NCBI RefSeq assembly: GCF_030286045.1
Contig: NZ_CP127390.1
Span: forward strand, 2,993,482-3,057,481
Reading direction: 5' to 3'
From: Propionimicrobium sp. PCR01-08-3
Lineage (GTDB): Bacteria; Actinomycetota; Actinomycetes; Propionibacteriales; Propionibacteriaceae
DNA length: 64,000 nt
The notes under the pieces were generated by a model. It was not told the DNA's origin, did no database searches, and worked only from the letters and a program-made list of their open reading frames with translations. Positions 1-64,000 of the stretch are shown here, piece after piece. Numbering within the stretch: position 1 is the first letter of the stretch; the number at the start of each line of letters is the position of its first letter. The position numbers and the translations under genes are program-made.

Positions 1-2
1 TG

Positions 3-290
3 GGCGCCTACGTCACCTTGGACCGCGACGGGCTGTGGCCGTACATGGTCCGCCTATCCGAGTTGGCCGGCTGGACGAGAACTATCGACCCGCGCACGCT
101 ACCGGACGCCCCCATAATTAACCCCCGGCTGTTGGCTGCCATGACGCCCGAGCAACTGAGCATCACCCTGGCAGGCATGACGGACGCCCAGCTGGCCGGG
201 GTCGTGCCGTTGCTGAGCCCCGACGTGATAGCGCGGGCATTCAGCGCCAGAACTAACCAATCAACCCCCGAGAGTGAAGCCACGAAATGA
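3..290 (+). CDS. C-terminal part of an unrecognised phage-type protein
   Basis: An open frame enters from the left edge of the window and stops at the TGA overlapping the next gene. A TTG at 18 could be read as a start, but the frame is open upstream, so this is more likely the 3' end of a longer gene. The visible 95 or so residues include short helical segments and no diagnostic motif. The 4-nt overlap with the next gene indicates translational coupling in the cassette. Function unknown. Confidence 0.5.
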   Translation, partial: GAYVTLDRDGLWPYMVRLSELAGWTRTIDPRTLPDAPIINPRLLAAMTPEQLSITLAGMTDAQLAGVVPLLSPDVIARAFSARTNQSTPESEATK

Positions 291-718
291 CCAAGAGCTT
301 TGACGAAGAGATCCGTAGTGCCGCACGCCACTTGGACGAACGAACCGCACGCGCTGAGCAGGCTTATGCCGTACTCGAAAAGGAGGGGCAAGCACTCAAG
401 CGCGCCGACGTTCAATACCGCTGCCCGAATAGGCGGGGCTGTATTTTGGCGACCGTCTACCGGACATCGGAGGGCGTACTGATTCACACGAACCCATACA
501 AATTCAGCCCCTCAGTCAACACCCAGTCGAGTAATGAATCTGGCCGAGCTCGCAGCACTGTTGACGGTGATCGTCATTGGAAGGCGCGGACCTTCTTCCT
601 GGATCAAGGGATGAATATTCAAGTGACTTGTGACCATCTCACAGCTCGAGTGCGCACAAACAAGCAGATTGAGCAAGATCTTAAGGCGCGCAAGAAGGTA
701 GTAATTATCCACGGCTGA
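287..718 (+). CDS. Hypothetical protein of the mobile cassette
   Basis: 143 residues, starting at an ATG that overlaps the preceding stop codon. The N-terminal third is a charged, probably helical stretch rich in Arg, Glu and Ala. It is followed by a pair of cysteines in a CPNRRGC motif near residue 46-52 and a basic C-terminus. The two close cysteines and one more near residue 115 could bind a metal, but no zinc-finger family is recognised. No membrane segment or signal peptide. Its place before a small HTH protein and a RepA-like ATPase suggests a role in element replication or control (inference). Confidence 0.5.
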   Translation: MTKSFDEEIRSAARHLDERTARAEQAYAVLEKEGQALKRADVQYRCPNRRGCILATVYRTSEGVLIHTNPYKFSPSVNTQSSNESGRARSTVDGDRHWKARTFFLDQGMNIQVTCDHLTARVRTNKQIEQDLKARKKVVIIHG

Positions 719-823
719 TATGGCGTGTGGTAGCCTGAATGGCAGTTAAGTATTCAGCCCGTCATGGATATGACGGCCCCGGGACATGGGCAATCCGGCG
801 AACACCTGAAAGAGGTGTGGCTG

Positions 824-1060
824 ATGATGCCCAAGCCCATTCATTGCGCCTACTCGAACCAAGAGATCCAAGATCTTATTGGCGAGCACGGACGATTCAT
901 CACCGAGAAGACCGCGCTCGAAATCGCCGGCGGCATCTCGGCTCGCTCACTTGACCGGATGGTCAGCGCCGGGCAGGTGACCCGCTACTACCCCGGTGGA
1001 TCACGTGCCAGACGCTACAAGACCGCCGAAGTCGCCCGGCTACTGAGGGCCGAGGCCTGA
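824..1060 (+). CDS. Small helix-turn-helix (excisionase-like) DNA-binding protein
   Basis: About 78 residues when started at the ATG preceded by an AAAGAGG sequence 8 nt upstream. An upstream ATG at 764 has no comparable ribosome site. The C-terminal half reads as a MerR/excisionase-type winged helix: a helix with SLDRMVSAGQV, a wing containing PGGSRARRY, then a TAEVARLL helix. Such proteins act in phages and integrative elements as excision factors or small regulators. Family recognition is from pattern only; whether it controls excision or replication cannot be seen here. Confidence 0.55.
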   Translation: MMPKPIHCAYSNQEIQDLIGEHGRFITEKTALEIAGGISARSLDRMVSAGQVTRYYPGGSRARRYKTAEVARLLRAEA

Positions 1061-1064
1061 CCTG

Positions 1065-1415
1065 ATGGCGACACGAGAAAGCCGCCCGGGCGTGGACTCC
1101 CGAGCGGCTCGCAAAGCGTTTGACGGCGCTGAGTCCAGTATAGACGCCGTCGATTCCGATAACTGGCGTGCCGACGCCGAGGAAGTCGTGCTGATGCTCG
1201 CCGCGTCCGGGCAGGTGTTCGACGCCGAGCGGGTGCGTGCTGCCGGTGTGCGTGAGCCTGCAGCCCCGAATCAGTGGGGCGCTCTATTCGCGAGCCTGCG
1301 GAAGGCCGGCTACATCGAACCGATCGGCACCACGACTTCCGGCCGAAGGCAACGCCACGCCGGGCTGAACCGTCTGTGGATCGGCACCGAGTTCGTGACT
1401 GGTGATGCCGAGTGA
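1065..1415 (+). CDS. Hypothetical winged-helix-like protein of the mobile cassette
   Basis: 116 residues. The middle resembles a winged helix often met in actinophage early regions: a helix with AEEVVLMLA, then PNQWGALFASLRKAGYIEP, then a basic hairpin with SGRRQRH and a final tryptophan strand. These features suggest DNA binding, possibly as an accessory replication protein, but no named family is certain. It starts 4 nt after the preceding stop and overlaps the following gene by 4 nt, so it is part of the same transcription unit. Confidence 0.5.
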   Translation: MATRESRPGVDSRAARKAFDGAESSIDAVDSDNWRADAEEVVLMLAASGQVFDAERVRAAGVREPAAPNQWGALFASLRKAGYIEPIGTTTSGRRQRHAGLNRLWIGTEFVTGDAE

Positions 1416-1720
1416 GTACCCCTATCGAATCCGCCCACGACTTCGGCCGTGGCATCGCTACAGCCCCGTCACGGCCTGCTGTGCAGACGCTCGCGTCCTT
1501 GCCTGACCTGGCCTACCGGTTGTCTCTGTCGGTGCTGGTGGACGCGCTCAGGGAGGCGACGCCGGCCTACTGGGTGCGCAGGGCCGAGGCGCTTGAAGCC
1601 GTGGGCACACCGTCAGCCGACGGTGCTGCCCGGGAGTGCAGGCGTCACGCCTGGCTGCTCGCCCAGATGACCGCCGACCAGGTGGCCAGCTCCTTCGACC
1701 TGGAAGGAGTAGCGGCGTGA
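1412..1720 (+). CDS. Hypothetical protein upstream of the RepA-like ATPase
   Basis: 102 residues starting at GTG in a 4-nt overlap with the previous gene and itself overlapping the ATPase gene by 4 nt. It is predicted to be mostly helical, with a conserved-looking tract around YWVRRAEALEAVGT and several His and Arg residues near the C-terminus. No known domain recognised. The tight coupling to the ATPase gene suggests a co-produced partner, but that is inference only. Confidence 0.45.
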   Translation: MSTPIESAHDFGRGIATAPSRPAVQTLASLPDLAYRLSLSVLVDALREATPAYWVRRAEALEAVGTPSADGAARECRRHAWLLAQMTADQVASSFDLEGVAA

Positions 1721-2958
1721 CGATAGATCCTGAACGGGCATCGCAGCTGCTGGCCCGTATCCACACTGGCGCATGGTTGGATCGGCAAACGTTCCCGCCG
1801 TTGCAATGGATCGTGCCCAGCCTGGTGGCCGAAGGGTTCGGGCTGCTGGTCGGTGCTCCGAAGCTCGGCAAGTCGTGGCTCGCCCTGAACCTCGGATTGG
1901 CTGCTGCCGCCGGTGGTTATGCGCTGGGCAAGATACCGGTGGACGAACGCCCGGTGCTCTACGCTGCGCTCGAAGACGGCAACCGCAGGATGCAGACCCG
2001 CTGCCGCCGCATCCTCGAAGACGGGCCGATCCCCGAAGGCTTCGAGTACTTCACCAGCGGCCCGTCTGACGAAGTGATGGACACCATCGAAGCATGGCTC
2101 GACGGTCACCCTTCCGGGTTCGTCATGTTGGACACGCTGGCGAAGGTCATGCCACGGGCGCTGCCGGGCGAGAACGACTACCAGCGTGACTCGCGCATCG
2201 GCACCAGGCTGAAGAACCTCGCGGATGCTCACGAAGGTTCGTGCGTGATGGTGGTGCATCACAGCCGCAAGATGGCCGCGTCCGACTTCGCCGAAACATC
2301 GTCGGGGACGAACGGGCTCACCGGTGCAGCTGACTGGGTGATCGTGCTTGGCCGTGAGCGCGGCACCTCGAAGGGGCTGCTGAAAGTCACGGGCAGGGAT
2401 GTTGCCGAAGACGAATACTCGCTGGACAGTAGCGAAGGCGTGTGGACGTTGGACGGCGACACATTGCGGCAAGCCGCAGAAGCTGCCCAGGAAGCCGAGA
2501 CCACCAGAAACCTGGGTGATCGATCGGCGGCAATCATCGCCATGTCTGCCGAGCATCCCGAAGGTGTGCGCGCTGCCCTCGTCGCTGCCGAACTGGATAT
2601 CGCTGTTGCCGATGCTGGGAAGTATCTGAAACGACTGGCGGACGCCGGCAAGCTTCGCAGGGCTGAACGTGGCCTGTATATGTGTGTCCAAAGTGTCCAA
2701 AGTGTCCAATTCGAGAACGACCGTGATGAATCACAATTGGACACTTCTATTGGACAACCAGCCATAGAGAACCCGTCGTTGACTAGGCAATTGGACACAT
2801 TGGACGAATTGGACACTGATAGTCAGATCAACACGGAGCCAACCCTGTTCGAGACAACCAGGAGTACCGGCCGCACCTGCCCCGAGTGTGGCGAGCCCGT
2901 ACCACCGGGCAAGGTCAGGCATCCCGCATGCATGCAGCGAGCTGGTGAGCGCCGATGA
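1717..2958 (+). CDS. RepA-like AAA family ATPase (RecA/KaiC fold)
   Basis: 413 residues from the GTG that overlaps the preceding stop, behind an AAGGAG ribosome site. The N-terminal domain has Walker A GAPKLGKSW near residue 50, a Walker B-like FVMLDTL, and a sensor-type VMVVHHSRK. This matches the AAA_25/RepA hexameric helicase-like group used by plasmids and phages to open or load on DNA. A helical winged-helix-like segment follows (residues ~270-320), then a low-complexity linker coded by heptamer repeats, and a C-terminal zinc-ribbon-like CPECGEP...C. An earlier in-frame start exists at 1636 but would overlap the previous gene entirely. The likely role is replication of the element. Confidence 0.8.
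   Translation: MTIDPERASQLLARIHTGAWLDRQTFPPLQWIVPSLVAEGFGLLVGAPKLGKSWLALNLGLAAAAGGYALGKIPVDERPVLYAALEDGNRRMQTRCRRILEDGPIPEGFEYFTSGPSDEVMDTIEAWLDGHPSGFVMLDTLAKVMPRALPGENDYQRDSRIGTRLKNLADAHEGSCVMVVHHSRKMAASDFAETSSGTNGLTGAADWVIVLGRERGTSKGLLKVTGRDVAEDEYSLDSSEGVWTLDGDTLRQAAEAAQEAETTRNLGDRSAAIIAMSAEHPEGVRAALVAAELDIAVADAGKYLKRLADAGKLRRAERGLYMCVQSVQSVQFENDRDESQLDTSIGQPAIENPSLTRQLDTLDELDTDSQINTEPTLFETTRSTGRTCPECGEPVPPGKVRHPACMQRAGERR
2685..2815. repeat. Iteron-like array: TGTCCAA copies facing TTGGACA copies
   Basis: Three TGTCCAA heptamers at 2685, 2694 and 2703 sit at exact 9-bp spacing. The reverse complement TTGGACA occurs at 2737, 2750, 2791 and 2809, with one variant (TTGGACG) at 2800 that restores 9-bp spacing to the last three. 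The whole set lies inside the 3' part of the RepA-like gene and gives a Val-Gln-Ser and Leu-Asp-rich linker. The opposed tandem blocks resemble iterons or an origin inverted repeat; alternatively they are a simple protein repeat. The repeats are seen; their function is inferred. Confidence 0.7.
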
Positions 2959-3275
2959 AGTGGCCACGGTCAGCATCCGAGGTTCACCTTGCTCTCGCTG
3001 ATGGTCTGCGTGCCTCGATCGTCCAAGAGCTGAAGATCCCATGCGCACCCCCGTGGATCGGTGAATCGCCGTGGCTATCCGATGACCCGGAGATCCGGAA
3101 GCGAGCCGCCGAATCGTGTTTCGACTGTCCCGTCCTTGATGAATGCCGGGAAGCCGGACGAAAGGAACACTTCGGGGTCTGGGGAGGAAAAGACCGAACC
3201 CTTATCCCCCGGGTCTCGCATGAAACGAATAACCCAATCGAATCCGACAACAACACAATTCAGGAGAACTCATGA
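2955..3275 (+). CDS. WhiB-family iron-sulfur transcription factor of the mobile element
   Basis: 106 residues. It has the four cysteines of the Wbl family (one near residue 30, then CFDC and a fourth in DEC) followed by the GVWGG turn and a basic KDRT segment. Wbl proteins carry a 4Fe-4S cluster and usually bind sigma factor to control transcription; phage versions often alter host regulation. It starts at an ATG overlapping the ATPase stop and ends overlapping the next gene, so it is fully embedded in the cassette. Its target is unknown. Confidence 0.85.
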   Translation: MKWPRSASEVHLALADGLRASIVQELKIPCAPPWIGESPWLSDDPEIRKRAAESCFDCPVLDECREAGRKEHFGVWGGKDRTLIPRVSHETNNPIESDNNTIQENS

Positions 3276-3616
3276 GTATCACCCAAATTCATAATCAGCG
3301 CACCACAGCCACGCCCGACTGCCCTTCTTGGTGCGTCAATCAAGACCCTGACGAACACACCTGCTACGGCGATCAGCGGCTGTACATGGAACGCGACGAG
3401 AACGGTGCGGGTATCTTCGCCATCACCTTCCGTCCAACACGCATCGCAACAGCAACCATGATCGACCTCAGAGCCTGGCAGGCCGGAGAAGACGGCGCAC
3501 CGAACAGTGAGCTCGAAGACCTGCTGACACTGCCCGAGGCCCACCAGCTCGCCAAGATACTGAACGCAGCGATCGAAGACGCCGAGAACACCGAACCCAA
3601 CGGGAGGACCGCATGA
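3272..3616 (+). CDS. DUF6907-type protein
   Basis: 114 residues. A CPSWC motif near residue 19 is followed by a cysteine in HTC, then a beta-rich core and a helical end containing LTLPEAHQLAKILNAAI. This is the DUF6907 layout (CPxWC followed by a LTPxEAxxLAxxL helix) seen in actinobacterial phages and plasmids; no function is established. A second member of the same family is encoded on the other strand at 4978-5451. It overlaps the genes on both sides by 4 nt. Confidence 0.7.
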   Translation: MSITQIHNQRTTATPDCPSWCVNQDPDEHTCYGDQRLYMERDENGAGIFAITFRPTRIATATMIDLRAWQAGEDGAPNSELEDLLTLPEAHQLAKILNAAIEDAENTEPNGRTA

Positions 3617-4188
3617 CCGATCGGGATCCCATACAAACACCGAGCATGGGCGTATCCCATGCAATCTGTGGTGCGAAGACCAGGGACGGCGGCCCGTGCA
3701 AGAATCCGCCGATGGCCGGCCAACGCCGCTGCCGGATGCACGGCGGCTCGATCCCGGCCGCCAGGCGGGCAGGAGAACGCCGGATAGCCGAAGTTGAAGC
3801 GGCCAAGCACGTCGCCGCGTTCGGTGGCCGTCTCGATGTCAGCCCCGCCGAAGCACTGCTCGAACTGGTGCAGGTGAAAGCGACCGAGGTTGCCTACTGG
3901 GAACAGCGCGTAGCCGAGTCCGGCGACCCTGCCCAGGCCATCGGTGAAGGTGGATACGCCACGCCCCTACTGATGCTGCACAAGACACAGGACCAGCTCG
4001 CCAGCTATTCAGCTGCCGCTATCAAGGGAGGTGCTGACCAAGCCATGGTGCAGTTCGCCACCATGCAGGCCGGATGGATTCTGCCGATGCTCTACAACGC
4101 CATCGAGCTCGGGCGAGCCGACCCCGACAGTGATCCGGCAGAGATCGCCCGCCACATCTTCGAAACCGCACGACCCATCACCCACTAA
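3613..4188 (+). CDS. HGGxSTG-type phage protein
   Basis: 191 residues. The N-terminus has a cysteine-rich segment (CGAKTRDGGPCKNPP, then RRCRMHGG) of the kind annotated as HGGxSTG domain, frequent in actinobacterial prophages, probably a small zinc-binding unit. The rest is a long helical region rich in Ala and Glu, including a tract like those in small-terminase-associated proteins, but no terminase signature is clear. It starts by 4-nt overlap with the upstream gene. Role unknown; a DNA-packaging or DNA-binding role is only a guess. Confidence 0.6.
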   Translation: MTDRDPIQTPSMGVSHAICGAKTRDGGPCKNPPMAGQRRCRMHGGSIPAARRAGERRIAEVEAAKHVAAFGGRLDVSPAEALLELVQVKATEVAYWEQRVAESGDPAQAIGEGGYATPLLMLHKTQDQLASYSAAAIKGGADQAMVQFATMQAGWILPMLYNAIELGRADPDSDPAEIARHIFETARPITH

Positions 4189-4198
4189 GGAGAACAAT

Positions 4199-4663
4199 AT
4201 GAACACCATCGACAACATGAACGACCTCCTGCACGGCAATTCGATCGCCGATGCTCACGACCGACTCACCCAGGCAGGCCAGGCCGTGAACGAAGTACTG
4301 AAGACGCCAGCTGCCAGCGTGGATGACGTCCACGCCGCATACGTCGAGGAAGGCCAGGCCGAGGAAGCTTGGAACAAGGTCCTGGAAGCCCGTGGGCTCA
4401 CCGAAGCTCAAGCGCTCGAAGCAATCAAGACCAGCACCACGCCACCGGTGGAAGGCACGCCCCAGTCACAGACGGACGCACCAACCCGCGCCGAGCTGGC
4501 CGACGAACTCAGCGCCATGATGCGCACGGGTCGGGTTCATGCCGAGATCCCCGCCTCGATGGTTATCGGCGGATCAGACGCCAAGCATCCGATGGACGAA
4601 CTACTCAGAGGCACATTGACGGAAAAGATCCAGCATCCCGGCGCCGGCCGGTTCACGCTCTAA
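4199..4663 (+). CDS. Hypothetical acidic protein, last gene of the rightward cassette
   Basis: 154 residues from an ATG placed 6 nt after an AAGGAG sequence; a longer frame starting at 4031 would run through the previous gene and is not used. The sequence is acidic, helical and rich in Ala, Glu and Thr, with a Pro/Thr-rich hinge near residue 85. No domain recognised. The gene is followed at once by a strong hairpin terminator, which closes the rightward transcription unit. Confidence 0.5.
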   Translation: MNTIDNMNDLLHGNSIADAHDRLTQAGQAVNEVLKTPAASVDDVHAAYVEEGQAEEAWNKVLEARGLTEAQALEAIKTSTTPPVEGTPQSQTDAPTRAELADELSAMMRTGRVHAEIPASMVIGGSDAKHPMDELLRGTLTEKIQHPGAGRFTL

Positions 4664-4685
4664 GCCCATCCCGCACGCACACTAA

Positions 4686-4717
4686 AGGCCGGGAGTCCCG
4701 TCAGAGACTCCCGGCCT
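4686..4717. terminator. Bidirectional hairpin terminator between convergent genes
   Basis: A perfect 12-bp stem (AGGCCGGGAGTC and its complement) with an 8-nt loop. It lies between the end of the rightward cassette and the end of the leftward Rmf/CrpP-like gene. No U-tract, as is usual in high-GC actinobacteria. Confidence 0.8.
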
Positions 4718-4731
4718 CAGCCATGCCCAGA

Positions 4732-4971
4732 CTAGGCCAGCGGTTCGCCGTACTTGGCCAGCACCAGCTCTTGAATGCCGTGGTGATAGCCGCGCCGCCA
4801 AGCCGCGTTCAGGCACTGTTCTTTGAACGTGCCGTTCGGCCAGGAAAGATAGGGACACTCAGGGCGCGGTCGAGGATCATCCGCCAGACCTTCCGCCCGG
4901 CCCGCGTTCCACGCGGCGTAGCCTTCCTCGTCGCTTGGGAAGTCGGCCTTGGTCCGCCGTATCGCCGTCAC
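4732..4971 (-). CDS. Rmf/CrpP-fold small protein
   Basis: 79 residues with the pattern of the ribosome modulation factor/CrpP fold: AYxAWNAGRAEGL, then CPY, then W..G......W..GY..G. Rmf dimerises ribosomes in enterobacteria, and CrpP-like proteins of the same fold are carried by mobile elements. Which activity applies here cannot be told from sequence. It forms a short leftward unit with the DUF6907 gene that starts to its right; the two are separated by 6 nt. Confidence 0.55.
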   Translation of the reverse strand: MTAIRRTKADFPSDEEGYAAWNAGRAEGLADDPRPRPECPYLSWPNGTFKEQCLNAAWRRGYHHGIQELVLAKYGEPLA

Positions 4972-4977
4972 CGCAAC

Positions 4978-5451
4978 CTAACCCCTCACCAACTCCGCCG
5001 CCTGAATCAGCGCTGCGCCCAGCTCGGCGGCTTCGACGGGCGTCAACTCAGCCCAGTTCGACGGCAGAATGTCCACGCCCAGCATCCGGCCGGTCTGCGC
5101 ATCTTGCGCCTGCACGATCAGCACTTCATGACTCCCGGCTAAAACAACTCGCTGGTGATAGACCTGCTCGAACTCCACGCAATCATCGTCCCGGTTCTCG
5201 ATGCCGTGACTCGTACACCACGCCGGGCAATCGGGCGACGCCTTGATGACCTCAAGGTCTGAATGCTGCGCCGACTCACTCAGCTTCCGCGTCACCGTCT
5301 GGCGCACCGTAGCGCCGTGGTTCATGCCGGTGAACTGCCGACTCCACACGCCGTCCCCAGCTCGCGCCCAAGGCGTCACCTCGTCCGCCCAGACCGGGCC
5401 GCGGTTATCAACCGGACGAACTTCGCGTGCCTGCATCATCGTGGTTGTCAT
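4978..5451 (-). CDS. Second DUF6907-type protein
   Basis: 157 residues. A CPAWC motif near residue 75 and a following cysteine in DDC lead into a beta-rich core and the terminal helix LTPVEAAELGAALIQAAELV. This matches the protein encoded at 3272-3616, though this copy has an extra 50-60 residue N-terminal part. It is the promoter-proximal gene of the leftward pair at the border of the element. Function unknown. Confidence 0.65.
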   Translation of the reverse strand: MTTTMMQAREVRPVDNRGPVWADEVTPWARAGDGVWSRQFTGMNHGATVRQTVTRKLSESAQHSDLEVIKASPDCPAWCTSHGIENRDDDCVEFEQVYHQRVVLAGSHEVLIVQAQDAQTGRMLGVDILPSNWAELTPVEAAELGAALIQAAELVRG

Positions 5452-5579
5452 GGTCTTTGTGCCTCTCGATCAAGCACCTAGCCACCGGTTCGACCGCGAA
5501 GGGTTCGGGAGAAAACTCCCCCTATTCTCCCCCTCGAAATTGAGGGCTTAGCGTTTCCGCTAGTCAGAGAGAGATTCAC

Positions 5580-5656
5580 TGGTGGGCCTTACTGGACTTG
5601 AACCAGTGACCTCGTCCTTATCAGGGACGCGCTCTAACCAACTGAGCTAAAGGCCC
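5580..5656 (-). tRNA. tRNA-Ile (GAT anticodon), CCA encoded
   Basis: Read on the minus strand, the gene has the acceptor stem GGGCCTT/AAGGCCC, the D-arm TAGCTCAGTTGG, an anticodon loop CTGATAA giving GAT (Ile), the T-arm GGTTCAAGTCC and a 3' CCA that is part of the gene. The mobile cassette abuts its 3' end, so this is the likely attachment site. Confidence 0.97.
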
Positions 5657-5838
5657 GAACCGATGCCAAACCAAACCAGCACCGAGCGATTACATTACCG
5701 CAGACATCTTCGAAGTCTCAAATCGCGTTCGCCATGCACATTCCTCAACCTTGAGCCCACATCAATGGCTCCCGGAAGACTCCCTGAACCCCGGACGAGA
5801 AGCTTGTCCATCCAGGTGCCGCCACCAAAAATGGACCC

Positions 5839-6249
5839 ATGACCAACTATTCCGCCCCTTACTCGAACCCGAATCCTCCGAACCACGCCGGTCAGCCGGG
5901 CGAGTCCCGGACGGCCGCGATGCTGGCGCACTTGTCCGGACCGATCAGTGCCGCAGTCTCGGCAGGATGGCTGGCCATCGTCGGGCCTCTGCTCGTCTGG
6001 TTGCTCTACAAAGACAAGGACGCCTTCGTCCGCCATGAGGCAGCAGACGCCTTCAACTTCCAGGTGACGATGTGGCTGGTCGCGCTGGTCGGTGGCGTCT
6101 TGTGCATCACCGTCATCTTGATTCCGCTGGGCGTCCTGATGATCATCGCCGCCGTGCTCGCCTCGGTGATCGTCGGCATCATCGCCGCCGTCAAGGCGTC
6201 GGGCGGGCAGCCTTACAACTACCCCTGGAAGCTGAGCTTCCTGAGCTGA
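5839..6249 (+). CDS. DUF4870 membrane protein (Tic20-like)
   Basis: 136 residues: a Pro/Asn-rich cytosolic N-terminus of about 30 residues, then a DUF4870 core with about three membrane segments. The family mark KDAFVRHEAADAFNFQ lies between the first and second segments. The family is widespread in bacteria and of unknown function; distant Tic20 similarity has been proposed. It stands alone between the tRNA and a bidirectional terminator. Confidence 0.8.
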   Translation: MTNYSAPYSNPNPPNHAGQPGESRTAAMLAHLSGPISAAVSAGWLAIVGPLLVWLLYKDKDAFVRHEAADAFNFQVTMWLVALVGGVLCITVILIPLGVLMIIAAVLASVIVGIIAAVKASGGQPYNYPWKLSFLS

Positions 6250-6256
6250 TTCGAAG

Positions 6257-6298
6257 CGATGCCCGGGACGACCAAATCGTCGGTCGTCCCGGGCATCG
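6257..6298. terminator. Strong bidirectional hairpin terminator
   Basis: A perfect 17-bp stem (CGATGCCCGGGACGACC and its complement) with an 8-nt loop. It lies between the convergent DUF4870 and DUF3566 genes and ends the long leftward dnaA-gyrA transcription block. Confidence 0.9.
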
Positions 6299-6334
6299 TC
6301 ATGTTGGCAGCCAAATAACCGCCGAGCCGAAAGA

Positions 6335-7090
6335 TCAGTCCTCGGCCAGCGTCACGTCGAGCCCACCCAGCACCGAGCTGGAGAGGTTGTACAAGAAGGC
6401 ACCCAGCGTGGCCAGCGCGGTCAGCAGCACCACATTGATGCCGCAGACAATCGCGGTGAACCCGAGCACCCGCCACCGGTCGATGACCGACTCGATCTCG
6501 AAGGTGCCGCCACCGTCGGGGTTGCCGAGCAACGAGTTCAGCGTCTCCTGCAAGGTGTCGAGCGCACCGGAGGCCTCAATGACCGACCACAGCAGGGCGA
6601 CCGCAACGAACAGGATGATCGCCGCCGCTACCGAGAACATCAGCGCCGTCTTCATCACCGACCACGGATCGAGCTTGGCGATCCGCAGCCGGGCCTTGCG
6701 GGCCGGACGCACGGTGCCTGAGCTGGTGGTCTTGACTCGTCCCGTACGGTCGCGCGTTGGGCCGGTGGCCTTGGTCACCTCGGCCTTGTCGAGGGAACTG
6801 TCGTCCGAGGCCAAATCGGCAGCAATCGTCGGATTCACGCGTGTCTTGTCGCCGGCCGCCTTATGATCGCCCGCCGCCAGATCGGCGGCGACCTTGGGCG
6901 TCACCGTCGTCTTGTCGTCGGCAGGCTTGGCGGCACCTGTTGCCAACGGCTCGTTGATCTTGGGTGTCACGTGAGTCTTGTCATCGGCCTTGGCCGAGCC
7001 TTTGACCGACTCGACCGTCCGCGTTTCGGCAGTGGCGTCAGAATCTGATGGCTTGGGCTTCGCCGAAGACACCTGATCGCTCTCACTCAT
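6335..7090 (-). CDS. DUF3566 membrane protein downstream of gyrA
   Basis: 251 residues from the ATG preceded by GAGGAGGCAGG; it overlaps the gyrA stop by 8 nt. The first 125 or so residues are a low-complexity Lys/Asp/Thr/Ala tract with recurring TxVxPKI/VAxDLA units. The DUF3566 core follows with two membrane segments ([17 protein letters not shown] and a second near [19 protein letters not shown]). The same gene type follows gyrA in mycobacteria (Rv0007). Function unknown; a link to the cell wall or division has been suggested only by context. Co-transcribed with gyrA. Confidence 0.88.
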
Positions 7091-9896
7091 CGCCTGCCTC
7101 CTCATCGGTGGTTACGTCGGGTTCAAGACTAACGTCATCGGACGCAGAACCCTCGGCGGACTCCTCGGTGTCGGCTTCATCGGCCGGTTCGGCCTCGGAC
7201 GCGTCCGCCAGATCGGCGTCCTCCACGACGTCACCCTCGGCCTCGGCCCCCGCGGCGCCTTCGGCCTCAGCTTCTTCCTCAGCCGCCCGCTCGGAGTTCA
7301 CGGTGACCGCAACGACCTGGTCCTTGCCCTTCAGGCCGACGAATTTGACGCCCATGGTGTCGCGTCCGGTCGGGGTGACATCGGCCACCGCGGAGCGGAT
7401 GACCTGCCCGGATGCCTTGAACGAGATGATCTCGTCGTCGCCTGCGACGACCATGGCCGCCACCAGGCCACCCCGATCGTCGTTCACCCGCATGGCCCGC
7501 ACACCCAAACCGCCACGATTCTGCAGCCTGAACTCGGAAACCTGGGTTCGCTTGGCGTAGCCCTCGTCGGTCATCGTGAAGACGTACTGCGATTCCTCAT
7601 CGGTGTCCGCGGGAATGATCGCCATCGACAACAGCTCGTCGCCCTTGCGGAAACGCATCCCGGTCACACCGGAGGTGGTGCGTCCCATCGGACGAATCTG
7701 TTCGTCGTCGGCGGTGAACCTGATGCCCTGGCCCTTGCGGCTGAGCAGCAGAATGTCGTCGTCCTTGTTGACCAGCTCGGCACCGATCAGCTCGTCGCCC
7801 GGATCCCGGAAGTTCACCGCGATCAGGCCCGCTTGCCTGGCCGAATCGTAGGCCCGAAGCTCGGTCTTCTTGATCAGCCCCTTGCGAGTGGCCAGCACCA
7901 GGTAGTCGGCGTCGTCGTAGCTGCGCAACACGATGCCGCGGGCGATCCGCTCGTCGGGCAGGAAGCTCAACAGACCGGCGACATGGCCGCCCTTGGCATC
8001 GCGTCCACCCTCGGGCACCTGCCACGCCTTGATCCGGTAGGCCCGGCCCATCGTGGTGATGAAGACCAGCCAGTCATGGCTCATCGCCGTCAGCACCGAG
8101 CCGACCTGATCTTCGGCACGCAGCGAGGCGCCACGAACTCCCTTGCCACCACGCTTTTGGACGCGGTACTGATCCATCCGGGTGCGCTTGATGTAACCGC
8201 CCCGGGTGATCGTGATGACGTTCTCCTCATCGGGGATGAGGTCTTCCTCGCTCATGTCGCCGTCGGCCGAGATGATCTGGGTGCGGCGGTCGTCACCGTA
8301 CTTGTCCACGATCTCGGCCAGCTCGGTGGAGACGATCTCGCGCTGGCGATACTCCTTGGCGAGAATGTCCTCCAAGTCGGCGATGATGCGCTCCAGATCG
8401 GCCAGCCGGTCGATGATCTTCTGGCGCTCGAGAGCCGCCAGCCGGCGCAGCTGCATATCCAAGATGGCCTGCGCCTGCACCTCATCGATGTCCAGCAGCC
8501 CCTGCAGGCCGGTGTTCGCGGCCTCCGAGTTGGGGGAGCGGCGGATCAGCGCGATGACCTCATCCAGCATGTCGAGTGCCTTGACCAGGCCGCGGTAGAT
8601 GTGGGCAGCCTTCTCGGCCTCGTCCAACCGGTACTGGGTGCGCCGGCGGATGACCTCGAGCTGATGGGTCACCCAGTTCGAGATGAACTGATCGAGCCGC
8701 AAGGTGCGAGGTACCTCGTCGACCAGCGCCAGCATGTTGCAGCCGAAGGTGTCCTGCAGCTGGGTGTGCTTGTAGAGGTTGTTCATAACCACGCGGGGCT
8801 GGGCGTCCCGCTTCAGCACAATGACCAGCCGCTGCCCGGTGCGGGCCGAGGAATCGTCGCGCATGTCGGCGATACCGGTCAACCGGCCGTTGTTCACCAG
8901 GTCGGCGATTTTCTGGGCCAGGTTGTCGGGGTTGCACATGTAGGGCAGTTCGGTGACCACCAGCTGGGTGCGTCCCTTGGAGTCTTCCTCCACATTGATG
9001 ACCGCACGCATCGTCACCGAGCCGCGGCCGGTGCGGTAGGCGTCCTCGATGCCCTGGCGTCCGACGATCAGCGCGCCGGTGGGGAAGTCCGGGCCCTTGA
9101 TGCGCTCCATGGACGCCTGCAGCAGTTCGGCATCGGTTGCTTCGGGGTGGGCCAGCGCCCACTGCACGGCCTCGTTGACCTCACGCAGGTTGTGCGTGGG
9201 AATGTTGGTGGCCATGCCGACCGCGATACCGGACGACCCGTTGACCAGCAGGTTCGGGAAGCGGGCCGGCAGCACGGTCGGCTCCTGCTCGCGTCCGTCG
9301 TAGTTGTCCTGGAAGTCGACGGTGTTCTCGTTGATGTCGCGGACCATCTCCATGGCCAGCGGCGCCATCTTGCACTCGGTGTACCGCATGGCGGCGGCCG
9401 GGTCGTTGCCCGCCGAACCGAAGTTGCCCTGGCCCGAAACCAGCGGGGCGCGCATCACCCAGGGCTGGGCGAGCCTGACCAAGGTGTCGTAGATCGCCGA
9501 GTCGCCGTGCGGGTGGTAGAGACCCATCACCTCGCCGACCACGCGCGAGCACTTGTTCCAGCCGCGGTCGGGCCGGTAGCCGCCGTCGTACATGGCGTAG
9601 ATGACCCGCCGGTGCACCGGCTTCAGGCCGTCGCGTACATCGGGCAGCGCACGCCCGACGATGACGCTCATCGCGTATTCGAGGTAGGCGTTCTGGATCT
9701 CGGATTGCAGGTCGACCTGCTCGATCACGCCCTTGCGAGGTTCGGTGATGACGCCCTCGGACGCGGCGTCCTCGGCCGATGCCGGGTTGCCGCCGGTGCG
9801 TTCGCCATCGCCTGCACCCAGAATGTCATCGTCCAAGGAATCGTTCGGTTCGGTTGGTTCGTCGGGCCCGTTCGGGCCCTGCGGGGTTTCACTCAC
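7083..9896 (-). CDS. gyrA: DNA gyrase subunit A
   Basis: 937 residues. GyrA cuts and rejoins DNA for negative supercoiling together with GyrB. The catalytic tyrosine is Tyr172 (in MRYTE), equal to E. coli Tyr122; the quinolone-region Ser133 and Asp137 are the wild-type residues. The QKRGGKG GyrA-box opens the C-terminal beta-pinwheel. The protein has about 50 extra acidic N-terminal residues and a C-terminal tail of about 75 residues rich in Glu, Asp and Ala, so it is longer than most GyrA proteins. It starts 16 nt after gyrB and overlaps the DUF3566 gene. Confidence 0.98.
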
Positions 9897-9912
9897 TTGG
9901 TATTAGTCCTTG

Positions 9913-12412
<2,500 letters not shown>

Positions 12413-13201
12413 ATGAGCCAGGGCCCGCGGCGCGCGATGAGGCCGGACGATGAGCCGGCCGCCTTCGTCGACTTCCCGCCGCCTCCTCCCGGTGCCCGGC
12501 CCGCATCTTCGGCAAACGTCGTTCCCGCCGCGGTGGCCGGGGGTATTGTCCCTCCCGCCGCGCCTTCGTATCCTCCACCTCCCGCAGGATCAAGGCCGGC
12601 GGGCGCTCCGCACCGATTGCCCACCGCAAGCAAGGGACTGCTGGCTGCGATGGTGGTATTGGCACTGGTGATCGTTTGCGTCTGGGCGGTCGGTGGATTC
12701 GAACTCCGGCAGACCTACGACGATAAGAGCCCCGGCGAGGCGTTGAACCTGGGGCCTGCCGAGATCGCGCTCGATCACGCGATCGGCTATCAATTCGGCG
12801 ATGACGTTTCGATTGAGGTGGCCGGCTCCTGCGGGCTGACGGCGGATCAATCGGCCGGGTCGGTGCAGTACGCCATCCAGGACGGTGCATATGCGGGCAT
12901 GCGCACCGACGGTGATCCCCTGATCTCCACCGAATCGATGCTCAGTCTGGGCACCGACGACGGCTTGAGTTTCGATACCACCCGAGATGTGCTCTCGCCC
13001 GGTGTGCCGGCCATTCCTTGCGTGCTGCGGTTTACTTTGCCGCCCGAGACCATGGGGCAGGACGAGGTGACCGTCCTGATCGCGAAACTGCAATTCGGCG
13101 AGCAGGGCAATGTCAAGAACGACGCAGAGACCTCGAAGACCTGGAACCCGGCGCCCGATGGTTATCGAGTGACGTTTCCGATCAGTTGGACGATCCGCTG
13201 A
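12413..13201 (+). CDS. Membrane-anchored protein with proline-rich cytosolic tail and beta-type ectodomain
   Basis: 262 residues. A Pro/Ala-rich N-terminal tail with PPPPP and PPPP stretches (residues 1-70) precedes one membrane segment (about 75-97, LLAAMVVLALVIVCVWAVGG). The outside domain of about 165 residues is beta-rich with exactly two cysteines (GSC and PCVL), probably a disulfide. No named family recognised. Its topology and two-cysteine ectodomain resemble the proteins at 13340-13915 and, at the C-terminus, 13912-16041. It is encoded opposite to them, but all three lie between gyrB and dciA. Confidence 0.65.
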   Translation: MSQGPRRAMRPDDEPAAFVDFPPPPPGARPASSANVVPAAVAGGIVPPAAPSYPPPPAGSRPAGAPHRLPTASKGLLAAMVVLALVIVCVWAVGGFELRQTYDDKSPGEALNLGPAEIALDHAIGYQFGDDVSIEVAGSCGLTADQSAGSVQYAIQDGAYAGMRTDGDPLISTESMLSLGTDDGLSFDTTRDVLSPGVPAIPCVLRFTLPPETMGQDEVTVLIAKLQFGEQGNVKNDAETSKTWNPAPDGYRVTFPISWTIR

Positions 13202-13339
13202 CCCTGACGCTTGTCGGTTTCACGATCGCCGTCTTGGGGCAGGGGTTCCTTCACGCGCACGAGATAGAACCATACGCACGATGTTCGGTGCGCCCGGTCA
13301 TAGCTCGTGCGCACCGCCGAAGGCTGCGTGGTGGCGTAT

Positions 13340-13915
13340 CTAACGCGCCGGCTCGGAGATGACCGGAAACTGTTCGTGCGGCACGGTGTCCGACACCAGC
13401 CCAACGACCTGGTCGAGCATGTTCACCGGAACCTCGAAGCTCGAAACAACCTGCTGACTGGCGGTGATCTCGTCCGGCTCGAGTTTGCAGATGCTGCTCC
13501 TGGTCGGATCGTAGGAATCGACCGAGGTCCACACCTCGCCCGAAGTAGCCATCAGATCGAAGCTGCACAGGGTGGACGAACCGTCGCCCTCGACGTAGAC
13601 GAAGTTGTCCACAGCAACGGTGAAACTCAAGAAGACGGCTCCGGAAGCAGGATGCATCGTGTCATCCCATCCGCCGGGCAGCTCGTCGACCTGCTCGCGG
13701 GCGAGCACCGTGTAGGTGACGCCCAGTGGGTCGGTGTATCCGGCGCCCGGTGCCAGCACTTTGGGTGAGCGATAGAGGTCGCGGGCGAGCCATGCGCAAT
13801 ATCCGACGGCGATGGCGAGCACGATCGCGGTCAGCGTCCACCAGAATCCCGGCCCCCGGGACGGCAGTTCGCGCTTCTCAGGTCGGCTCGTCCGGGAGGA
13901 GTAGTGCCACCTCAT
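13340..13915 (-). CDS. Single-pass membrane protein with two-cysteine ectodomain
   Basis: 191 residues. A basic N-terminus of about 25 residues, one membrane segment (GFWWTLTAIVLAIAVGYCAWLA), then an extracytoplasmic beta-rich domain with two cysteines (TLCSF and SSICKL). The domain has the feel of DUF4352-type secreted immunoglobulin-like domains (VFLSFTVAVDN motif), but that is not certain. It starts inside the stop of the upstream polytopic gene (4-nt overlap), so the two are co-translated and probably form one complex. Confidence 0.65.
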   Translation of the reverse strand: MRWHYSSRTSRPEKRELPSRGPGFWWTLTAIVLAIAVGYCAWLARDLYRSPKVLAPGAGYTDPLGVTYTVLAREQVDELPGGWDDTMHPASGAVFLSFTVAVDNFVYVEGDGSSTLCSFDLMATSGEVWTSVDSYDPTRSSICKLEPDEITASQQVVSSFEVPVNMLDQVVGLVSDTVPHEQFPVISEPAR

Positions 13916-16041
13916 CGGGTCACCTCCGTCACCGGATCGCTCACCTGAAGCGTCCCGTTCTTGGACGCCAGCTCGGCCTGAGTGGCCTCGTCGATGCCCA
14001 CCTCGATGACGGCTTCGGGCTCGTACGCCAGGTAGAAGGCGCTCGGCGTGCAGTGCAGCTCGGCACCCACGAGTTGATCGGCGGGCCGCTCGAAAACAAC
14101 CTGGGCGTGGGTGGTGAATCCCGGCTGGGGAGTGCTGAACATGTCTTCCACCGGCGATTCGGCCAGCAGGAGATCGCCATCGGGGCCGGGGGTATACAAC
14201 TTGCAGGTGAGACCGGCGATCGCGTGGGTGTCGCTCGTCATCTGAAATTGGACGCTCACGAACAGCGCCTCGGTCACCATGGCGGGCTCCATGTCGCCGT
14301 TGATCTGCAGCCAGGTGCCCGCGTCGAGGCCGGTCACCTGCATGGTCTGTCCCGGCACCAGCTGCAGCCGTTCACCGACGGACGCATACCTCAGATCGGT
14401 GTTCTGTTCGGGAATCACGGTCTCGGTCACGAAACCGGCCGCGAGGACGCACGCCAAGGTGACGCCGCCAGCCACCAGAAGTTGCACCGTGGAGTGCTCG
14501 TGATCTGTCGGTGCCTGAGGTCCCGACTGATTCGCGGGTGGTGTTCCCCAAACCGCCGATGGGAGCCCCGGGGAAACGGGGGCGGGCGCGGCCTGCCATC
14601 GGCGACCGGAATTCTGCTGCTGAAGGGTCTTGACGGATGATCCGGGTCGATTTTCTCCGGCAACTTCCGCGCCGACCCGCTGAACCGACGCCCCGCTCTC
14701 GTCTGTGCCGAGGTCATCCGGCCTGGCTGGCGTGTGGTGGTAATTCGCCTTCAGGGTCGCGGTCATGGCGACCGCCAGCAGGCTGATCCGCAACGGTTCA
14801 CCGATGACTCCGCTGATCAGGTCGAGCGGCGGCTGCATCACCAGCCAGAACTGGAAGACATTGCCGCCGATGATCGACTGCAGACCATAGAAGACGATCG
14901 ACTTGACCGCTCCCACCACGGCGTACAGCAGGATAAAGGCACCGGTGAAGGGCAGGCCGACACGCAGCACATGGTGTAGCGATTGAATGATCGGGATGAA
15001 CCGGTCCTCGATGTCGCCGACGAAGATCTCGATGAATTCGAGCACCACGGCGCGGCTGCCGCGGCTTGCCGACAGACCCCGCGCCTGCAGGCGCGCCAGC
15101 CGCTCGTGGCGCCTCGCCAGTGCGCCGGACACGCCTCGCTGTTGGCCCTTGTCCCACAGTTCGGCGGCAGACAGCGTGTAGGTGCCGAAGACCAATCCGG
15201 CAGCCGCCAACCAGAGCAACGGGGCAAGCATGGCGTCGCTGAACAGCGGCCACAGATGTTCGGTCCACAGCTGCCAGGACCAGCTGATGACCTGGGGAAT
15301 CGGGATGTGTAACGAGACCAGGAAGCCCGAGAGCGCTTCCCACGCGTCCATCAGCCAGCCGTAGAACACCCGGTCGCGCAGCCAGTCGCCGAGATCCCCG
15401 AGCATCCGGGAGCCGCCGAAGATCAGCACGACCGAGAAGAATCCCTCGACGAGCGCACCCGCCAATCCGAGAACAGATCGTCCGAATTTGTCGGCGAGCA
15501 TTTCGAGAGCCCGTTTGACGATATAGCTGATGACCAGCACCGCACCGATGATCAACCGCTGCCGGGCCGTGGTGGGGTCGAGCACAGTCGTTGCGGATTG
15601 CGGATTGAGCACGGTCGCCGAATTGATCGCACCCTGAATGAACAGTTGATAGGTGGCCTCGTTGATGCCGTTGAAGACCGCGTACACCCCGACGAATGGC
15701 AGCAGCGAGACGCTGACGACTTTCAAGAGTGGCTCATCGCGTCCCAGCCGGGCGACTTGAGGTGGCAGAGTCTCCCACAACCCTGCCGGGCGGCCGGCGA
15801 TTCTGATCGCGACGATCAATGCCGCCAGCTGAGTCACCAGTCCGGTGCTGAAGATGACGATGGTCAGCCACGGATGGGTCTCCTGAATGGATGCGGTCGA
15901 GGTCAGCGCCACCCGATAGACCAGCCAGCCGGCCACCCAGGCGATCAGCACCTTGGGCAGCACCTGCCACCAGACCTGCACGGTCTGGCCGGTCAAGTTG
16001 GTGAGTTGGCCCCACCATTGGCGGACGAAGGACATCGGCAT
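13912..16041 (-). CDS. Large polytopic membrane protein with C-terminal ectodomain
   Basis: 709 residues. Residues 1-430 contain about eight hydrophobic segments. A Pro/Gln/Ser-rich loop of about 75 residues follows, then a last membrane segment (VQLLVAGGVTLACVLAAGF) and an outside domain of about 170 residues with two cysteines (GLTCKL and ELHCTP). No transporter or enzyme signature recognised. The pairing of a multi-span core with a secreted beta domain, and overlap with the single-pass gene that follows, suggests a surface-exposed complex of unknown role. It lies upstream of gyrB where no gene is usually found. Confidence 0.65.
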   Translation of the reverse strand: MPMSFVRQWWGQLTNLTGQTVQVWWQVLPKVLIAWVAGWLVYRVALTSTASIQETHPWLTIVIFSTGLVTQLAALIVAIRIAGRPAGLWETLPPQVARLGRDEPLLKVVSVSLLPFVGVYAVFNGINEATYQLFIQGAINSATVLNPQSATTVLDPTTARQRLIIGAVLVISYIVKRALEMLADKFGRSVLGLAGALVEGFFSVVLIFGGSRMLGDLGDWLRDRVFYGWLMDAWEALSGFLVSLHIPIPQVISWSWQLWTEHLWPLFSDAMLAPLLWLAAAGLVFGTYTLSAAELWDKGQQRGVSGALARRHERLARLQARGLSASRGSRAVVLEFIEIFVGDIEDRFIPIIQSLHHVLRVGLPFTGAFILLYAVVGAVKSIVFYGLQSIIGGNVFQFWLVMQPPLDLISGVIGEPLRISLLAVAMTATLKANYHHTPARPDDLGTDESGASVQRVGAEVAGENRPGSSVKTLQQQNSGRRWQAAPAPVSPGLPSAVWGTPPANQSGPQAPTDHEHSTVQLLVAGGVTLACVLAAGFVTETVIPEQNTDLRYASVGERLQLVPGQTMQVTGLDAGTWLQINGDMEPAMVTEALFVSVQFQMTSDTHAIAGLTCKLYTPGPDGDLLLAESPVEDMFSTPQPGFTTHAQVVFERPADQLVGAELHCTPSAFYLAYEPEAVIEVGIDEATQAELASKNGTLQVSDPVTEVTR

Positions 16042-16179
16042 CAGTGTAGACGGAGCACGTCACTCTGGTCTGCCGGTGCGATAGAACCGCCGGACATCGC
16101 CGCAAGAATCAAAGCCGCACGCCAGGCGGCAATCATTTCGTCATCTGGTGAGCCGGAAAGCTGGGCGCACCGATATCGA

Positions 16180-16803
16180 CTACCCGTAGGTGTCGCGCGG
16201 TCCACGGGAACCGCGGATGGAGCGCCGGCCATGGGACCAGCTCGGCGCCGCAGGGCCCCGCACGTCGATGCGCTGCACCGATCCGTCGCCGAGTTCGGTA
16301 TTCAGTTTCGCGACGATCTGCGGTGCCATCTGACGCAGCACGGTCGCCCAGGTGGACGACTCCGCCCGCACCGCCAGTACCTTGTTCTCGAATCCCGCGG
16401 GCTGGGAGTGCTGCGCGTTCACCGGGCCGACGATTTCGGGCCAGGTTTCGAGCAACCTGCGCAACCCCACCTCGGTCTGCCAGCCACGACCGGAAACCAG
16501 CCGGTTCAATGCCTGCGACAACGGCTTGGGGTCACGTTCGTCCGGCCCGGCACCCGAGCGTTGTTCGGTGCCGAACCGACGCCTGCGGCGGCGCGAGGAG
16601 CTCACCCCGCGCGGCGGCGGCAGAATACCGGCGATGTCGTGGGCGATGTGACTGGCCACCTCGATGCCCAGCGGATCATGATCGTCATTCTCCAAAGGTT
16701 CGGGAAAGACCGTGATCTCGTCGGCGGCCAATTCGTCCTTGTCCTGGGGGCAATCGCCATCATCTGGACGATCGAGGTCTGGCCGGTGGGCATTGTCGGT
16801 CAT
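16180..16803 (-). CDS. dciA: DciA-like (DUF721) replicative helicase loader
   Basis: 207 residues from MTDNAHR. The first 80 or so residues are acidic and then basic (SSSRRRRRRFG). The DUF721 core occupies about 95-180 with LETWPEIVGPVNAQHSQP and LAVRAESSTWATVLRQMAPQIVAKLN. DciA proteins load or assist the replicative helicase DnaB in bacteria without DnaC. Its place directly after recF is standard for actinobacteria. The start is uncertain (an in-frame alternative begins 15 nt upstream). Confidence 0.88.
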   Translation of the reverse strand: MTDNAHRPDLDRPDDGDCPQDKDELAADEITVFPEPLENDDHDPLGIEVASHIAHDIAGILPPPRGVSSSRRRRRRFGTEQRSGAGPDERDPKPLSQALNRLVSGRGWQTEVGLRRLLETWPEIVGPVNAQHSQPAGFENKVLAVRAESSTWATVLRQMAPQIVAKLNTELGDGSVQRIDVRGPAAPSWSHGRRSIRGSRGPRDTYG

Positions 16804-16923
16804 GAGCACGTGCCCCATAGCACAGCCGCAGCCGCGCCCGAAATGCTAACGCACGCCCGATATATCCTGCGCGTCTTCATATTTCGGGCGCAGGAATCGA
16901 TAGCGGCGCGCAGAACCACACGC

Positions 16924-18201
16924 TCACGCATGATCCGGCCGCTCCTCATCGCCCGCCGTGAAGGCTTCGGTGGACGGCTCCGGCCCATCGGCAACGCTCC
17001 CGTCATGTGATGTCACGGCCTCATCGCCCGCCCGGTCATCTCCGGCCCGGTCATCGCCTTCCACGGGACTCGCATCACTCGGGCCGACGTCGATGAGTTG
17101 ACCAGCCGAAATGTTGAACCGCTCGCCACGAAGTTCGCCCGGCACGTCACTGGCGACCGCCGCGGTGACCAGCACCTGCTCGGCGTCCCGGGCTGCCTTG
17201 GCGAGCCGGTCGCGGCGGGTGGCGTCCAATTCGGCGAACACATCGTCCAGTATCAGCACCGCCTCAATGCCATCGGATCGTAACAGCTCGAACGCGCCGA
17301 GCCGCAGGGCCAATGCCAGCGACCACGATTCACCATGGGACGCATAACCCTTGGCGGGCAGCTCCCCGATCGTCAAGTACAGGTCGTCGCGGTGCGGCCC
17401 TACCAGCGTGAGCCCGCGGGAGCGTTCCTCACGACGCCGATCGGCCAGGGCAGCCGCGAACGCGCCCGGAAGCTCGGCGGGGTCGCCGGGCAGGGCGAAT
17501 CCCGCCCGATAGGACGCGTCGGCCTGGTTGTTCAGCGGAGCTATCTGTGCATAGGCCCGGGAGGTGGGGCCGGTCAGCTCACTCAAGGTATCGAGCCGGG
17601 CGGCCAGCAACTCACTGCCGTAGCTGACCAGTTGCTGATCCCAGATATCCAAGGTGAACTCGGCGTCGGCGTCACCGTGGCCTTGGGCAAGCGATTTCAG
17701 TAGCGAGTTGCGTTGCTTGACGACCTTCTCGTAGTCCTGTTTGACCCCCAGCATGCGCGGCCAGCGGCTGATCACCAGGTCGTCCAGGAAATTGCGGCGG
17801 GCAGCCGGGTCGCCTTTGACGACGCTCAGGTCTTCGGGGGAAAAGACCACCGTGCGCAAGGCGCCGAGAAGGTCGCGCGTCCGGGGCAGGGCACCGCGAT
17901 TGATGCGTGCCCTGTTGGCGCGTCCGGGGTTGATCTCCAGTTCCAGCAGAAGCCGCCGGGGATCGTCGGTACCGGCGACCACTTCAGCACGAATCACGGC
18001 CTGCTCGGTGCCGGCCTTGACCAGGGGGGTGTCGTTGCTGACCCGGTGCGATCCGAGCCTGGACAGGTACTCGATGGCCTCGACCAGGTTGGTTTTGCCC
18101 TGGCCGTTCGAGCCCTGAAAGATCGTCACCCCGGGGTCAAGCCGCAGTTCCACTTCGGAATAGTTGCGGAACTGGTGCAGCTCAAGGCGAGCGACGTACA
18201 C
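16924..18201 (-). CDS. recF: DNA replication and repair protein RecF
   Basis: 425 residues. Walker A GSNGQGKTNL near residue 30, an ABC signature region, and the Walker B/D-loop LDDVFAELDATRRDRL near residue 325. RecF binds gapped DNA with RecO and RecR to load RecA. The C-terminal 60 residues past the usual end are acidic and contain a short duplicated DDRAG unit. It starts 4 nt after the dnaN stop, forming a dnaN-recF-dciA unit. Confidence 0.97.
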   Translation of the reverse strand: MYVARLELHQFRNYSEVELRLDPGVTIFQGSNGQGKTNLVEAIEYLSRLGSHRVSNDTPLVKAGTEQAVIRAEVVAGTDDPRRLLLELEINPGRANRARINRGALPRTRDLLGALRTVVFSPEDLSVVKGDPAARRNFLDDLVISRWPRMLGVKQDYEKVVKQRNSLLKSLAQGHGDADAEFTLDIWDQQLVSYGSELLAARLDTLSELTGPTSRAYAQIAPLNNQADASYRAGFALPGDPAELPGAFAAALADRRREERSRGLTLVGPHRDDLYLTIGELPAKGYASHGESWSLALALRLGAFELLRSDGIEAVLILDDVFAELDATRRDRLAKAARDAEQVLVTAAVASDVPGELRGERFNISAGQLIDVGPSDASPVEGDDRAGDDRAGDEAVTSHDGSVADGPEPSTEAFTAGDEERPDHA

Positions 18202-18205
18202 GATG

Positions 18206-19366
18206 TCAGTTCGGCAGGCGCATCAACATGATGACGTGCCGGTAGTCTCCCTTGGGCTCACCGTCGATGTCGTCCATTCCCCGCACCAGGCAGGGCTTGC
18301 CGGCTGCGGTGAACGAGAAATGCACGTAGGGGGTGCCCAGCACGTTCAATGCGTCCGAAAGATAGTGCGGATTGAATCCGGCCGCGTCGATCGCCAACTC
18401 ACCCCCGGCAACGTTGGCCACCTGCGCGGCAACGGCTTCGGAGGCCTGTGCCTGATCACCCGATGCGGCCTCCAAGGCGATCTGCTCATCGCCGATCAGC
18501 ATCCGCAGCGGACTGTTGCGCTCGGCCACCAACGAGACACGCTTCACCGAGGCGATGAGTTCGTCGGTCTTGCAGCTCACGGTGACACTGGGCTGAATGT
18601 CCATCAGATGGCGGACCTTGGGGAACTCGCCACCGAGCAGCCGGGTGGTGAGCTGACGCACACCTCCGGCACCCTTGCCTTCGAGGCCGATCAGGCCCTC
18701 GCCGGCCTCAGCGTTGGCCAGCGCGATGGTGATGTCTTCGCCGCTCGACATGGAGCGGGCGGCCTCGCTCAGCACTCGGGCCGGCACCAGCGCGGCACCC
18801 TCGGCGGAGCTGTCGGCCGGATTCCAGGCGAGTTCCTTGAGCGCCATCCGGTAGCGGTCGGTGGCCAACAGCGACAATGTGTCGTCGTTGATTTCGAGCC
18901 TGACTCCGGTGAACACCGGCAGTAGTTCGTCGCGTCCGGCGGCCACCACGACCTGGTTGATGGCCTGGGCGAACTCGTCCGAGCCGACCACGCCGGCCGC
19001 GGCGGGCATCTCGGGAAGCTGTGGATACTCCGACACCGGAAGCAGTTGTAGGGTGAACCGTGCCGAGCCACACACCAACTCGGCGCGGGTGTTGTCGCTG
19101 GACAGATCGACCGGACGATTCGGCAGGCTTCGAGCGATTTCGGCGAGCAGCTTGCCGGAGACCAGCGCCTCGCCTTCATCGATGACTTGCGCCTCGACCT
19201 GCACCTCGGCACTGGTTTCGTAATCGAAGCTGCTCATGGTCACGCCGCTGGCATCAGCTTTGATCAGCAGACCCGCCAGAATCGGAACGCTCGGCCGGCT
19301 TGGCAGACTGCGAGCAGCCCATGCCACGGCTTCGGCCATGACATCGCGTTCCATGCGAATCTTCAC
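18206..19366 (-). CDS. dnaN: DNA polymerase III sliding clamp (beta subunit)
   Basis: 386 residues, the normal length for the three-domain clamp that encircles DNA and tethers polymerase III. The N-terminal MKIRMERDVMAEAVAWAARSLPSRPSVPILAGLLI and the C-terminal HVIMLMRLPN are family marks. It follows oriC in the classic dnaA-oriC-dnaN order and is read away from dnaA on the same strand. Confidence 0.97.
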   Translation of the reverse strand: MKIRMERDVMAEAVAWAARSLPSRPSVPILAGLLIKADASGVTMSSFDYETSAEVQVEAQVIDEGEALVSGKLLAEIARSLPNRPVDLSSDNTRAELVCGSARFTLQLLPVSEYPQLPEMPAAAGVVGSDEFAQAINQVVVAAGRDELLPVFTGVRLEINDDTLSLLATDRYRMALKELAWNPADSSAEGAALVPARVLSEAARSMSSGEDITIALANAEAGEGLIGLEGKGAGGVRQLTTRLLGGEFPKVRHLMDIQPSVTVSCKTDELIASVKRVSLVAERNSPLRMLIGDEQIALEAASGDQAQASEAVAAQVANVAGGELAIDAAGFNPHYLSDALNVLGTPYVHFSFTAAGKPCLVRGMDDIDGEPKGDYRHVIMLMRLPN

Positions 19367-19829
19367 GGTGCACGTCCTTACTTCAGATTCAGGGTAATCC
19401 TGGTCTGCATCATATCTATCTCGTCACACGCCAGCCAGGTCGACTCAGCCTTTCGTTGAGAGTTGCCGGTCGCGTGGTCGGCAACCAGATGCTCGGCGCG
19501 CAGCCGGGCCGCTTCGAACGGCAGCGTCTGGCAGCGAGGCAGCCCGCTGCCAGATGGCGAGCTATCCACACCGGTGACTTCGATGGAGTGTTTATGTAGT
19601 TATCTCTCGTAGTAGTCGTAGCCTCTGTTGAAACTGTGGATAACTCTCGTTTTTGCTTGTCGTCTCCGCTGGACGGGGGTGTGGATAACTTTCCATACTT
19701 GTCGGCAGATCGTGTTGCGTTTGTGTATGACGGCAGCGGCTGTGGACAACTGTCCACGCATTGTCCCCATCTTGCGGTGATTCATCCGCCGAACTGACGC
19801 GTCGTCCACAGGGGTGTGGGGTGGGATCG
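19367..19829. other. oriC: Origin of replication (oriC) with DnaA boxes, between dnaN and dnaA
   Basis: This gene-free region holds two perfect TTATCCACA boxes on the minus strand (19635-19643 and 19680-19688) and a perfect TTGTCCACA (19741-19749, minus). Near-matches are at 19562-19570 (CTATCCACA), 19761-19769 (TTGTCCCCA) and 19802-19810 (TCGTCCACA). A T- and A-richer stretch at about 19590-19625 could be the unwinding element. Location between dnaA and dnaN and box density make this oriC. The boxes are seen; function is by position and family knowledge. Confidence 0.95.
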
Positions 19830-21248
19830 TCAGCGTCCGGATTGCTTGATGTTGTTGGTCAGTTCGGTGACCTGGTTGTAGACGCTGCGGCGTTCTTTCA
19901 TGAGCTGACGGATCTTCTTGACGCCGTGCATCACCGTGCTGTGGTCGCGTCCACCGAATTCCTGGCCGATCTTCGGCAAGGAGAGTTCGGTGAGCTCGCG
20001 GCACAGATACATGGCGATCTGCCTGGCGGTTGCGACGGTCTGGGTACGTGATGACCCGGTCAGGTCGTCCACCAGGATGCCGAAATATCTCGCGGTCTCT
20101 TCGATGATGATGGTCGCGGTGACCTCGGTCTCGGGATCAGAGGGGATGAGATCTTTGAGGACGACTTCGGCGAGGTTGAGGTCGACATCTTGACCATTGA
20201 GGGACGCGAATGCGCTCACCCGGATCAGCGCGCCTTCGAGCTCGCGGATGTTTGTCTGGATGCGGGAGCCGATGAACTCCAGCACTTCGGGCGGCAACGA
20301 GAGGTGCTCGGAGGCGGCCTTCCTCTTGAGAATCGCGATGCGGGTTTCGAGGTCGGGCGGTTGCACGTCGGTGATCAAACCCCACTCGAATCGGCTGCGG
20401 AGCCGTTGCTCGAGGTTCTCGAACGCCTTCGGATGACGATCGGAGGTCATCACGATCTGCTTTTGAGCGTTGTGCAGGGTATTGAAGGTGTGGAAGAACT
20501 CTTCCTGGGTCTGCACCTTGTTCTCCAAGAACTGGATGTCGTCGATCAGCAGCACGTCGACATCGCGGTAGGTGCGACGGAAGGTGGCGCTGCGTCCCTC
20601 AGAAATCGCGTTGATGAAGTCATTGGTCATCTCTTCGGTGCTGACATAGCGCACCCTGGCGTCGGTGAAGTATTGCCGGACGTAGTGCCCGATGGCGTGC
20701 AGCAGGTGGGTCTTGCCGAGCCCCGAATCGCCGTAGATCAGCAGCGGGTTGTAAGCCTTGCCCGGGTTCTCGGCGACGGCGGCAGCTGCGGCGTGAGCGA
20801 ACCTGTTCGAGCTGCCGATGACGAAGTTGTCGAAGGTGTACTTCGGGTTCAGCCGGTCGCCGTCGGATAGATCGGTCACCGGGGCGGACGAGATGACCGG
20901 CGGCGCCTCGTCTCGGCGGGTCAGTTCCTTCGGTTCGACTTCGGTCTCCGCAGGCGGATCGGGCGGCAGAAGGTCGAGTTCGAGATCGGGCTGCACCGTG
21001 ACCGCCATGTGCATCTCTCTGCGGAAGTAGTCGGAGAGGGCGTTCTCGATCCTGCTGCGGTCACGAGTCTCGAGGTGATTGCGGTGATACTCGGAGGGGA
21101 CGGCGATGACCACGACGGACTCGTGAATCGTCAAAAGGTGCGCCGTCTTCAGCCAGCGTTTGGAGACCTTGTCGGCCTGGTCGATCACATGTTGCCACGC
21201 CTTTGCCAGGTTGTCGTCGGCTGGCGTCAGTTCATGCTCGTCCGGCAC
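19830..21248 (-). CDS. dnaA: Chromosomal replication initiator DnaA
   Basis: About 472 residues from a GTG (reading [12 protein letters not shown]); an ATG at 21398 would add 50 residues rich in Pro, Arg and Gly that do not look like DnaA. Domains: N-terminal interaction domain, a Pro/Glu linker, AAA+ with [10 protein letters not shown] and [10 protein letters not shown], and the DNA-binding domain with [14 protein letters not shown]. It binds the boxes in the flanking oriC and melts DNA. Two TTTTCCACA-like boxes upstream (21327-21335, and the reverse at 21493-21501) suggest self-control. Confidence 0.97.
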
Positions 21249-21773
21249 GGTGCTTACTCGTCTTCCACTTGGTTCGCCACACCGGTTATCGTTCAGCGGC
21301 GCGCTTCTTATTGTCGTCCCCTGTAGTTTTCCACAGGCCGGCGGGCCTGTCTCCGCGGGCTGACCGGGCGATCGTGTGTGATCAGCCCGCCTGATCACGC
21401 TCAGGCGGTATTTCCCCTCGTTAGATCGAGGTTGAGGGCAAGGACTCCCTCCTCACGGCGATACTCGCCCAAGTGGACGACCGCCAGCGAGGCTGTGGAA
21501 AACTTCCTCTCAAGCGTTAGACCGTAGCTACTTGCGTGCCCCTTCGCAAGCAGGAACAAAAATAGATTTGAGGGTGGACGGCGTGTTGACTGGACGAGCG
21601 GGGCACAACGTGTCGCGGCGCCGCTTTTGCTGTTCTATCGTGGGCTGACGTAATATTGCTAAGCCGTTGTCTTGAGCAGACTGTGCGTGCACCCCGGCGC
21701 GCCGCTATCAGGTACGGCCCCGACATCTTGCTTCACCCGAAGCATGCACGAAAACGAATGACGGAGACTTCCC
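21249..21773. promoter_or_regulatory. Divergent dnaA/rpmH control region
   Basis: This 525-bp gap holds the leftward dnaA and rightward rpmH promoters. A candidate rpmH promoter has TTGCTG at 21627-21632 and TAATAT at 21651-21656 (18-bp spacer). Two DnaA-box-like TTTTCCACA sites are at 21327-21335 and, reversed, at 21493-21501. No protein-coding frame here is convincing. Confidence 0.6.
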
Positions 21774-21911
21774 TTGAGTAAGCGCACGTTCCAGCCGAGC
21801 AATCGTCGGCGTTCACGCACCCATGGCTTCCGCGCGCGTATGAGCACCCGCGCCGGCCGCGCCATTATTTCCGCCCGCCGCCGCAAGGGCCGGGCCGAGC
21901 TGTCAGCCTGA
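21774..21911 (+). CDS. rpmH: 50S ribosomal protein L34
   Basis: 45 residues starting with TTG behind a GGAG site; translation reads [19 protein letters not shown] and ends [12 protein letters not shown]. This is the very basic L34 that sits near the exit of the large subunit. It heads the rpmH-rnpA-yidD-yidC-jag-rsmG-parAB array conserved beside oriC. Confidence 0.97.
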
Positions 21912-21914
21912 CCG

Positions 21915-22256
21915 ATGCTTCCGGCGGCCGCCCGGATGCGGGCATCGAGCGAGTTCGATGCGACCGTCCGTGGTGGGGTGCGCGCTGCACGCCCGACTTT
22001 GGTGGTGCATGCGCGTGCCGTCGGTGATGACGACCGAAGGGTCGGTTTTGTGGTCTCGAAGAAGGTCGGCAACGCCGTCACCCGCAACCGGGTGAAGCGG
22101 CAGCTGCGTCATTTGGCGCGCCGGCAGTTGACGACGACGCCGGCCGGAACACGAGTTGTCGTCCGAGCCCTGCCTGCTGCGGCTTCGTCGCAGGTGGCCG
22201 ATGATTTGGCAGCTGCCTGGAGCGTTGCACTGGGCAAGTTGGGGCGGCTTCGATGA
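21915..22256 (+). CDS. rnpA: Ribonuclease P protein component
   Basis: 113 residues with the RNase P protein signature VGFVVSKKVGNAVTRNRVKRQLRHL (given here in part: RNRVKRQLRH near residue 65). It assists the catalytic RNA in maturing tRNA 5' ends. It starts 3 nt after rpmH and overlaps yidD by 4 nt. Confidence 0.96.
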   Translation: MLPAAARMRASSEFDATVRGGVRAARPTLVVHARAVGDDDRRVGFVVSKKVGNAVTRNRVKRQLRHLARRQLTTTPAGTRVVVRALPAAASSQVADDLAAAWSVALGKLGRLR

Positions 22257-22549
22257 AGTACTTGCTGATCGGTTTCGTCAAACTTTGGCGGGCAGTGATC
22301 TCGCCGTTGTACGGAGATGTGTGCAAGTACTACCCGAGTTGCTCCGCTTACGGGCTGGAGGCACTTCAATTGCACGGCGCGCTCAAGGGATCGTGGTTGA
22401 TCCTGAGGCGATTGAGCCGCTGTCATCCCTGGGCACGAGGCGGGTTCGACCCGGTGCCCGGTTCAGAATTTGAGGCCGAAATGGCCGCGCAACCCCAGCG
22501 TTTCCGGGGTGGCGCTCAAGCGCCCGATTATTGTGAGGTGGCGTCCTGA
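22253..22549 (+). CDS. yidD: Membrane protein insertion efficiency factor YidD
   Basis: 98 residues with the family core: CKYYPSCSAYGLEALQLHGALKG in part (key motif YPSCSAY) and RRLSRCHPWARGGFDPVP. YidD is a small amphipathic membrane-associated protein that aids YidC-dependent insertion. It overlaps rnpA (ATGA) and its stop overlaps the yidC start by one base. Confidence 0.95.
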   Translation: MKYLLIGFVKLWRAVISPLYGDVCKYYPSCSAYGLEALQLHGALKGSWLILRRLSRCHPWARGGFDPVPGSEFEAEMAAQPQRFRGGAQAPDYCEVAS

Positions 22550-23649
22550 TGGACTTCGACCCTTTCCTGTTCCTTAACCTGTGGGACGACATCAGCAAGG
22601 TCGGCAGCGCCATCATGCAGCCGCTGTACTGGGCGGTCTCCGGGCTGATCGTGCTGGCTCACCGGCTGTGGTCTCCGCTGTTCGGCACCGACTCAGGAGT
22701 GACCTGGGCACTGTCGATCGTCGTCCTGACGATCATCGTGCGCGGCTTGATGATGCCGCTATACGCGAAGCAGCTGAACTCGTCGCGGGCCATGCAGTCG
22801 TTGCAGCCGAAGATTCAGGCGCTGCAGCAGAAATACGGCTCCGACCGGGAACGGCTCGGACAAGAGACGATGAAGCTCTACAAGGACGAGGGCGTCAGCC
22901 CGACCTCGAGCTGTCTCCCGATGCTGATTCAGCTGCCGATCTTCTGGGGCTTGTACCGCGTGCTGTACGGGGCCGCGCAAGGACAAGCCCGGGGCACGTT
23001 CTTCGTGAACAATCCTGACCTGGTCGAGTCGTTGCGGCACGCACGGCTGTTCGGGGCCCAACTGTCGGGCACCTTCCTGCCGATGAGCGACGGATTCGGG
23101 GCGACCCAGATTCTCGCGCTCATCATGATCATCATGATGACCGGGCTGCTGTTCTTCCAGCAGTTGCACATGATGCGGCGCAATATGCCCCCGACAGCGT
23201 TCGAAGGGCCGATGGGCCAGCAGCAGAAGATGATGCTGTACATGATGCCGGCGATGTACATCTTCATCGGTCCGCAGATCCCGATCGGCGTGCTCGTGTA
23301 CTGGATCATCTCGAACCTGTGGACGTTCGTCCAGCAGTACGTGATCATCCGCAACTATCCGACGCCGAATACCCCCGCCTATGTGGAGTGGGAGGAGCGA
23401 ATGGTTGCCAAGGGCAAGGACCCGAAGGAGATCGAACGCGCCCGCGCGAACAAGGCACGCAAGGGTGGCAACGGCAAGGGCCAGGTGGCGACCCGCGAGG
23501 TGAAAGGCAAGGACTCCGGCGAGCAGCCCACTGTGTCACGTCAGCAGGTGAACCGGCAGACGGTGCGCCGATCGGTGGACGGCAAGCAGGTCATCCAACG
23601 CCAGCAGGTGCAGCACAGCAGCCGTGCGGCACGCAAGAAGAAGAAGTAG
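22549..23649 (+). CDS. yidC: Membrane protein insertase YidC/Oxa1
   Basis: 366 residues, with the five-segment Oxa1 core: a first segment at about 25-55, the cytosolic helical hairpin (SRAMQSLQPKIQALQQKYG), and further segments including IWGLYRVLYG-like and LVYWIISNLWTFVQQYVI. The last 90 residues are a Lys/Arg/Gln-rich tail, typical of actinobacterial YidC, that may contact ribosomes. It inserts and folds membrane proteins with or without SecYEG. Confidence 0.96.
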   Translation: MDFDPFLFLNLWDDISKVGSAIMQPLYWAVSGLIVLAHRLWSPLFGTDSGVTWALSIVVLTIIVRGLMMPLYAKQLNSSRAMQSLQPKIQALQQKYGSDRERLGQETMKLYKDEGVSPTSSCLPMLIQLPIFWGLYRVLYGAAQGQARGTFFVNNPDLVESLRHARLFGAQLSGTFLPMSDGFGATQILALIMIIMMTGLLFFQQLHMMRRNMPPTAFEGPMGQQQKMMLYMMPAMYIFIGPQIPIGVLVYWIISNLWTFVQQYVIIRNYPTPNTPAYVEWEERMVAKGKDPKEIERARANKARKGGNGKGQVATREVKGKDSGEQPTVSRQQVNRQTVRRSVDGKQVIQRQQVQHSSRAARKKKK

Positions 23650-23689
23650 CCGCCTGGACTCGGGGTGGTTCTGTAGGGGTCGGGATCCA

Positions 23690-23718
23690 GAAGAATCGGC
23701 ACGCAGCAGTGATTCTTC
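23690..23718. other. Hairpin between yidC and jag
   Basis: An 8-bp stem (GAAGAATC/GATTCTTC) with a 13-nt loop in the 114-bp gap. It may be a weak attenuator or an mRNA processing site; not a strong terminator. Confidence 0.4.
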
Positions 23719-23763
23719 GAAGCGAGGTTGACCCAGGTTTTCTTTAGAGCAGGAGATTCAACG

Positions 23764-24237
23764 ATGGATGCTGGAGAGCTTCAGAAGACCCTCGACACCG
23801 AGGGAGACGTCGCCGCGGATTACCTTGAGGATTTGCTCGAGATCGCGGACATGGACGGCGATATCGACATCTTCACCGAGGGCGATCGGGCGCATGTCTC
23901 GATCATCACCGACAGCGAAGTGTTGGTGGGTAAGGACGGCGAGGTCCTGAGCGCGTTGCAGGACCTGGCCCGGTTGGCGGTGATGACCGAAACCGGCAAG
24001 CGCAGCCGGTTGATGCTTGACGTGGCAGGGTTCCGCGAGCGTCGACGCGCGGAACTGCAGGGTCTGGCCACCGAGGCAATCGTCGAGGCCAAAGAGTCCG
24101 GCGAGCCGGTACATCTGGCCGCCATGAACGCTTTCGAGCGCAAGGTCGTACACGACGTCGTTGCGGCGGCCGGGCTGAGCAGTGCGTCCGAAGGCCAGGA
24201 ACCGAATCGTCACGTGGTGATCAGTAAGGGCGAATAG
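23764..24237 (+). CDS. jag: Jag/KhpB-type RNA-binding protein (KH and R3H domains)
   Basis: 157 residues from the ATG with AGGAG 8 nt upstream; a frame opening at 23728 adds 12 residues without a good site. The KH domain covers about 30-95 (SEVLVGKDGEVLSALQDLARLA), and the R3H domain is near the C-terminus (RRAELQGLA ... VHLAAMNAFERKVVHDVV). Jag/KhpB binds RNA and works near YidC. It abuts rsmG. Confidence 0.92.
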   Translation: MDAGELQKTLDTEGDVAADYLEDLLEIADMDGDIDIFTEGDRAHVSIITDSEVLVGKDGEVLSALQDLARLAVMTETGKRSRLMLDVAGFRERRRAELQGLATEAIVEAKESGEPVHLAAMNAFERKVVHDVVAAAGLSSASEGQEPNRHVVISKGE

Positions 24238-24864
24238 GTGAACCAACCTGTCGTCGAGGAACTCTTCGGCACGGACACTAAGACGATTAATAGATATGTC
24301 GATATATTGGCAAGTCGAGGTGTCGAGCGAGGTCTGATCGGGCCGCGCGAGTCCGAGAGGCTATGGGAACGGCACATCTTCAATAGCGTCGCCGTGGCAC
24401 CGTTGATCCGAGAGAATGCTTCGATTGCTGACGTGGGCAGCGGGGCCGGACTTCCGGGTATTGCGCTCGCGATCGCACGCCCGGATTTGTCCATCGTGTT
24501 GGTGGAACCGCTACTTCGCCGCTCGGTTTTTTTGACGGAAGTTGTGGAGGAGCTTGCTCTGGGGGGACGGATGGAGGTCGTGCGAGGCCGCGCAGAGGAC
24601 TGCGTCCGGACCTTCGATGTGGTGACCGCGAGGGCGGTTGCACCCTTGGGGAAACTCGTCGGGTGGACGAAGAAGATGTTTCTTCCTGAAGGTGAGCTGC
24701 TGGCACTGAAGGGTGCGTCGGCTGCCGAGGAGGTGGCCGCTGCGGCCACCGAACTGGAGAAGAGCGGTCTGGTGGCCGATGTGCGGCCAGTTCGAGCGGC
24801 CGCTAATCTTGAGGAGACTTTTGTGGTGAGGGTCCGTGGCGTTTCACGTGAAACGGACCTTTGA
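24238..24864 (+). CDS. rsmG: 16S rRNA (guanine-N7) methyltransferase RsmG
   Basis: 208 residues from GTG directly after the jag stop. SAM-binding motif ADVGSGAGLPGIALAIARP near residue 65, preceded by RLWERHIFNS. RsmG methylates G527 of 16S rRNA. Its last codons (VSRETDL) contain a parS site, and the gene ends beside parA. Base use appears a little more AT-rich than its neighbours. Confidence 0.95.
   Translation: MNQPVVEELFGTDTKTINRYVDILASRGVERGLIGPRESERLWERHIFNSVAVAPLIRENASIADVGSGAGLPGIALAIARPDLSIVLVEPLLRRSVFLTEVVEELALGGRMEVVRGRAEDCVRTFDVVTARAVAPLGKLVGWTKKMFLPEGELLALKGASAAEEVAAAATELEKSGLVADVRPVRAAANLEETFVVRVRGVSRETDL
24841..24854. promoter_or_regulatory. parS: parS site 1 (inside rsmG 3' end)
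   Basis: The palindrome GTTTCACGTGAAAC, core of the ParB-binding consensus, lies at the end of rsmG and encodes part of VSRET. It is a centromere-like site for ParB spreading near the origin. Confidence 0.95.
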
Positions 24865-24884
24865 GTAGAGGAGGCAGTCGGGCG

Positions 24885-25757
24885 ATGAACTCCAGCCCAT
24901 CGGCTTTAAGCGTTTCACGTGAAACGCGATTACCTCACCCGGCTCAGACACGGACGATCGTCATTGTCAATCAAAAAGGGGGCGTCGGTAAGACGACCAC
25001 TGCGGTAAATATCGCGTCCGCGCTCGCACGCGGCGGCCTCACGGTGCTCATGATGGATCTGGATCCTCAGGGTAATGCGAGCACTGCTCTCGGAATCGAT
25101 CACCAGCCGGGAACGTCCGGAACCTATGAGGTGCTGCTCCAGCACACAAGGATTGCCGATGTCGAGCAGGAATCGCCGGAGTCGGAGAACCTGCATGTCG
25201 TCCCTGCGACGATCGATCTGGCCGGAGCAGAGATCGAACTGGTGCCCCAGGTGGCCAGGGAACAACGGCTCAGTAAGGCGATAACGCAATATCTCGCCGA
25301 CAGCGATGTCGATTACATCATCTTCGACTGTCCCCCGTCGCTCGGGCTGCTCACCCTCAACGCGCTCGTCGCAGCCAATGAGATCCTCATGCCCATCCAG
25401 TGCGAGTACTACGCACTCGAAGGCGTCGGCCATCTCTTGCGAACCATCAACATGGTGAAGGACGAGCTCAATCCTGATCTTGAGCTGGGGACCGTGCTGC
25501 TGACGATGTTCGACGCACGAACCAAGCTGTCGGCCCAGGTTGGCGAACAGGTGCGGGAGTTCTTCCCCGACCAGACGCTCGTCACCCTCATTCCGCGATC
25601 GGTGCGTCTCAGCGAAGCACCGAGCTACGGACAGACGATCCTCGGTTACGACCCGCAGTCGGTCGGAGCGCGGGCGTACCGTAAGGCGGCTACAGAGATC
25701 GCGGAACGAGGAGCGCGCGTACCCAGCGGAGCCGCTCGGAGAGGACTGGAACGATGA
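24885..25757 (+). CDS. parA: Chromosome partitioning ATPase ParA
   Basis: 290 residues from the ATG with GAGGAGG 10 nt upstream; a TTG at 24861 is less likely. The deviant Walker A is KGGVGKTTT near residue 37; IIFDCPPSLGLLTLNAL and the Asp of LDPQGNAS are present. ParA binds DNA on ATP loading and moves ParB-parS complexes. The N-terminal codons (VSRET) carry the second parS site. It overlaps parB by 4 nt. Confidence 0.96.
   Translation: MNSSPSALSVSRETRLPHPAQTRTIVIVNQKGGVGKTTTAVNIASALARGGLTVLMMDLDPQGNASTALGIDHQPGTSGTYEVLLQHTRIADVEQESPESENLHVVPATIDLAGAEIELVPQVAREQRLSKAITQYLADSDVDYIIFDCPPSLGLLTLNALVAANEILMPIQCEYYALEGVGHLLRTINMVKDELNPDLELGTVLLTMFDARTKLSAQVGEQVREFFPDQTLVTLIPRSVRLSEAPSYGQTILGYDPQSVGARAYRKAATEIAERGARVPSGAARRGLER
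24912..24925. promoter_or_regulatory. parS: parS site 2 (inside parA 5' end)
   Basis: A second exact GTTTCACGTGAAAC, 71 bp after the first and inside the parA reading frame, where it again encodes VSRET. Confidence 0.95.
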
Positions 25758-26692
25758 GCACTCGGCCTAGCGGTGGTCTGGGACGTGGCCTCGGCGAGCT
25801 CTTTCAGCGCACGGACGTTGAACCGTCGGGCTCCGCTGCCTCGAATGAGAGCGTCGAGACACCCGAGCAATCCGCGCCCATGCCGGACGGTTCGTACTTC
25901 GCCGAGATTCCGGTGGCGGAGATCAGCCCGAATCCAAAACAACCGAGAAAGGTCTTCGACGAGGACGATCTGAATGAACTCGCGGATTCTGTCGCCGAGG
26001 TCGGTCTCCTCCAGCCGGTTGTCGTCAGGCGCATCGCGGACGATGACTACCAGCTTGTCGTCGGTGAACGCCGTTGGCGCGCGCACCAGTTGGCAGGAAT
26101 AGAGCGGATACCTGCGATCGTCCGTGTCACAGAAGATGACGACTTGTTGCGGGATGCATTGTTGGAGAACCTGCACCGTGCGCAACTGAATCCGCTCGAA
26201 GAGGCCGCCGCCTATCAACAGCTCCTGGACGATTTCGGTTGCTCGAAAGAGGAGCTCGCGACCCGGATCAAACGATCACGCCCGCACATCTCGAACACGC
26301 TCCGGCTACTGGGTTTACCGACATCGGTACAGCGGCGGGTGGCGGCCGGAGTCATTTCTGCCGGCCATGCGCGTGCTCTCCTGATGTTGGACGATGCACT
26401 GGCGCAGGAGAAGCTCGCTCAACGCGTGATCGCCGAAGGACTGTCCGTCCGCGCGACCGAAGAGGCGGTGTCGATGATGCTGCGTGAAGACGGCGCTCCG
26501 AGGGCGGTTCGCCGGCGAACCCCGAGGGAACTTCCCCAGCAAGTGCAGGCACACGCGAATGGTCTCGCTGACTGGCTGGACACCCGCGTCGAAATCAGTC
26601 TGAGCGCGCACAAGGGGAAGGTCACCATCGAGTTCGCCGATGAAGACGACTTGGAACGCATCATGGGCATCCTGGAGTCCTCGGACGAGTAA
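25754..26692 (+). CDS. parB: Chromosome partitioning protein ParB
   Basis: 312 residues. N-terminal CTPase/ParB domain with VGERRWRAHQLAG (GERRxRA motif) near residue 105, and the central helix-turn-helix (EELATRIKRSRPHISNTLRLL) that reads parS. A C-terminal dimerisation segment ends near VTIEFADEDDLERIMGIL. ParB loads on the two parS sites just upstream and spreads. Confidence 0.96.
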   Translation: MSTRPSGGLGRGLGELFQRTDVEPSGSAASNESVETPEQSAPMPDGSYFAEIPVAEISPNPKQPRKVFDEDDLNELADSVAEVGLLQPVVVRRIADDDYQLVVGERRWRAHQLAGIERIPAIVRVTEDDDLLRDALLENLHRAQLNPLEEAAAYQQLLDDFGCSKEELATRIKRSRPHISNTLRLLGLPTSVQRRVAAGVISAGHARALLMLDDALAQEKLAQRVIAEGLSVRATEEAVSMMLREDGAPRAVRRRTPRELPQQVQAHANGLADWLDTRVEISLSAHKGKVTIEFADEDDLERIMGILESSDE

Positions 26693-26996
26693 CTTCTTCA
26701 AACTCTCGCAGCATCAGCTAGCGGCAGCCGTAGCCAAACAGACGCATATCGTTATAGCGATATGTCGTTATGTCGATTTATCGTTTTATATCTTTCTCGC
26801 CTTGTACCCGGATGTCAGAGACGCCTGTCATGATGAACGCTCCTACCTGCCCGCACGGTCTTGCGAGCCCGGCCGAAACGAAAGAAGGCCGTCCGCCCTC
26901 CCAGGGGAGAACGGACGACCTTCTCTAAGAGGTCTTCGGTGAACCGGACCGTGGGTGCCTATTACAGCTCGACCGGCGCTCCTGCGCGGAGCGGGC
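26693..26996. other. Convergent intergenic region after parB: AT-rich repeats and terminator
   Basis: Positions 26742-26793 form an AT-rich stretch, unlike its surroundings. It has an inverted repeat (CATATCG at 26745-26751 with CGATATG at 26758-26764) and repeated TCGTTAT words. A strong hairpin follows. No gene is seen. Confidence 0.6.
26883..26924. terminator. Bidirectional hairpin between parB and trxA
   Basis: Outer stem AGAAGG/CCTTCT, one mismatch, then CGTCCG/CGGACG and an inner G-C pairing. It ends the rightward parAB unit and the leftward trx unit. Confidence 0.8.
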
Positions 26997-27323
26997 TCAG
27001 CCCTCGAGCACCGATTCGATGGCTTTCACCAGCGCGCCCTTAGGCTTGCCGCCCTGGATCGACTGGACAACCTGGCCGTTCTTGAAGAACTGCAGCGTCG
27101 GCAGAGCCATCACCCCTTGCTGCATCGGCACATCGGGGTTGGCATTGGTGTCGAGCTTGGCGAAGACCATGCGGTCGCCGTAGGTCTTGGACAGTTCGTC
27201 GATGATCGGGCCGAGCTGCTTGCAGGGGGCACACCAGTCCGCCCAGTAGTCGACCAATACGGGCTTTGAGCTGCCCAGCACGTCGGTCGCGAAGCTGGCA
27301 TCGGTCACTTCGATTACCGCCAT
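26997..27323 (-). CDS. trxA: Thioredoxin
   Basis: 108 residues with the active site WCAPC near residue 30 and the cis-proline region VMALPTLQFF. It is a cytosolic disulfide reductase recycled by the TrxB encoded upstream. The pair beside parAB is conserved in actinobacteria. Confidence 0.96.
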   Translation of the reverse strand: MAVIEVTDASFATDVLGSSKPVLVDYWADWCAPCKQLGPIIDELSKTYGDRMVFAKLDTNANPDVPMQQGVMALPTLQFFKNGQVVQSIQGGKPKGALVKAIESVLEG

Positions 27324-27427
27324 GATTATCGTCCTTTCAATATCGGATGACTCGTAGGTTCAGAAAGAATGCGGGACTACTGAGACAGGCCCAGTACCAC
27401 TGCTGACCTCCTCTCAGAGGGCTCCGG

Positions 27428-28501
27428 CTACTTGCTTTGGACGATGAGAGCCGGCTCTTTCGCGGCGTCGCTGAGCAACGCCAGGTATTCTTCGGCGTCC
27501 AAAGCGGCCCGGCAGCCTGTTCCCGCCGCGGTGATCGCCTGACGATAGGTGTGGTCCACCAGATCACCACAAGCGAAGACACCTGCCAGGTTGGTCAGGG
27601 TGGACGATCCGTCGACCAGCACATAGCCCTGGTCGTCCAACTCGACCTGGCCGGCAACCAGGGCCGAGCGCGGCTCATGGCCGATGGCTTCGAACAGCCC
27701 GGCGACCGGGAGCGTGCGCAACTGACCGGTCTTGGTGTCCCGCAGCGTCAGCTCCTGCAGGGTCGGCGACCCGGCGAAACTGACGATCTGGCTGTTCCAG
27801 GCCGGCGTGATCTTCGGATCGGACAGTACCCGGTCGGCCATGATCTTGGACGCCCGCAGCTGGTCGCGGCGATGAATCAAGGTCACCGAGTTCGCGAAAC
27901 GAGTCAGATAGGTGGCCTCCTCGGCCGCCGAATCGCCGCCGCCGACCACCGCGATGTCCTTGCCCTTGTAGAAGAACCCGTCACAGGTCGCGCACCAGCT
28001 GATGCCCTTGCCGGAGTAAAGATCTTCGCCAGAGATGTTGAGCCTGCGGTAGGCGGAACCCATCGCCAAGATCACGGCGCGTCCCAGATAGACGTTGCCG
28101 TCGGTGTCGGTGACCTTCTTGATGTCAGCGGTGAGTTCGAGCGAGGTCGCATCGTCGGTGATCAGCTCGGCGCCGAAACGCTCGGCCTGGGCCCGCATAT
28201 TGGCCATCAGGTCCGGACCTTGAATGCCCTCGGGAAAACCGGGGAAGTTCTCGACCTCGGTGGTGGTCATCAGCGCTCCACCCGCGTCGATCGATCCCTC
28301 CAACACCACGGGGTGCATGCCGTCGCGGGCGGCGTAGATGGCGGCGGTGTATCCGGCGGGCCCGCTGCCGACGATGATGATGTCGCGAACCGGAGCGTCG
28401 GCTGCTACTTCGACCGGCGCGGCCAGTGAGGCCGGACGCACACCATCCAGCTGAATGCCGGACGTCAGCCCGCCGCCTGCGAAGGGGTTGGTGGTCATCA
28501 A
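27428..28501 (-). CDS. trxB: Thioredoxin-disulfide reductase
   Basis: 357 residues. FAD-binding [10 protein letters not shown] near residue 45, NADPH-binding [10 protein letters not shown], and the redox CATC pair. The C-terminal ATG...FACGDLVD box is present. The protein has about 30 extra N-terminal residues before the usual start. It reduces thioredoxin with NADPH. The 104-nt gap to trxA holds a likely ribosome site for trxA. Confidence 0.96.
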
Positions 28502-28689
28502 ATCATCCTCATCTCAAACAAACACGGCCTGCCCAGTTCTATACAGCTGCTTCGACTCGCAGGCGGCTCTAGGAGCCTATCCGACAAGCGATCGGTGCAA
28601 AACCTGGGCCGGGAGCCGTCTGTCACAACATTCGTTCCCAACTACATCGACCCCAACACCGTGCTCGGCACCGCTATTCCACGTCGCCA

Positions 28690-30684
28690 TCACTGATTGA
28701 TATAAGTCTCGGCGACGCCCGAGCGGTACTGGTTTCCGCCGATGCCGGGCAGCGAGGTGAAATAGACCATGACCCAGCGCGTGCTGACCTCCTCCTCGGG
28801 AGTCAGGGTGGTCTCCGCACCGCCATCGCCGACGGCGGCGATCACCTGCCACTCGCTGACCGTGTTCATCGGCGGGCTCGCCGCCGACGCGTCGTTCTCG
28901 ATCGGCACCATGAGTTGCACCGCGGCCGGCTCGTTATCGAGCAGCACCCGCACGCTTTGCACCGTCTGGGCCTCACCGAGGTCGTAGACAATGCCCGCGC
29001 CCGGCTTCAGGCCGCCGAAGGCCGGATTGTTCAGGTAGGTGAGGGTGTGCCAGGCCGTGTCCGGATCTCCGTCGGCGGCCAGCGATGCCTGATCGGAGTT
29101 CTCGTTGTTGTCGCCGCCATCGGCCGTCGGATCGAAGTCGAAGGCCGACGCGATCGCCACCGGCCCCGCAGCAGCGGTCTCGGACGTGCCGTCCCCCGAT
29201 TCACCCCCGCCATTGCCTGCGCAACCACGAATCTGCAGCACCACCAGGGCCAACAAGATGAAGACCACCAAGAACACGATCCACCGTCTGCCGAAGGCGG
29301 ACGACGAGGCCTTGCGTGACCTCACCCTGGGTGGCGCCGCGACCGGAGCCTGATGTTGCGAGCGTCCCTGCTGCGCCGAAGGGCCCGGCCGGCCCGCAGA
29401 GGCAGCTTCGGCCAGGTATCCCGGCTGATCCGAATAGTCGTCGCCTCCGGGATAACCGGACGCCCCCGAATAACCGGACGAGCCGGTCGACTGTGGGCGT
29501 CCATAGTAGTCATCGGCGGAATGAGTGGTGGTGGAGTCATCGGCGAAATCGTCGTCCACTGCCGGCTGCTCCATGGTGGGCGCCCAGTCGTCTTCCGGCG
29601 CGGGCTGCCACGGCTGAGACTGTGGCACCACTTGTGTCGGCCGCTCCGACGGGTCATCGAAACCGGCATCGACCGCGCTCATCTGCTGGGTGGCGGCGTC
29701 GTCGGCCGAGGCACCGAGCACACGCTCGGTCTGCACCGGGGTGGCCGACGGGGTGCCGAGATGGTGCACCTCGCGCATCAGGTTCTCCAGCGACTCCTCG
29801 GCGTCCACCAGATCGCACAGCCCCTCCAGCGAATCTTCGATGTCGTGGGCCGTGTGCAATCCCTGCCCGACCAGCCCAAGTCTGGGGCGCAACGCTGCCA
29901 GGGTCACGGTGGAAAGGCTCGGCGAGATCGCCGGATTGACCTCGTGGGGGCTCGCCCACAGCTGCTCTGCGCCATGCTCATCGGTGGGATTGAGACGCAG
30001 TGGCGCGCTCGCCAGCCCCCAGTGGCTGCCCTGCGGCTCGTCGGGAGGAATCGGCCAGGTGGCGGTGGTCAGCGCATACAGCACCCGTCCGAGGTCGTAG
30101 CAGTCGATGGCCTCCTGATCGGTCCAGGCGAGCCGATCCTCACCTGGCTTGGGACGCAGCGCGGCGTTGATCAGGAATCCGACGATCTTGATCTGGCCGC
30201 TGACCGTGATGATCACCGAGGCCGGGTTGATGCGCAGATGGAACATTCCGCGGGCATGCAACGGGGCGAGCGCGCCGGCCATCTGGCCTGCGACATAGCT
30301 CGCCTGGTCGTCACTCAGCGGGCCGTGCTGGAGCAACGCCTGAAGCGAGTCTCCGACGGCGTATTCACTGACCACGAACGACCACGGTTCCTGCCCGCTG
30401 GCCTCCAGCGCATCAAGCACCCGCAGATACCGGGCGTCCGTGATGGTCGAGGCGCGTCTGGCCGCGTTGAGCACCCATCCCATCCGGTCGTCGTCGGGAG
30501 ACAGCAAGTGCATCAGCACCGGACGCGACAGCACGTGGTCGGTGGCCCGCCAGCTCATGATTCCGCCGCTGTGCGCGAGCAGAGCCTCCAGCCGGTAGCG
30601 TCCGCCCAGTATCAGCCCGGGGGCTGCCTCGGGACGCGCGCTGCGTCCGGTGGGATCGGTCGAGGAATACTCAGACATTTCCAT
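28690..30684 (-). CDS. Membrane pseudokinase with extracytoplasmic discoidin-like domain (Rv3910 C-terminal type)
   Basis: About 664 residues from the ATG reading MEMSEYSS, with AGGA just upstream (start not certain). Residues ~25-290 have a protein-kinase fold without the catalytic residues: the HRD loop reads FHLRINP and the DFG position is VGF, and no clear VAIK lysine is seen. A long Pro/Ser/Asp linker follows, then one membrane segment (IVFLVVFILLALVVLQI) and a secreted C-terminal domain with VVLD-type F5/8C features (DLGEAQTVQSVRVLLDNE). In mycobacteria this module is fused to MurJ; here MurJ is absent. It is likely involved in cell-wall control. Confidence 0.8.
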   Translation of the reverse strand: MEMSEYSSTDPTGRSARPEAAPGLILGGRYRLEALLAHSGGIMSWRATDHVLSRPVLMHLLSPDDDRMGWVLNAARRASTITDARYLRVLDALEASGQEPWSFVVSEYAVGDSLQALLQHGPLSDDQASYVAGQMAGALAPLHARGMFHLRINPASVIITVSGQIKIVGFLINAALRPKPGEDRLAWTDQEAIDCYDLGRVLYALTTATWPIPPDEPQGSHWGLASAPLRLNPTDEHGAEQLWASPHEVNPAISPSLSTVTLAALRPRLGLVGQGLHTAHDIEDSLEGLCDLVDAEESLENLMREVHHLGTPSATPVQTERVLGASADDAATQQMSAVDAGFDDPSERPTQVVPQSQPWQPAPEDDWAPTMEQPAVDDDFADDSTTTHSADDYYGRPQSTGSSGYSGASGYPGGDDYSDQPGYLAEAASAGRPGPSAQQGRSQHQAPVAAPPRVRSRKASSSAFGRRWIVFLVVFILLALVVLQIRGCAGNGGGESGDGTSETAAAGPVAIASAFDFDPTADGGDNNENSDQASLAADGDPDTAWHTLTYLNNPAFGGLKPGAGIVYDLGEAQTVQSVRVLLDNEPAAVQLMVPIENDASAASPPMNTVSEWQVIAAVGDGGAETTLTPEEEVSTRWVMVYFTSLPGIGGNQYRSGVAETYINQ

Positions 30685-30780
30685 GAATCCTGTCGTGGAT
30701 ACCAAAGCTCGGATCTCGAGTGCCGAGAAGCGCCCTTGTTGGCCTGGCCGGTCGGCAGATCCGGGCCGCATCAACTGTCA

Positions 30781-32802
30781 TCAGCCTTCATCCTCCCGCC
30801 CTTTGCGCCGCATCATCGAACGCACCCGATATGCCGTTGCGCCGAGCAGCACGACGCCCGACGCCACAATTATGATCCACGCCACCCGGCCGGCCTCGGT
30901 ACTGGTGGCGCTGAATGAGACGGGCATGCCCACCGGATGACCGCCCGAGGTCACCACCTGGGCGCGCATCGCGACCGTGCCGTTGCCCTGCGCGATCGGG
31001 CTCACCCGCACCGTGGCCGACTCACCCGGATCGACGGTCACCAGTTCGGAATCGTCGACCCTGATGCGTAGCGGGTTGTCGGAGTCGAAATGGACCCGCA
31101 CGGTGAGTTTGGCGTCGGTCTTGTTGACCACGGTCACCGGCAGCAAATTGTCTTCGGACGAGGTCGTCACCCAGTCGCTGGCCCGCACCTCGACGGCGTC
31201 CGGCCCGACCAATTCGATGGCCGCCTGCCCTGCCGCGTTCAGCCACGCCACCTGGGCATCGGTGTCGCGTCCCCACGACTGCGACCAGGTGCCGGCCAAC
31301 ACGGCGGTGGCCGCGTCGACACTGTCGGGTTGCGGGCTTGCGGTGGGCGTCTCGTTAGGATCGGTGGTCAACTCTGTCCACGAGTCCAGGCCGGGCGCGG
31401 ACTGGTCGATCGCATCCACGAGCGCGGCGTCCACGGGCTGCTCATCGGTGGGCCAGCTGGGATCTCCCGGCGTGCCCGAAGCGGCCGCCAGTTCGGTGAT
31501 CGGACGCCTGCTCAGCCACGACTGGTCGCTCAGGGCCAGATTCACCTGCTCGTCGGTGCTCACGATCTCGATCGCCGGCATGCCCTGATGGCTTCCGATC
31601 AACTGGCGGGCGAGCGAGGCACCGAGGCTTGCGACCGGGTCCGACTGCATGCCCGGCGCCGATGCGGCATCGATACTGAGCACATCGAGCCCGGAGGTTT
31701 GATATCGCACCCGGCCCGCGCCCAGATCGGCAGCGAAGACATAGTCGGCCGACACCTGGCCAAGAGATGCGGCGGTCGCCTCATCGAGCCTGCCGCCGTA
31801 GGGAACCACGGCCAGCGGCAGCCCGGCGAGGGCGTGTCCGGCCGGCAACCCGGCAGCGCGTCCGATCAGATCTGACCGGCCGGCGGTGACAACGGAACCG
31901 GCATCGAGCGATCCGTACAGGGTGCGGGTGAGGCGTCCGCTGGAGATCAACGCGTCCACGCGGTCGAGCCAGGCCTGGGCGGTGGCGCTGCCGGCGGAGT
32001 CCGGCTCGGAGACGGTGCCGTCTTCTTCGCGGATGCTGTGCGGCTCGGCGAGTGCGGTCACCTCGTCGTAGAGCAGCGGGTCGATGACCACCCAGACATC
32101 GTCCTGCTCGGCGAGGGTGAGTAACCGGTCGAGCCGGCCGGAGAGTTCGTCCGACAACGAGTCATCGGCGAAAACCGGCACCTCGGCGGTCTGGGAGTCG
32201 AGTGGCAGCAGGGTCGGTGTGGCGCTCAACAGGGCCACCGTGCCCACCTCGGACTGGTCGTCCCCGGGGAAGGGGGCGAGAGTGCTGGCGCCGCCGACCG
32301 CCTGCTGGGCGCTGAAGATCTGCACCCCGATCTGATAGCAGGCACCGGGCTGGCTGAGCCACAGCTGCTCGGCGGCGTCCGGGCTCAGATCGGCCCGCAC
32401 GGTGAAGTCGGCGCTGGCACCCGGCTGAAGAGAACCGTCGTCGCCGAGCACCTGCACGGCCTGCGAAGACTGCATCGCCTCACCGCTATCCTGCGGGCCG
32501 GTCTGGGCGGCGTTCAGCGCGTCAATGGTGGTGATCGGTGTGGCATCACGCCACAGGTGTGCCGCCAGGTCCGAGACCTGCTGCCCGGAGCGGTTGGTGA
32601 CCCGTCCGGTGATGACCAGTTCGCTGCTCGCGTCCAAGACGGTGGGGGTGACCGAGGTCAGCTCGACCAGCAGATCGTCGTCGGTGTCGGCGTGGGCGGC
32701 AACGACGGGGAGGCCGGTCAGAAAAACGAGCAGGCCGAGCACGAGACCCCAGAGCCTGAGAGGTCGCAAGGCACCTCTTCGACGCTTCGGGTTCACTGCC
32801 AC
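30781..32802 (-). CDS. DUF6049 family secreted/membrane protein
   Basis: 673 residues. N-terminal signal-like segment (LVLGLLVFLTGLPVVAAHA), a large extracytoplasmic part with an N-terminal immunoglobulin-like domain (LVITGRVTNRSGQ) and a C-terminal beta domain, and a single C-terminal membrane segment (VAWIIIVASGVVLLGA) with a basic tail. Counterparts lie beside murJ in other actinobacteria (Rv3909-like); function is unknown but cell-wall related by context. It is followed, after 96 nt, by the pseudokinase gene. Confidence 0.85.
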   Translation of the reverse strand: MAVNPKRRRGALRPLRLWGLVLGLLVFLTGLPVVAAHADTDDDLLVELTSVTPTVLDASSELVITGRVTNRSGQQVSDLAAHLWRDATPITTIDALNAAQTGPQDSGEAMQSSQAVQVLGDDGSLQPGASADFTVRADLSPDAAEQLWLSQPGACYQIGVQIFSAQQAVGGASTLAPFPGDDQSEVGTVALLSATPTLLPLDSQTAEVPVFADDSLSDELSGRLDRLLTLAEQDDVWVVIDPLLYDEVTALAEPHSIREEDGTVSEPDSAGSATAQAWLDRVDALISSGRLTRTLYGSLDAGSVVTAGRSDLIGRAAGLPAGHALAGLPLAVVPYGGRLDEATAASLGQVSADYVFAADLGAGRVRYQTSGLDVLSIDAASAPGMQSDPVASLGASLARQLIGSHQGMPAIEIVSTDEQVNLALSDQSWLSRRPITELAAASGTPGDPSWPTDEQPVDAALVDAIDQSAPGLDSWTELTTDPNETPTASPQPDSVDAATAVLAGTWSQSWGRDTDAQVAWLNAAGQAAIELVGPDAVEVRASDWVTTSSEDNLLPVTVVNKTDAKLTVRVHFDSDNPLRIRVDDSELVTVDPGESATVRVSPIAQGNGTVAMRAQVVTSGGHPVGMPVSFSATSTEAGRVAWIIIVASGVVLLGATAYRVRSMMRRKGREDEG

Positions 32803-32983
32803 CCGCTTATCCTAGGCCAGGACCTGATGCGCGACGCTCAGACAAGCTGCGGCCGGCCATGTTCGTCGAGATGGCCCATCGATCCAGAAGACGATCATCC
32901 GGGTCGTTCTTGCCACCAGGATCGCAACGGTGTTGCCTTGCCGGCTCGGGGTCGGCGACCAGGTGGCATCGGTTCTGGGGCTT

Positions 32984-34504
32984 TTAGGCGGTGCCGTGAA
33001 AGTGCCGGCCGTCGCCGAGCACCCGCCGGTCGAAGATGGCGCTGACAAGCGCAATGATCTGGAGCACAATGATGACTCCGAGAGCCGCTGTGAATCCTGC
33101 CGTCCAGCCGCTCAAGGGTTGCACCCAGAAGAAGACCGCGGTGATCATGGCGTTGCCGACAGCCGTGCCGACGCGTTCACCGACCTGCTTGACCGCTCCG
33201 GCCGTACCGCCGATGTTGGCCGGAATGTCTTCCTGGCTGAGTGCCTGGTTGCAGGTGTTGATGGCGCCCACGCCGATGCCGTACAGCACCAGCGGTATCG
33301 ACAGCCACATGAAATGCAGCTCGGGGTCGGGCCCGTCGATGAACTGGGCCATCACGATGGTGGCGAGCAGACCGGTGACCGAGCAGCAGAAGGCGCCGAT
33401 CACGATGGCCCGGCCCTTCTCGATGACGTGGCGTCCCGCCCACAATGACGAGATGGCGGACGCGGCCGCGTTGGGCAGGCCCACACTGCCCGCGAGCAGG
33501 GCGGCAGCCCCCAGGCCTGATTGCAGGTGCATCGCGATGATGACGAAGGTCGAGGTGGCGCCGAGGAACTGCAGGAAGGAGATGGCGGTGGCGTGGGTGA
33601 ACGAACGGATGCCGAACAGCCTCAGATTCACCATGGGCTGATGCCCGGCGACCTCATAGCTGCGCTCCCACCTGATCCACGCCCAACCCAGAACAGGTGC
33701 CGCGATCAGCAGCAGGAAGCCGGCCGGACGGTGCAACATGAACGGCAGCATCACCGCCAGCACGGTCAGTGACAGCACGATCATGCCGACCGGGTCGAGA
33801 TCCAACCGGCTGCGGACGAAGCCGCCCTGCTGTTTGGCGATCCGGCGTTCGCGTTCGGGGCCGAACGGTAGCCAGCGGAAGCCGAGAATGATCGTCAGGA
33901 TGCCGATCGGCACATTCCAGAGGAAGGACGCCCGCCAGCCGGTGCCGGGGCCGAGCGCATCGATCAGCAGCCCGGTCAGCAGTGGGGCGACGGCGACCGA
34001 AGCCGAGACCACCAGGCCGAACAGCGAGAACGCCCAGGCCCGTTTGTGGCCGTGGAAGTACTGCACGATCATGCCGTTGACCTGCGGGGTCGACAATCCC
34101 GCGCCGATGCCCTGCACGACGCGCATCGCGTTGAGCCAGAACGGGTCGCTGATCAGCGCGCAGACCAGCGAGGCGAGGGTGAAGACCGCGACTCCGGAAA
34201 GGAAGACGGAACTTCGTCCCAGCACATCGCCGGTGCGTCCGGCGGCCACCAGCACCATGCCGAAGGCCAGCGCGTACCCCGACAGCATCCACTGCACATC
34301 GGCATTGGAGGCGCCCAGGCTCGATTCGATGCTGGGCAGCGCCACGTTGATGGCGCTGATCGCCATCATGCTCATCGCGAGGATGGACAGCAGCACGACG
34401 AGCATCTTGCCGCGGGTGAAGACCCGGTCGGTGCCCGGCACCCGGATGACGGAATCGTCTTCGCCGGGCTGTTGATCGTCCGGCTGGCTGGGATCATTAC
34501 TCAT
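32984..34504 (-). CDS. MFS multidrug exporter, DHA2 (14-TM) type
   Basis: 506 residues from the ATG that overlaps the cca stop (ATGAGTAA). It has many membrane segments, with the usual MFS signals: WMLSGYALAFGMVLVAAGRTGDVLGRSSVF (motif A around GRTGDVLGR) and a DHA2-type VVQGIGAG. Such proteins expel drugs or lipids by proton exchange. It takes the place of the NUDIX gene often found next to cca. The substrate is unknown. Confidence 0.85.
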   Translation of the reverse strand: MSNDPSQPDDQQPGEDDSVIRVPGTDRVFTRGKMLVVLLSILAMSMMAISAINVALPSIESSLGASNADVQWMLSGYALAFGMVLVAAGRTGDVLGRSSVFLSGVAVFTLASLVCALISDPFWLNAMRVVQGIGAGLSTPQVNGMIVQYFHGHKRAWAFSLFGLVVSASVAVAPLLTGLLIDALGPGTGWRASFLWNVPIGILTIILGFRWLPFGPERERRIAKQQGGFVRSRLDLDPVGMIVLSLTVLAVMLPFMLHRPAGFLLLIAAPVLGWAWIRWERSYEVAGHQPMVNLRLFGIRSFTHATAISFLQFLGATSTFVIIAMHLQSGLGAAALLAGSVGLPNAAASAISSLWAGRHVIEKGRAIVIGAFCCSVTGLLATIVMAQFIDGPDPELHFMWLSIPLVLYGIGVGAINTCNQALSQEDIPANIGGTAGAVKQVGERVGTAVGNAMITAVFFWVQPLSGWTAGFTAALGVIIVLQIIALVSAIFDRRVLGDGRHFHGTA

Positions 34505-35999
34505 GTCGGTTCTTCCACCACTGCTTGAGCTCGGCCTCGGCGCGCTCCGGGTCGAGTGGACCCTCCTCGATGCGCCTGCCGAGCAGGAATTGATAGGCCT
34601 CGCCGACCTCGCGTCCGGGCTTGATGCCCAGAATCTGCATGATCTGGTTGCCGTCGAGATCGGGACGCATCGCGTCCATCTGTTCGGCTTCGGCGAGTTC
34701 GTCGATGCGGAACTCGAGTTCGTCGTAGGCGCGCCGCAGCCGCTCGGCCTTGCGCACATTGCGGGTCGTGCAATCCGACCGGGTCAAGATGTGCAGCCGC
34801 TCCAGCTGGTCTCCGGCGTCGCGCACATAGCGGCGGACCGCAGCGTCCGTCCAACCGCTGGACGCCCCGCCCGACGATCCTTCGGAGTAGCCGTGGAAGC
34901 GCAGATGCAAGGCGATCAGGTCGCCGACCGCGTTGATGATCTCCTTGGAGTAGCGCAGCGCCTTGAGGCGTTTGCGGGCCATCTTGGCGCCCACGACGTC
35001 GTGGTGGTGGAAGGTGACCTTGCTGCCCTCCAGCCCACGGGTCGCGGGCTTGCCGATGTCGTGCAGCAACGCCGCCAGCCGGACGATCAGGTCGGGCCGG
35101 TGGTCGGGGTTCGGGTGGCCGTCCACATAGTCGCGGGACTTCTCCAAGGCGATCGCCTGGTCGAGGACGGTCAGCGAGTGCTCGTAAACATCCTTGTGGC
35201 GCATGTGTTCGTCGCGTTCCAGCCGCATTGCCGGAAGCTCGGGCAGCACGATATCGGCGAGCCCGGTGGCGACCAGCAGGTCGAGACCGGGCCGCGGAGT
35301 GTCGGTGAGCAGCAGCTTGCTCAGCTCGTCGCGGACCCGTTCGGCGCTGATGATGCGGATGCGTTCGGCCATCTCGGTCATCGCCTGCCTGGTGACCGGA
35401 GCTACCTCGAAGCACAACTGTGAACTGAAGCGGGCGGCGCGCATCATGCGCAGCGGGTCGTCGCCGAAGCTGATCTCGGGGGCTGCCGGGGTGCGCAAGG
35501 TGCGGGCCTCGAGGTCGTCCATGCCATGGTACGGGTCGACGAAACGCCAGTCGGCGAGATTGCCGGAGCTCACATCGAGCGCCATCGCGTTCACCGTGAA
35601 GTCGCGGCGCATCAGGTCGTCCTCGACCGTCTTGCCGAAGATGACATCGGGCTTGCGGGAGGTGCTGCGATACGAATCGGTGCGGAAGGTGGTGATCTCG
35701 ATCAGCCAGTCATGGCCGTCGTGGGTCTTCTGCGCACTGATGGTGCCGAAGTCACGGCCGACATCCCACACGGTGTCGGTGAACAAGTTGAGAATGCGCT
35801 GGGTCTCGTCAGGTCGTGCGGAGGTGGTGAAGTCGAGGTCGTGGCCCGGCACACCGAGCAGCGCATCGCGCACCGATCCGCCCACCAGGTACAGCTGCTG
35901 ACCCGCTTCGGCGAACAGCCGGCCGAGTTCACCGATCACGGGGCCGGCCGAAAGAAGGGACGCCAAAGCGGTCTGCTGGGCATGGCTGACATTCGACAT
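34497..35999 (-). CDS. cca: CCA tRNA nucleotidyltransferase
   Basis: 500 residues from MSNVSHAQQ; an upstream ATG adds 16 residues. Class II nucleotidyltransferase motif GGSVRDALLGVPGHDLDFTT (GGxVRD and DLD metal site) at about 40-60, the neck ERVRDELSKLL, and an HD domain with LAALLHDIGKP near residue 270. It adds or repairs the CCA end of tRNAs. It is conserved near murJ/parAB in actinobacteria. Confidence 0.95.
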   Translation of the reverse strand: MSNVSHAQQTALASLLSAGPVIGELGRLFAEAGQQLYLVGGSVRDALLGVPGHDLDFTTSARPDETQRILNLFTDTVWDVGRDFGTISAQKTHDGHDWLIEITTFRTDSYRSTSRKPDVIFGKTVEDDLMRRDFTVNAMALDVSSGNLADWRFVDPYHGMDDLEARTLRTPAAPEISFGDDPLRMMRAARFSSQLCFEVAPVTRQAMTEMAERIRIISAERVRDELSKLLLTDTPRPGLDLLVATGLADIVLPELPAMRLERDEHMRHKDVYEHSLTVLDQAIALEKSRDYVDGHPNPDHRPDLIVRLAALLHDIGKPATRGLEGSKVTFHHHDVVGAKMARKRLKALRYSKEIINAVGDLIALHLRFHGYSEGSSGGASSGWTDAAVRRYVRDAGDQLERLHILTRSDCTTRNVRKAERLRRAYDELEFRIDELAEAEQMDAMRPDLDGNQIMQILGIKPGREVGEAYQFLLGRRIEEGPLDPERAEAELKQWWKNRHE

Positions 36000-36091
36000 T
36001 TGGCTCAGTTTAGCCCTTGGCAGCCGGGCGAGCACGGGACGGGGCATCGGAAGCTACGCTCTCCGGGTCCTGGTATCGATGACGCTAATTG

Positions 36092-36415
36092 TCAAGTATT
36101 TGGGCCAGTGAATTGCTGGATGAGGGTTTCGTAGTCTCGTCCGCCGTAGTAGACACCGAAGATCTCGACAGTGGTTTCTGTGACTATGAATGCAATGATG
36201 ACGCGCCGTCGGAAGCCAATTGTCCGCAGCCCGGGCAGCAGATCATCTCGGGCGTTCCCGCGGTAAGGAAAATCCGTGAGACCGTCACAGAACCCGGAAA
36301 TCGCTAACACGAAATGCTCTGCTACTTCCGACGAGCGGCTCTGATCGGCAATCCAGACGAAAATGTCATCCAGATGTTGTTGTGCTTGACGTGAGTAGAC
36401 GACCCGGTATCTCAT
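36092..36415 (-). CDS. parE: ParE/RelE-family toxin
   Basis: 107 residues from ATG overlapping the antitoxin stop (ATGA). RelE/ParE fold: beta strand RYRVVYS, helices with AQQHLDDIFVWIADQS, then FPYRGNARDDLLPGLRTIGFRRRVIIAFIV, whose Arg-rich strand is typical. ParE poisons gyrase; RelE cuts mRNA; which one is meant cannot be settled, but the antitoxin is ParD-like. The pair lies between cca and a transporter gene. Confidence 0.85.
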   Translation of the reverse strand: MRYRVVYSRQAQQHLDDIFVWIADQSRSSEVAEHFVLAISGFCDGLTDFPYRGNARDDLLPGLRTIGFRRRVIIAFIVTETTVEIFGVYYGGRDYETLIQQFTGPNT

Positions 36416-36702
36416 GTCAAATGCTCGGAGTCGTACTTTGCTCGCAAAGTTAGAAGGTGGGCGCGCATATCCTCTGAGCTGATCCACCTTGACGGATCGG
36501 CCCGCATCTCTTGGACCGATGCGACGACCTCGGTGCGCAACCACTGTTCGACCGCAGCATCGCGATCCAACAATTCTTGAAGCCCCTCCTGCAAGACTTC
36601 GCTTTCGTTTGCGTACTCCCCAGACGCCACACGTTGCTTGACGGCATCAGCGAGGTCGCCCGGCAGGGTGATATTGAGTTGCTGTGTGCTCGCCATCATC
36701 AA
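36412..36702 (-). CDS. parD: ParD-like antitoxin
   Basis: 96 residues (start TTG; ATG alternatives 3 and 6 nt later). Ribbon-helix-helix N-terminus (QLNITLPGDLADAVKQRVASGEYANESEVLQEGLQEL) of the ParD type, used to bind its own promoter, and a C-terminal toxin-binding segment. It overlaps the toxin by 4 nt. Confidence 0.88.
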   Translation of the reverse strand: MMMASTQQLNITLPGDLADAVKQRVASGEYANESEVLQEGLQELLDRDAAVEQWLRTEVVASVQEMRADPSRWISSEDMRAHLLTLRAKYDSEHLT

Positions 36703-36760
36703 ACCCCCATTTCAGTAGAACTGATTCTACGTTGGTGCCCCGGAGATCCACACGAACTGG

Positions 36761-37714
36761 TTACGCCCCGGGATGCTGACTGGACGCCGGCAGCCGGTGT
36801 TCGCGGGCCGTGGAGGTGATGGTGGCGCCGGCCGAAGCGATCGCGACCGAGGCCAGCGCGATCCAATCGGTGATGCCAAGGATCTCGCCGAGCAGCAGCC
36901 AGCCGGCGATAGCCGCGGCCGCAGGGGCGAGAGACTGCAGGATGCTGAACACGTTCGGGGCGATGCGTCCCAGTGCGACGATGTCGAGGCGGTAGGGCAG
37001 CACCGAGCTGAACACGCCGACGCACAGCCCGATCGCGAGCACACCGGGCGTCCACAGCGCGCTGCCGCCGCCGTGAATACCGGGAGCGGCCAAGGCGACG
37101 GTGCCCAGAGCGCAGGCAGCGGTGACCAGGTCGGAGCCACGCCAGTACTGCCGGGCTCTGGCGCCGAGTTTGATGTAGCTGCCCCAGCAGCAGGCCGCGA
37201 CGAGCGCGAGAACGACCCCTTGAAGATGCAGGCCGGCCGGTCGGAAGCCGAGCAGCAGCACACCGAACCCCGCCAACACCGCCCAGAGCAGGTCGAGGCG
37301 TCCTCGGGAGCCCAGAATCGCGACGGTGAGCGGGCCGAGATACTCGATGGTGACGGCGATGCCCAGCGGAATCGTCTGAATGGCCAGATAGAACGAGGTG
37401 TTCATGCACACCAGCGCGACGGCATAGCCGGCGAGGGCGAGCATCGTGGTGCGGTTGATGGGGGTCTTGGACTGCACAGGGCGATGGCGAGCCCGCCGAA
37501 CGGACGCGGTCACCAGTTGCAGCACAAGTAGCACAACGGTGGCGAAGGTGAAGCGAAGCCACGAGACGCTGAGTGACGGTATCTGCTCGAACAGTCCCTT
37601 GCCGAGGGCCGCGCCGGTTTCGACGCAGATGACCGAGCCCAGTGCGGCGCCGATCGCCAACTCTGGTGAGACGGACGCGTTGGTTTTGCCGGTGGGACGC
37701 GGGCTGGCGGTCAT
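36761..37714 (-). CDS. EamA/RhtA-like drug/metabolite exporter
   Basis: 317 residues with ten hydrophobic segments in two EamA repeats. Features: VSWLRFTFATVVLLVL, PLGIAVTIEYLGPLTVAI and LPYRLDIVALGRIAPNVFSILQSLAPAAAAIAGWLLLGE match RhtA/threonine-homoserine exporters. The last part is EamA-typical. It may export amino acids or analogues. It stands 12 nt after the mscS stop... in the same direction, so the two are likely one unit. Confidence 0.82.
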   Translation of the reverse strand: MTASPRPTGKTNASVSPELAIGAALGSVICVETGAALGKGLFEQIPSLSVSWLRFTFATVVLLVLQLVTASVRRARHRPVQSKTPINRTTMLALAGYAVALVCMNTSFYLAIQTIPLGIAVTIEYLGPLTVAILGSRGRLDLLWAVLAGFGVLLLGFRPAGLHLQGVVLALVAACCWGSYIKLGARARQYWRGSDLVTAACALGTVALAAPGIHGGGSALWTPGVLAIGLCVGVFSSVLPYRLDIVALGRIAPNVFSILQSLAPAAAAIAGWLLLGEILGITDWIALASVAIASAGATITSTAREHRLPASSQHPGA

Positions 37715-37726
37715 GGGCTCCGGTTT

Positions 37727-38593
37727 CTATGAGGTGAGGTTCGTCGGCCAACTGACGTGGACGCCCGCCTTGCGCAGGGCAGCGATGGCGCGGGCCCTCA
37801 CCTCGCGTTCGAGCGCCCATTGTTTGTTGCCCGGGCATTTGACGACCACAGCATAGATGGCCTGCCCGTTCTCGAACTTGGTGAGTCCGAGAACATTGGG
37901 TGCCTCGATCATCTGCTCGTGCCAGGTCTCGTCCGTGTCGAGTTCCTCGGCGACGGTGGTGAGCAGGCCGAGGATCGTTTGCGGATCCTCGTTGGGGCTG
38001 ACCGGAATCTCCACGGTTCCGGACGACCAGCCCTGCGTCCGGTTGCCCAGTGTCACGATCTCGCCGTTGCGCACGTACCAGATCTCGCCGTTGTCGCCCT
38101 GCACCTTGGTGACGCGCAGCGCCAGCGAGAGCACGGTGCCGTGCACGTCGTCGACATCGATGTAGTCACCGACGCCCAGCTGGTCCTCCAGCATCAGGAA
38201 GACACCCGAAATGATGTCTTTGACCAGGCTTTGGGCTCCGAAACCGAGCGCTACACCGCCGATGCCGGCCGAGGCGAGCGCCGGCATGATGTTGAGTCCG
38301 AGTGCCTCCAAGATCATGAAGATGGCGACCAGACCGATGATCGCGTCCACCAGAGAGCCGAGCATCGTGCCGAGCGTGCGGGCGCGATGCTGCTGCCGCT
38401 CCGAGTTCATGCTGCCGGCCTTCGCCAGCACATCGGCCGCCCGGCTGGTGAGTTTTTCGTGTTCGCTGTCGGCGCGGGCACGTACCGACTTCACCCAGCG
38501 CCTGATCAGCCGCTTCAGCAGACCGCGCAGCACGATCGCGAGAAGCGCGATCGTGCCGATCTCGATCAGAGTGTCGGGCCACGTAAAAGTCAT
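37727..38593 (-). CDS. MscS-family mechanosensitive channel
   Basis: 288 residues. Membrane segments at the N-terminus (about 10-25, 75-100), the pore-lining TM3 (ALASAGIGGVALGFGAQSLVKDIISGVFLMLEDQLGVGDYI) and the MscS beta domain VHGTVLSLALRVTKVQGDNGEIWYVRNGEI. It opens under membrane tension to release solutes. Shorter than E. coli YbdG, close to the core MscS length. The EamA gene follows at once. Confidence 0.9.
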   Translation of the reverse strand: MTFTWPDTLIEIGTIALLAIVLRGLLKRLIRRWVKSVRARADSEHEKLTSRAADVLAKAGSMNSERQQHRARTLGTMLGSLVDAIIGLVAIFMILEALGLNIMPALASAGIGGVALGFGAQSLVKDIISGVFLMLEDQLGVGDYIDVDDVHGTVLSLALRVTKVQGDNGEIWYVRNGEIVTLGNRTQGWSSGTVEIPVSPNEDPQTILGLLTTVAEELDTDETWHEQMIEAPNVLGLTKFENGQAIYAVVVKCPGNKQWALEREVRARAIAALRKAGVHVSWPTNLTS

Positions 38594-38809
38594 TCCTGCT
38601 CCGATTCAGTGATGCTTCACGCCCGGATGAACTCGGGTTCTATCCAGATTCACCGGCTTTTCCTCAAGTTCCACAACCGTCGAACTCACCGAACTTCATG
38701 AGTATCTTCGCATTTTGTGCGCGTGAGTGAAGTACACCTGTCGGGTGCGTGTCCTGACGGCCCACCGGCGAATTCGGGTTTAACAGTGCTACGAGTGTCC
38801 CACGCGTTG
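38594..38809. other. Intergenic region upstream of mscS
   Basis: This 216-bp gap between mscS and the PBP gene has no convincing gene; it should hold the mscS promoter. Confidence 0.3.
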
Positions 38810-40897
38810 CTAGCCGTTCATGAAATCGATGACGGCCTGTTTGTCGGCGCCATCTCCGTTATACGACATGGCTGCAATCGCGTACCGGTCGTTCCAGCCG
38901 ACGATCCAGCTGTGTTCGGAGCCTTCGCCGAACTCGGCGGTGCCGGTCTTCGCTGCGTCGAGCACGCCTTGCATCTGGGTGCCGGTGCCGCGGGCGACGA
39001 CCGCTTGCATCAGGTCACTCAGCTGGGCTGCCTCGTCGGCGGTCAGTTCCTGGGCCGACGAGGTGGGCTGTTCGTCTTGAATCAGATACGCGATCGTGGT
39101 GTGCCCGTTGGCCACCGACGCCGCCTCCGAAGCCAGAGCCATCGGCGACATCAGCACCTGGCCCTGCCCGATCATTCCGGCGGCGTGTTCGACCGGGTCG
39201 CCGGTCGCCGGGACCGAACCGTAGAAGGCGCCGAAGCCGGAGTCGTAGTCGGCCCCCATGCCGAGGCTTGCCGCGGCACCGGCGAACTGCTCATCCGATA
39301 TCTGGGCGGCAGCGTTGATGAAGGCGGCATTGCATGACTGGGCCACGGCGTCGCGCAGCGGGATATCCCCGGTAAATGCAGCGGGGTATCCGGGCCAGTT
39401 GTTGAACTCGCGGCCATTCACGGTGGCGGTCGGCGTACAACTCACCGCCGAATCCGCGGTATAGCCCTGCCGGATCAACGCCAACGAGGTGGCGATCTTC
39501 ATAGTAGAACCTGGCGGATATCCTCCGGTGGTCGAAAAGGACTGCCCCTCTGCGGCCGGGGATTCGGCCGCCGCGAGCACCGCACCACTCGATTTGTCGA
39601 GCACCGCGAGCAGCACCAGGTTGTCGCTGTAGCCGGAGAGAACCGACTCGGCCGTGCGTTGCAGATCGGCGTCCATCGTCAGCTGCAGTGAGGTGCCGTC
39701 GGTCGGTGCGACCGAGAAGAGCAGCTTTTCGGCCGGCGCCGATGACGTTGGGTCGGTGTCGGCAGTCTCGGATCCCGAGGTTTCGGACGGGGTAGTAGAA
39801 CTCGTCTCGGATGGGCTGCCCGATGACGACGAACCGGGTGTGTCGGGGGAGGCCGTATCGGATGCGTCCGGGGATGCGTCGCTGGAGGGACTCGTCGAAT
39901 CCGACTGTTCGGCGCTGCCGCTAGCCGCAGAGTCCGCGTTTGCCGAAGGCGCCGGGCCGATCTCCTCCAACTGGTCCTCGCTTCGAGCGATGATGCTGAT
40001 CGCATGGCCCTGTTCACCGCGAAGCTCGGCGTCGTGGATCTGCTGCAGTCCGGATTGGCCGACCAGATCTCCCGCGGCGATCGTGCCGTCGCTGTTCTCG
40101 ATGTCTTCGGCGGTGGCTTCGCCGACCGTGCCGAGAATACCGCGGGCGAAGGTGCTCGACGGCGCCAGCGGCAGGGTACCGGGAATGGCAACGGCGCCAG
40201 GAATGGCCTCGATCTCGGGAGGCACTTGACCCTCCCGCAGGGTGACGGCCGGCACGAATGCCTGTGGCCCGGACGCGGCGACCTGCTCGGCGTAGGGGTC
40301 TTCGTCGATCTCCACCAGCTTGGCCAATGCGCGGGCCGACGAGTCGATCTCGGATTCTTCGGCCTGAGTCTTGTCGATGCCCACCTTGTACACCGGACGA
40401 TCTTCGACGATCGCCAGACCATCTGCGCCGATGATCGAGCCGCGCTTGGGGGTCGTCCGCTCGTCGTAGAGCCGGGTGTTGTCGCCGAGTTCGGGGTGAA
40501 CGATGCTCGGCGTCCACTCGACCTGCCATTGATCTTCGTTGTAGCTCATCTGGGCGGTGGAGGTGAACGACCATTGCTGTTCGCCGAACTGATAGCTCTG
40601 ATTCAGTTGGACGCTTGCCTGATCGCCCGAATCACCATAGTCAACCGACGCCACCTCAACGGTGGGAAGCAGGCCATCCAACGCGCCGGTTGTCTGTTCG
40701 TAGTCGAGGAGGGCCCGCTGCTGATCTCCGGCCAGCGGTAGATCATCGATCGATCCCTCGCTCAACGCGGCCGCCAGCTGATCGGCGGCGTCCTCACCGC
40801 CTGGCGACGGCTTGCCGCCGACGCATCCTGAAAGCACGACGGCACAGGCCATCAAACCGATGAGCAATCGGGGTCCGGTCTTCTTTGGTGGCCACAT
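38810..40897 (-). CDS. Lipoprotein penicillin-binding protein (class B, MecA-N/NTF2-like plus transpeptidase)
   Basis: 695 residues. Lipobox LSGC near residue 25, an NTF2-like MecA-N domain (about 40-140), a dimerisation domain (RGSIIGADGLAIVEDRP near 155), and a transpeptidase with STMK, SCN and KTG motifs. A low-complexity Ser/Thr/Pro/Asp linker of about 75 residues separates the dimerisation and transpeptidase domains. Such PBPs cross-link peptidoglycan, and MecA-N types are often low-affinity. It is the only clear PBP in the window. Confidence 0.9.
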   Translation of the reverse strand: MWPPKKTGPRLLIGLMACAVVLSGCVGGKPSPGGEDAADQLAAALSEGSIDDLPLAGDQQRALLDYEQTTGALDGLLPTVEVASVDYGDSGDQASVQLNQSYQFGEQQWSFTSTAQMSYNEDQWQVEWTPSIVHPELGDNTRLYDERTTPKRGSIIGADGLAIVEDRPVYKVGIDKTQAEESEIDSSARALAKLVEIDEDPYAEQVAASGPQAFVPAVTLREGQVPPEIEAIPGAVAIPGTLPLAPSSTFARGILGTVGEATAEDIENSDGTIAAGDLVGQSGLQQIHDAELRGEQGHAISIIARSEDQLEEIGPAPSANADSAASGSAEQSDSTSPSSDASPDASDTASPDTPGSSSSGSPSETSSTTPSETSGSETADTDPTSSAPAEKLLFSVAPTDGTSLQLTMDADLQRTAESVLSGYSDNLVLLAVLDKSSGAVLAAAESPAAEGQSFSTTGGYPPGSTMKIATSLALIRQGYTADSAVSCTPTATVNGREFNNWPGYPAAFTGDIPLRDAVAQSCNAAFINAAAQISDEQFAGAAASLGMGADYDSGFGAFYGSVPATGDPVEHAAGMIGQGQVLMSPMALASEAASVANGHTTIAYLIQDEQPTSSAQELTADEAAQLSDLMQAVVARGTGTQMQGVLDAAKTGTAEFGEGSEHSWIVGWNDRYAIAAMSYNGDGADKQAVIDFMNG

Positions 40898-40963
40898 GCA
40901 ATGAGGGTAGCGCCCGGCTACGACGTTTTTGATTCAAGGCGTGTCCTGATCGGCGGGACCGAT

Positions 40964-42163
40964 TCAGCACACCTGGGCGAGAGCGGCGGCCAGGTCACCG
41001 CGCGGCTCCACCGCCACCTCGGAAAGCCCTAGCCAGCCGGCCATGGTGTGCAACTCGGCGGCTAGTTCCCGGGCCACCCTGGGCGCATCGGCATCCGGCT
41101 CGGCCCAGGCCGATCGGACGCGCAGCACGCCGGTGGCCCGGTCGGCTTTCAGGTCGACTCGGGCGCAGAACCGGTCGTCCAGCAGAAACGGGTAAACGTA
41201 GTAGCCATAGCGCCGCTTGGGCTCGGGCACATAGATCTCGATCGAATAGTCGAAGCCGAACAGGCTGCGCAGCCGGCGGCGTTCGAAGACCATCGAGTCG
41301 AAGGGCGCCAGCAGCGCCCGCGCCTCGATACGCCGCGGTATTCGGGCAGCACTCCACAACCAAGCCGGTTTGGCCCAGCACTCGACCTGCACCTTCTCGA
41401 CCAGACCGTCGTCGGCGAGCCCCACCAGGGCCCGGGAGGTTTCCGCGTTGGTGAGCCGGAAATAGTCTGCGATGCAACCGAGGCTCCCCACACCCAACGC
41501 ACGGATGGATCGGGCGACCAGGGTGCGGATCGCCTGGTCATCGTCCGGTGTCGGTGTCTGGATGATCGGTCGCGGAAGGACATGGCTTGGCAGATCGAAC
41601 ACCCGCTCGAACTGGGGGTTGCGGTAGGCCGAGGTCACCTCGCCGCACCAGAACAGCCATTCGAGCACGGTCTTGACCGTCGACCAGTTCCAACCCCAAT
41701 GATCGCGGGCCCGCACCTCGTCGTACTCGATCTGGCGTGCGGTGACAGGGCCGCGCAGCGCCACCTCCTGACGGATCTGCCCCACCAGTTCGGGCTGCTC
41801 GGTGGCGACGGTGCGCATCCGTCCCCATGCTTCGCCGGACGCCCGGGCCATCCGGAACCTCAGATCGGGTTGCAGGCGGACGTCGATCAGGCTCGCGGCA
41901 TGACCCCAATACTCGAACAGCCGCCGGGGCGCCTGTTGGGAACAGCGGTCGAGCAGCGCAGTGTCGTAGGGGCCGAGTCTGGAATACGCGGGCATGAAAT
42001 GCGCACGAGTCACCACATTGATCGTGTCGATCTGGAATTGTGCGACAGTGTCGATCAACCGCTGGAGATCGCGGATCGTGACTTCCCGCTGTGGACGCGG
42101 CCGCCCGAAGCCCTGCGCGGCGAGCGCTATGCGGCGTGCCTGAGCGGTGCTGATCGTCCTCAC
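40964..42163 (-). CDS. YcaQ-like winged-helix protein (HTH_42, DNA glycosylase family)
   Basis: 399 residues from GTG (reading VRTISTAQARRIAL); an ATG at 42283 would run over the divergent gene. Features: LAAQGFGRPRP, FQIDTINVVTRAHFMPAYSRLGPYD and YWGHAAS, RYGYYVYPFLLDDRFCARVDLKADR. This matches the YcaQ/AlkX family that removes interstrand crosslink and bulky alkyl lesions. It may excise alkylated bases (family-based inference). Confidence 0.85.
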   Translation of the reverse strand: MRTISTAQARRIALAAQGFGRPRPQREVTIRDLQRLIDTVAQFQIDTINVVTRAHFMPAYSRLGPYDTALLDRCSQQAPRRLFEYWGHAASLIDVRLQPDLRFRMARASGEAWGRMRTVATEQPELVGQIRQEVALRGPVTARQIEYDEVRARDHWGWNWSTVKTVLEWLFWCGEVTSAYRNPQFERVFDLPSHVLPRPIIQTPTPDDDQAIRTLVARSIRALGVGSLGCIADYFRLTNAETSRALVGLADDGLVEKVQVECWAKPAWLWSAARIPRRIEARALLAPFDSMVFERRRLRSLFGFDYSIEIYVPEPKRRYGYYVYPFLLDDRFCARVDLKADRATGVLRVRSAWAEPDADAPRVARELAAELHTMAGWLGLSEVAVEPRGDLAAALAQVC

Positions 42164-42248
42164 GATGCTCAACCCTAGAGCTTCTTCTGGTGGTGGCGGC
42201 GCTGTGAAACAATCGAGACAACCGGAGCTGGATCCAAGGAGGTATCCC

Positions 42249-43091
42249 ATGCCTATGCTGACAACAACGAAAGCCCATCCCACCGAGCTGTACTACCGAG
42301 ACTCCAAGGGCCCGGGCAGGCCGATCGTCCTCGTGCACGGCTGGCCGGCCTCCGAAGCCTCGTGGAACCAGATCACCCCGGTGTTGCAAGAGGCAGGCTA
42401 CCGGGTCATCGCCTACGACCGCCGTGGTTTCGGACGCTCCGGCAAGCCGGGATCAGGCTATGACTACGACACTTTCGCGTCCGATCTCGATGAACTGCTG
42501 ATCAAACTCGATCTGTCGGACGCGGTGCTGGTCGGCTTCTCGATGGGCGGCGGCGAGGTGGCCCGCTATATCGGCAAGTACGGCACCGGGCGCGTTACCG
42601 CTGCCTGCTTCATCGGTGCGATCACGCCCTGCAACGATGCGACGCTGCCCGACAATCCCGATGGTGCCTTCACACCGGACGCCGCCGCTGAGATGCAGTC
42701 CGGCCTACTCGCCGATCCGGTCGGGTTCCTCAAGGGATTCCTGACGAACTTCTACTCGGTGCCCGCCGACGGCGACCAGACCAGGCTGATGGTTCCTGCC
42801 GCCGAGATCGATCACTCGATCATGATCGCCCAGCAGGGCAATGTGAACGCGCTGGCCTGTTGCATCCCGCTGTGGCTCACCGATTTCAGGCAGGATCTGG
42901 CGAAATTCACGGTGCCCGCGCTGGTGATCCACGGCCAGGGTGACCAGATCGTCCCGTTTGCGGCTAGCGGAGCCCGGATGCCCCAATACCTGGACGATGT
43001 CACCGTGAAGCCGATCCCCGATGGCCCCCACGGCCTGCTCGCCTCCCACCCGGACGTGGTCGCCAGAGAGCTGCTCGCCTTCCTCGGCTGA
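42249..43091 (+). CDS. Alpha/beta hydrolase (non-haem haloperoxidase-like)
   Basis: 280 residues from the ATG behind AAGGAGG. Oxyanion motif VLVHGWPASEASW, nucleophile GFSMGGGE, acid GQGDQIVPF and base GPHGLLASHP form a full Ser-Asp-His triad. It resembles cofactor-free haloperoxidase/esterase proteins. The substrate is unknown; esterase or perhydrolase activity is plausible. Confidence 0.85.
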   Translation: MPMLTTTKAHPTELYYRDSKGPGRPIVLVHGWPASEASWNQITPVLQEAGYRVIAYDRRGFGRSGKPGSGYDYDTFASDLDELLIKLDLSDAVLVGFSMGGGEVARYIGKYGTGRVTAACFIGAITPCNDATLPDNPDGAFTPDAAAEMQSGLLADPVGFLKGFLTNFYSVPADGDQTRLMVPAAEIDHSIMIAQQGNVNALACCIPLWLTDFRQDLAKFTVPALVIHGQGDQIVPFAASGARMPQYLDDVTVKPIPDGPHGLLASHPDVVARELLAFLG

Positions 43092-43115
43092 CACCCATCC
43101 TTGCGAACTGCGTAC

Positions 43116-43136
43116 CCCACGAAAATTGTTCGTGGG
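43116..43136. terminator. Hairpin after the alpha/beta hydrolase gene
   Basis: An 8-bp stem CCCACGAA/TTCGTGGG with a 5-nt loop, 25 nt past the stop; likely terminator of the rightward gene. Confidence 0.7.
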
Positions 43137-43198
43137 CAGAAATCAGGGCTTGGACTACTGTGCACGTTCGCGGCGAAAACGAGGCTGATGAACCGTCA

Positions 43199-43230
43199 TT
43201 GCACCACGTTATGGCAATAAAGTGGTGCAA
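43199..43230. repeat. Inverted repeat in the hydrolase/reductase gap
   Basis: Perfect 9-bp arms TTGCACCAC/GTGGTGCAA around a 14-nt loop. It may be a second terminator or a small palindromic element. Confidence 0.55.
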
Positions 43231-43266
43231 AGAGCCACCGGATCTATTGCTTGCGAACCACACGTG

Positions 43267-43298
43267 GGGGTGCGGACGCATTGCAGCGTCCGCACCCC
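43267..43298. terminator. Hairpin terminator downstream of the aldo-keto reductase
   Basis: A perfect 13-bp stem (GGGGTGCGGACGC and its complement) with a 6-nt loop, 24 nt after the minus-strand gene stop. Confidence 0.85.
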
Positions 43299-43321
43299 TA
43301 CATGTTGTTTGCCGGCAAAAA

Positions 43322-44386
43322 TCAGGCGTTGGACGACTTCGCCCATTTGTTGATGTCTGCGTCGGTCGCGTACTTGTCGATCTCGGTCAGTTCGTCGGCG
43401 CTGAACGAGAGATTCTGCAGCGCACCCAGCGAGGTCTGCAGCTGCTTGACACTGGACGCGCCGATCAGCGCCGAGGTGACCCGCTCGTCGCGCAGCACCC
43501 AGGCGATGGCCAACTGAGCCAGCGACTGGCCACGCTTGGCGGCGATGTCGTTGAGGGCACGCAACTGCGAGATGTGCTTCTCGTCCAGGTATTCGATAGG
43601 CAGCGATCCACCACGGGCCGCCCGCGAATCGTCGGGCACACCATTGAGATAGCGGTCGGTCAGCATGCCCTGAGCGAGCGCACTGAACGCGATGATGCCC
43701 ATACCCTGCTTGTCCGCCTGCTCGATCAGCGAGCCGTCCTGGCCGGTGGGCTCTTCGATCCACCGGTTGATCATCGAATAGCTGGGCTGGTGAATCAGCA
43801 GCGGGGTGCCGAGCTCCCGGGCGATCTCGGCGGCCTCGCGAGTGCGCTCGGCGGAGTAACTCGAAATGCCGACATAAAGCGCCCTGCCCGAGCGAACCGC
43901 CTGGTCGAGAGCCGAGATGGTCTCGTACAGCGGGGTATCCGGATCGAAGCGGTGCGAATAGAAGATGTCGACGTAGTCGAGTCCCATCCGGCGCAGTGAT
44001 TGGTCGAGGGACGAGAGCACGTACTTGCGTCCGCCACCGCCCTGGCCGTAGGGGCCGGGCCACATGTCATAACCGGCCTTGGTCGACACCACGATCTCGT
44101 CACGGTAGGGAGCCAGGTCGGTGCGCAGCAGCTCACCGAAGTTGATCTCGGCCTGGCCGGGCGGCGGCCCGTAGTTGTTGGCGAGATCGAAGTGGGTGAT
44201 TCCGGCATCGAAGGCGGCTCGCACGATGTCCCTCTGATTACCGGCCGGATGTAGGTCGCCGAAGTTCTGCCACAGCCCAAGAGAGATGGCGGGCAGCAGA
44301 AGTCCGGAGCGTCCTGTTCGGCGATAGATCATGGACCCGTCGTAGCGGGCCGGGTCTGCCTGATAGGCGATTCCGTCTGTGAGCAT
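43322..44386 (-). CDS. Aldo/keto reductase (YghZ-like)
   Basis: 354 residues from an ATG reading MLTDGIAYQ; a longer frame at 44662 is not supported. AKR motifs: GITHFDLANNYGPPPG, the catalytic Tyr in NNYG, STKAGYDMWPGPYG, DYVDIFYSHRFDP with the catalytic His, and VGISSYS. It best fits the YghZ (L-glyceraldehyde 3-phosphate reductase) branch. It reduces aldehydes with NADPH. Confidence 0.87.
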   Translation of the reverse strand: MLTDGIAYQADPARYDGSMIYRRTGRSGLLLPAISLGLWQNFGDLHPAGNQRDIVRAAFDAGITHFDLANNYGPPPGQAEINFGELLRTDLAPYRDEIVVSTKAGYDMWPGPYGQGGGGRKYVLSSLDQSLRRMGLDYVDIFYSHRFDPDTPLYETISALDQAVRSGRALYVGISSYSAERTREAAEIARELGTPLLIHQPSYSMINRWIEEPTGQDGSLIEQADKQGMGIIAFSALAQGMLTDRYLNGVPDDSRAARGGSLPIEYLDEKHISQLRALNDIAAKRGQSLAQLAIAWVLRDERVTSALIGASSVKQLQTSLGALQNLSFSADELTEIDKYATDADINKWAKSSNA

Positions 44387-44555
44387 GCATCCATTCTTGC
44401 CGAGTCCTGGACGCGGGGCCAGCCGCATCGCGCCGGTCGCGCTCGATCTCACCACTTTGTCCGGACGCCGAGAGGGGCGTAGATCACGAAATGGAGAACG
44501 TGCGGAGAACCGCACAATCCGCTCGGGACTTGCGCACGACCGATCAGCCGTGGCC

Positions 44556-45758
44556 CTACAGCGCGCTTTGAGCTTGCCAGTCTTCCCAGGAGTACAGCCA
44601 GCAACCATAGGTTTGGTACGGCTGGGTGGCGAACGTGCTGCCGACGAATTCGGCCGGGTCACCGATCTGGCTGAACTCGAACAACCATTGCGCGTTGGCG
44701 GTGGTCATGCCGGTGCAGCCATGGCTGACATTGGCGACACCGTGCGAGCCATCCGCCCACGGCGCTGCGTGGAAATACTCGCCCGACCAGGTGATGCGTT
44801 GTGCCCAATAGACCTGGGTGCTGTAACCCTCGGCCGAATCGGCCGGGACGCCGAAAGTCCCGGAGTCCATGAGGACTGAATACTCCTGGTCCATGACCAG
44901 CTTGGTGCCGGTCATGGTTTCCATTCCGGGCTTACCGCAGCTGACCGGGATGGTGTTCACGGCTTCGCCGTTTTGGTAGCAGGTGAGCTGGTGGTTGTCG
45001 ATATCGGTGACCGTAACCCGCAGGTCGCCATAGATGTAGTCGGCGGCCGCGTCGTTGAGAACCCAGGTGTCGCCGGCCGGCAGACCCGCGGCCTTCACCT
45101 CGACGTGTGCGGTCGAGCCCGCCTGCCAGTATTCCTTCGGACGCCACCACAGCGTGGTCTCGTCCGACCATCCCCACGAGCCCTCCTGTTCGGGCACCGT
45201 CGTGACAGACGCGGTCTTCTCGATCGCAGCCCGCTGATCGTCGGTGACCGGCATGTCGAACCGTACCCAGATGGGCATGCCGTTGCCGACGGCCACCCCG
45301 TCGGCGAACCGGAAATCGACTTCGACGACCAGGTCGGGATTCATCGTGGTGGCCGAAGCCGTAGTGGCCTGTTGACGATCTTTGGCGTCCACGGCGATCG
45401 CCTCGATCGAATACGTGGAGTTCAGCAGCAGTGCGCCCCGATCGGGCATCCACTGGCTGCCGTCAACAGTGCCCGGGATCTCGCTGCCTGTCTCGTCGAC
45501 GACCTTGACCGACGAGATCGTGCCGTTCTCGACGGTGATATCGAGGGGTTCATTGGGCCACATGGTGTCCAGACCGTGAGCCGTGCCGATCGTGATGACC
45601 GCCTCGCTCTTGGTATCGGCAGTTACCGTTCCCGCGGACGACGCAGGCTGGTCGGAGCCCGCTTCTTCGGATCCGGCTCTCGCGCAACCGGCCAGGGTGA
45701 GTCCCGCAACACCCAGCAGAGCGGTGCGGCGGGTCAGTTGCATCGGCGATGTGCTCAT
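44556..45758 (-). CDS. Lipoprotein L,D-transpeptidase with immunoglobulin-like domains
   Basis: 400 residues from MSTSPM (an upstream TTG is possible). Lipobox LAGC near residue 25, two beta domains (about 60-250) and the YkuD domain near the C-terminus with catalytic SHGCTGM. It matches the actinobacterial Ldt type that makes 3-3 cross-links in peptidoglycan. A secreted lipoprotein, acting outside the membrane. Confidence 0.92.
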   Translation of the reverse strand: MSTSPMQLTRRTALLGVAGLTLAGCARAGSEEAGSDQPASSAGTVTADTKSEAVITIGTAHGLDTMWPNEPLDITVENGTISSVKVVDETGSEIPGTVDGSQWMPDRGALLLNSTYSIEAIAVDAKDRQQATTASATTMNPDLVVEVDFRFADGVAVGNGMPIWVRFDMPVTDDQRAAIEKTASVTTVPEQEGSWGWSDETTLWWRPKEYWQAGSTAHVEVKAAGLPAGDTWVLNDAAADYIYGDLRVTVTDIDNHQLTCYQNGEAVNTIPVSCGKPGMETMTGTKLVMDQEYSVLMDSGTFGVPADSAEGYSTQVYWAQRITWSGEYFHAAPWADGSHGVANVSHGCTGMTTANAQWLFEFSQIGDPAEFVGSTFATQPYQTYGCWLYSWEDWQAQSAL

Positions 45759-45874
45759 GGCTTGCAATTCTAGGCCACCTCGGGTAAATGACCGTGGTCG
45801 TTGGCCTGTCGGTTGCCATTGTTGAGCTTTGAATTATTGGCGGTGGTCTTTCGGGGGTGCCCGTAGGCTTAACT

Positions 45875-46147
45875 ATGGCGGAACGCGCAGTGCAGGTAGT
45901 GGTGACCGGACGCGTCCAGGGCGTGGGATTCCGGTGGTCGGCGGCAGATCATGCCGATTCTCTCGGCGTCAACGGTTGGGTACGTAACCTCTACGACGGT
46001 TCTGTCGAGGCCTGGATCGAGGGCGACGACGACAAGGTCGCGCAGATGATCGAGTGGATGCGCGACGGCCCGGGCTGGGCGAGTGTCGACACCTACCAGG
46101 TGAGCGAACAGTCCCCGAGCGGCATCAACGGCTTCCGCGTGAGGTAG
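45875..46147 (+). CDS. acyP: Acylphosphatase
   Basis: 90 residues with TGRVQGVGFRWSAADHA (Arg and Asn catalytic) and NGWVRNLYDGSVEAWIEG. It hydrolyses acyl phosphates; a common housekeeping gene. It starts divergently from the L,D-transpeptidase gene. Confidence 0.93.
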   Translation: MAERAVQVVVTGRVQGVGFRWSAADHADSLGVNGWVRNLYDGSVEAWIEGDDDKVAQMIEWMRDGPGWASVDTYQVSEQSPSGINGFRVR

Positions 46148-46175
46148 CCGGACGCAATTGTGTCGCGGCACCGAG

Positions 46176-46910
46176 TCAGGTGTTCTTGGCTGGGACGAAG
46201 CTGTGGAACCTTGTGTAGTACTGGTCTTGAAAGTGCCGAAACGTATCACGCAGGTACCCAGGTTCGTGTGAGTATTCTTGCAAACCACGGTAGTAAAAAG
46301 CCTTCTCGTCGTCGCTGACGACAAACGGCATGATGTCGTTGCTGAGGCATTGCCCGAACAGAATCAGTCTGCCCACACGCCCGTTGCCGTCCTGGAACGG
46401 GTGGATCGTCTCGAACCTCACGTGAAAGTCGCAGATCTGGGCGAAAGTCATCTGCTTCGGTACTTCAGCAAGTAAACGGCTGATCTCGGTATCTACTTGC
46501 TCCGGGGGCGTGGTCGGGTTTCCCCCCACCTCATTGGGAAGCTTCTTCCAATCACCCACTGCGAACCAGTCCTTGGTGGCATCTTGGGTGCCGGTCTTGA
46601 GTATCCGGTGCAGCTCTTTGACGAAACCACTTGTCAACGGCTCACCAACATGATCAATCACGATGTCGAAGGCACGGAAGTGGTTGCTGGTCTCGAGCAC
46701 GTCGTCGACCAAGGCGTCACCGATCACCGTGCGGGTCTCGTAGATAAATCTCGTCTGGTCTTTGCTGAGCCGACTGCCTTCGATGCGGTTCGAGTTGAAT
46801 GCCATCTCAATCTGGGTGAGGTGATAGAGCCCACCGGGGAGTTTCAGTTGGCGCTGCTCGCGCAGGGTTCGCGCGAACTGACTGGCGTCGATCGCATACT
46901 CGTCGGTCAT
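46176..46910 (-). CDS. Fic-domain AMP transferase, class II-like
   Basis: 244 residues. The Fic core HPFQDGNGRVGRLI near residue 155 has the catalytic His and the nucleotide-binding GNGRxxR. N-terminal FNSNRIEGS near residue 35 fits the inhibitory motif SxxxEG, so it should be self-inhibited. Such enzymes modify proteins with AMP or related groups. No antitoxin partner is seen. It sits directly before a decayed choline-kinase fragment. Confidence 0.88.
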   Translation of the reverse strand: MTDEYAIDASQFARTLREQRQLKLPGGLYHLTQIEMAFNSNRIEGSRLSKDQTRFIYETRTVIGDALVDDVLETSNHFRAFDIVIDHVGEPLTSGFVKELHRILKTGTQDATKDWFAVGDWKKLPNEVGGNPTTPPEQVDTEISRLLAEVPKQMTFAQICDFHVRFETIHPFQDGNGRVGRLILFGQCLSNDIMPFVVSDDEKAFYYRGLQEYSHEPGYLRDTFRHFQDQYYTRFHSFVPAKNT

Positions 46911-46967
46911 GCATTGCTCCTCGTGCTGCCGTACTGCTCAGTCTAGGTTCCTCGATGAGAACCCCTG

Positions 46968-47193
46968 TGTCACCTTTCGAACAGGCCAGCGCCAACCGAC
47001 GCCCCGTGAGCGTGCCCATTATCTCGGGTATGTCGCCTTGTCGGGCTACTACTGGTTCGTCTGGGCGATCTATCAGGAAGTCAAGGGCAACCCGGTGGAC
47101 GAGTACCTCTACCTCTGGTACCGCTACGCCCAGTCGTTTAGCGCGAAGGCGCTGGCCGCCTACGAGCAACTCGTCCCGGCCGCCGTCGCATAG
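46968..47193 (+). pseudogene. Remnant of a LicA-like choline kinase (C-terminus only)
   Basis: About 75 codons whose translation matches the last part of the LicA domain in the gene at 47311-49146: PRERAHYLGYVALSGYYW against FAERRHFWAYVVFAGWCW, and later DEYLYLWYRYAQ against GEWLFIYYKYAV. About one third of positions agree, so this is a diverged copy. The N-terminus and the kinase motifs are missing, and no start codon with a ribosome site precedes it. Confidence 0.75.
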
Positions 47194-47310
47194 TCCCGTG
47201 TTCAACAACAACGCAGAATGAACACAACTTGAACATCGTTCGTCTTTGCTGTGTACTGGTCATGAATCTGTTGTGGATATCAGCAGGTCGAGACTGCACG
47301 GAGGACACCT

Positions 47311-49146
47311 GTGACGCTGACAAAGTACGAGTTCGAGGTGCTCTTTGCCCTGGCGATCAGCGGCGAAGCGTTGACCCAGCGACAGATCAGTGAACGGCGA
47401 GATGTCTCCCTGGGCAGCGTGAACGCCGCCGTAGCAAGCTGTGAGCGGCGGGGCTTCGTCCAAGATCGTCGGATCACCGAGGCCGGCATTGCCGCGCTCG
47501 AGCCGTATAAGGTCGATAACGCGATCATCATGGCGGCGGGCCTGTCGTCCAGATTTGCCCCGATCTCCTATGAGAAGCCGAAGGGCATGCTCAAGGTTCG
47601 CGACGAAGTGTTGGTCGAACGTCAGATCCGCCAGTTGCTCGAAGTCGGCGTTTCTGACATCACCATGGTCGTCGGATACATGAAGGAATATTTCTTCTAT
47701 CTGAGAGCCAAATATGGCGTCGATATCGTGGTGAATCCCTATTACGCGACGCGCAATAACAATTCGACGCTGTGGCTGGTCAAAGACCGGCTGCGCAACA
47801 CCTTCATTTGTTCGTCCGATGATTATTTCATCGATAATCCGTTTGAGCGCTACGTCTACCAGGCCTACTACGCGTCCCAGTATGTCGAGGGACCGACCGA
47901 CGAGTGGTGCCTGACCACCGGCACCGGCAATCGCATCACCGACGTGACCGTGGGAGGCAGCGATGCCTGGGTCATGCTGGGGCACGTCTACTTCAATCGC
48001 GCCTTCTCCGAGAAGTTCGTGCAGATTCTCGAAGAGGTCTATGACCTTCCGGAGACGGCCGACAAGTTGTGGGAGGGCATTTATGCCGACCACATCAAGC
48101 AGTTGAAGATGGTGCTGCGTCCATATGAGACAGGCTTCATCAACGAATTCGATTCCTTGGACGAGCTGAGCGGCTTCGATCCGGCTTTCATCGAGAACGT
48201 CGACTCCGACATCTTCGACAACATCGTTTCGGTGCTCGACTGCAAGAAATCAGAAATTCACGACTTTTACCCGCTGAAGCAGGGGCTCACCAATCTGTCC
48301 TGCCATTTCGCGGTCGGCGACGAAGAATACGTCTACCGCCATCCGGGCGTGGGCACCGAGCAGATGATCGACCGGGAGGCCGAAGAGGCGGCATTGCGCC
48401 TCGCCCGCGATCTCGGCATCGACGACACCTTCATCTTCGAGGATCCCGCTAAGGGCTGGAAGATCTCGAAGTTCATCCCGGGTGTCCGCAATCTCGACCC
48501 ATACGATTCTGCGCAGGTGAAGCGTGCCATGCAGGTGTGCCGCAAGGTCCATGATTGCGGTGCCACACTCGACCGCGAATTCGACTTCTATCAGGAGGGC
48601 CTCGGCTACGAGAAGCTCCTGGCGCAGCATGGTCCCATCGATGTGCCCGGATACACCGAGCTCAAAGACAAGGTCAGCAGGCTGAAGACCTACGCCGACG
48701 CGGACGGCTACCCGACTTGCCTCAACCACAACGACTTCTTCTTCCTCAACTTCCTGGTCGACAAGAACGATGAACTCAGCCTCATCGATTGGGAATACGC
48801 GGGCATGTCCGACGTCGCGAACGATTTCGGCACCTTCACCGTGTGCTGCCAACTGTCCACGGAGCAGGCCGACGAGGCGCTCGACTTCTATTTCGGACGC
48901 CCGGCGAGCTTCGCCGAGAGACGGCACTTCTGGGCGTACGTGGTGTTCGCCGGATGGTGTTGGTACATCTGGGCGCTCGCCAAGGAGGCCGAGGGTGACA
49001 ACGTCGGCGAGTGGCTTTTCATCTACTACAAGTACGCCGTTGACTACATCGATCAGGTGCTCGACTGGTACGAGTCGGCCGATCGGTACGCAGACGGCCG
49101 GCATGAAGCAAACAACGAAGACGAGCTGATCGAGGTAACGGCATGA
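47311..49146 (+). CDS. Fusion of winged-helix regulator, LicC-type CTP:phosphocholine cytidylyltransferase and LicA-type choline kinase
   Basis: 611 residues from GTG behind GGAGG. Residues 1-68 are a MarR-like winged helix (YEFEVLFALAISGEALTQRQISERRDVSLGSV in part: TQRQISERRDVS). Residues 69-300 are a sugar-nucleotide-transferase-like domain: AAGLSSRFAPISYEKPKGML and FICSSDDYFIDN. Residues ~305-590 are a choline/ethanolamine-kinase domain with LNHNDFFFLNFL (HxDxxxxN) and LSLIDWEYAGMSD. It should phosphorylate choline and form CDP-choline. It overlaps the permease gene by 4 nt. The substrate being choline is inferred. Confidence 0.85.
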   Translation: MTLTKYEFEVLFALAISGEALTQRQISERRDVSLGSVNAAVASCERRGFVQDRRITEAGIAALEPYKVDNAIIMAAGLSSRFAPISYEKPKGMLKVRDEVLVERQIRQLLEVGVSDITMVVGYMKEYFFYLRAKYGVDIVVNPYYATRNNNSTLWLVKDRLRNTFICSSDDYFIDNPFERYVYQAYYASQYVEGPTDEWCLTTGTGNRITDVTVGGSDAWVMLGHVYFNRAFSEKFVQILEEVYDLPETADKLWEGIYADHIKQLKMVLRPYETGFINEFDSLDELSGFDPAFIENVDSDIFDNIVSVLDCKKSEIHDFYPLKQGLTNLSCHFAVGDEEYVYRHPGVGTEQMIDREAEEAALRLARDLGIDDTFIFEDPAKGWKISKFIPGVRNLDPYDSAQVKRAMQVCRKVHDCGATLDREFDFYQEGLGYEKLLAQHGPIDVPGYTELKDKVSRLKTYADADGYPTCLNHNDFFFLNFLVDKNDELSLIDWEYAGMSDVANDFGTFTVCCQLSTEQADEALDFYFGRPASFAERRHFWAYVVFAGWCWYIWALAKEAEGDNVGEWLFIYYKYAVDYIDQVLDWYESADRYADGRHEANNEDELIEVTA

Positions 49147-50150
49147 AATACGGCATTATCAGCGGAATGACCTGGGGCCTCGACACGGTCGTACTGGGTA
49201 TCGCACTAGCAATGGGTGCCTTCGCCGGCGCTCCCGAAGCGTCCATGGCAAGCGCGTTCTTGCACGATGCGGCCTGCGCGCTGGTCATGCTGATCTACAT
49301 GGGGGTGCGCGGTCGGCTGCGGCACACTCTCAGCGCGCTCAAGACCCGCAGCGGCAAGGCCGTCATGGGTGCGGCCGTGCTGGGTGGCCCGTTGGGCATG
49401 TCAGGCTATCTGATCGCCATCAACAACATCGGTCCGGGATATACCGCGATCATCTCCTCGTTCTACCCGGCCGTGGGCACGGTCTTGGCATTCGTCTTCC
49501 TCAAGGAGCGGATGAAGCCGGGCCAGGTGGTGGCGCTGCTGGCGGCGCTGGCCGGAGTGATGCTGATGGGCTGGACGTCTACGACCATCGAAGGCAATGC
49601 CTGGCTGGGCATTATCGGCGCGCTGATGTGCATGATCGGCTGGGGCTCGGAGGCCGTCATTTTGGCTTGGGGCATGAGGGACGACGCGGTCGACAACGAG
49701 ACCGCACTACAGATTCGTGAGACGACCTCGGCGTTGACCTACGCGCTGATCGTGGCGCCGCTGTTCGGCGTGTTGAAGTTCTCCGGGCAGGTGCTGTTCA
49801 CGCCCGCGACCGCGGTGATCGCGCTCGCCGGGCTGGCCGGCACCATCTCGTATCTCTTCTATTACAAGGCGATCGACACCATCGGCGCTGCCCGTGGCAT
49901 GGCGCTCAACGTCTCGTACTCGGCGTGGGCCGTGGTCTTCGGTCTGCTGCTGATGGGTACCGTTCCTGGCCCGGTGACGATCATCTGCTGCGTCGTGGTC
50001 CTGGTCGGGACGGTCCTGGCCGCCACCTCCGATTGGAATGAGCTTCGGTTCGGACGCAAGTCCCGCGGTGGCGAGTCTGTCGCTGCGGACGCCCCGGTCG
50101 GCGCTGGTGTCGGAAGGCCGGCCCCCGAGGCCAATGCATCCGACGAGTGA
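49143..50150 (+). CDS. LicB-like choline permease (EamA family)
   Basis: 335 residues with ten hydrophobic segments in two EamA halves (motifs GPGYTAIISSFYPAVGTVLAF and ISYLFYYKAIDTIGAARGMALNVSYSAWAVVF). It starts in the ATGA overlap with the kinase/cytidylyltransferase gene. The genomic partner LicA/LicC suggests choline uptake, as in LicB proteins of phosphocholine-making bacteria. A short soluble C-terminal tail follows. Confidence 0.82.
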   Translation: MKYGIISGMTWGLDTVVLGIALAMGAFAGAPEASMASAFLHDAACALVMLIYMGVRGRLRHTLSALKTRSGKAVMGAAVLGGPLGMSGYLIAINNIGPGYTAIISSFYPAVGTVLAFVFLKERMKPGQVVALLAALAGVMLMGWTSTTIEGNAWLGIIGALMCMIGWGSEAVILAWGMRDDAVDNETALQIRETTSALTYALIVAPLFGVLKFSGQVLFTPATAVIALAGLAGTISYLFYYKAIDTIGAARGMALNVSYSAWAVVFGLLLMGTVPGPVTIICCVVVLVGTVLAATSDWNELRFGRKSRGGESVAADAPVGAGVGRPAPEANASDE

Positions 50151-50535
50151 GCGAACTGCCTGGTCTGCAGATCGTGCCACTTAGCCCTCGCGAAGGCCGC
50201 CAGCCGGTGTCCCATATTTGATACAAGTACGTGATGCTGTTCCATTTATGGAACAGCTTTCGGAGGCGGTCGAGAGGTCCGGCCAGTCGAAGGACGCTCA
50301 AGCGCGGTATTCCACTAGCCAACCCTGGTTCCCGTACCGTTTCGTCGGCGGAGAGAGTTCAATCTCGCCCTCGACGAGATGTTTCGGACTAATGATGCGA
50401 CGGCGCTGATGGCGTTCTTGGCCATCTGCACGATCTGATGCATCGCGAAGGCGAGCAAGCACCCGATGGGCATCAAAGGCTTCAACGAGGTGATGTTGCG
50501 ACGCCAAGCGGGGCAGGGCCTCGTATTCTGGATCT
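50151..50535. other. Intergenic region with a palindrome and possible gene remnant
   Basis: No intact gene. A perfect 10-bp palindrome stem is at 50236-50257. A frame ending at about 50438 reads FNLALDEMFRTNDATALMAF and could be the tail of a lost gene; no start or family is visible. Confidence 0.4.
50236..50257. terminator. Palindromic hairpin after licB
   Basis: GCTGTTCCAT and its exact complement around a 2-nt loop, followed by TTT. It is a candidate terminator for the lic unit or an operator for the HepT-MntA pair 280 bp further on. Confidence 0.55.
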
Positions 50536-50856
50536 ATGACGACGCTCACACCGACTCGGAGATCTTCTGAGTTGCGCACATTGATTCAGCGCAATCGAGC
50601 AGATCTTGATGCCGTTTTTCGCTCTTATGGAGCAACGGACCCCAGGCTTTTCGGTTCCGTTGCGCGGGGCGATGCTGACGACGATAGTGACATTGACTTT
50701 CTATTTACACGCCCCGCCGGTATGGGGCTGTTCGCTCTCGCCGCGATGGGGCAAGAGCTCTCGGATCTCTTGGGCGTTGCCGTCGATGTCGTGCCCGACT
50801 CCGGCCTCTATGAGCATTTGCGATCGGGCGTCTTGGCGGATGCGGTTCCGATATGA
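50536..50856 (+). CDS. mntA: MntA-type nucleotidyltransferase antitoxin
   Basis: 106 residues with GSVARGDADDDSDIDFLF, the GSX10DXD signature of minimal nucleotidyltransferases. MntA silences the HepT toxin by adding AMP groups to its tyrosine. It overlaps hepT by 4 nt. Start ATG at 50536; a nested frame is not used. Confidence 0.9.
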   Translation: MTTLTPTRRSSELRTLIQRNRADLDAVFRSYGATDPRLFGSVARGDADDDSDIDFLFTRPAGMGLFALAAMGQELSDLLGVAVDVVPDSGLYEHLRSGVLADAVPI

Positions 50857-51188
50857 GTAAACGAAGTGACGAGCAGTTAATTGAAGAGGCGCTGACGCAT
50901 CTCGGCATCTTGCGAGAGCATCTTTCTCGTGGTGACCTGGCAGATCAGATCGTCGCTGATGCTGTGAGCATGCGTTTGGCCGCAGCCATCGACGCGTTAC
51001 ACCATGGCGAGCCGCTCCTGGGAGAACGGCTGTTTCTCAGCGACTGGCGCAAGATCTGGGGCACGCGTAACTACCTTGCTCATGGTTACGCGATCCTCGA
51101 TATTCAGATGATCGCGGAGACTGTTCAGAACGACCTTCCCGAGTTCGAGCGGGTCCTTCGTGAAGAGCTCGGGAGATCGCGCCGGTAG
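50853..51188 (+). CDS. hepT: HepT-family HEPN RNase toxin
   Basis: 111 residues. RNYLAHGY fits the RX4HXY active site of HEPN ribonucleases near residue 72; the rest is helical. It cuts RNA when not modified by MntA, its partner upstream. It separates the lic genes from the glycosyltransferases. Confidence 0.9.
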   Translation: MSKRSDEQLIEEALTHLGILREHLSRGDLADQIVADAVSMRLAAAIDALHHGEPLLGERLFLSDWRKIWGTRNYLAHGYAILDIQMIAETVQNDLPEFERVLREELGRSRR

Positions 51189-51269
51189 CCAGTACTTTCG
51201 CCCTAGACGAGTCGGCTAACAGGGCTGAAGGGACGCGAGCGGGAGTCTCACGGAGGACTCTTGCTGGCC

Positions 51270-52115
51270 CTATTTGCGGTGTCCAGCCCGGCCTTGGATT
51301 CGGGTGCGGAGTCTGCGTGATCCCATCTCTATCAGGCGGACGCATACCCGCGCGGTGAGAACGGCCATGCCGAAGATCATCTCATCCAGGCGGAGCGCAC
51401 CGGCCTTATGGGCGCCCCGAAACGCCTGATATTCACCGGCAATCATGCGCCAGATGGCCGACGACAGCCCTGACTCCCCGTAGGGGTTCTTGAAGGTTCC
51501 GACCAGCTGCGAATCGATGCGGATCATCGGGCGGCCGAGCGCCAAGATCAAGAGCCAGGTTTCATGATCCTCCGAGTATCGCCGCCCGGCGGGAAACCTG
51601 ACCGGTATGTCTTGGCGGACCATAGCGGTTGACGTCCCGATCGGGTTGATCAGGAGGAAACGTCGTTTCGATAGCCTGCGAGTGGGCGCATCATCAACGA
51701 CCGGGAGTGAATCCAGAGCTGCCTGGTCGCCGACTTGCCCCCAGCCGGCAGCGACGAGCACGGTGTCGGGGCCGGTTCGCTCTGCCGCGCGTAGTTGGGT
51801 CTCGATCTTGCGGGAGTGCCAGACGTCATCCGCGTCGAGAAAGGCGACCCAGCGCCCCTGGGCAGCGTCCCAGCCAATATTGCGCGCTTCACCGGCGCCC
51901 CCGTTTGAAGGCAGGACGATCAGTCGCGCGTGGGGTGTCTCGGCCACGATAGCTGCGGCCAGGCGCGATTCCTCCGGTGATGAGGCGTCGTCAACGACGA
52001 TGATCTCTCGCACCCGAGAAGTCTGCTGCGTGACCGAATCAAGAGCGCGTTGCAGCGTCCCAGACGAGTTGAAGAACGGAATGATGGCGGTTACGTCAGC
52101 GCATGCTTTGGTCAT
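51270..52115 (-). CDS. Family 2 glycosyltransferase
   Basis: 281 residues. GT-A fold with VTAIIPFFNSSGTLQRALDSV, IIVVDDASSPEES, FLDADDVW (DxD) and a C-terminal helical part ending in a basic tail. Acts in the cytosol on a sugar nucleotide; acceptor unknown. It belongs to the leftward group with the DUF2304/GT2 pair further right, and is the last gene of that unit. Confidence 0.85.
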   Translation of the reverse strand: MTKACADVTAIIPFFNSSGTLQRALDSVTQQTSRVREIIVVDDASSPEESRLAAAIVAETPHARLIVLPSNGGAGEARNIGWDAAQGRWVAFLDADDVWHSRKIETQLRAAERTGPDTVLVAAGWGQVGDQAALDSLPVVDDAPTRRLSKRRFLLINPIGTSTAMVRQDIPVRFPAGRRYSEDHETWLLILALGRPMIRIDSQLVGTFKNPYGESGLSSAIWRMIAGEYQAFRGAHKAGALRLDEMIFGMAVLTARVCVRLIEMGSRRLRTRIQGRAGHRK

Positions 52116-52222
52116 ATGTGCGCATCCCTACTGTCGATCACGAATGAACCGGCGTACTTCCTTTGATGCCTGCACGGGGCCGGAAATGGGGTGCGGCGAG
52201 TGGAAGGGGCATGTGTCTTGGC

Positions 52223-52645
52223 CTATGTCCGGTCGGCCGAACCATGATCGGTATCAGAGGGCGATTGCCCGGGCTGATCGTCCTCCGGTTTGTGTGTTTT
52301 CACCCGATCGTCCAACCTGCGCATCTGTAGATCCAAAATGGCGACGTGCTCGGCAAGAGTTCGAGACTTTGCCTCTGTCTTCGAAACCTCCAAGGAGAGC
52401 TGCAAACAGACGGCGAGCAACAGAAGGATGGCGAGTGCGAACAGCAGGTTCGATGGCACTTGCACGCCGACGAGGTGTGCGAGTGAACTCAACAGTCCCG
52501 GGAAAAGCGCCAGCACGATGATGACGAGGCCCACCAGCATCCACAGCGCTACGTACTTCTCGCGTAGCCGACGTGACCTGACAAGGTTGAAGAGCAAAAT
52601 CAGCGTCAGTACGGCAGTGATCAGAAAAAAGATGGTGCCTCTCAT
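52223..52645 (-). CDS. DUF2304 membrane protein
   Basis: 140 residues with three hydrophobic segments (FFLITAVLTLILLFNLV, ALWMLVGLVIIVLALF, LLFALAILLLLAVCLQL) and a cytosolic coiled-coil-like tail. DUF2304 proteins sit beside polyprenyl-phosphate glycosyltransferases and are thought to assist them; the mycobacterial Rv3632/Rv3631 pair is comparable. It overlaps the GT2 gene by 4 nt. Confidence 0.85.
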   Translation of the reverse strand: MRGTIFFLITAVLTLILLFNLVRSRRLREKYVALWMLVGLVIIVLALFPGLLSSLAHLVGVQVPSNLLFALAILLLLAVCLQLSLEVSKTEAKSRTLAEHVAILDLQMRRLDDRVKTHKPEDDQPGQSPSDTDHGSADRT

Positions 52646-53379
52646 GCTGCGTCCTTCTTTTCGTCCACCCGGTCGCCACGTTTGACCGGACGCCTGGTGA
52701 GCGCCACCAGCAACGAGAACATCGAACGGCCCAGATAGACGGCGGCCTTGTAGGGATTGTTTGATGGCGCGCCGGCTTGCCGTGGCCGCATCGCTACCGG
52801 CACCTGGGCCGCGCTGAGCCCTGAGCGGAGAGCAACGACCAGAGAATCCACCGTGTCTCCGAGGTACTCGACGGGGTAGTACCTGACGTACTGTTCGATG
52901 GCTTCCCGATCAGCAGCCCGGAATCCGCTGGTGATATCGGTCAGCTTGGTGCGAGCCAGCCGCGACACGATTCCGGCGAGCATCATCATCGCCCAGCGCC
53001 TGGGCCCGTGAACCTCGTAGTCGCCGCTTCCGGCGAATCGTGCTCCGATCGAGATATTGGCGTGTTCGAGACCCGCCAGCACTTTGGGGACGTTGCGCGG
53101 ATCATGCTGGCCATCTGCGTCCAACTGAATGGCTTGGTCGTAGTCGAATCGTTTGGCATAGGTGAAACCGGCGCGCATGGCCCCGCCGACTCCGAGGTTA
53201 TAAGGAAGACTGAGCACGCTGGCCCCAGCGGCCTGCGCAACGGCAACCGTGTTATCGGTAGACCCGTCGTCCACCACCAAGACGTCGATATCGGGAAGCA
53301 CCAAGCGGGCTTCCGCAACAGTCGTACCGATCGCCTCTTCCTCATTCCACGCCGGCATGATGAGCAATGTGCGCGGCAT
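52642..53379 (-). CDS. Family 2 glycosyltransferase, polyprenyl-phosphate type (DPM1-like)
   Basis: 245 residues from the ATG after GAGGTGAAG (an upstream frame is not used). LLIMPAWNEEEAIG, DVLVVDDGSTDNT, QLDADGQHDP (DAD) and a C-terminal RRPVKR basic end. It lacks membrane spans itself; the DUF2304 gene that follows may supply them. It would load a sugar on polyprenyl phosphate for use outside the membrane. Confidence 0.88.
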   Translation of the reverse strand: MPRTLLIMPAWNEEEAIGTTVAEARLVLPDIDVLVVDDGSTDNTVAVAQAAGASVLSLPYNLGVGGAMRAGFTYAKRFDYDQAIQLDADGQHDPRNVPKVLAGLEHANISIGARFAGSGDYEVHGPRRWAMMMLAGIVSRLARTKLTDITSGFRAADREAIEQYVRYYPVEYLGDTVDSLVVALRSGLSAAQVPVAMRPRQAGAPSNNPYKAAVYLGRSMFSLLVALTRRPVKRGDRVDEKKDAA

Positions 53380-53691
53380 CTTCACCTCTCGATCGGTCTG
53401 GCGTATGCACCACCTCATAGCAGGATAGCTGTCGAGAACTCTAGTGGCTGTTGTGAAGGGGCCGTGTTGAAGCACCCGGCGGTTCGGTCATGTTCGGACG
53501 CCCAACGCGACAGTTGCCTACCTGGGCCTGCCTGTCGCGTAGTATTCGATGCCCAAACAGGTGACGAAAGCGTCTTCGCCCCCGGGGCAGCTATTCGAGC
53601 GTGATCGCTGAACAGATCGGCCCTGTTATCTTTATCACTGGTTGCGAGCACACACATATACGAGTGTTGGGCCAACTGGAGAGGTTGAGCG
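53380..53691. promoter_or_regulatory. Divergent control region between the GT2 and licD genes
   Basis: This 312-bp gap separates leftward and rightward units. It includes a GGAGAGG site for the licD gene and AT-richer words (TATCTTTATC, CACATATACG) near 53626-53662 that could be promoter elements. No gene is convincing. Confidence 0.4.
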
Positions 53692-54546
53692 ATGGCGTTC
53701 AAGGAGTACGAGAGCCCCGAGTTGCTACGCGAGGTTCAACGAGTCACGGTCATCGTTTTGGCCGAGTTCGACAGGGTTTGCCGGTTGCTCGATATTCCCT
53801 ACGTCGCCTACGGTGGCACCGCGATCGGCGCTGTGCGGCACCAAGGTTTCATTCCGTGGGACGACGATGTCGATGTGGCGATGATGCGCTCGGATTACGA
53901 GCGTTTTCTGGCCGAGGCGCCCGCGGTCTTGGGCGACAATTTCGAGATTCATAACACCAGGAATCATCGCGACTTCACTGCGGTCTTCTCGTTTCTGACT
54001 CTCAAGGGCACGCAGCTCGTGCACGAAGACATCAAGGATCACTCCTACCGCAAGCCGGTGAGTGTCGATCTCTTCCCTCTCGACAACGTTGCCGATGACC
54101 CGAAGCTGCGGCGCCGGCAATGCCGGCAGGCCTGGTTCTGGGGCCGCCTCATGTATCTGAGTGCAACGGGAAAACCGAATGTGGCATTGACCGGCTGGAA
54201 GCGTTCCCTCGTCTTGGCAATCACTTCTGCTGCCCATTGGGCAATGCGCGTCCTGCATATGGACGGCGCCTGGGTGCAGAAGCACTGGGACAAGGTGGCT
54301 CGGCGATACGAGAACGACACCACCGAATTGATGGCCGACTTTTCCGACCTCACCCCGATGGCTTGGGCGGTAACGGCCGAGGACATGTTTCCGGCGGTCG
54401 ATGCGCCTTTCGAGAACCTCACGATCAAGATCCCGCGTGACTATGACAAGGTCCTCACCAACGGTTTCGGCGATTATATGGAGTTACCGCCGGTGGAGAA
54501 ACGCAAGAACCACGCCCCCTACTTCATCGATCTTGGTGAGTACTGA
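53692..54546 (+). CDS. LicD-family phosphotransferase, copy 1
   Basis: 284 residues. The LicD core near residue 40: YVAYGGTAIGAVRHQGFIPW followed by DDDVDVAM, the metal-binding acidic run; VSVDLFPLDNVADDP in the middle. LicD proteins transfer phosphocholine (from CDP-choline) or other phospho groups to glycans. It starts behind GGAGAGG and runs into the GT4 gene after 3 nt. Its donor being CDP-choline is inferred from the lic genes 3.5 kb to the left. Confidence 0.88.
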   Translation: MAFKEYESPELLREVQRVTVIVLAEFDRVCRLLDIPYVAYGGTAIGAVRHQGFIPWDDDVDVAMMRSDYERFLAEAPAVLGDNFEIHNTRNHRDFTAVFSFLTLKGTQLVHEDIKDHSYRKPVSVDLFPLDNVADDPKLRRRQCRQAWFWGRLMYLSATGKPNVALTGWKRSLVLAITSAAHWAMRVLHMDGAWVQKHWDKVARRYENDTTELMADFSDLTPMAWAVTAEDMFPAVDAPFENLTIKIPRDYDKVLTNGFGDYMELPPVEKRKNHAPYFIDLGEY

Positions 54547-54549
54547 GCC

Positions 54550-55635
54550 ATGCGCATCGCCTTCTTGGTCAACAACTATCCGCCTCACGTCGGCGGCCTT
54601 GAAATGCATGTTCATGCGCTTGCCTGCGCCCTGCGCGGTCGTGGCCACGACGTCACGGTGGTCGCGCTCAGCGACTCACCGGGCGAATCAGACGAGGAAG
54701 ACATGCATGTCATCCGACTGCGCGAGCGCTTTCGGATAGCCGATGTGCTGGCATTTCCGCCGCTCGGCACGGCACGGCGGCTTCGGCAGATGCTGCGTGA
54801 TGGCGGCTTTGATCTGGTGTCGGTGCACACGCGCTTTTTCCCCATGACCTGGTTGGGTGTCGATGCCGCCCGGGCCTGCGGCATCCCGGTGGTCGTCACT
54901 GAGCACGGCTCAGGTTACGTTGCGTCCAATTCACCGATCATCGCTGTTGCGTCCAGGATCGTTGACCTCACTTTCGGACGCCGCGCTCTGCGCCGCGCCA
55001 GCCACGTGATCGGGGTGTCGGAGAACGCGGTGGCGTTCGTGAAACGGCTGTCCGGAGCCGAGGCAGAGGTCTTCTACAACGCCATCGACCTGCCGGCTCA
55101 GGCGCCGGAAACACCGGCCCGAAATCCCAAACATCTGGTCTTCGTGGGTCGGCTGGTGCCGGGCAAGGGCTGGGAAGCATTCATGGAGACGGTGACTCAG
55201 CTGCGGGCTAAGGGGTTCGACGTCACCGGGAGCCTGCTCGGGAACGGTCCCGACGAAGAAGCAGCTCGGCGGGCCGCGCCGGATGGTGTTACCGTTCATG
55301 GCCGGGTTTCGCCGGCAGAGGTGGGCGTCCAATTGCGGGGTGCGACTTTGGTGAATCCGACCGTGCTGTCCGAAGGCTTCCAGACAACGCTGCTCGAGGC
55401 CCTCGCCGCCGGCGGCCAGGTGGTGACCTATCCGGTGCCGGGCGCGCAAGTGCTCGCTGACGACGGTGCTCCGGTGACGATCACCGACCGGCGCGACCAA
55501 ACGAGCTTGCGGCAGGCGGTCGAGGCGGTTCTGGACGACCCCGGTGAGCCTTACCCGTGGCGCAAGCTGGAGAAGTGGTCGTGGCGAAACAGGGCGGCCC
55601 AGTTCGAAGCGATCGCCGCCGAACTCATTCGTTAG
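54550..55635 (+). CDS. Family 4 glycosyltransferase (GT-B)
   Basis: 361 residues. N-terminal FLVNNYPPHVGGLEMHVHALA, a GT-B interdomain, and C-terminal VNPTVLSEGFQTTLLEALAAG with the EX7E motif region. It uses a sugar nucleotide to extend the polymer on the cytosolic side. It forms a two-gene unit with the first licD and its 3' end overlaps the convergent flippase gene by 11 nt. Confidence 0.88.
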   Translation: MRIAFLVNNYPPHVGGLEMHVHALACALRGRGHDVTVVALSDSPGESDEEDMHVIRLRERFRIADVLAFPPLGTARRLRQMLRDGGFDLVSVHTRFFPMTWLGVDAARACGIPVVVTEHGSGYVASNSPIIAVASRIVDLTFGRRALRRASHVIGVSENAVAFVKRLSGAEAEVFYNAIDLPAQAPETPARNPKHLVFVGRLVPGKGWEAFMETVTQLRAKGFDVTGSLLGNGPDEEAARRAAPDGVTVHGRVSPAEVGVQLRGATLVNPTVLSEGFQTTLLEALAAGGQVVTYPVPGAQVLADDGAPVTITDRRDQTSLRQAVEAVLDDPGEPYPWRKLEKWSWRNRAAQFEAIAAELIR

Positions 55636-56947
55636 GTTCTGGTTCGGTGGGAAGGGGCTCGGCAACTGCTGGCCCCTTCTTGAAGGCACGGAGGATGAAG
55701 GCCGCCATCACAATCGCGCCGATGCCGTATGACGCTATTCCAGTGAAACTCACACCGTTCATGTCCCACCTGTTGACGAAGAAGTAGGTGGTCGGAACCG
55801 CGATGACGACTGCCAGCACGTTGCCGATGAAGCTTCCGGTGAACGAACGGAGCACCACGAGCAGATCGCTAAAAAACCAGACGTAGGCGGAGACCACCGT
55901 AGTAGCGATGATCGGAAGCAGCAGGTACGTGTATGGCCGGATGCTGTCTCCGAACATCAGGCTGAGCAGCCAAGGGCCGAGCAGTTCGAGAACGACCGCG
56001 CTGATGAGACCGATGCCGATGATGGCCAGCAGGACTTTGCCAAAGAGGCGAGTGAGTTCTTTCCTGCGGTGTTCGGCAAAATGCGTTGAGAATACACTCA
56101 ACAGAGGGTTGTAGACATAGCTGGCACCCATCTGAATGATGGCAACCGGAGCGGCCACCGAAGCGTAGATACCAAGCGCACTGTCACCTTCCACGAACGA
56201 GAGAAACTGGCGCGGAATTGAAGGGGCTGCGGCGCATGCAACTGCTGCTATGACGATCGGGAAGCAGTACTTGAGCAGATGGATGACCTTCACCCAGCTG
56301 ATGCCGATCTTGATTGGCCCGAATTGTCGCGATCGTGGCAGGTCGTAAAGCAATCCGACAGCAACGGTGACGATGGCCATACCCGCCAGCGCTGCTTCGA
56401 GGCTTCTGCTGAGGCCGAAGATGCCGATGAATGCCACGAAGGTGGAGATGCCCTGGAACATCAGCGATTTGCCGATGTAGTCCATGCGACCGTTCACCTG
56501 GTCAAAGCCGTGTAAGACATCGATGAGCAGCGAACAGATCTTGAAAACAGCGTAAAGACAGATAGCGAAAAGTGTTTGGGGAGGACAGCTGATCGCGGCG
56601 TAGACAATGCACCCGGTCAGGGCCAATCCCGAAGTGACCATCCGAAACGCAAAGTACTCGCCGACCGTGTTCTCACGCCTCACATCGGAGACTTGATAGG
56701 TGTACATCCGATAGATAGCGAGCGGGCCAAAGATGTTATAGACCGTCATTGCCAGCGATAACATGCCGGCTGCGGCATATCCGCCCGACAGCCTCACGAC
56801 TAATATCGTGATGAGCCACTGGAACCCCAAGTAGGTGAGTGAGCCGATCGAGTTCCAGAGCATGTTCGCCCGGATCGACAATGGACGCGGAGCTCGCGAC
56901 TCAGCCGGGCCGGTGCCCTCCTCGCCGCTTGCCGACTCGTCAGTCAT
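55625..56947 (-). CDS. MOP-superfamily polysaccharide flippase (Wzx-like)
   Basis: 440 residues from the ATG overlapping the licD stop (ATGACTGA), with about 12-14 membrane segments. The N-terminus reads NMLWNSIGSLTYLGFQWLITILVVRLSG, typical of polysaccharide flippases. It would move lipid-linked repeat units across the membrane. It looks more AT-rich than the origin block. Confidence 0.85.
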   Translation of the reverse strand: MTDESASGEEGTGPAESRAPRPLSIRANMLWNSIGSLTYLGFQWLITILVVRLSGGYAAAGMLSLAMTVYNIFGPLAIYRMYTYQVSDVRRENTVGEYFAFRMVTSGLALTGCIVYAAISCPPQTLFAICLYAVFKICSLLIDVLHGFDQVNGRMDYIGKSLMFQGISTFVAFIGIFGLSRSLEAALAGMAIVTVAVGLLYDLPRSRQFGPIKIGISWVKVIHLLKYCFPIVIAAVACAAAPSIPRQFLSFVEGDSALGIYASVAAPVAIIQMGASYVYNPLLSVFSTHFAEHRRKELTRLFGKVLLAIIGIGLISAVVLELLGPWLLSLMFGDSIRPYTYLLLPIIATTVVSAYVWFFSDLLVVLRSFTGSFIGNVLAVVIAVPTTYFFVNRWDMNGVSFTGIASYGIGAIVMAAFILRAFKKGPAVAEPLPTEPEPNE

Positions 56948-57746
56948 GCAAAGTGCCATCTTTCCAATAAGACTTACAAAAGTGTGGGAGCCGCTGATCT
57001 TCGGGCGGTGGAGTCATGTAGTCCCCAAAGATGGATGTCAAAAAGGCGTCATAGCTGCGTGGTGCCAGGAAGCTGTGCCCTTCAAACTCCACGGTCGTGG
57101 ATTCCAGAAAGGAGTGCGGCATCCGTTCAGCCGGGCCGTATGACCAGATCACCGTAGCAACATCATTACTGTCAGTGATCGGCGTCGCGGCCGCCAGTCG
57201 GTCGAGTCTCTTTGCCTCCGCATAGATATCCCTACGTCGTGCAAGTGGCGTTAGGACGCTCTTGATGGCCTTTCGGAGGGGGCTGCTCGCAACGCGAGGA
57301 TTTGCTACGACAAAGTCATAGACGCGTTTAGTCCGGGCATTGGCCCGGAACGGCTCGTCGTCTGCTGGTAGACCGTCAACGGGAAAGATGTCGATCCACA
57401 CACCTGATCGATATCGAGGATCCACATATTGCTCGTCGACGTAGGTTCTGCTGTCAACGATCTTGAAGAATGGATAGATCGATGACTTATCCCGATACGA
57501 AATGAGCTTCAGATTCGATCCGGCATGCTCGTCATTGAATAGGCCGTAGAGTTTCTCATAATCCTCCCGGGGCATGGTGATATCGATGTCGTCGTCCCAC
57601 GGTATGAAGCCGTGGTGACGTATTGCGCCGAGCAGCGTCCCATAGGCAAGGTAATACCGCAAGCCATGACGGGTGCAGAAGTCTGCCACATCAATCAAGA
57701 TGCCCAACTCGAGCGTTTTCATCTCGGGAAGTTCAATCGCTTCCAT
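56940..57746 (-). CDS. LicD-family phosphotransferase, copy 2
   Basis: 268 residues. LAYGTLLGAIRHHGFIPWDDD carries the same core as copy 1 (key run GFIPWDDDIDI), then VWIDIFPVDGLPADDE. It differs from copy 1 in its last third. With the flippase (8-nt overlap) and the GT2 gene (14 nt upstream) it makes one leftward unit. It may add a phospho group to a second place on the glycan. Confidence 0.87.
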   Translation of the reverse strand: MEAIELPEMKTLELGILIDVADFCTRHGLRYYLAYGTLLGAIRHHGFIPWDDDIDITMPREDYEKLYGLFNDEHAGSNLKLISYRDKSSIYPFFKIVDSRTYVDEQYVDPRYRSGVWIDIFPVDGLPADDEPFRANARTKRVYDFVVANPRVASSPLRKAIKSVLTPLARRRDIYAEAKRLDRLAAATPITDSNDVATVIWSYGPAERMPHSFLESTTVEFEGHSFLAPRSYDAFLTSIFGDYMTPPPEDQRLPHFCKSYWKDGTLHD

Positions 57747-57760
57747 CTGTGCCTCCTGGC

Positions 57761-58639
57761 TTAGCGATAAACCGTTCTGCGTAGGATGACTGAGGGTATG
57801 TAGGCCAACGCCGCAATGATGCGATTGGGAGCGTTGCGCACGCCACGGCGGGTACCGCTGAGTTGGCAGCCGACGAGGTAGAGGATCGAGTTGTAGAACT
57901 TCAACCAGAAGGTGTCGGAGTATTCCACATACATGCGTTTAAGCGTCATGTAGCCGATCGGGTTCTTCTTCGTGATGGCACGGACATTGGCGGTATAGCC
58001 ATCGGCCAGATACTCGCGCACGATGAGAACCCGATCGATAACACCAAGCGAATAGTGCTGATCGATCTGGTGATAGACGTAGGGCTCCGCCATGAACTTC
58101 TCGCCGTCGGCCACCCAGAATGGATAACGCTTGAGGATCTCCGTGCGGTGCAGCGGAGCCGTATCGCCCTTGTGACCATGTTTGTAGTAGAGATCCCAAT
58201 AGGTTGTGCGGGTGATCCCTGGAGGCATGCCGTTACTGAGCGGTGTTTCGGCGTCGCTCCCGCACATTCCGATCAGGCCAGCGACAGTCGGATCGTCCTG
58301 ATACGACACCCAGCTGTCCAAGACAGTGTCAACTGCTCGAGGAGCGAGCAGATCGTCCGAATCGACGCATAGAAAGAGTTCGCTGGTGCACAACTCGACG
58401 CCACGGTTGTAGGCGCGTTGTTTGCCGCCGTTGGGCTGTTTGGAGTACTCGATGCGGAAGGGAGCGTCCGTCATAAAGCGTCGCACGAGTGCTTCGGTGT
58501 CGTCCGTGGAGCCGTCGTCGACGATCAGCCAGTAGAACTGCCGTGAGTTCTGTCGCTTGAGGCTTTCGAACAGCGCCTCAAGTGTGTGCGCCCGATTGTA
58601 CGTCGGGGTGAATATGCATAAACGCTCCACCTGGCGCAT
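57761..58639 (-). CDS. Family 2 glycosyltransferase
   Basis: 292 residues from MRQVERLCIFT; a longer frame adds 32 residues. CIFTPTYNRAHTLEALFESL, WLIVDDGSTDDTEA and CVDSDDLLAPRAVDTV show the GT-A fold with the DxD motif. The C-terminus has YNSILYLVGCQLSG and a hydrophobic patch. It is the first gene of the leftward licD-flippase unit. Acceptor unknown. Confidence 0.86.
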   Translation of the reverse strand: MRQVERLCIFTPTYNRAHTLEALFESLKRQNSRQFYWLIVDDGSTDDTEALVRRFMTDAPFRIEYSKQPNGGKQRAYNRGVELCTSELFLCVDSDDLLAPRAVDTVLDSWVSYQDDPTVAGLIGMCGSDAETPLSNGMPPGITRTTYWDLYYKHGHKGDTAPLHRTEILKRYPFWVADGEKFMAEPYVYHQIDQHYSLGVIDRVLIVREYLADGYTANVRAITKKNPIGYMTLKRMYVEYSDTFWLKFYNSILYLVGCQLSGTRRGVRNAPNRIIAALAYIPSVILRRTVYR

Positions 58640-58762
58640 GTTACAGGCTTGCCGTTGGCTGTATCCATAGTGGTATCGGTCATTGAAGCTGGCGACCACC
58701 GGATGTCCTCGCGCCTGGCCGAGTAACTCGGTCACGCACAGGTCTGCACGGTGGTGATCGCG

Positions 58763-59743
58763 TTACGCCTCGATGCGCCGGGGCCCTGCCTGCCAGGCTT
58801 CCCAGGCGGACGCAACGATCTCGTCGAGGTCGGCCTTCGCGACAAAGCCCAGATCCTCGCGGATTCGGTCGGCGGAGGCGATCAGCTTCGGTGGGTCCCC
58901 GGCGCGGCGTCCCTCGACCAGAGGCGAAGTGTCCAGCCCGGAGACGCGTCCGATCGATTCGATGACCTCGGTGACCGATGAACCCCGGCCGGTGCCCACA
59001 TTGAACACGTGATGGGTGAGTTGGCCGTCAAGACCGTGCAGCGCGGCGATATGGGCCTCGGCAAGGTCTTTCACGTGCACATAATCGCGAATGCAGGTGC
59101 CGTCGGGGGTGGGATAGTCGTCGCCGAAGACACGGGGCGCCGCACCGTCGGCGAGCTTGTCGAGCACCATCGGGATCAGATTCATGATCACCGAATCTCC
59201 AAGTTCGGGCCAGCCGGCACCGGCGACGTTGAAGTAACGCAGTGCCACCCAGTTGAGCCCCCAAGCCCGCTCGCAGTCCGCGAGAATCCACTCACCGATC
59301 AGCTTGGAGCGTCCATATGGGTTGATGGGTTCGGTCGGCGAATCCTCGGTGACCACTGCATCCTCAGGCGCGCCATAGACCGAAGCAGACGACGAGAAGA
59401 TCATCTTTGTCACGTTCTCGCGGCGCATCGCCTCCAGCACATTCACCAGGCCGCCGATATTCTGCTGGTAATAGAAGAGCGGACGCTCGACCGATTCGCC
59501 GACCTGCTTCTTCGCGGCGAAGTGAATGACCGCGTCAACCTTCTCGCGGCGGATAACACCGGCGAGAGCCTCGGGCGCAGCATTGGCGGAGATGTCGATC
59601 TGTTCGAGCGTGGTATCACCGATCCGGGCAGGCACGCCGTTGGACAGGTCGTCCACGACCACAACGTCGGTGCCCGATTCGCGTAGCAACCGAACCACAT
59701 GGGAGCCGATGTAGCCCGCGCCACCCACAACAAGAACGCTCAT
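58763..59743 (-). CDS. galE: UDP-glucose 4-epimerase
   Basis: 326 residues. Rossmann GGAGYIGSH at the N-terminus, SSSASVYGAP and the YGRSK active site (YxxxK), and the GalE-type C-terminal part (VFNVGTGRGSSV). It interconverts UDP-glucose and UDP-galactose for the glycan. Confidence 0.93.
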   Translation of the reverse strand: MSVLVVGGAGYIGSHVVRLLRESGTDVVVVDDLSNGVPARIGDTTLEQIDISANAAPEALAGVIRREKVDAVIHFAAKKQVGESVERPLFYYQQNIGGLVNVLEAMRRENVTKMIFSSSASVYGAPEDAVVTEDSPTEPINPYGRSKLIGEWILADCERAWGLNWVALRYFNVAGAGWPELGDSVIMNLIPMVLDKLADGAAPRVFGDDYPTPDGTCIRDYVHVKDLAEAHIAALHGLDGQLTHHVFNVGTGRGSSVTEVIESIGRVSGLDTSPLVEGRRAGDPPKLIASADRIREDLGFVAKADLDEIVASAWEAWQAGPRRIEA

Positions 59744-59969
59744 CCGTCTTCTCCTAGCTCATTGCTTCGCCATTGAGGTCGTGTCCGATGGTAGTGCAGG
59801 AAAGCCAGAGCATTGTTAAATGCCAAACCTGGCGAGATACACGGTGCTCCTCCGACTATGAGGCATCCTTGGGCAAGTCTCCCTACTCTGAGTAGGGTGT
59901 CTCGGGCCCGACCGGTAGTCTTCGTAGCGGATTCGTGTGGAATCTGAAGCGGTTGGAAGGCGATATCGG

Positions 59970-61514
59970 ATGGGTCCCAGTTCGAAGGCTCGGCGCCGAA
60001 GCACGTTGGGGGTAACGCTGCGTATCCTCGGCTGGATGGTCCCGCTCGCGGGGTTTTTGCTGACAGGCTGGGCTTGGGCCTGGTCATCACCTGTGGGATC
60101 AGGTCCCGATGACGATTATCACATGGCGAGTATCTGGTGTCCTACGCCTCTTGAGACATCCGGGTGCCTTGCAGGATACGATGATTCAGGAAACGCCATA
60201 ATTCATATCCCCAATTCGATTGGTCCACGTGCATGTTATGCGCAGCACCCAGACGAGTCTGGGGGATGCCAGCGCGATGTTGAGCGTGAAGTTCAAACGA
60301 CGCGGGTAGATAATGGCGGATACCCGGGCGGCTACTACGACTTCATGCATTGGTTCGTCGGCCCTGATACACACCAAAGTGTGTATTCAATGCGGGTGTT
60401 CAATGTGATACTCGCTGGGCTGCTGTTCGCTGCAACTGCTGCTGTGAGTGGAAAATCGGCGCGGCTACCAGTGATCGGTGGCATGATTGTCGGGCTTGTG
60501 CCGCTCGGGATCTTTTTAGTGGCGTCGGTCAATCCAAGCGCCTGGGCGATTATCGGCGTTGCCGTAGCTTGGGGCAGTACTCACGCATTAATCGCTCCGC
60601 ATTCTGCTCGATGGAAGCGAATTGGAGCAGTTTTGTTGCTGCTTTTGGGGGCGACGATTGCCGCTGTAAGCCGGGGAGATGCCGGTGCTTTCGTAGTGGT
60701 GGTGACGGCAGGATATCTGATACTTCAGTATCGTCGAGGGGCACCACGAATCGCCATCTTCGGCGTCGTCTTGGCGAGTCTAATTGGGCTAATCGGGTTT
60801 ATGTCAGCAGGTCAATCGGCTAGTGGTCTAACTCAACCATGGATTGACGGAGGATCGCTCACGGGGTTTTCTTTGCTGATTCGTAATATTCGGGACTTGC
60901 CGCTGCTCTTTGGTGGAATGTTCGGGTATCAATGGGGGCTGGGTTGGCTGGATACCAGCCTGCCAAGCATCACGGCCGTTGCGATGCTTATGGTGGTTGG
61001 GGGTATCCTCTTCGTTGGCACGCAGCGGATTTCCTGGCGTAAAGGGTTGATCCTAATGATGCTTTTTGGCGCGGCATCGGCTCTCGCGCTCTGGACGCTA
61101 CAGCTAAGTAATACGACAGTTGGCAACCAGGTACAACCCCGTTATCTGCTGCCCCTCATCTTGGTCTTTTGCATGGTGCTTTTCGTGGATGAAAATCATT
61201 CTGAGCGTTCGATTCACTTCCCCGTGGCGACACGGTGGCTGGTGTGGACGTTCTTGGTCATCGCTCAGTGCTTCGCCCTACAACGAAACATCCGACGGTA
61301 TATAACTGGCATCGATGTTGATGGCTTCAATTTGAATGTGGCCGTTGAATGGTGGGAAGCGCCGGTGCAGCCCATGACACTGTGGGTACTCGGCACGCTT
61401 GGATTTGCCATGTTTGCAGCGGCGCTTCTTTATGTAGGGAGGCCGACTGAGGCCGAGGGCTCCGCCGCGGAAGATCTTGAGCCGACACCTAAGCGAGCAA
61501 CAGCACAGGCGTAG
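59970..61514 (+). CDS. DUF2142 polytopic membrane protein
   Basis: 514 residues from the ATG with GGAAGG 10 nt upstream (a GTG at 59937 is an alternative). About ten hydrophobic segments with a large outside loop after the first, holding the DUF2142-type SGPDDDYHMAS motif with acidic residues, like GT-C glycosyltransferases. Family function unknown; probably a glycosyltransferase acting outside the membrane. Its bases are clearly more AT-rich than those of galE or rmlB beside it, a sign of transfer. Confidence 0.75.
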   Translation: MGPSSKARRRSTLGVTLRILGWMVPLAGFLLTGWAWAWSSPVGSGPDDDYHMASIWCPTPLETSGCLAGYDDSGNAIIHIPNSIGPRACYAQHPDESGGCQRDVEREVQTTRVDNGGYPGGYYDFMHWFVGPDTHQSVYSMRVFNVILAGLLFAATAAVSGKSARLPVIGGMIVGLVPLGIFLVASVNPSAWAIIGVAVAWGSTHALIAPHSARWKRIGAVLLLLLGATIAAVSRGDAGAFVVVVTAGYLILQYRRGAPRIAIFGVVLASLIGLIGFMSAGQSASGLTQPWIDGGSLTGFSLLIRNIRDLPLLFGGMFGYQWGLGWLDTSLPSITAVAMLMVVGGILFVGTQRISWRKGLILMMLFGAASALALWTLQLSNTTVGNQVQPRYLLPLILVFCMVLFVDENHSERSIHFPVATRWLVWTFLVIAQCFALQRNIRRYITGIDVDGFNLNVAVEWWEAPVQPMTLWVLGTLGFAMFAAALLYVGRPTEAEGSAAEDLEPTPKRATAQA

Positions 61515-61518
61515 TTGA

Positions 61519-62529
<1,011 letters not shown>

Positions 62530-62569
62530 GCACATAGCCGGTACAAGAAGAAAGACAGGACGCATCACC

Positions 62570-64000
62570 GTGGCTGAGATTGAGGCTGGCAAGCAACTGC
62601 GCATCGAAGAGACGCCGATCCCGGGATTCTTGCGGATCGATCTGACGGTGCACGCAGACAACAGAGGCTGGTTCAAGGAGAACTGGCAGCGCGAGAAGAT
62701 GATGGCGCTCGGCCTGCCCAATCTCGGCCCCGTGCAGAACAACATTTCGTTCAACGACGAAGTCGGCGTGACCCGCGGCATTCATGCAGAGCCGTGGGAC
62801 AAGTACATTTCGGTGGCCACCGGCCGCGTTTTCGGAGCCTGGGTCGACCTGCGGGAGGGCCCCAGTTTCGGTGCCGTGTACAGCTGCGAGATCGACCCGA
62901 GCGTTGCTGTTTACGTGCCGAAGGGTGTCGGCAACGCTTACCAGACCCTCGAGCCCAATACCGCCTACACCTACTTGGTGAATGCGCATTGGAGCCCTGA
63001 GGTTTCGTACACCTTCCTCAATCTTGCGGACGAAACCGTCGCCATCGATTGGCCGATTCCGCTCGATCAGGCCATCCAGTCCGACAAGGATAAAGGCCAT
63101 CCGAGGCTTGCTGATGTGAAGCCGTTCGCCGTCGCGTGCGCTCCCGCAAAGAAGGTGCTGGTCACCGGAGCCAACGGCCAGCTCGGTCGCGAACTGATGC
63201 GGCAGCTGCCTGAGGCCGGATTCGCGGCCGACGGAGTCGACCTGCCCGACTTCGACATCTCCAACGCCGAGCAGATGGCCGGTGTCGACTGGGCGGGCTA
63301 CGAGGTGATCATCAATGCCGCCGCCTGGACCAATGTCGATGGTGCCGAGACCGCCGAAGGGCGCCCCGCTGCTTGGAAGGCCAACGCGGGGGGTCCGGCA
63401 AACCTGGCACGCGCTGCATCGGCACAGGGAATCACGCTGGTGCATATTTCGAGCGAATACACCTTCGACGGCACCAAGAACCCGCACACCGAGGCCGAGC
63501 CGCCGAGCCCACTCGGCGTTTACGGGCAGTCCAAGGCCGGCGGCGACGCCGCGATCGTCTCCACCCCGAAGCACTATCTGGTCCGCACCAGCTGGGTGGT
63601 GGGCGACGGCAAGAACTTCGTTCGCACGATGGCCGGGCTCGCCGAAAAAGGTATCAGCCCGTCAGTGGTTTCCGACCAGGTCGGGCGGCTGACCTTCACC
63701 ACAGATCTGGCGGCAGGCATCATCCATCTACTCAGCACCGGTGCCGAATACGGCACCTACAACCTGTCGAATGAGGGCCCAGAAACCAGCTGGCAGCAAG
63801 TGGCGGCACGGGTCTTCGAACTTACCGGTCATGACCCGAGCCAGGTCTCGCCGATCAGCACCGAGGAGTACTTCGCAGGCAAGCAGGTCGCTGCGCGTCC
63901 GTTGAACAGCACCATGGATCTCACCAAGATCGAGGCAACCGGCTTCGTTCCGGCAACTGCGGATCAGCGCCTCCGGGAGTACCTGCAGGAGTACTTACGC
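62570..64000 (+). CDS. RmlC-RmlD fusion: dTDP-4-dehydrorhamnose 3,5-epimerase and reductase (3' end cut by window)
   Basis: 477 residues to the window edge, from a GTG after GACAGGA; no stop is reached. Residues 1-185 are an RmlC cupin (PGFLRIDLTVHADNRGWF, the catalytic His in TRGIHAEP, KYISVATGRVFGAW). Residues ~195-477 are an RmlD short-chain reductase (VLVTGANGQLGREL, SSEYTFDG, VYGQSKAGGD with YxxxK). The join makes one enzyme for the last two steps to dTDP-rhamnose. It follows rmlB by 40 nt. Confidence 0.95.
   Translation, partial: MAEIEAGKQLRIEETPIPGFLRIDLTVHADNRGWFKENWQREKMMALGLPNLGPVQNNISFNDEVGVTRGIHAEPWDKYISVATGRVFGAWVDLREGPSFGAVYSCEIDPSVAVYVPKGVGNAYQTLEPNTAYTYLVNAHWSPEVSYTFLNLADETVAIDWPIPLDQAIQSDKDKGHPRLADVKPFAVACAPAKKVLVTGANGQLGRELMRQLPEAGFAADGVDLPDFDISNAEQMAGVDWAGYEVIINAAAWTNVDGAETAEGRPAAWKANAGGPANLARAASAQGITLVHISSEYTFDGTKNPHTEAEPPSPLGVYGQSKAGGDAAIVSTPKHYLVRTSWVVGDGKNFVRTMAGLAEKGISPSVVSDQVGRLTFTTDLAAGIIHLLSTGAEYGTYNLSNEGPETSWQQVAARVFELTGHDPSQVSPISTEEYFAGKQVAARPLNSTMDLTKIEATGFVPATADQRLREYLQEYLR

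Follow-up and report, generated by a model that had tools for sequence, protein, structure and literature searches.

The lic locus of Propionimicrobium sp. PCR01-08-3 very probably encodes a phosphocholine route of the Lic-1 type, carried by an exchanged surface-glycan cassette together with an amidase that has choline-binding repeats, and probably repressed by LicCA at a candidate operator. Positions refer to the window, the whole stretch of 64,000 nucleotides that was analysed. In the proposed route, choline would be imported by LicB, phosphorylated by the LicA domain of a fused LicCA protein and converted to CDP-choline by the LicC domain of that protein. LicD_a and LicD_b would move phosphocholine onto sugars of a lipid-linked glycan built by the glycosyltransferases of the cassette, and the glycan may be exported by the Wzx flippase or by the cassette's Wzm/Wzt-type exporter. 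The displayed phosphocholine would anchor the amidase to the wall, like LytA in pneumococcus, and the most likely target of the LicCA winged helix is TGTTCA-N25-TGAACA, at which it would repress licCA-licB according to choline supply. The pathway itself is of a known kind, because actinobacterial Lic-1 genes and antibody evidence from Actinomyces have already been published.

The lic locus and its glycan cassette

The fused LicA/LicC, LicB-like permease, two LicD proteins, flippase and several glycosyltransferases proposed in the earlier note were all borne out as intact open reading frames at 47.3-58.7 kb, with matches by family, structure or fold. The span given there, 46968..58639, starts inside the remnant of a second licCA and not at the intact licCA, and it also takes in a MNT/HepT pair. 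The features are as follows.

46882..47193, plus strand: remnant of a second, different licCA (C-terminal ~58 residues of the kinase domain; 60% identity over 58 aa to LicCA of L077/L079)
47199..47235, no strand: operator-like inverted pair TGTTCA-N25-TGAACA (half-sites 47199-47204 and 47230-47235; perfect motif match)
47311..49146, plus strand: licCA, with MarR-type winged helix, CTP:phosphocholine cytidylyltransferase and choline kinase in a single protein (domain and structure matches)
49143..50150, plus strand: licB-type DMT permease, likely for choline uptake (7b0k LicB, E 2e-33; EamA)
50494..51188, plus strand: MNT/HepT-type toxin-antitoxin pair (stop-to-stop frames 50494-50856 and 50814-51188; PF01909, PF01934)
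51270..52115, minus strand: GT2 glycosyltransferase (PF00535, E 2e-29)
52642..53475, minus strand: GT2 glycosyltransferase (best NCBIfam match, sub-threshold, polyprenyl-phospho-GalNAc synthase)
53692..54546, plus strand: LicD_a, likely phosphocholine transferase (PF04991, E 2e-36)
54550..55635, plus strand: GT4 glycosyltransferase (family match)
55625..56959, minus strand: Wzx-type lipid-linked glycan flippase (predicted fold compared with WzxE)
56940..57746, minus strand: LicD_b, second phosphotransferase (PF04991, E 1e-43; overlaps the flippase gene)
57761..58735, minus strand: GT2 glycosyltransferase (family match)
58763..59743, minus strand: putative GalE-like UDP-sugar epimerase (assigned by eye; 71% to a protein in stretch L119 of congener G090)
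59937..61514, plus strand: DUF2142 membrane protein, part of the glycan cassette (family match)
61531..62529, plus strand: RmlB-type dTDP-sugar dehydratase of the glycan cassette, name inferred (PF16363; 73% to a protein of congener G072)

The remnant aligned with the C-terminus of an Ellagibacter-type LicCA and had no Pfam match at E 0.01. The permease gene overlaps licCA by 4 bases, and residues 2-291 of its product match the solved LicB structure. The LicD and flippase genes lie 3.5-7 kb away from licCA-licB in other transcription units, and the toxin-antitoxin pair between them is probably an unrelated insertion. The cassette occupies a conserved site, where other glycan genes are found in a congener.

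LicD_a and LicD_b are the only two LicD genes in the genome. Across 30 aligned rows, the LicD columns G46, R49, H50, G52, F53, I54, P55, W56, D57, D58, D59 and D61 were invariant. LicD_a was 42-51% to the LicD proteins encoded downstream of licCA in the Actinomyces-labelled loci L011, L014, L015, L016, L018, L025, L028 and L029, and its Actinomyces relative sits directly after licCA-licB. The flippase had no Pfam or NCBIfam match at E 0.01 and no sequence match in the PDB; its AlphaFold model (pLDDT 90) gave WzxE (9g9n/9g9p) as the best Foldseek match with TM 0.70-0.72, corresponding to the MOP fold. In 50 of 80 LicCA loci, a LicB-related open frame starts no more than 300 bp behind LicCA, with at least 45% identity in 41. 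The flanks covered by the analysis contained a LicD match spanning 150 residues or more in 53 of the 80, and in 17 it came directly downstream of LicCA and on its strand. In two Firmicutes relatives, LicC/LicA-type genes are followed by a BCCT transporter.

Compared with Lic-1 (licABCD) of Haemophilus influenzae and lic1/lic2 (licA, licB, licC, licD1, licD2, tacF) of Streptococcus pneumoniae, the locus is alike in uptake, kinase, cytidylyltransferase, LicD transferases and a MOP-fold flippase, as well as in having two LicD genes and, in the genome, an amidase with choline-binding repeats. In contrast with those systems, LicC and LicA are fused here behind a winged helix, no tarI or tarJ was noticed in the cassette, the amidase domain is Amidase_2, and the LicD and flippase genes stand in separate units within a larger glycan cassette.

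Pocket residues of LicCA and choline-binding repeats

Residues 70-286 of LicCA match the LicC structure 1jyk (E 2e-40) and residues 311-577 match the LicA structure 4r77 (E 2e-21). Residues 3-51, absent from the earlier note, form a MarR-type winged helix (MarR_2, E 4e-8) that was modelled at pLDDT >90. Loss of the choline-pocket aromatic residues, which the earlier note would have taken as evidence against choline, was not seen in the LicA domain, where Y197, W251 and W254 are kept and Y268 is W. Likewise, T29, D176, N181, D194 and E196 are kept, and V178 is F (roles of the LicA pocket residues after passages of PMC4364537). In the LicC domain, the aromatics W136 and W191 are kept, the passages of the source naming no members of the aromatic box, as are the metal ligand E216 and D107. 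D107 has a metal role as well. Three acids are replaced relative to the known enzymes: E213 at the LicA rim by C, and D105 and D192 of LicC by S and E, respectively, the last change being a shift toward the Glu of an aminoethylphosphonate enzyme. These three changes are family-wide and identical in Actinomyces gerencseriae.

The LicCA of A. gerencseriae is 65% identical, agrees in every LicA pocket position and in positions D105, D107, W136, W191, D192 and E216 of LicC, and differs at 3 of 31 tabulated positions (80, 93 and 152); LicB and then LicD follow it. In the relevant passages of PMC10434233, this organism is listed as phosphocholine-positive by antibody alone, with Lic-1 enzymes, and those passages together with passages of PMC6697681 already note lic genes in A. 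gerencseriae, A. viscosus, Atopobium (Lancefieldella) rimae and Olsenella uli.

The cassette carries, at its right end, an amidase (Amidase_2; L092:11955-13613) with seven choline-binding repeats, in which 7 Choline_bind_1 and 6 Choline_bind_3 stretches were recognised. The repeats matched the PspA model with 221 bits and the glucan-binding repeat with 47.5, and choline binding by the amidase is predicted on this basis. It is the only choline-repeat open reading frame found in the genome and shares the cassette with the lic genes. Choline-binding repeats occurred in 12/18 LicCA genomes versus 2/378 others in a sample of the phylum, and in 3/9 versus 0/188 in a sample of the family, with Fisher values that ignore shared descent. 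They were undetected in the other 6 LicCA genomes of the 18 and 6 of the 9 and also, among 33 named genomes with LicCA, in 10 that include A. gerencseriae. Because many LicCA genomes have no detected choline repeats, a choline-binding partner is not obligatory.

Alternative substrates and fates

Choline as the substrate is well supported by sequence comparison, because the aromatic cage of LicA is kept, relatives have LicB or BCCT partners, and the sole choline-repeat protein lies in the same cassette. The course proposed in the earlier note, from choline uptake through CDP-choline to transfer onto an exported glycan, gains support from the same cage and amidase and from the co-occurrence of choline repeats with LicCA. 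The altered rim acid of LicA and the two LicC pocket acids that differ from the pneumococcal enzyme could instead fit ethanolamine or methylated ethanolamine, which would give phosphoethanolamine on the glycan, and LicD enzymes are able to move other phospho groups. However, the kept cage is one for quaternary ammonium, the transporter partners and choline repeats speak for choline, and all three changes are common to the organism listed as phosphocholine-positive, so that we consider the use of ethanolamine improbable.

A LicCA-CPT route leads to phosphatidylcholine in Treponema, and LicCA alone would fit either that fate of CDP-choline or a surface glycan. In this genome, however, three of the four CDP-alcohol phosphotransferases found pass the PgsA, ClsA or PIP synthase cut-off, the fourth (L110) is unassigned, with ClsA and PgsA as its best matches below their cut-offs among the models compared, and the cassette has two LicD genes and a Wzx flippase, which makes phosphatidylcholine synthesis a highly improbable destination. 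PntC cytidylyltransferases (PMC6697681) share the LicC fold, prefer aminoethylphosphonate and are not fused to a choline kinase. Activation of aminoethylphosphonate by the LicC domain, as by PntC of Atopobium rimae, could draw on the D192E change and on winged-helix LicC-only genes near licCA in 5/80 loci (the one in L007 was scanned and has a MarR-type winged helix). Nevertheless, no PEP mutase (PF13714) match was found in the genome, and aminoethylphosphonate needs no kinase, whereas the LicC domain shares its polypeptide with a choline kinase; we regard this activity as extremely unlikely.

A candidate operator of licCA

Upstream of LicCA, TGTTCA-N24..26-TGAACA was present with at most two mismatches in 71/81 named loci, as compared with a mean of 2.1 and a maximum of 11 in permuted controls. 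The pair upstream of licCA in the window is perfect and encloses an additional TGAACA at 47219-47224, and its half-sites are about three helical turns apart. In a second sample, the dyad preceded 18/20 winged-helix LicCA copies and 0/3 copies with a lacking or degenerate winged helix, a contrast unchanged when 400 or 600 bases were searched. The dyad was missing from 10 of the 81 named loci, from 2 of the 20 winged-helix copies and from 2 of 6 testable copies of the source organism's own family, and a simple scan found no sigma-70-like promoter at the dyad. As far as literature searches reach, the inverted pair is new. The PMC10434233 and PMC6697681 passages on the actinobacterial lic genes do not refer to a winged helix, an operator or a choline-binding protein, and the terms 'helix-turn-helix' and 'MarR' are absent from the main text of PMC6697681.

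Based on this motif and the winged helix, LicCA is probably its own repressor. On balance, we favour the reading that HTH-LicC-LicA is a self-regulating choline sensor-enzyme, which would make CDP-choline and repress its own uptake and activation operon at the dyad. It would regulate a small choline regulon in Actinomycetota, tie the display of phosphocholine and the wall enzymes anchored by choline to the supply of choline, and move between lineages inside exchangeable glycan cassettes. The proposed regulon comprises licCA-licB, second licCA-type genes, a stand-alone choline kinase, a DMT permease and, where licB is undetected, a solute-binding protein; choline-binding-protein genes diverging from licCA are perhaps members too. 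Alternatively, the dyad may belong to a separate choline-responsive regulator and not to the winged helix of LicCA, given that binding of LicCA to DNA is a prediction, that a dyad elsewhere stands in front of uptake genes, kinase genes or second licCA-type genes as well, and that some winged-helix copies are without it. Yet the dyad tracks LicCA across many genera and, in the second sample, followed the presence of the winged helix, and we consider a separate regulator rather unlikely.

NadR and BirA are trigger enzymes with DNA-binding domains. LicCA is likewise an enzyme fused to a DNA-binding domain, predicted here to bind DNA, and a conserved operator-like site lies upstream of its gene; we know of no such trigger enzyme from choline activation. 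Surface phosphocholine mimics host lipids and anchors wall enzymes, and has been studied most thoroughly in a few respiratory bacteria. The exchanged cassette described here unites a complete predicted route with a choline-repeat wall enzyme and a candidate control switch, and across actinobacterial genera the enzyme is repeatedly paired with choline-binding repeats.

The lic block and the substrate of LicCA

The earlier note had claimed a fused LicA/LicC protein, a LicB-like permease, two LicD-family proteins, a flippase and glycosyltransferases for this block, and all of these were recovered when its DNA was re-read.

47311-49146, + strand: intact licCA fusion gene, 611-residue product
50494-51188: MNT/HepT toxin-antitoxin pair, between licB and the remaining glycan genes

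In the LicCA protein, residues 3-51 form a MarR-type winged helix, 70-286 a LicC-type nucleotidyltransferase and about 311-577 a choline kinase. The best Foldseek matches of its AlphaFold model (mean pLDDT 90) were pneumococcal LicC with a TM of 0.92 (by target length, 35% identity) and LicA with 0.87 (24%). The gene of the LicB-like permease, which matches the solved LicB, overlaps licCA by 4 bases. After licB, the genes lie in mixed orientation: the MNT/HepT pair, perhaps a stabiliser of the glycan cassette, two GT2 glycosyltransferases, LicD_a, a GT4, the flippase, LicD_b and a further GT2, beyond which is an epimerase-like gene (named by eye). LicD_a and LicD_b are the sole LicD matches in the 3.29 Mb genome. 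The flippase had no match by Pfam, NCBIfam or PDB sequence search, and its predicted fold matched WzxE in a fold search. Preceding licCA is a 58-residue remnant of another LicCA type, which suggests that an earlier copy once occupied this site. A Fic-domain gene (46176-46910) abuts this remnant on the opposite strand and has no match in the fetched stretches of the congener genomes G072 and G090.

For mapping the substrate pocket, LicA residue roles were taken from PMC4364537. Mapped on LicA, the kinase domain keeps T29, D176, N181, D194 and E196 as well as the pocket aromatics Y197, W251 and W254; loss of such aromatics had been named in the earlier note as a finding that would speak against choline. 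The domain has W for Y268, F for V178 and C for E213. The LicC domain keeps D107, which we take to be a metal binder, the metal ligand E216, and the aromatics W191 and W136, the latter presumably part of the choline box, while D105 is changed to S and D192 to E. The last two positions are discussed in the comparison of LicC with PntC in PMC6697681. An alignment of 87 rows, in which the window's protein is present twice and some loci contribute two rows, shows no variation at D107, E216, W191, D176, N181, D194 and E196. At the changed positions, all 87 rows have E for D192, 79 have S for D105, 73 have C for E213 and the other 14 S or T, and 76 have W for Y268. The A. gerencseriae protein (L014) carries the window's letters at all these positions and differs from it at 3 of 31 tabulated positions (80, 93 and 152). 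According to PMC10434233, this species contains Lic-1 enzymes and is phosphocholine-positive by antibody only. The pocket departures, found across the aligned rows and in a species listed as antibody-positive, thus mark the fused LicCA subfamily and not a loss of choline.

Two Firmicutes relatives carry a BCCT-family transporter gene after their LicC/LicA-type genes. Across the loci, LicB-type genes after LicCA were counted with stop-to-stop open frames and default LicCA ends, an approach that misses some, A. gerencseriae among them. Aminoethylphosphonate as the substrate was rejected for this genome, in which no PEP mutase match was found. Phosphatidylcholine synthesis as the fate of CDP-choline is weakened by the four CDP-alcohol phosphotransferases, three of which pass the cut-offs of other enzymes and the fourth of which passes none and is unassigned. 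All genetic features open to testing identify the pathway as Lic-1.

An inverted repeat upstream of licCA

Upstream of LicCA, TGTTCA/TGAACA is the commonest of all hexamers, present in 60 of 77 non-redundant regions (kept from 81 by an 80% ungapped cut) against 9.9% of 1,449 further upstream regions taken from these loci, which precede long ORFs in any frame, many of them not genes. In the window, the two half-sites are arranged as a wide dyad, at which no consensus sigma-70 promoter was found.

47199-47235: inverted pair TGTTCA/TGAACA, perfect, gap 25

A closely spaced dyad was rejected, as an exact-dyad search with spacers of 0-14 gave nothing general. The wide dyad was spotted by eye in the output of that search and then tested on the same 81 loci, of which, taken unthinned, 26, 53 and 71 carry the inverted pair with a gap of 24-26 at 0, 1 and 2 mismatches, respectively. 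Sixty permuted half-sites gave a mean of 0.12 loci (maximum 2) at 1 mismatch and 2.1 (maximum 11) at 2, and for a second set of sixty, allowed up to 1 mismatch, the mean was 0.23 and the maximum 5, the latter from a register-shifted version. When gaps of 15-40 were scanned, peaks appeared only at 24, 25 and 26 (16, 33 and 7 loci), with 0-4 loci at the other gaps. The stretch between the half-sites is A+T-rich and otherwise mostly variable.

Because the wide dyad had been found on those 81 loci, a second sample of LicCA copies is the fairer test. There, the pair was present at up to 2 mismatches in 18 of 20 winged-helix copies (permuted mean 0.7), the two without it being L140 and L130, a second copy at the L019 locus. 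This sample includes duplicates (L124 is L023, L129 is L019, and L125 differs little from L124); once L124, L129 and L130 are removed, the dyad is found in 16 of 17. It is found in none of three copies with a lacking or degenerate winged helix (L144-L146), a class assigned by the start of the LicCA match at residues 36-60, with L144 and L146 keeping some N-terminal sequence; no pair at up to 2 mismatches appeared when 400 and 600 bases were searched. Six of the nine copies in the window's own family were testable, that is, with a match starting at residue 1-17, and four of these (L096, L097, L100 and L101) have the dyad at up to 1 mismatch; L095 and L099 have none at up to 2. L102, whose match starts at residue 55, has no dyad, and L098 (contig end) and L103 (one flank cut) were left out of the count. 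Of the Firmicutes relatives, the L. paracasei copy closely follows LicD and has no half-site upstream, and the two half-sites of E. eligens face the other way and are spaced differently.

Thirty-one further pairs were listed in 1.6 Mb of the first-sample loci (up to 1 mismatch, gaps 22-28). Some precede a solute-binding protein in four loci without detected LicB (L007, L008, L010 and L072). Others precede a LicB-like permease (L046), a stand-alone choline kinase (L037) and second LicCA-type genes (L073 and L005), and the rest stand before unrelated genes or no clear gene at all. Outside the regions upstream of LicCA, the 21 pairs counted at gaps of 24-26 with no more than 1 mismatch lie above the mean of permuted half-sites (6) and below their maximum (22), which makes this set of additional sites only modestly enriched. 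In the stretches L092 and L093, including upstream of the window's choline-binding amidase, the dyad is absent at up to 1 mismatch. In L007, the solute-binding protein gene with the dyad in front (11966-12997) follows licCA, likewise in L008, L010 and L072 (Olsenella/Tractidigestivibacter-type), and its product may serve ABC-type uptake of choline or phosphocholine. A winged-helix LicC-only protein (L007:15406-16311) is encoded about 3.6 kb past licCA in L006, L007, L008, L010 and L072; none of the dyads listed lies before its gene.

A predicted choline-binding amidase and the glycan cassette

When the whole genome was searched for choline-binding repeats, all seven hits fell in a single ORF, which starts about 11 kb beyond the window end and is the only such ORF found in the genome.

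L092:11955-13613: Amidase_2 enzyme with a C-terminal choline-binding repeat array, at the right end of the same cassette

The repeat array fits the PspA model (221 bits) better than a glucan-binding repeat model (47.5). In a family sample, LicCA was present in 9 of 197 genomes and the repeats in 3, all among those 9 (Fisher 7e-5, ignoring shared descent). In a phylum sample of 396 genomes, LicCA, counted at E to 1e-60, was present in 18, the repeats in 14 and both in 12 (Fisher 6e-17, again ignoring shared descent); the two genomes with repeats alone have a single hit each, at E 5e-4 and 1e-3. At genus level, the repeats occur in 9 of 13 LicCA genera (8 without two single weak hits) versus 0 of 224 others. 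They also occur in 23 of 33 named LicCA genomes, taken from the genomes of the 80 named loci. A repeat ORF lies within the examined flanks of 10 of these 80 loci, as found with a strict pattern that under-counts choline-binding genes; in eight of the ten it is no more than 400 bp from the LicCA start, six on the opposite strand.

The cassette spans about 32 kb with a G+C content of 59.1%, compared with 63.7% and 62.7% at its sides. Its flanking genes match those of G072 at 65-88% identity with the order kept, namely PcnA, EamA, MscS, PBP, abhydrolase, AKR and YkuD on the left, where AlkZ is absent from G072, and PlsC, SDR and AckA on the right. Between these flanks, G072 has other glycan genes, including RmlB at 73% and distant ABC-exporter and GT2 relatives, and no match to LicCA, LicB, LicD, Wzx or the choline-binding amidase at E 1e-10. 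LicCA is absent from all seven other genomes of the genus listed. A rhamnose-type glycan is the probable acceptor, given that the cassette's other products include an RmlA-type nucleotidyltransferase, further GT2s, RgpF/WbsX-type proteins and an ABC exporter that carries a Wzt C-terminal domain. A transposase-like ORF (L092:17643-18929, named by eye) lies just past the right cassette flank.

LicCA copies and proposed self-regulation

In the tree, the window's LicCA is placed near Atopobiaceae with weak support (80/29) and does not group with the eight family rows, of which L095 falls beside Actinomycetaceae copies and L101 is a very long branch. Over its full length, the 16S of this genome reaches at best about 86% identity to any of the 33 named LicCA genomes, two of which gave no match. 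Second licCA-type copies, some partial, lie close to the first in L017, L019, L073 and L077.

Earlier papers already note lic genes in A. rimae and O. uli (PMC6697681) and in Actinomyces (PMC10434233), and a LicD in Gardnerella (PMC2928729); for Bifidobacterium dentium, choline-binding motifs were described as early as 2009 (PMC2788695). Searches of the open-licence literature brought up no paper that describes the winged-helix fusion, its putative operator, or LicCA and choline-binding proteins occurring together. The simplest reading of the sequence data is that LicCA is a putative autorepressor acting at its upstream dyad, and this proposed self-regulating enzyme is the part that we single out as worth a bench test.
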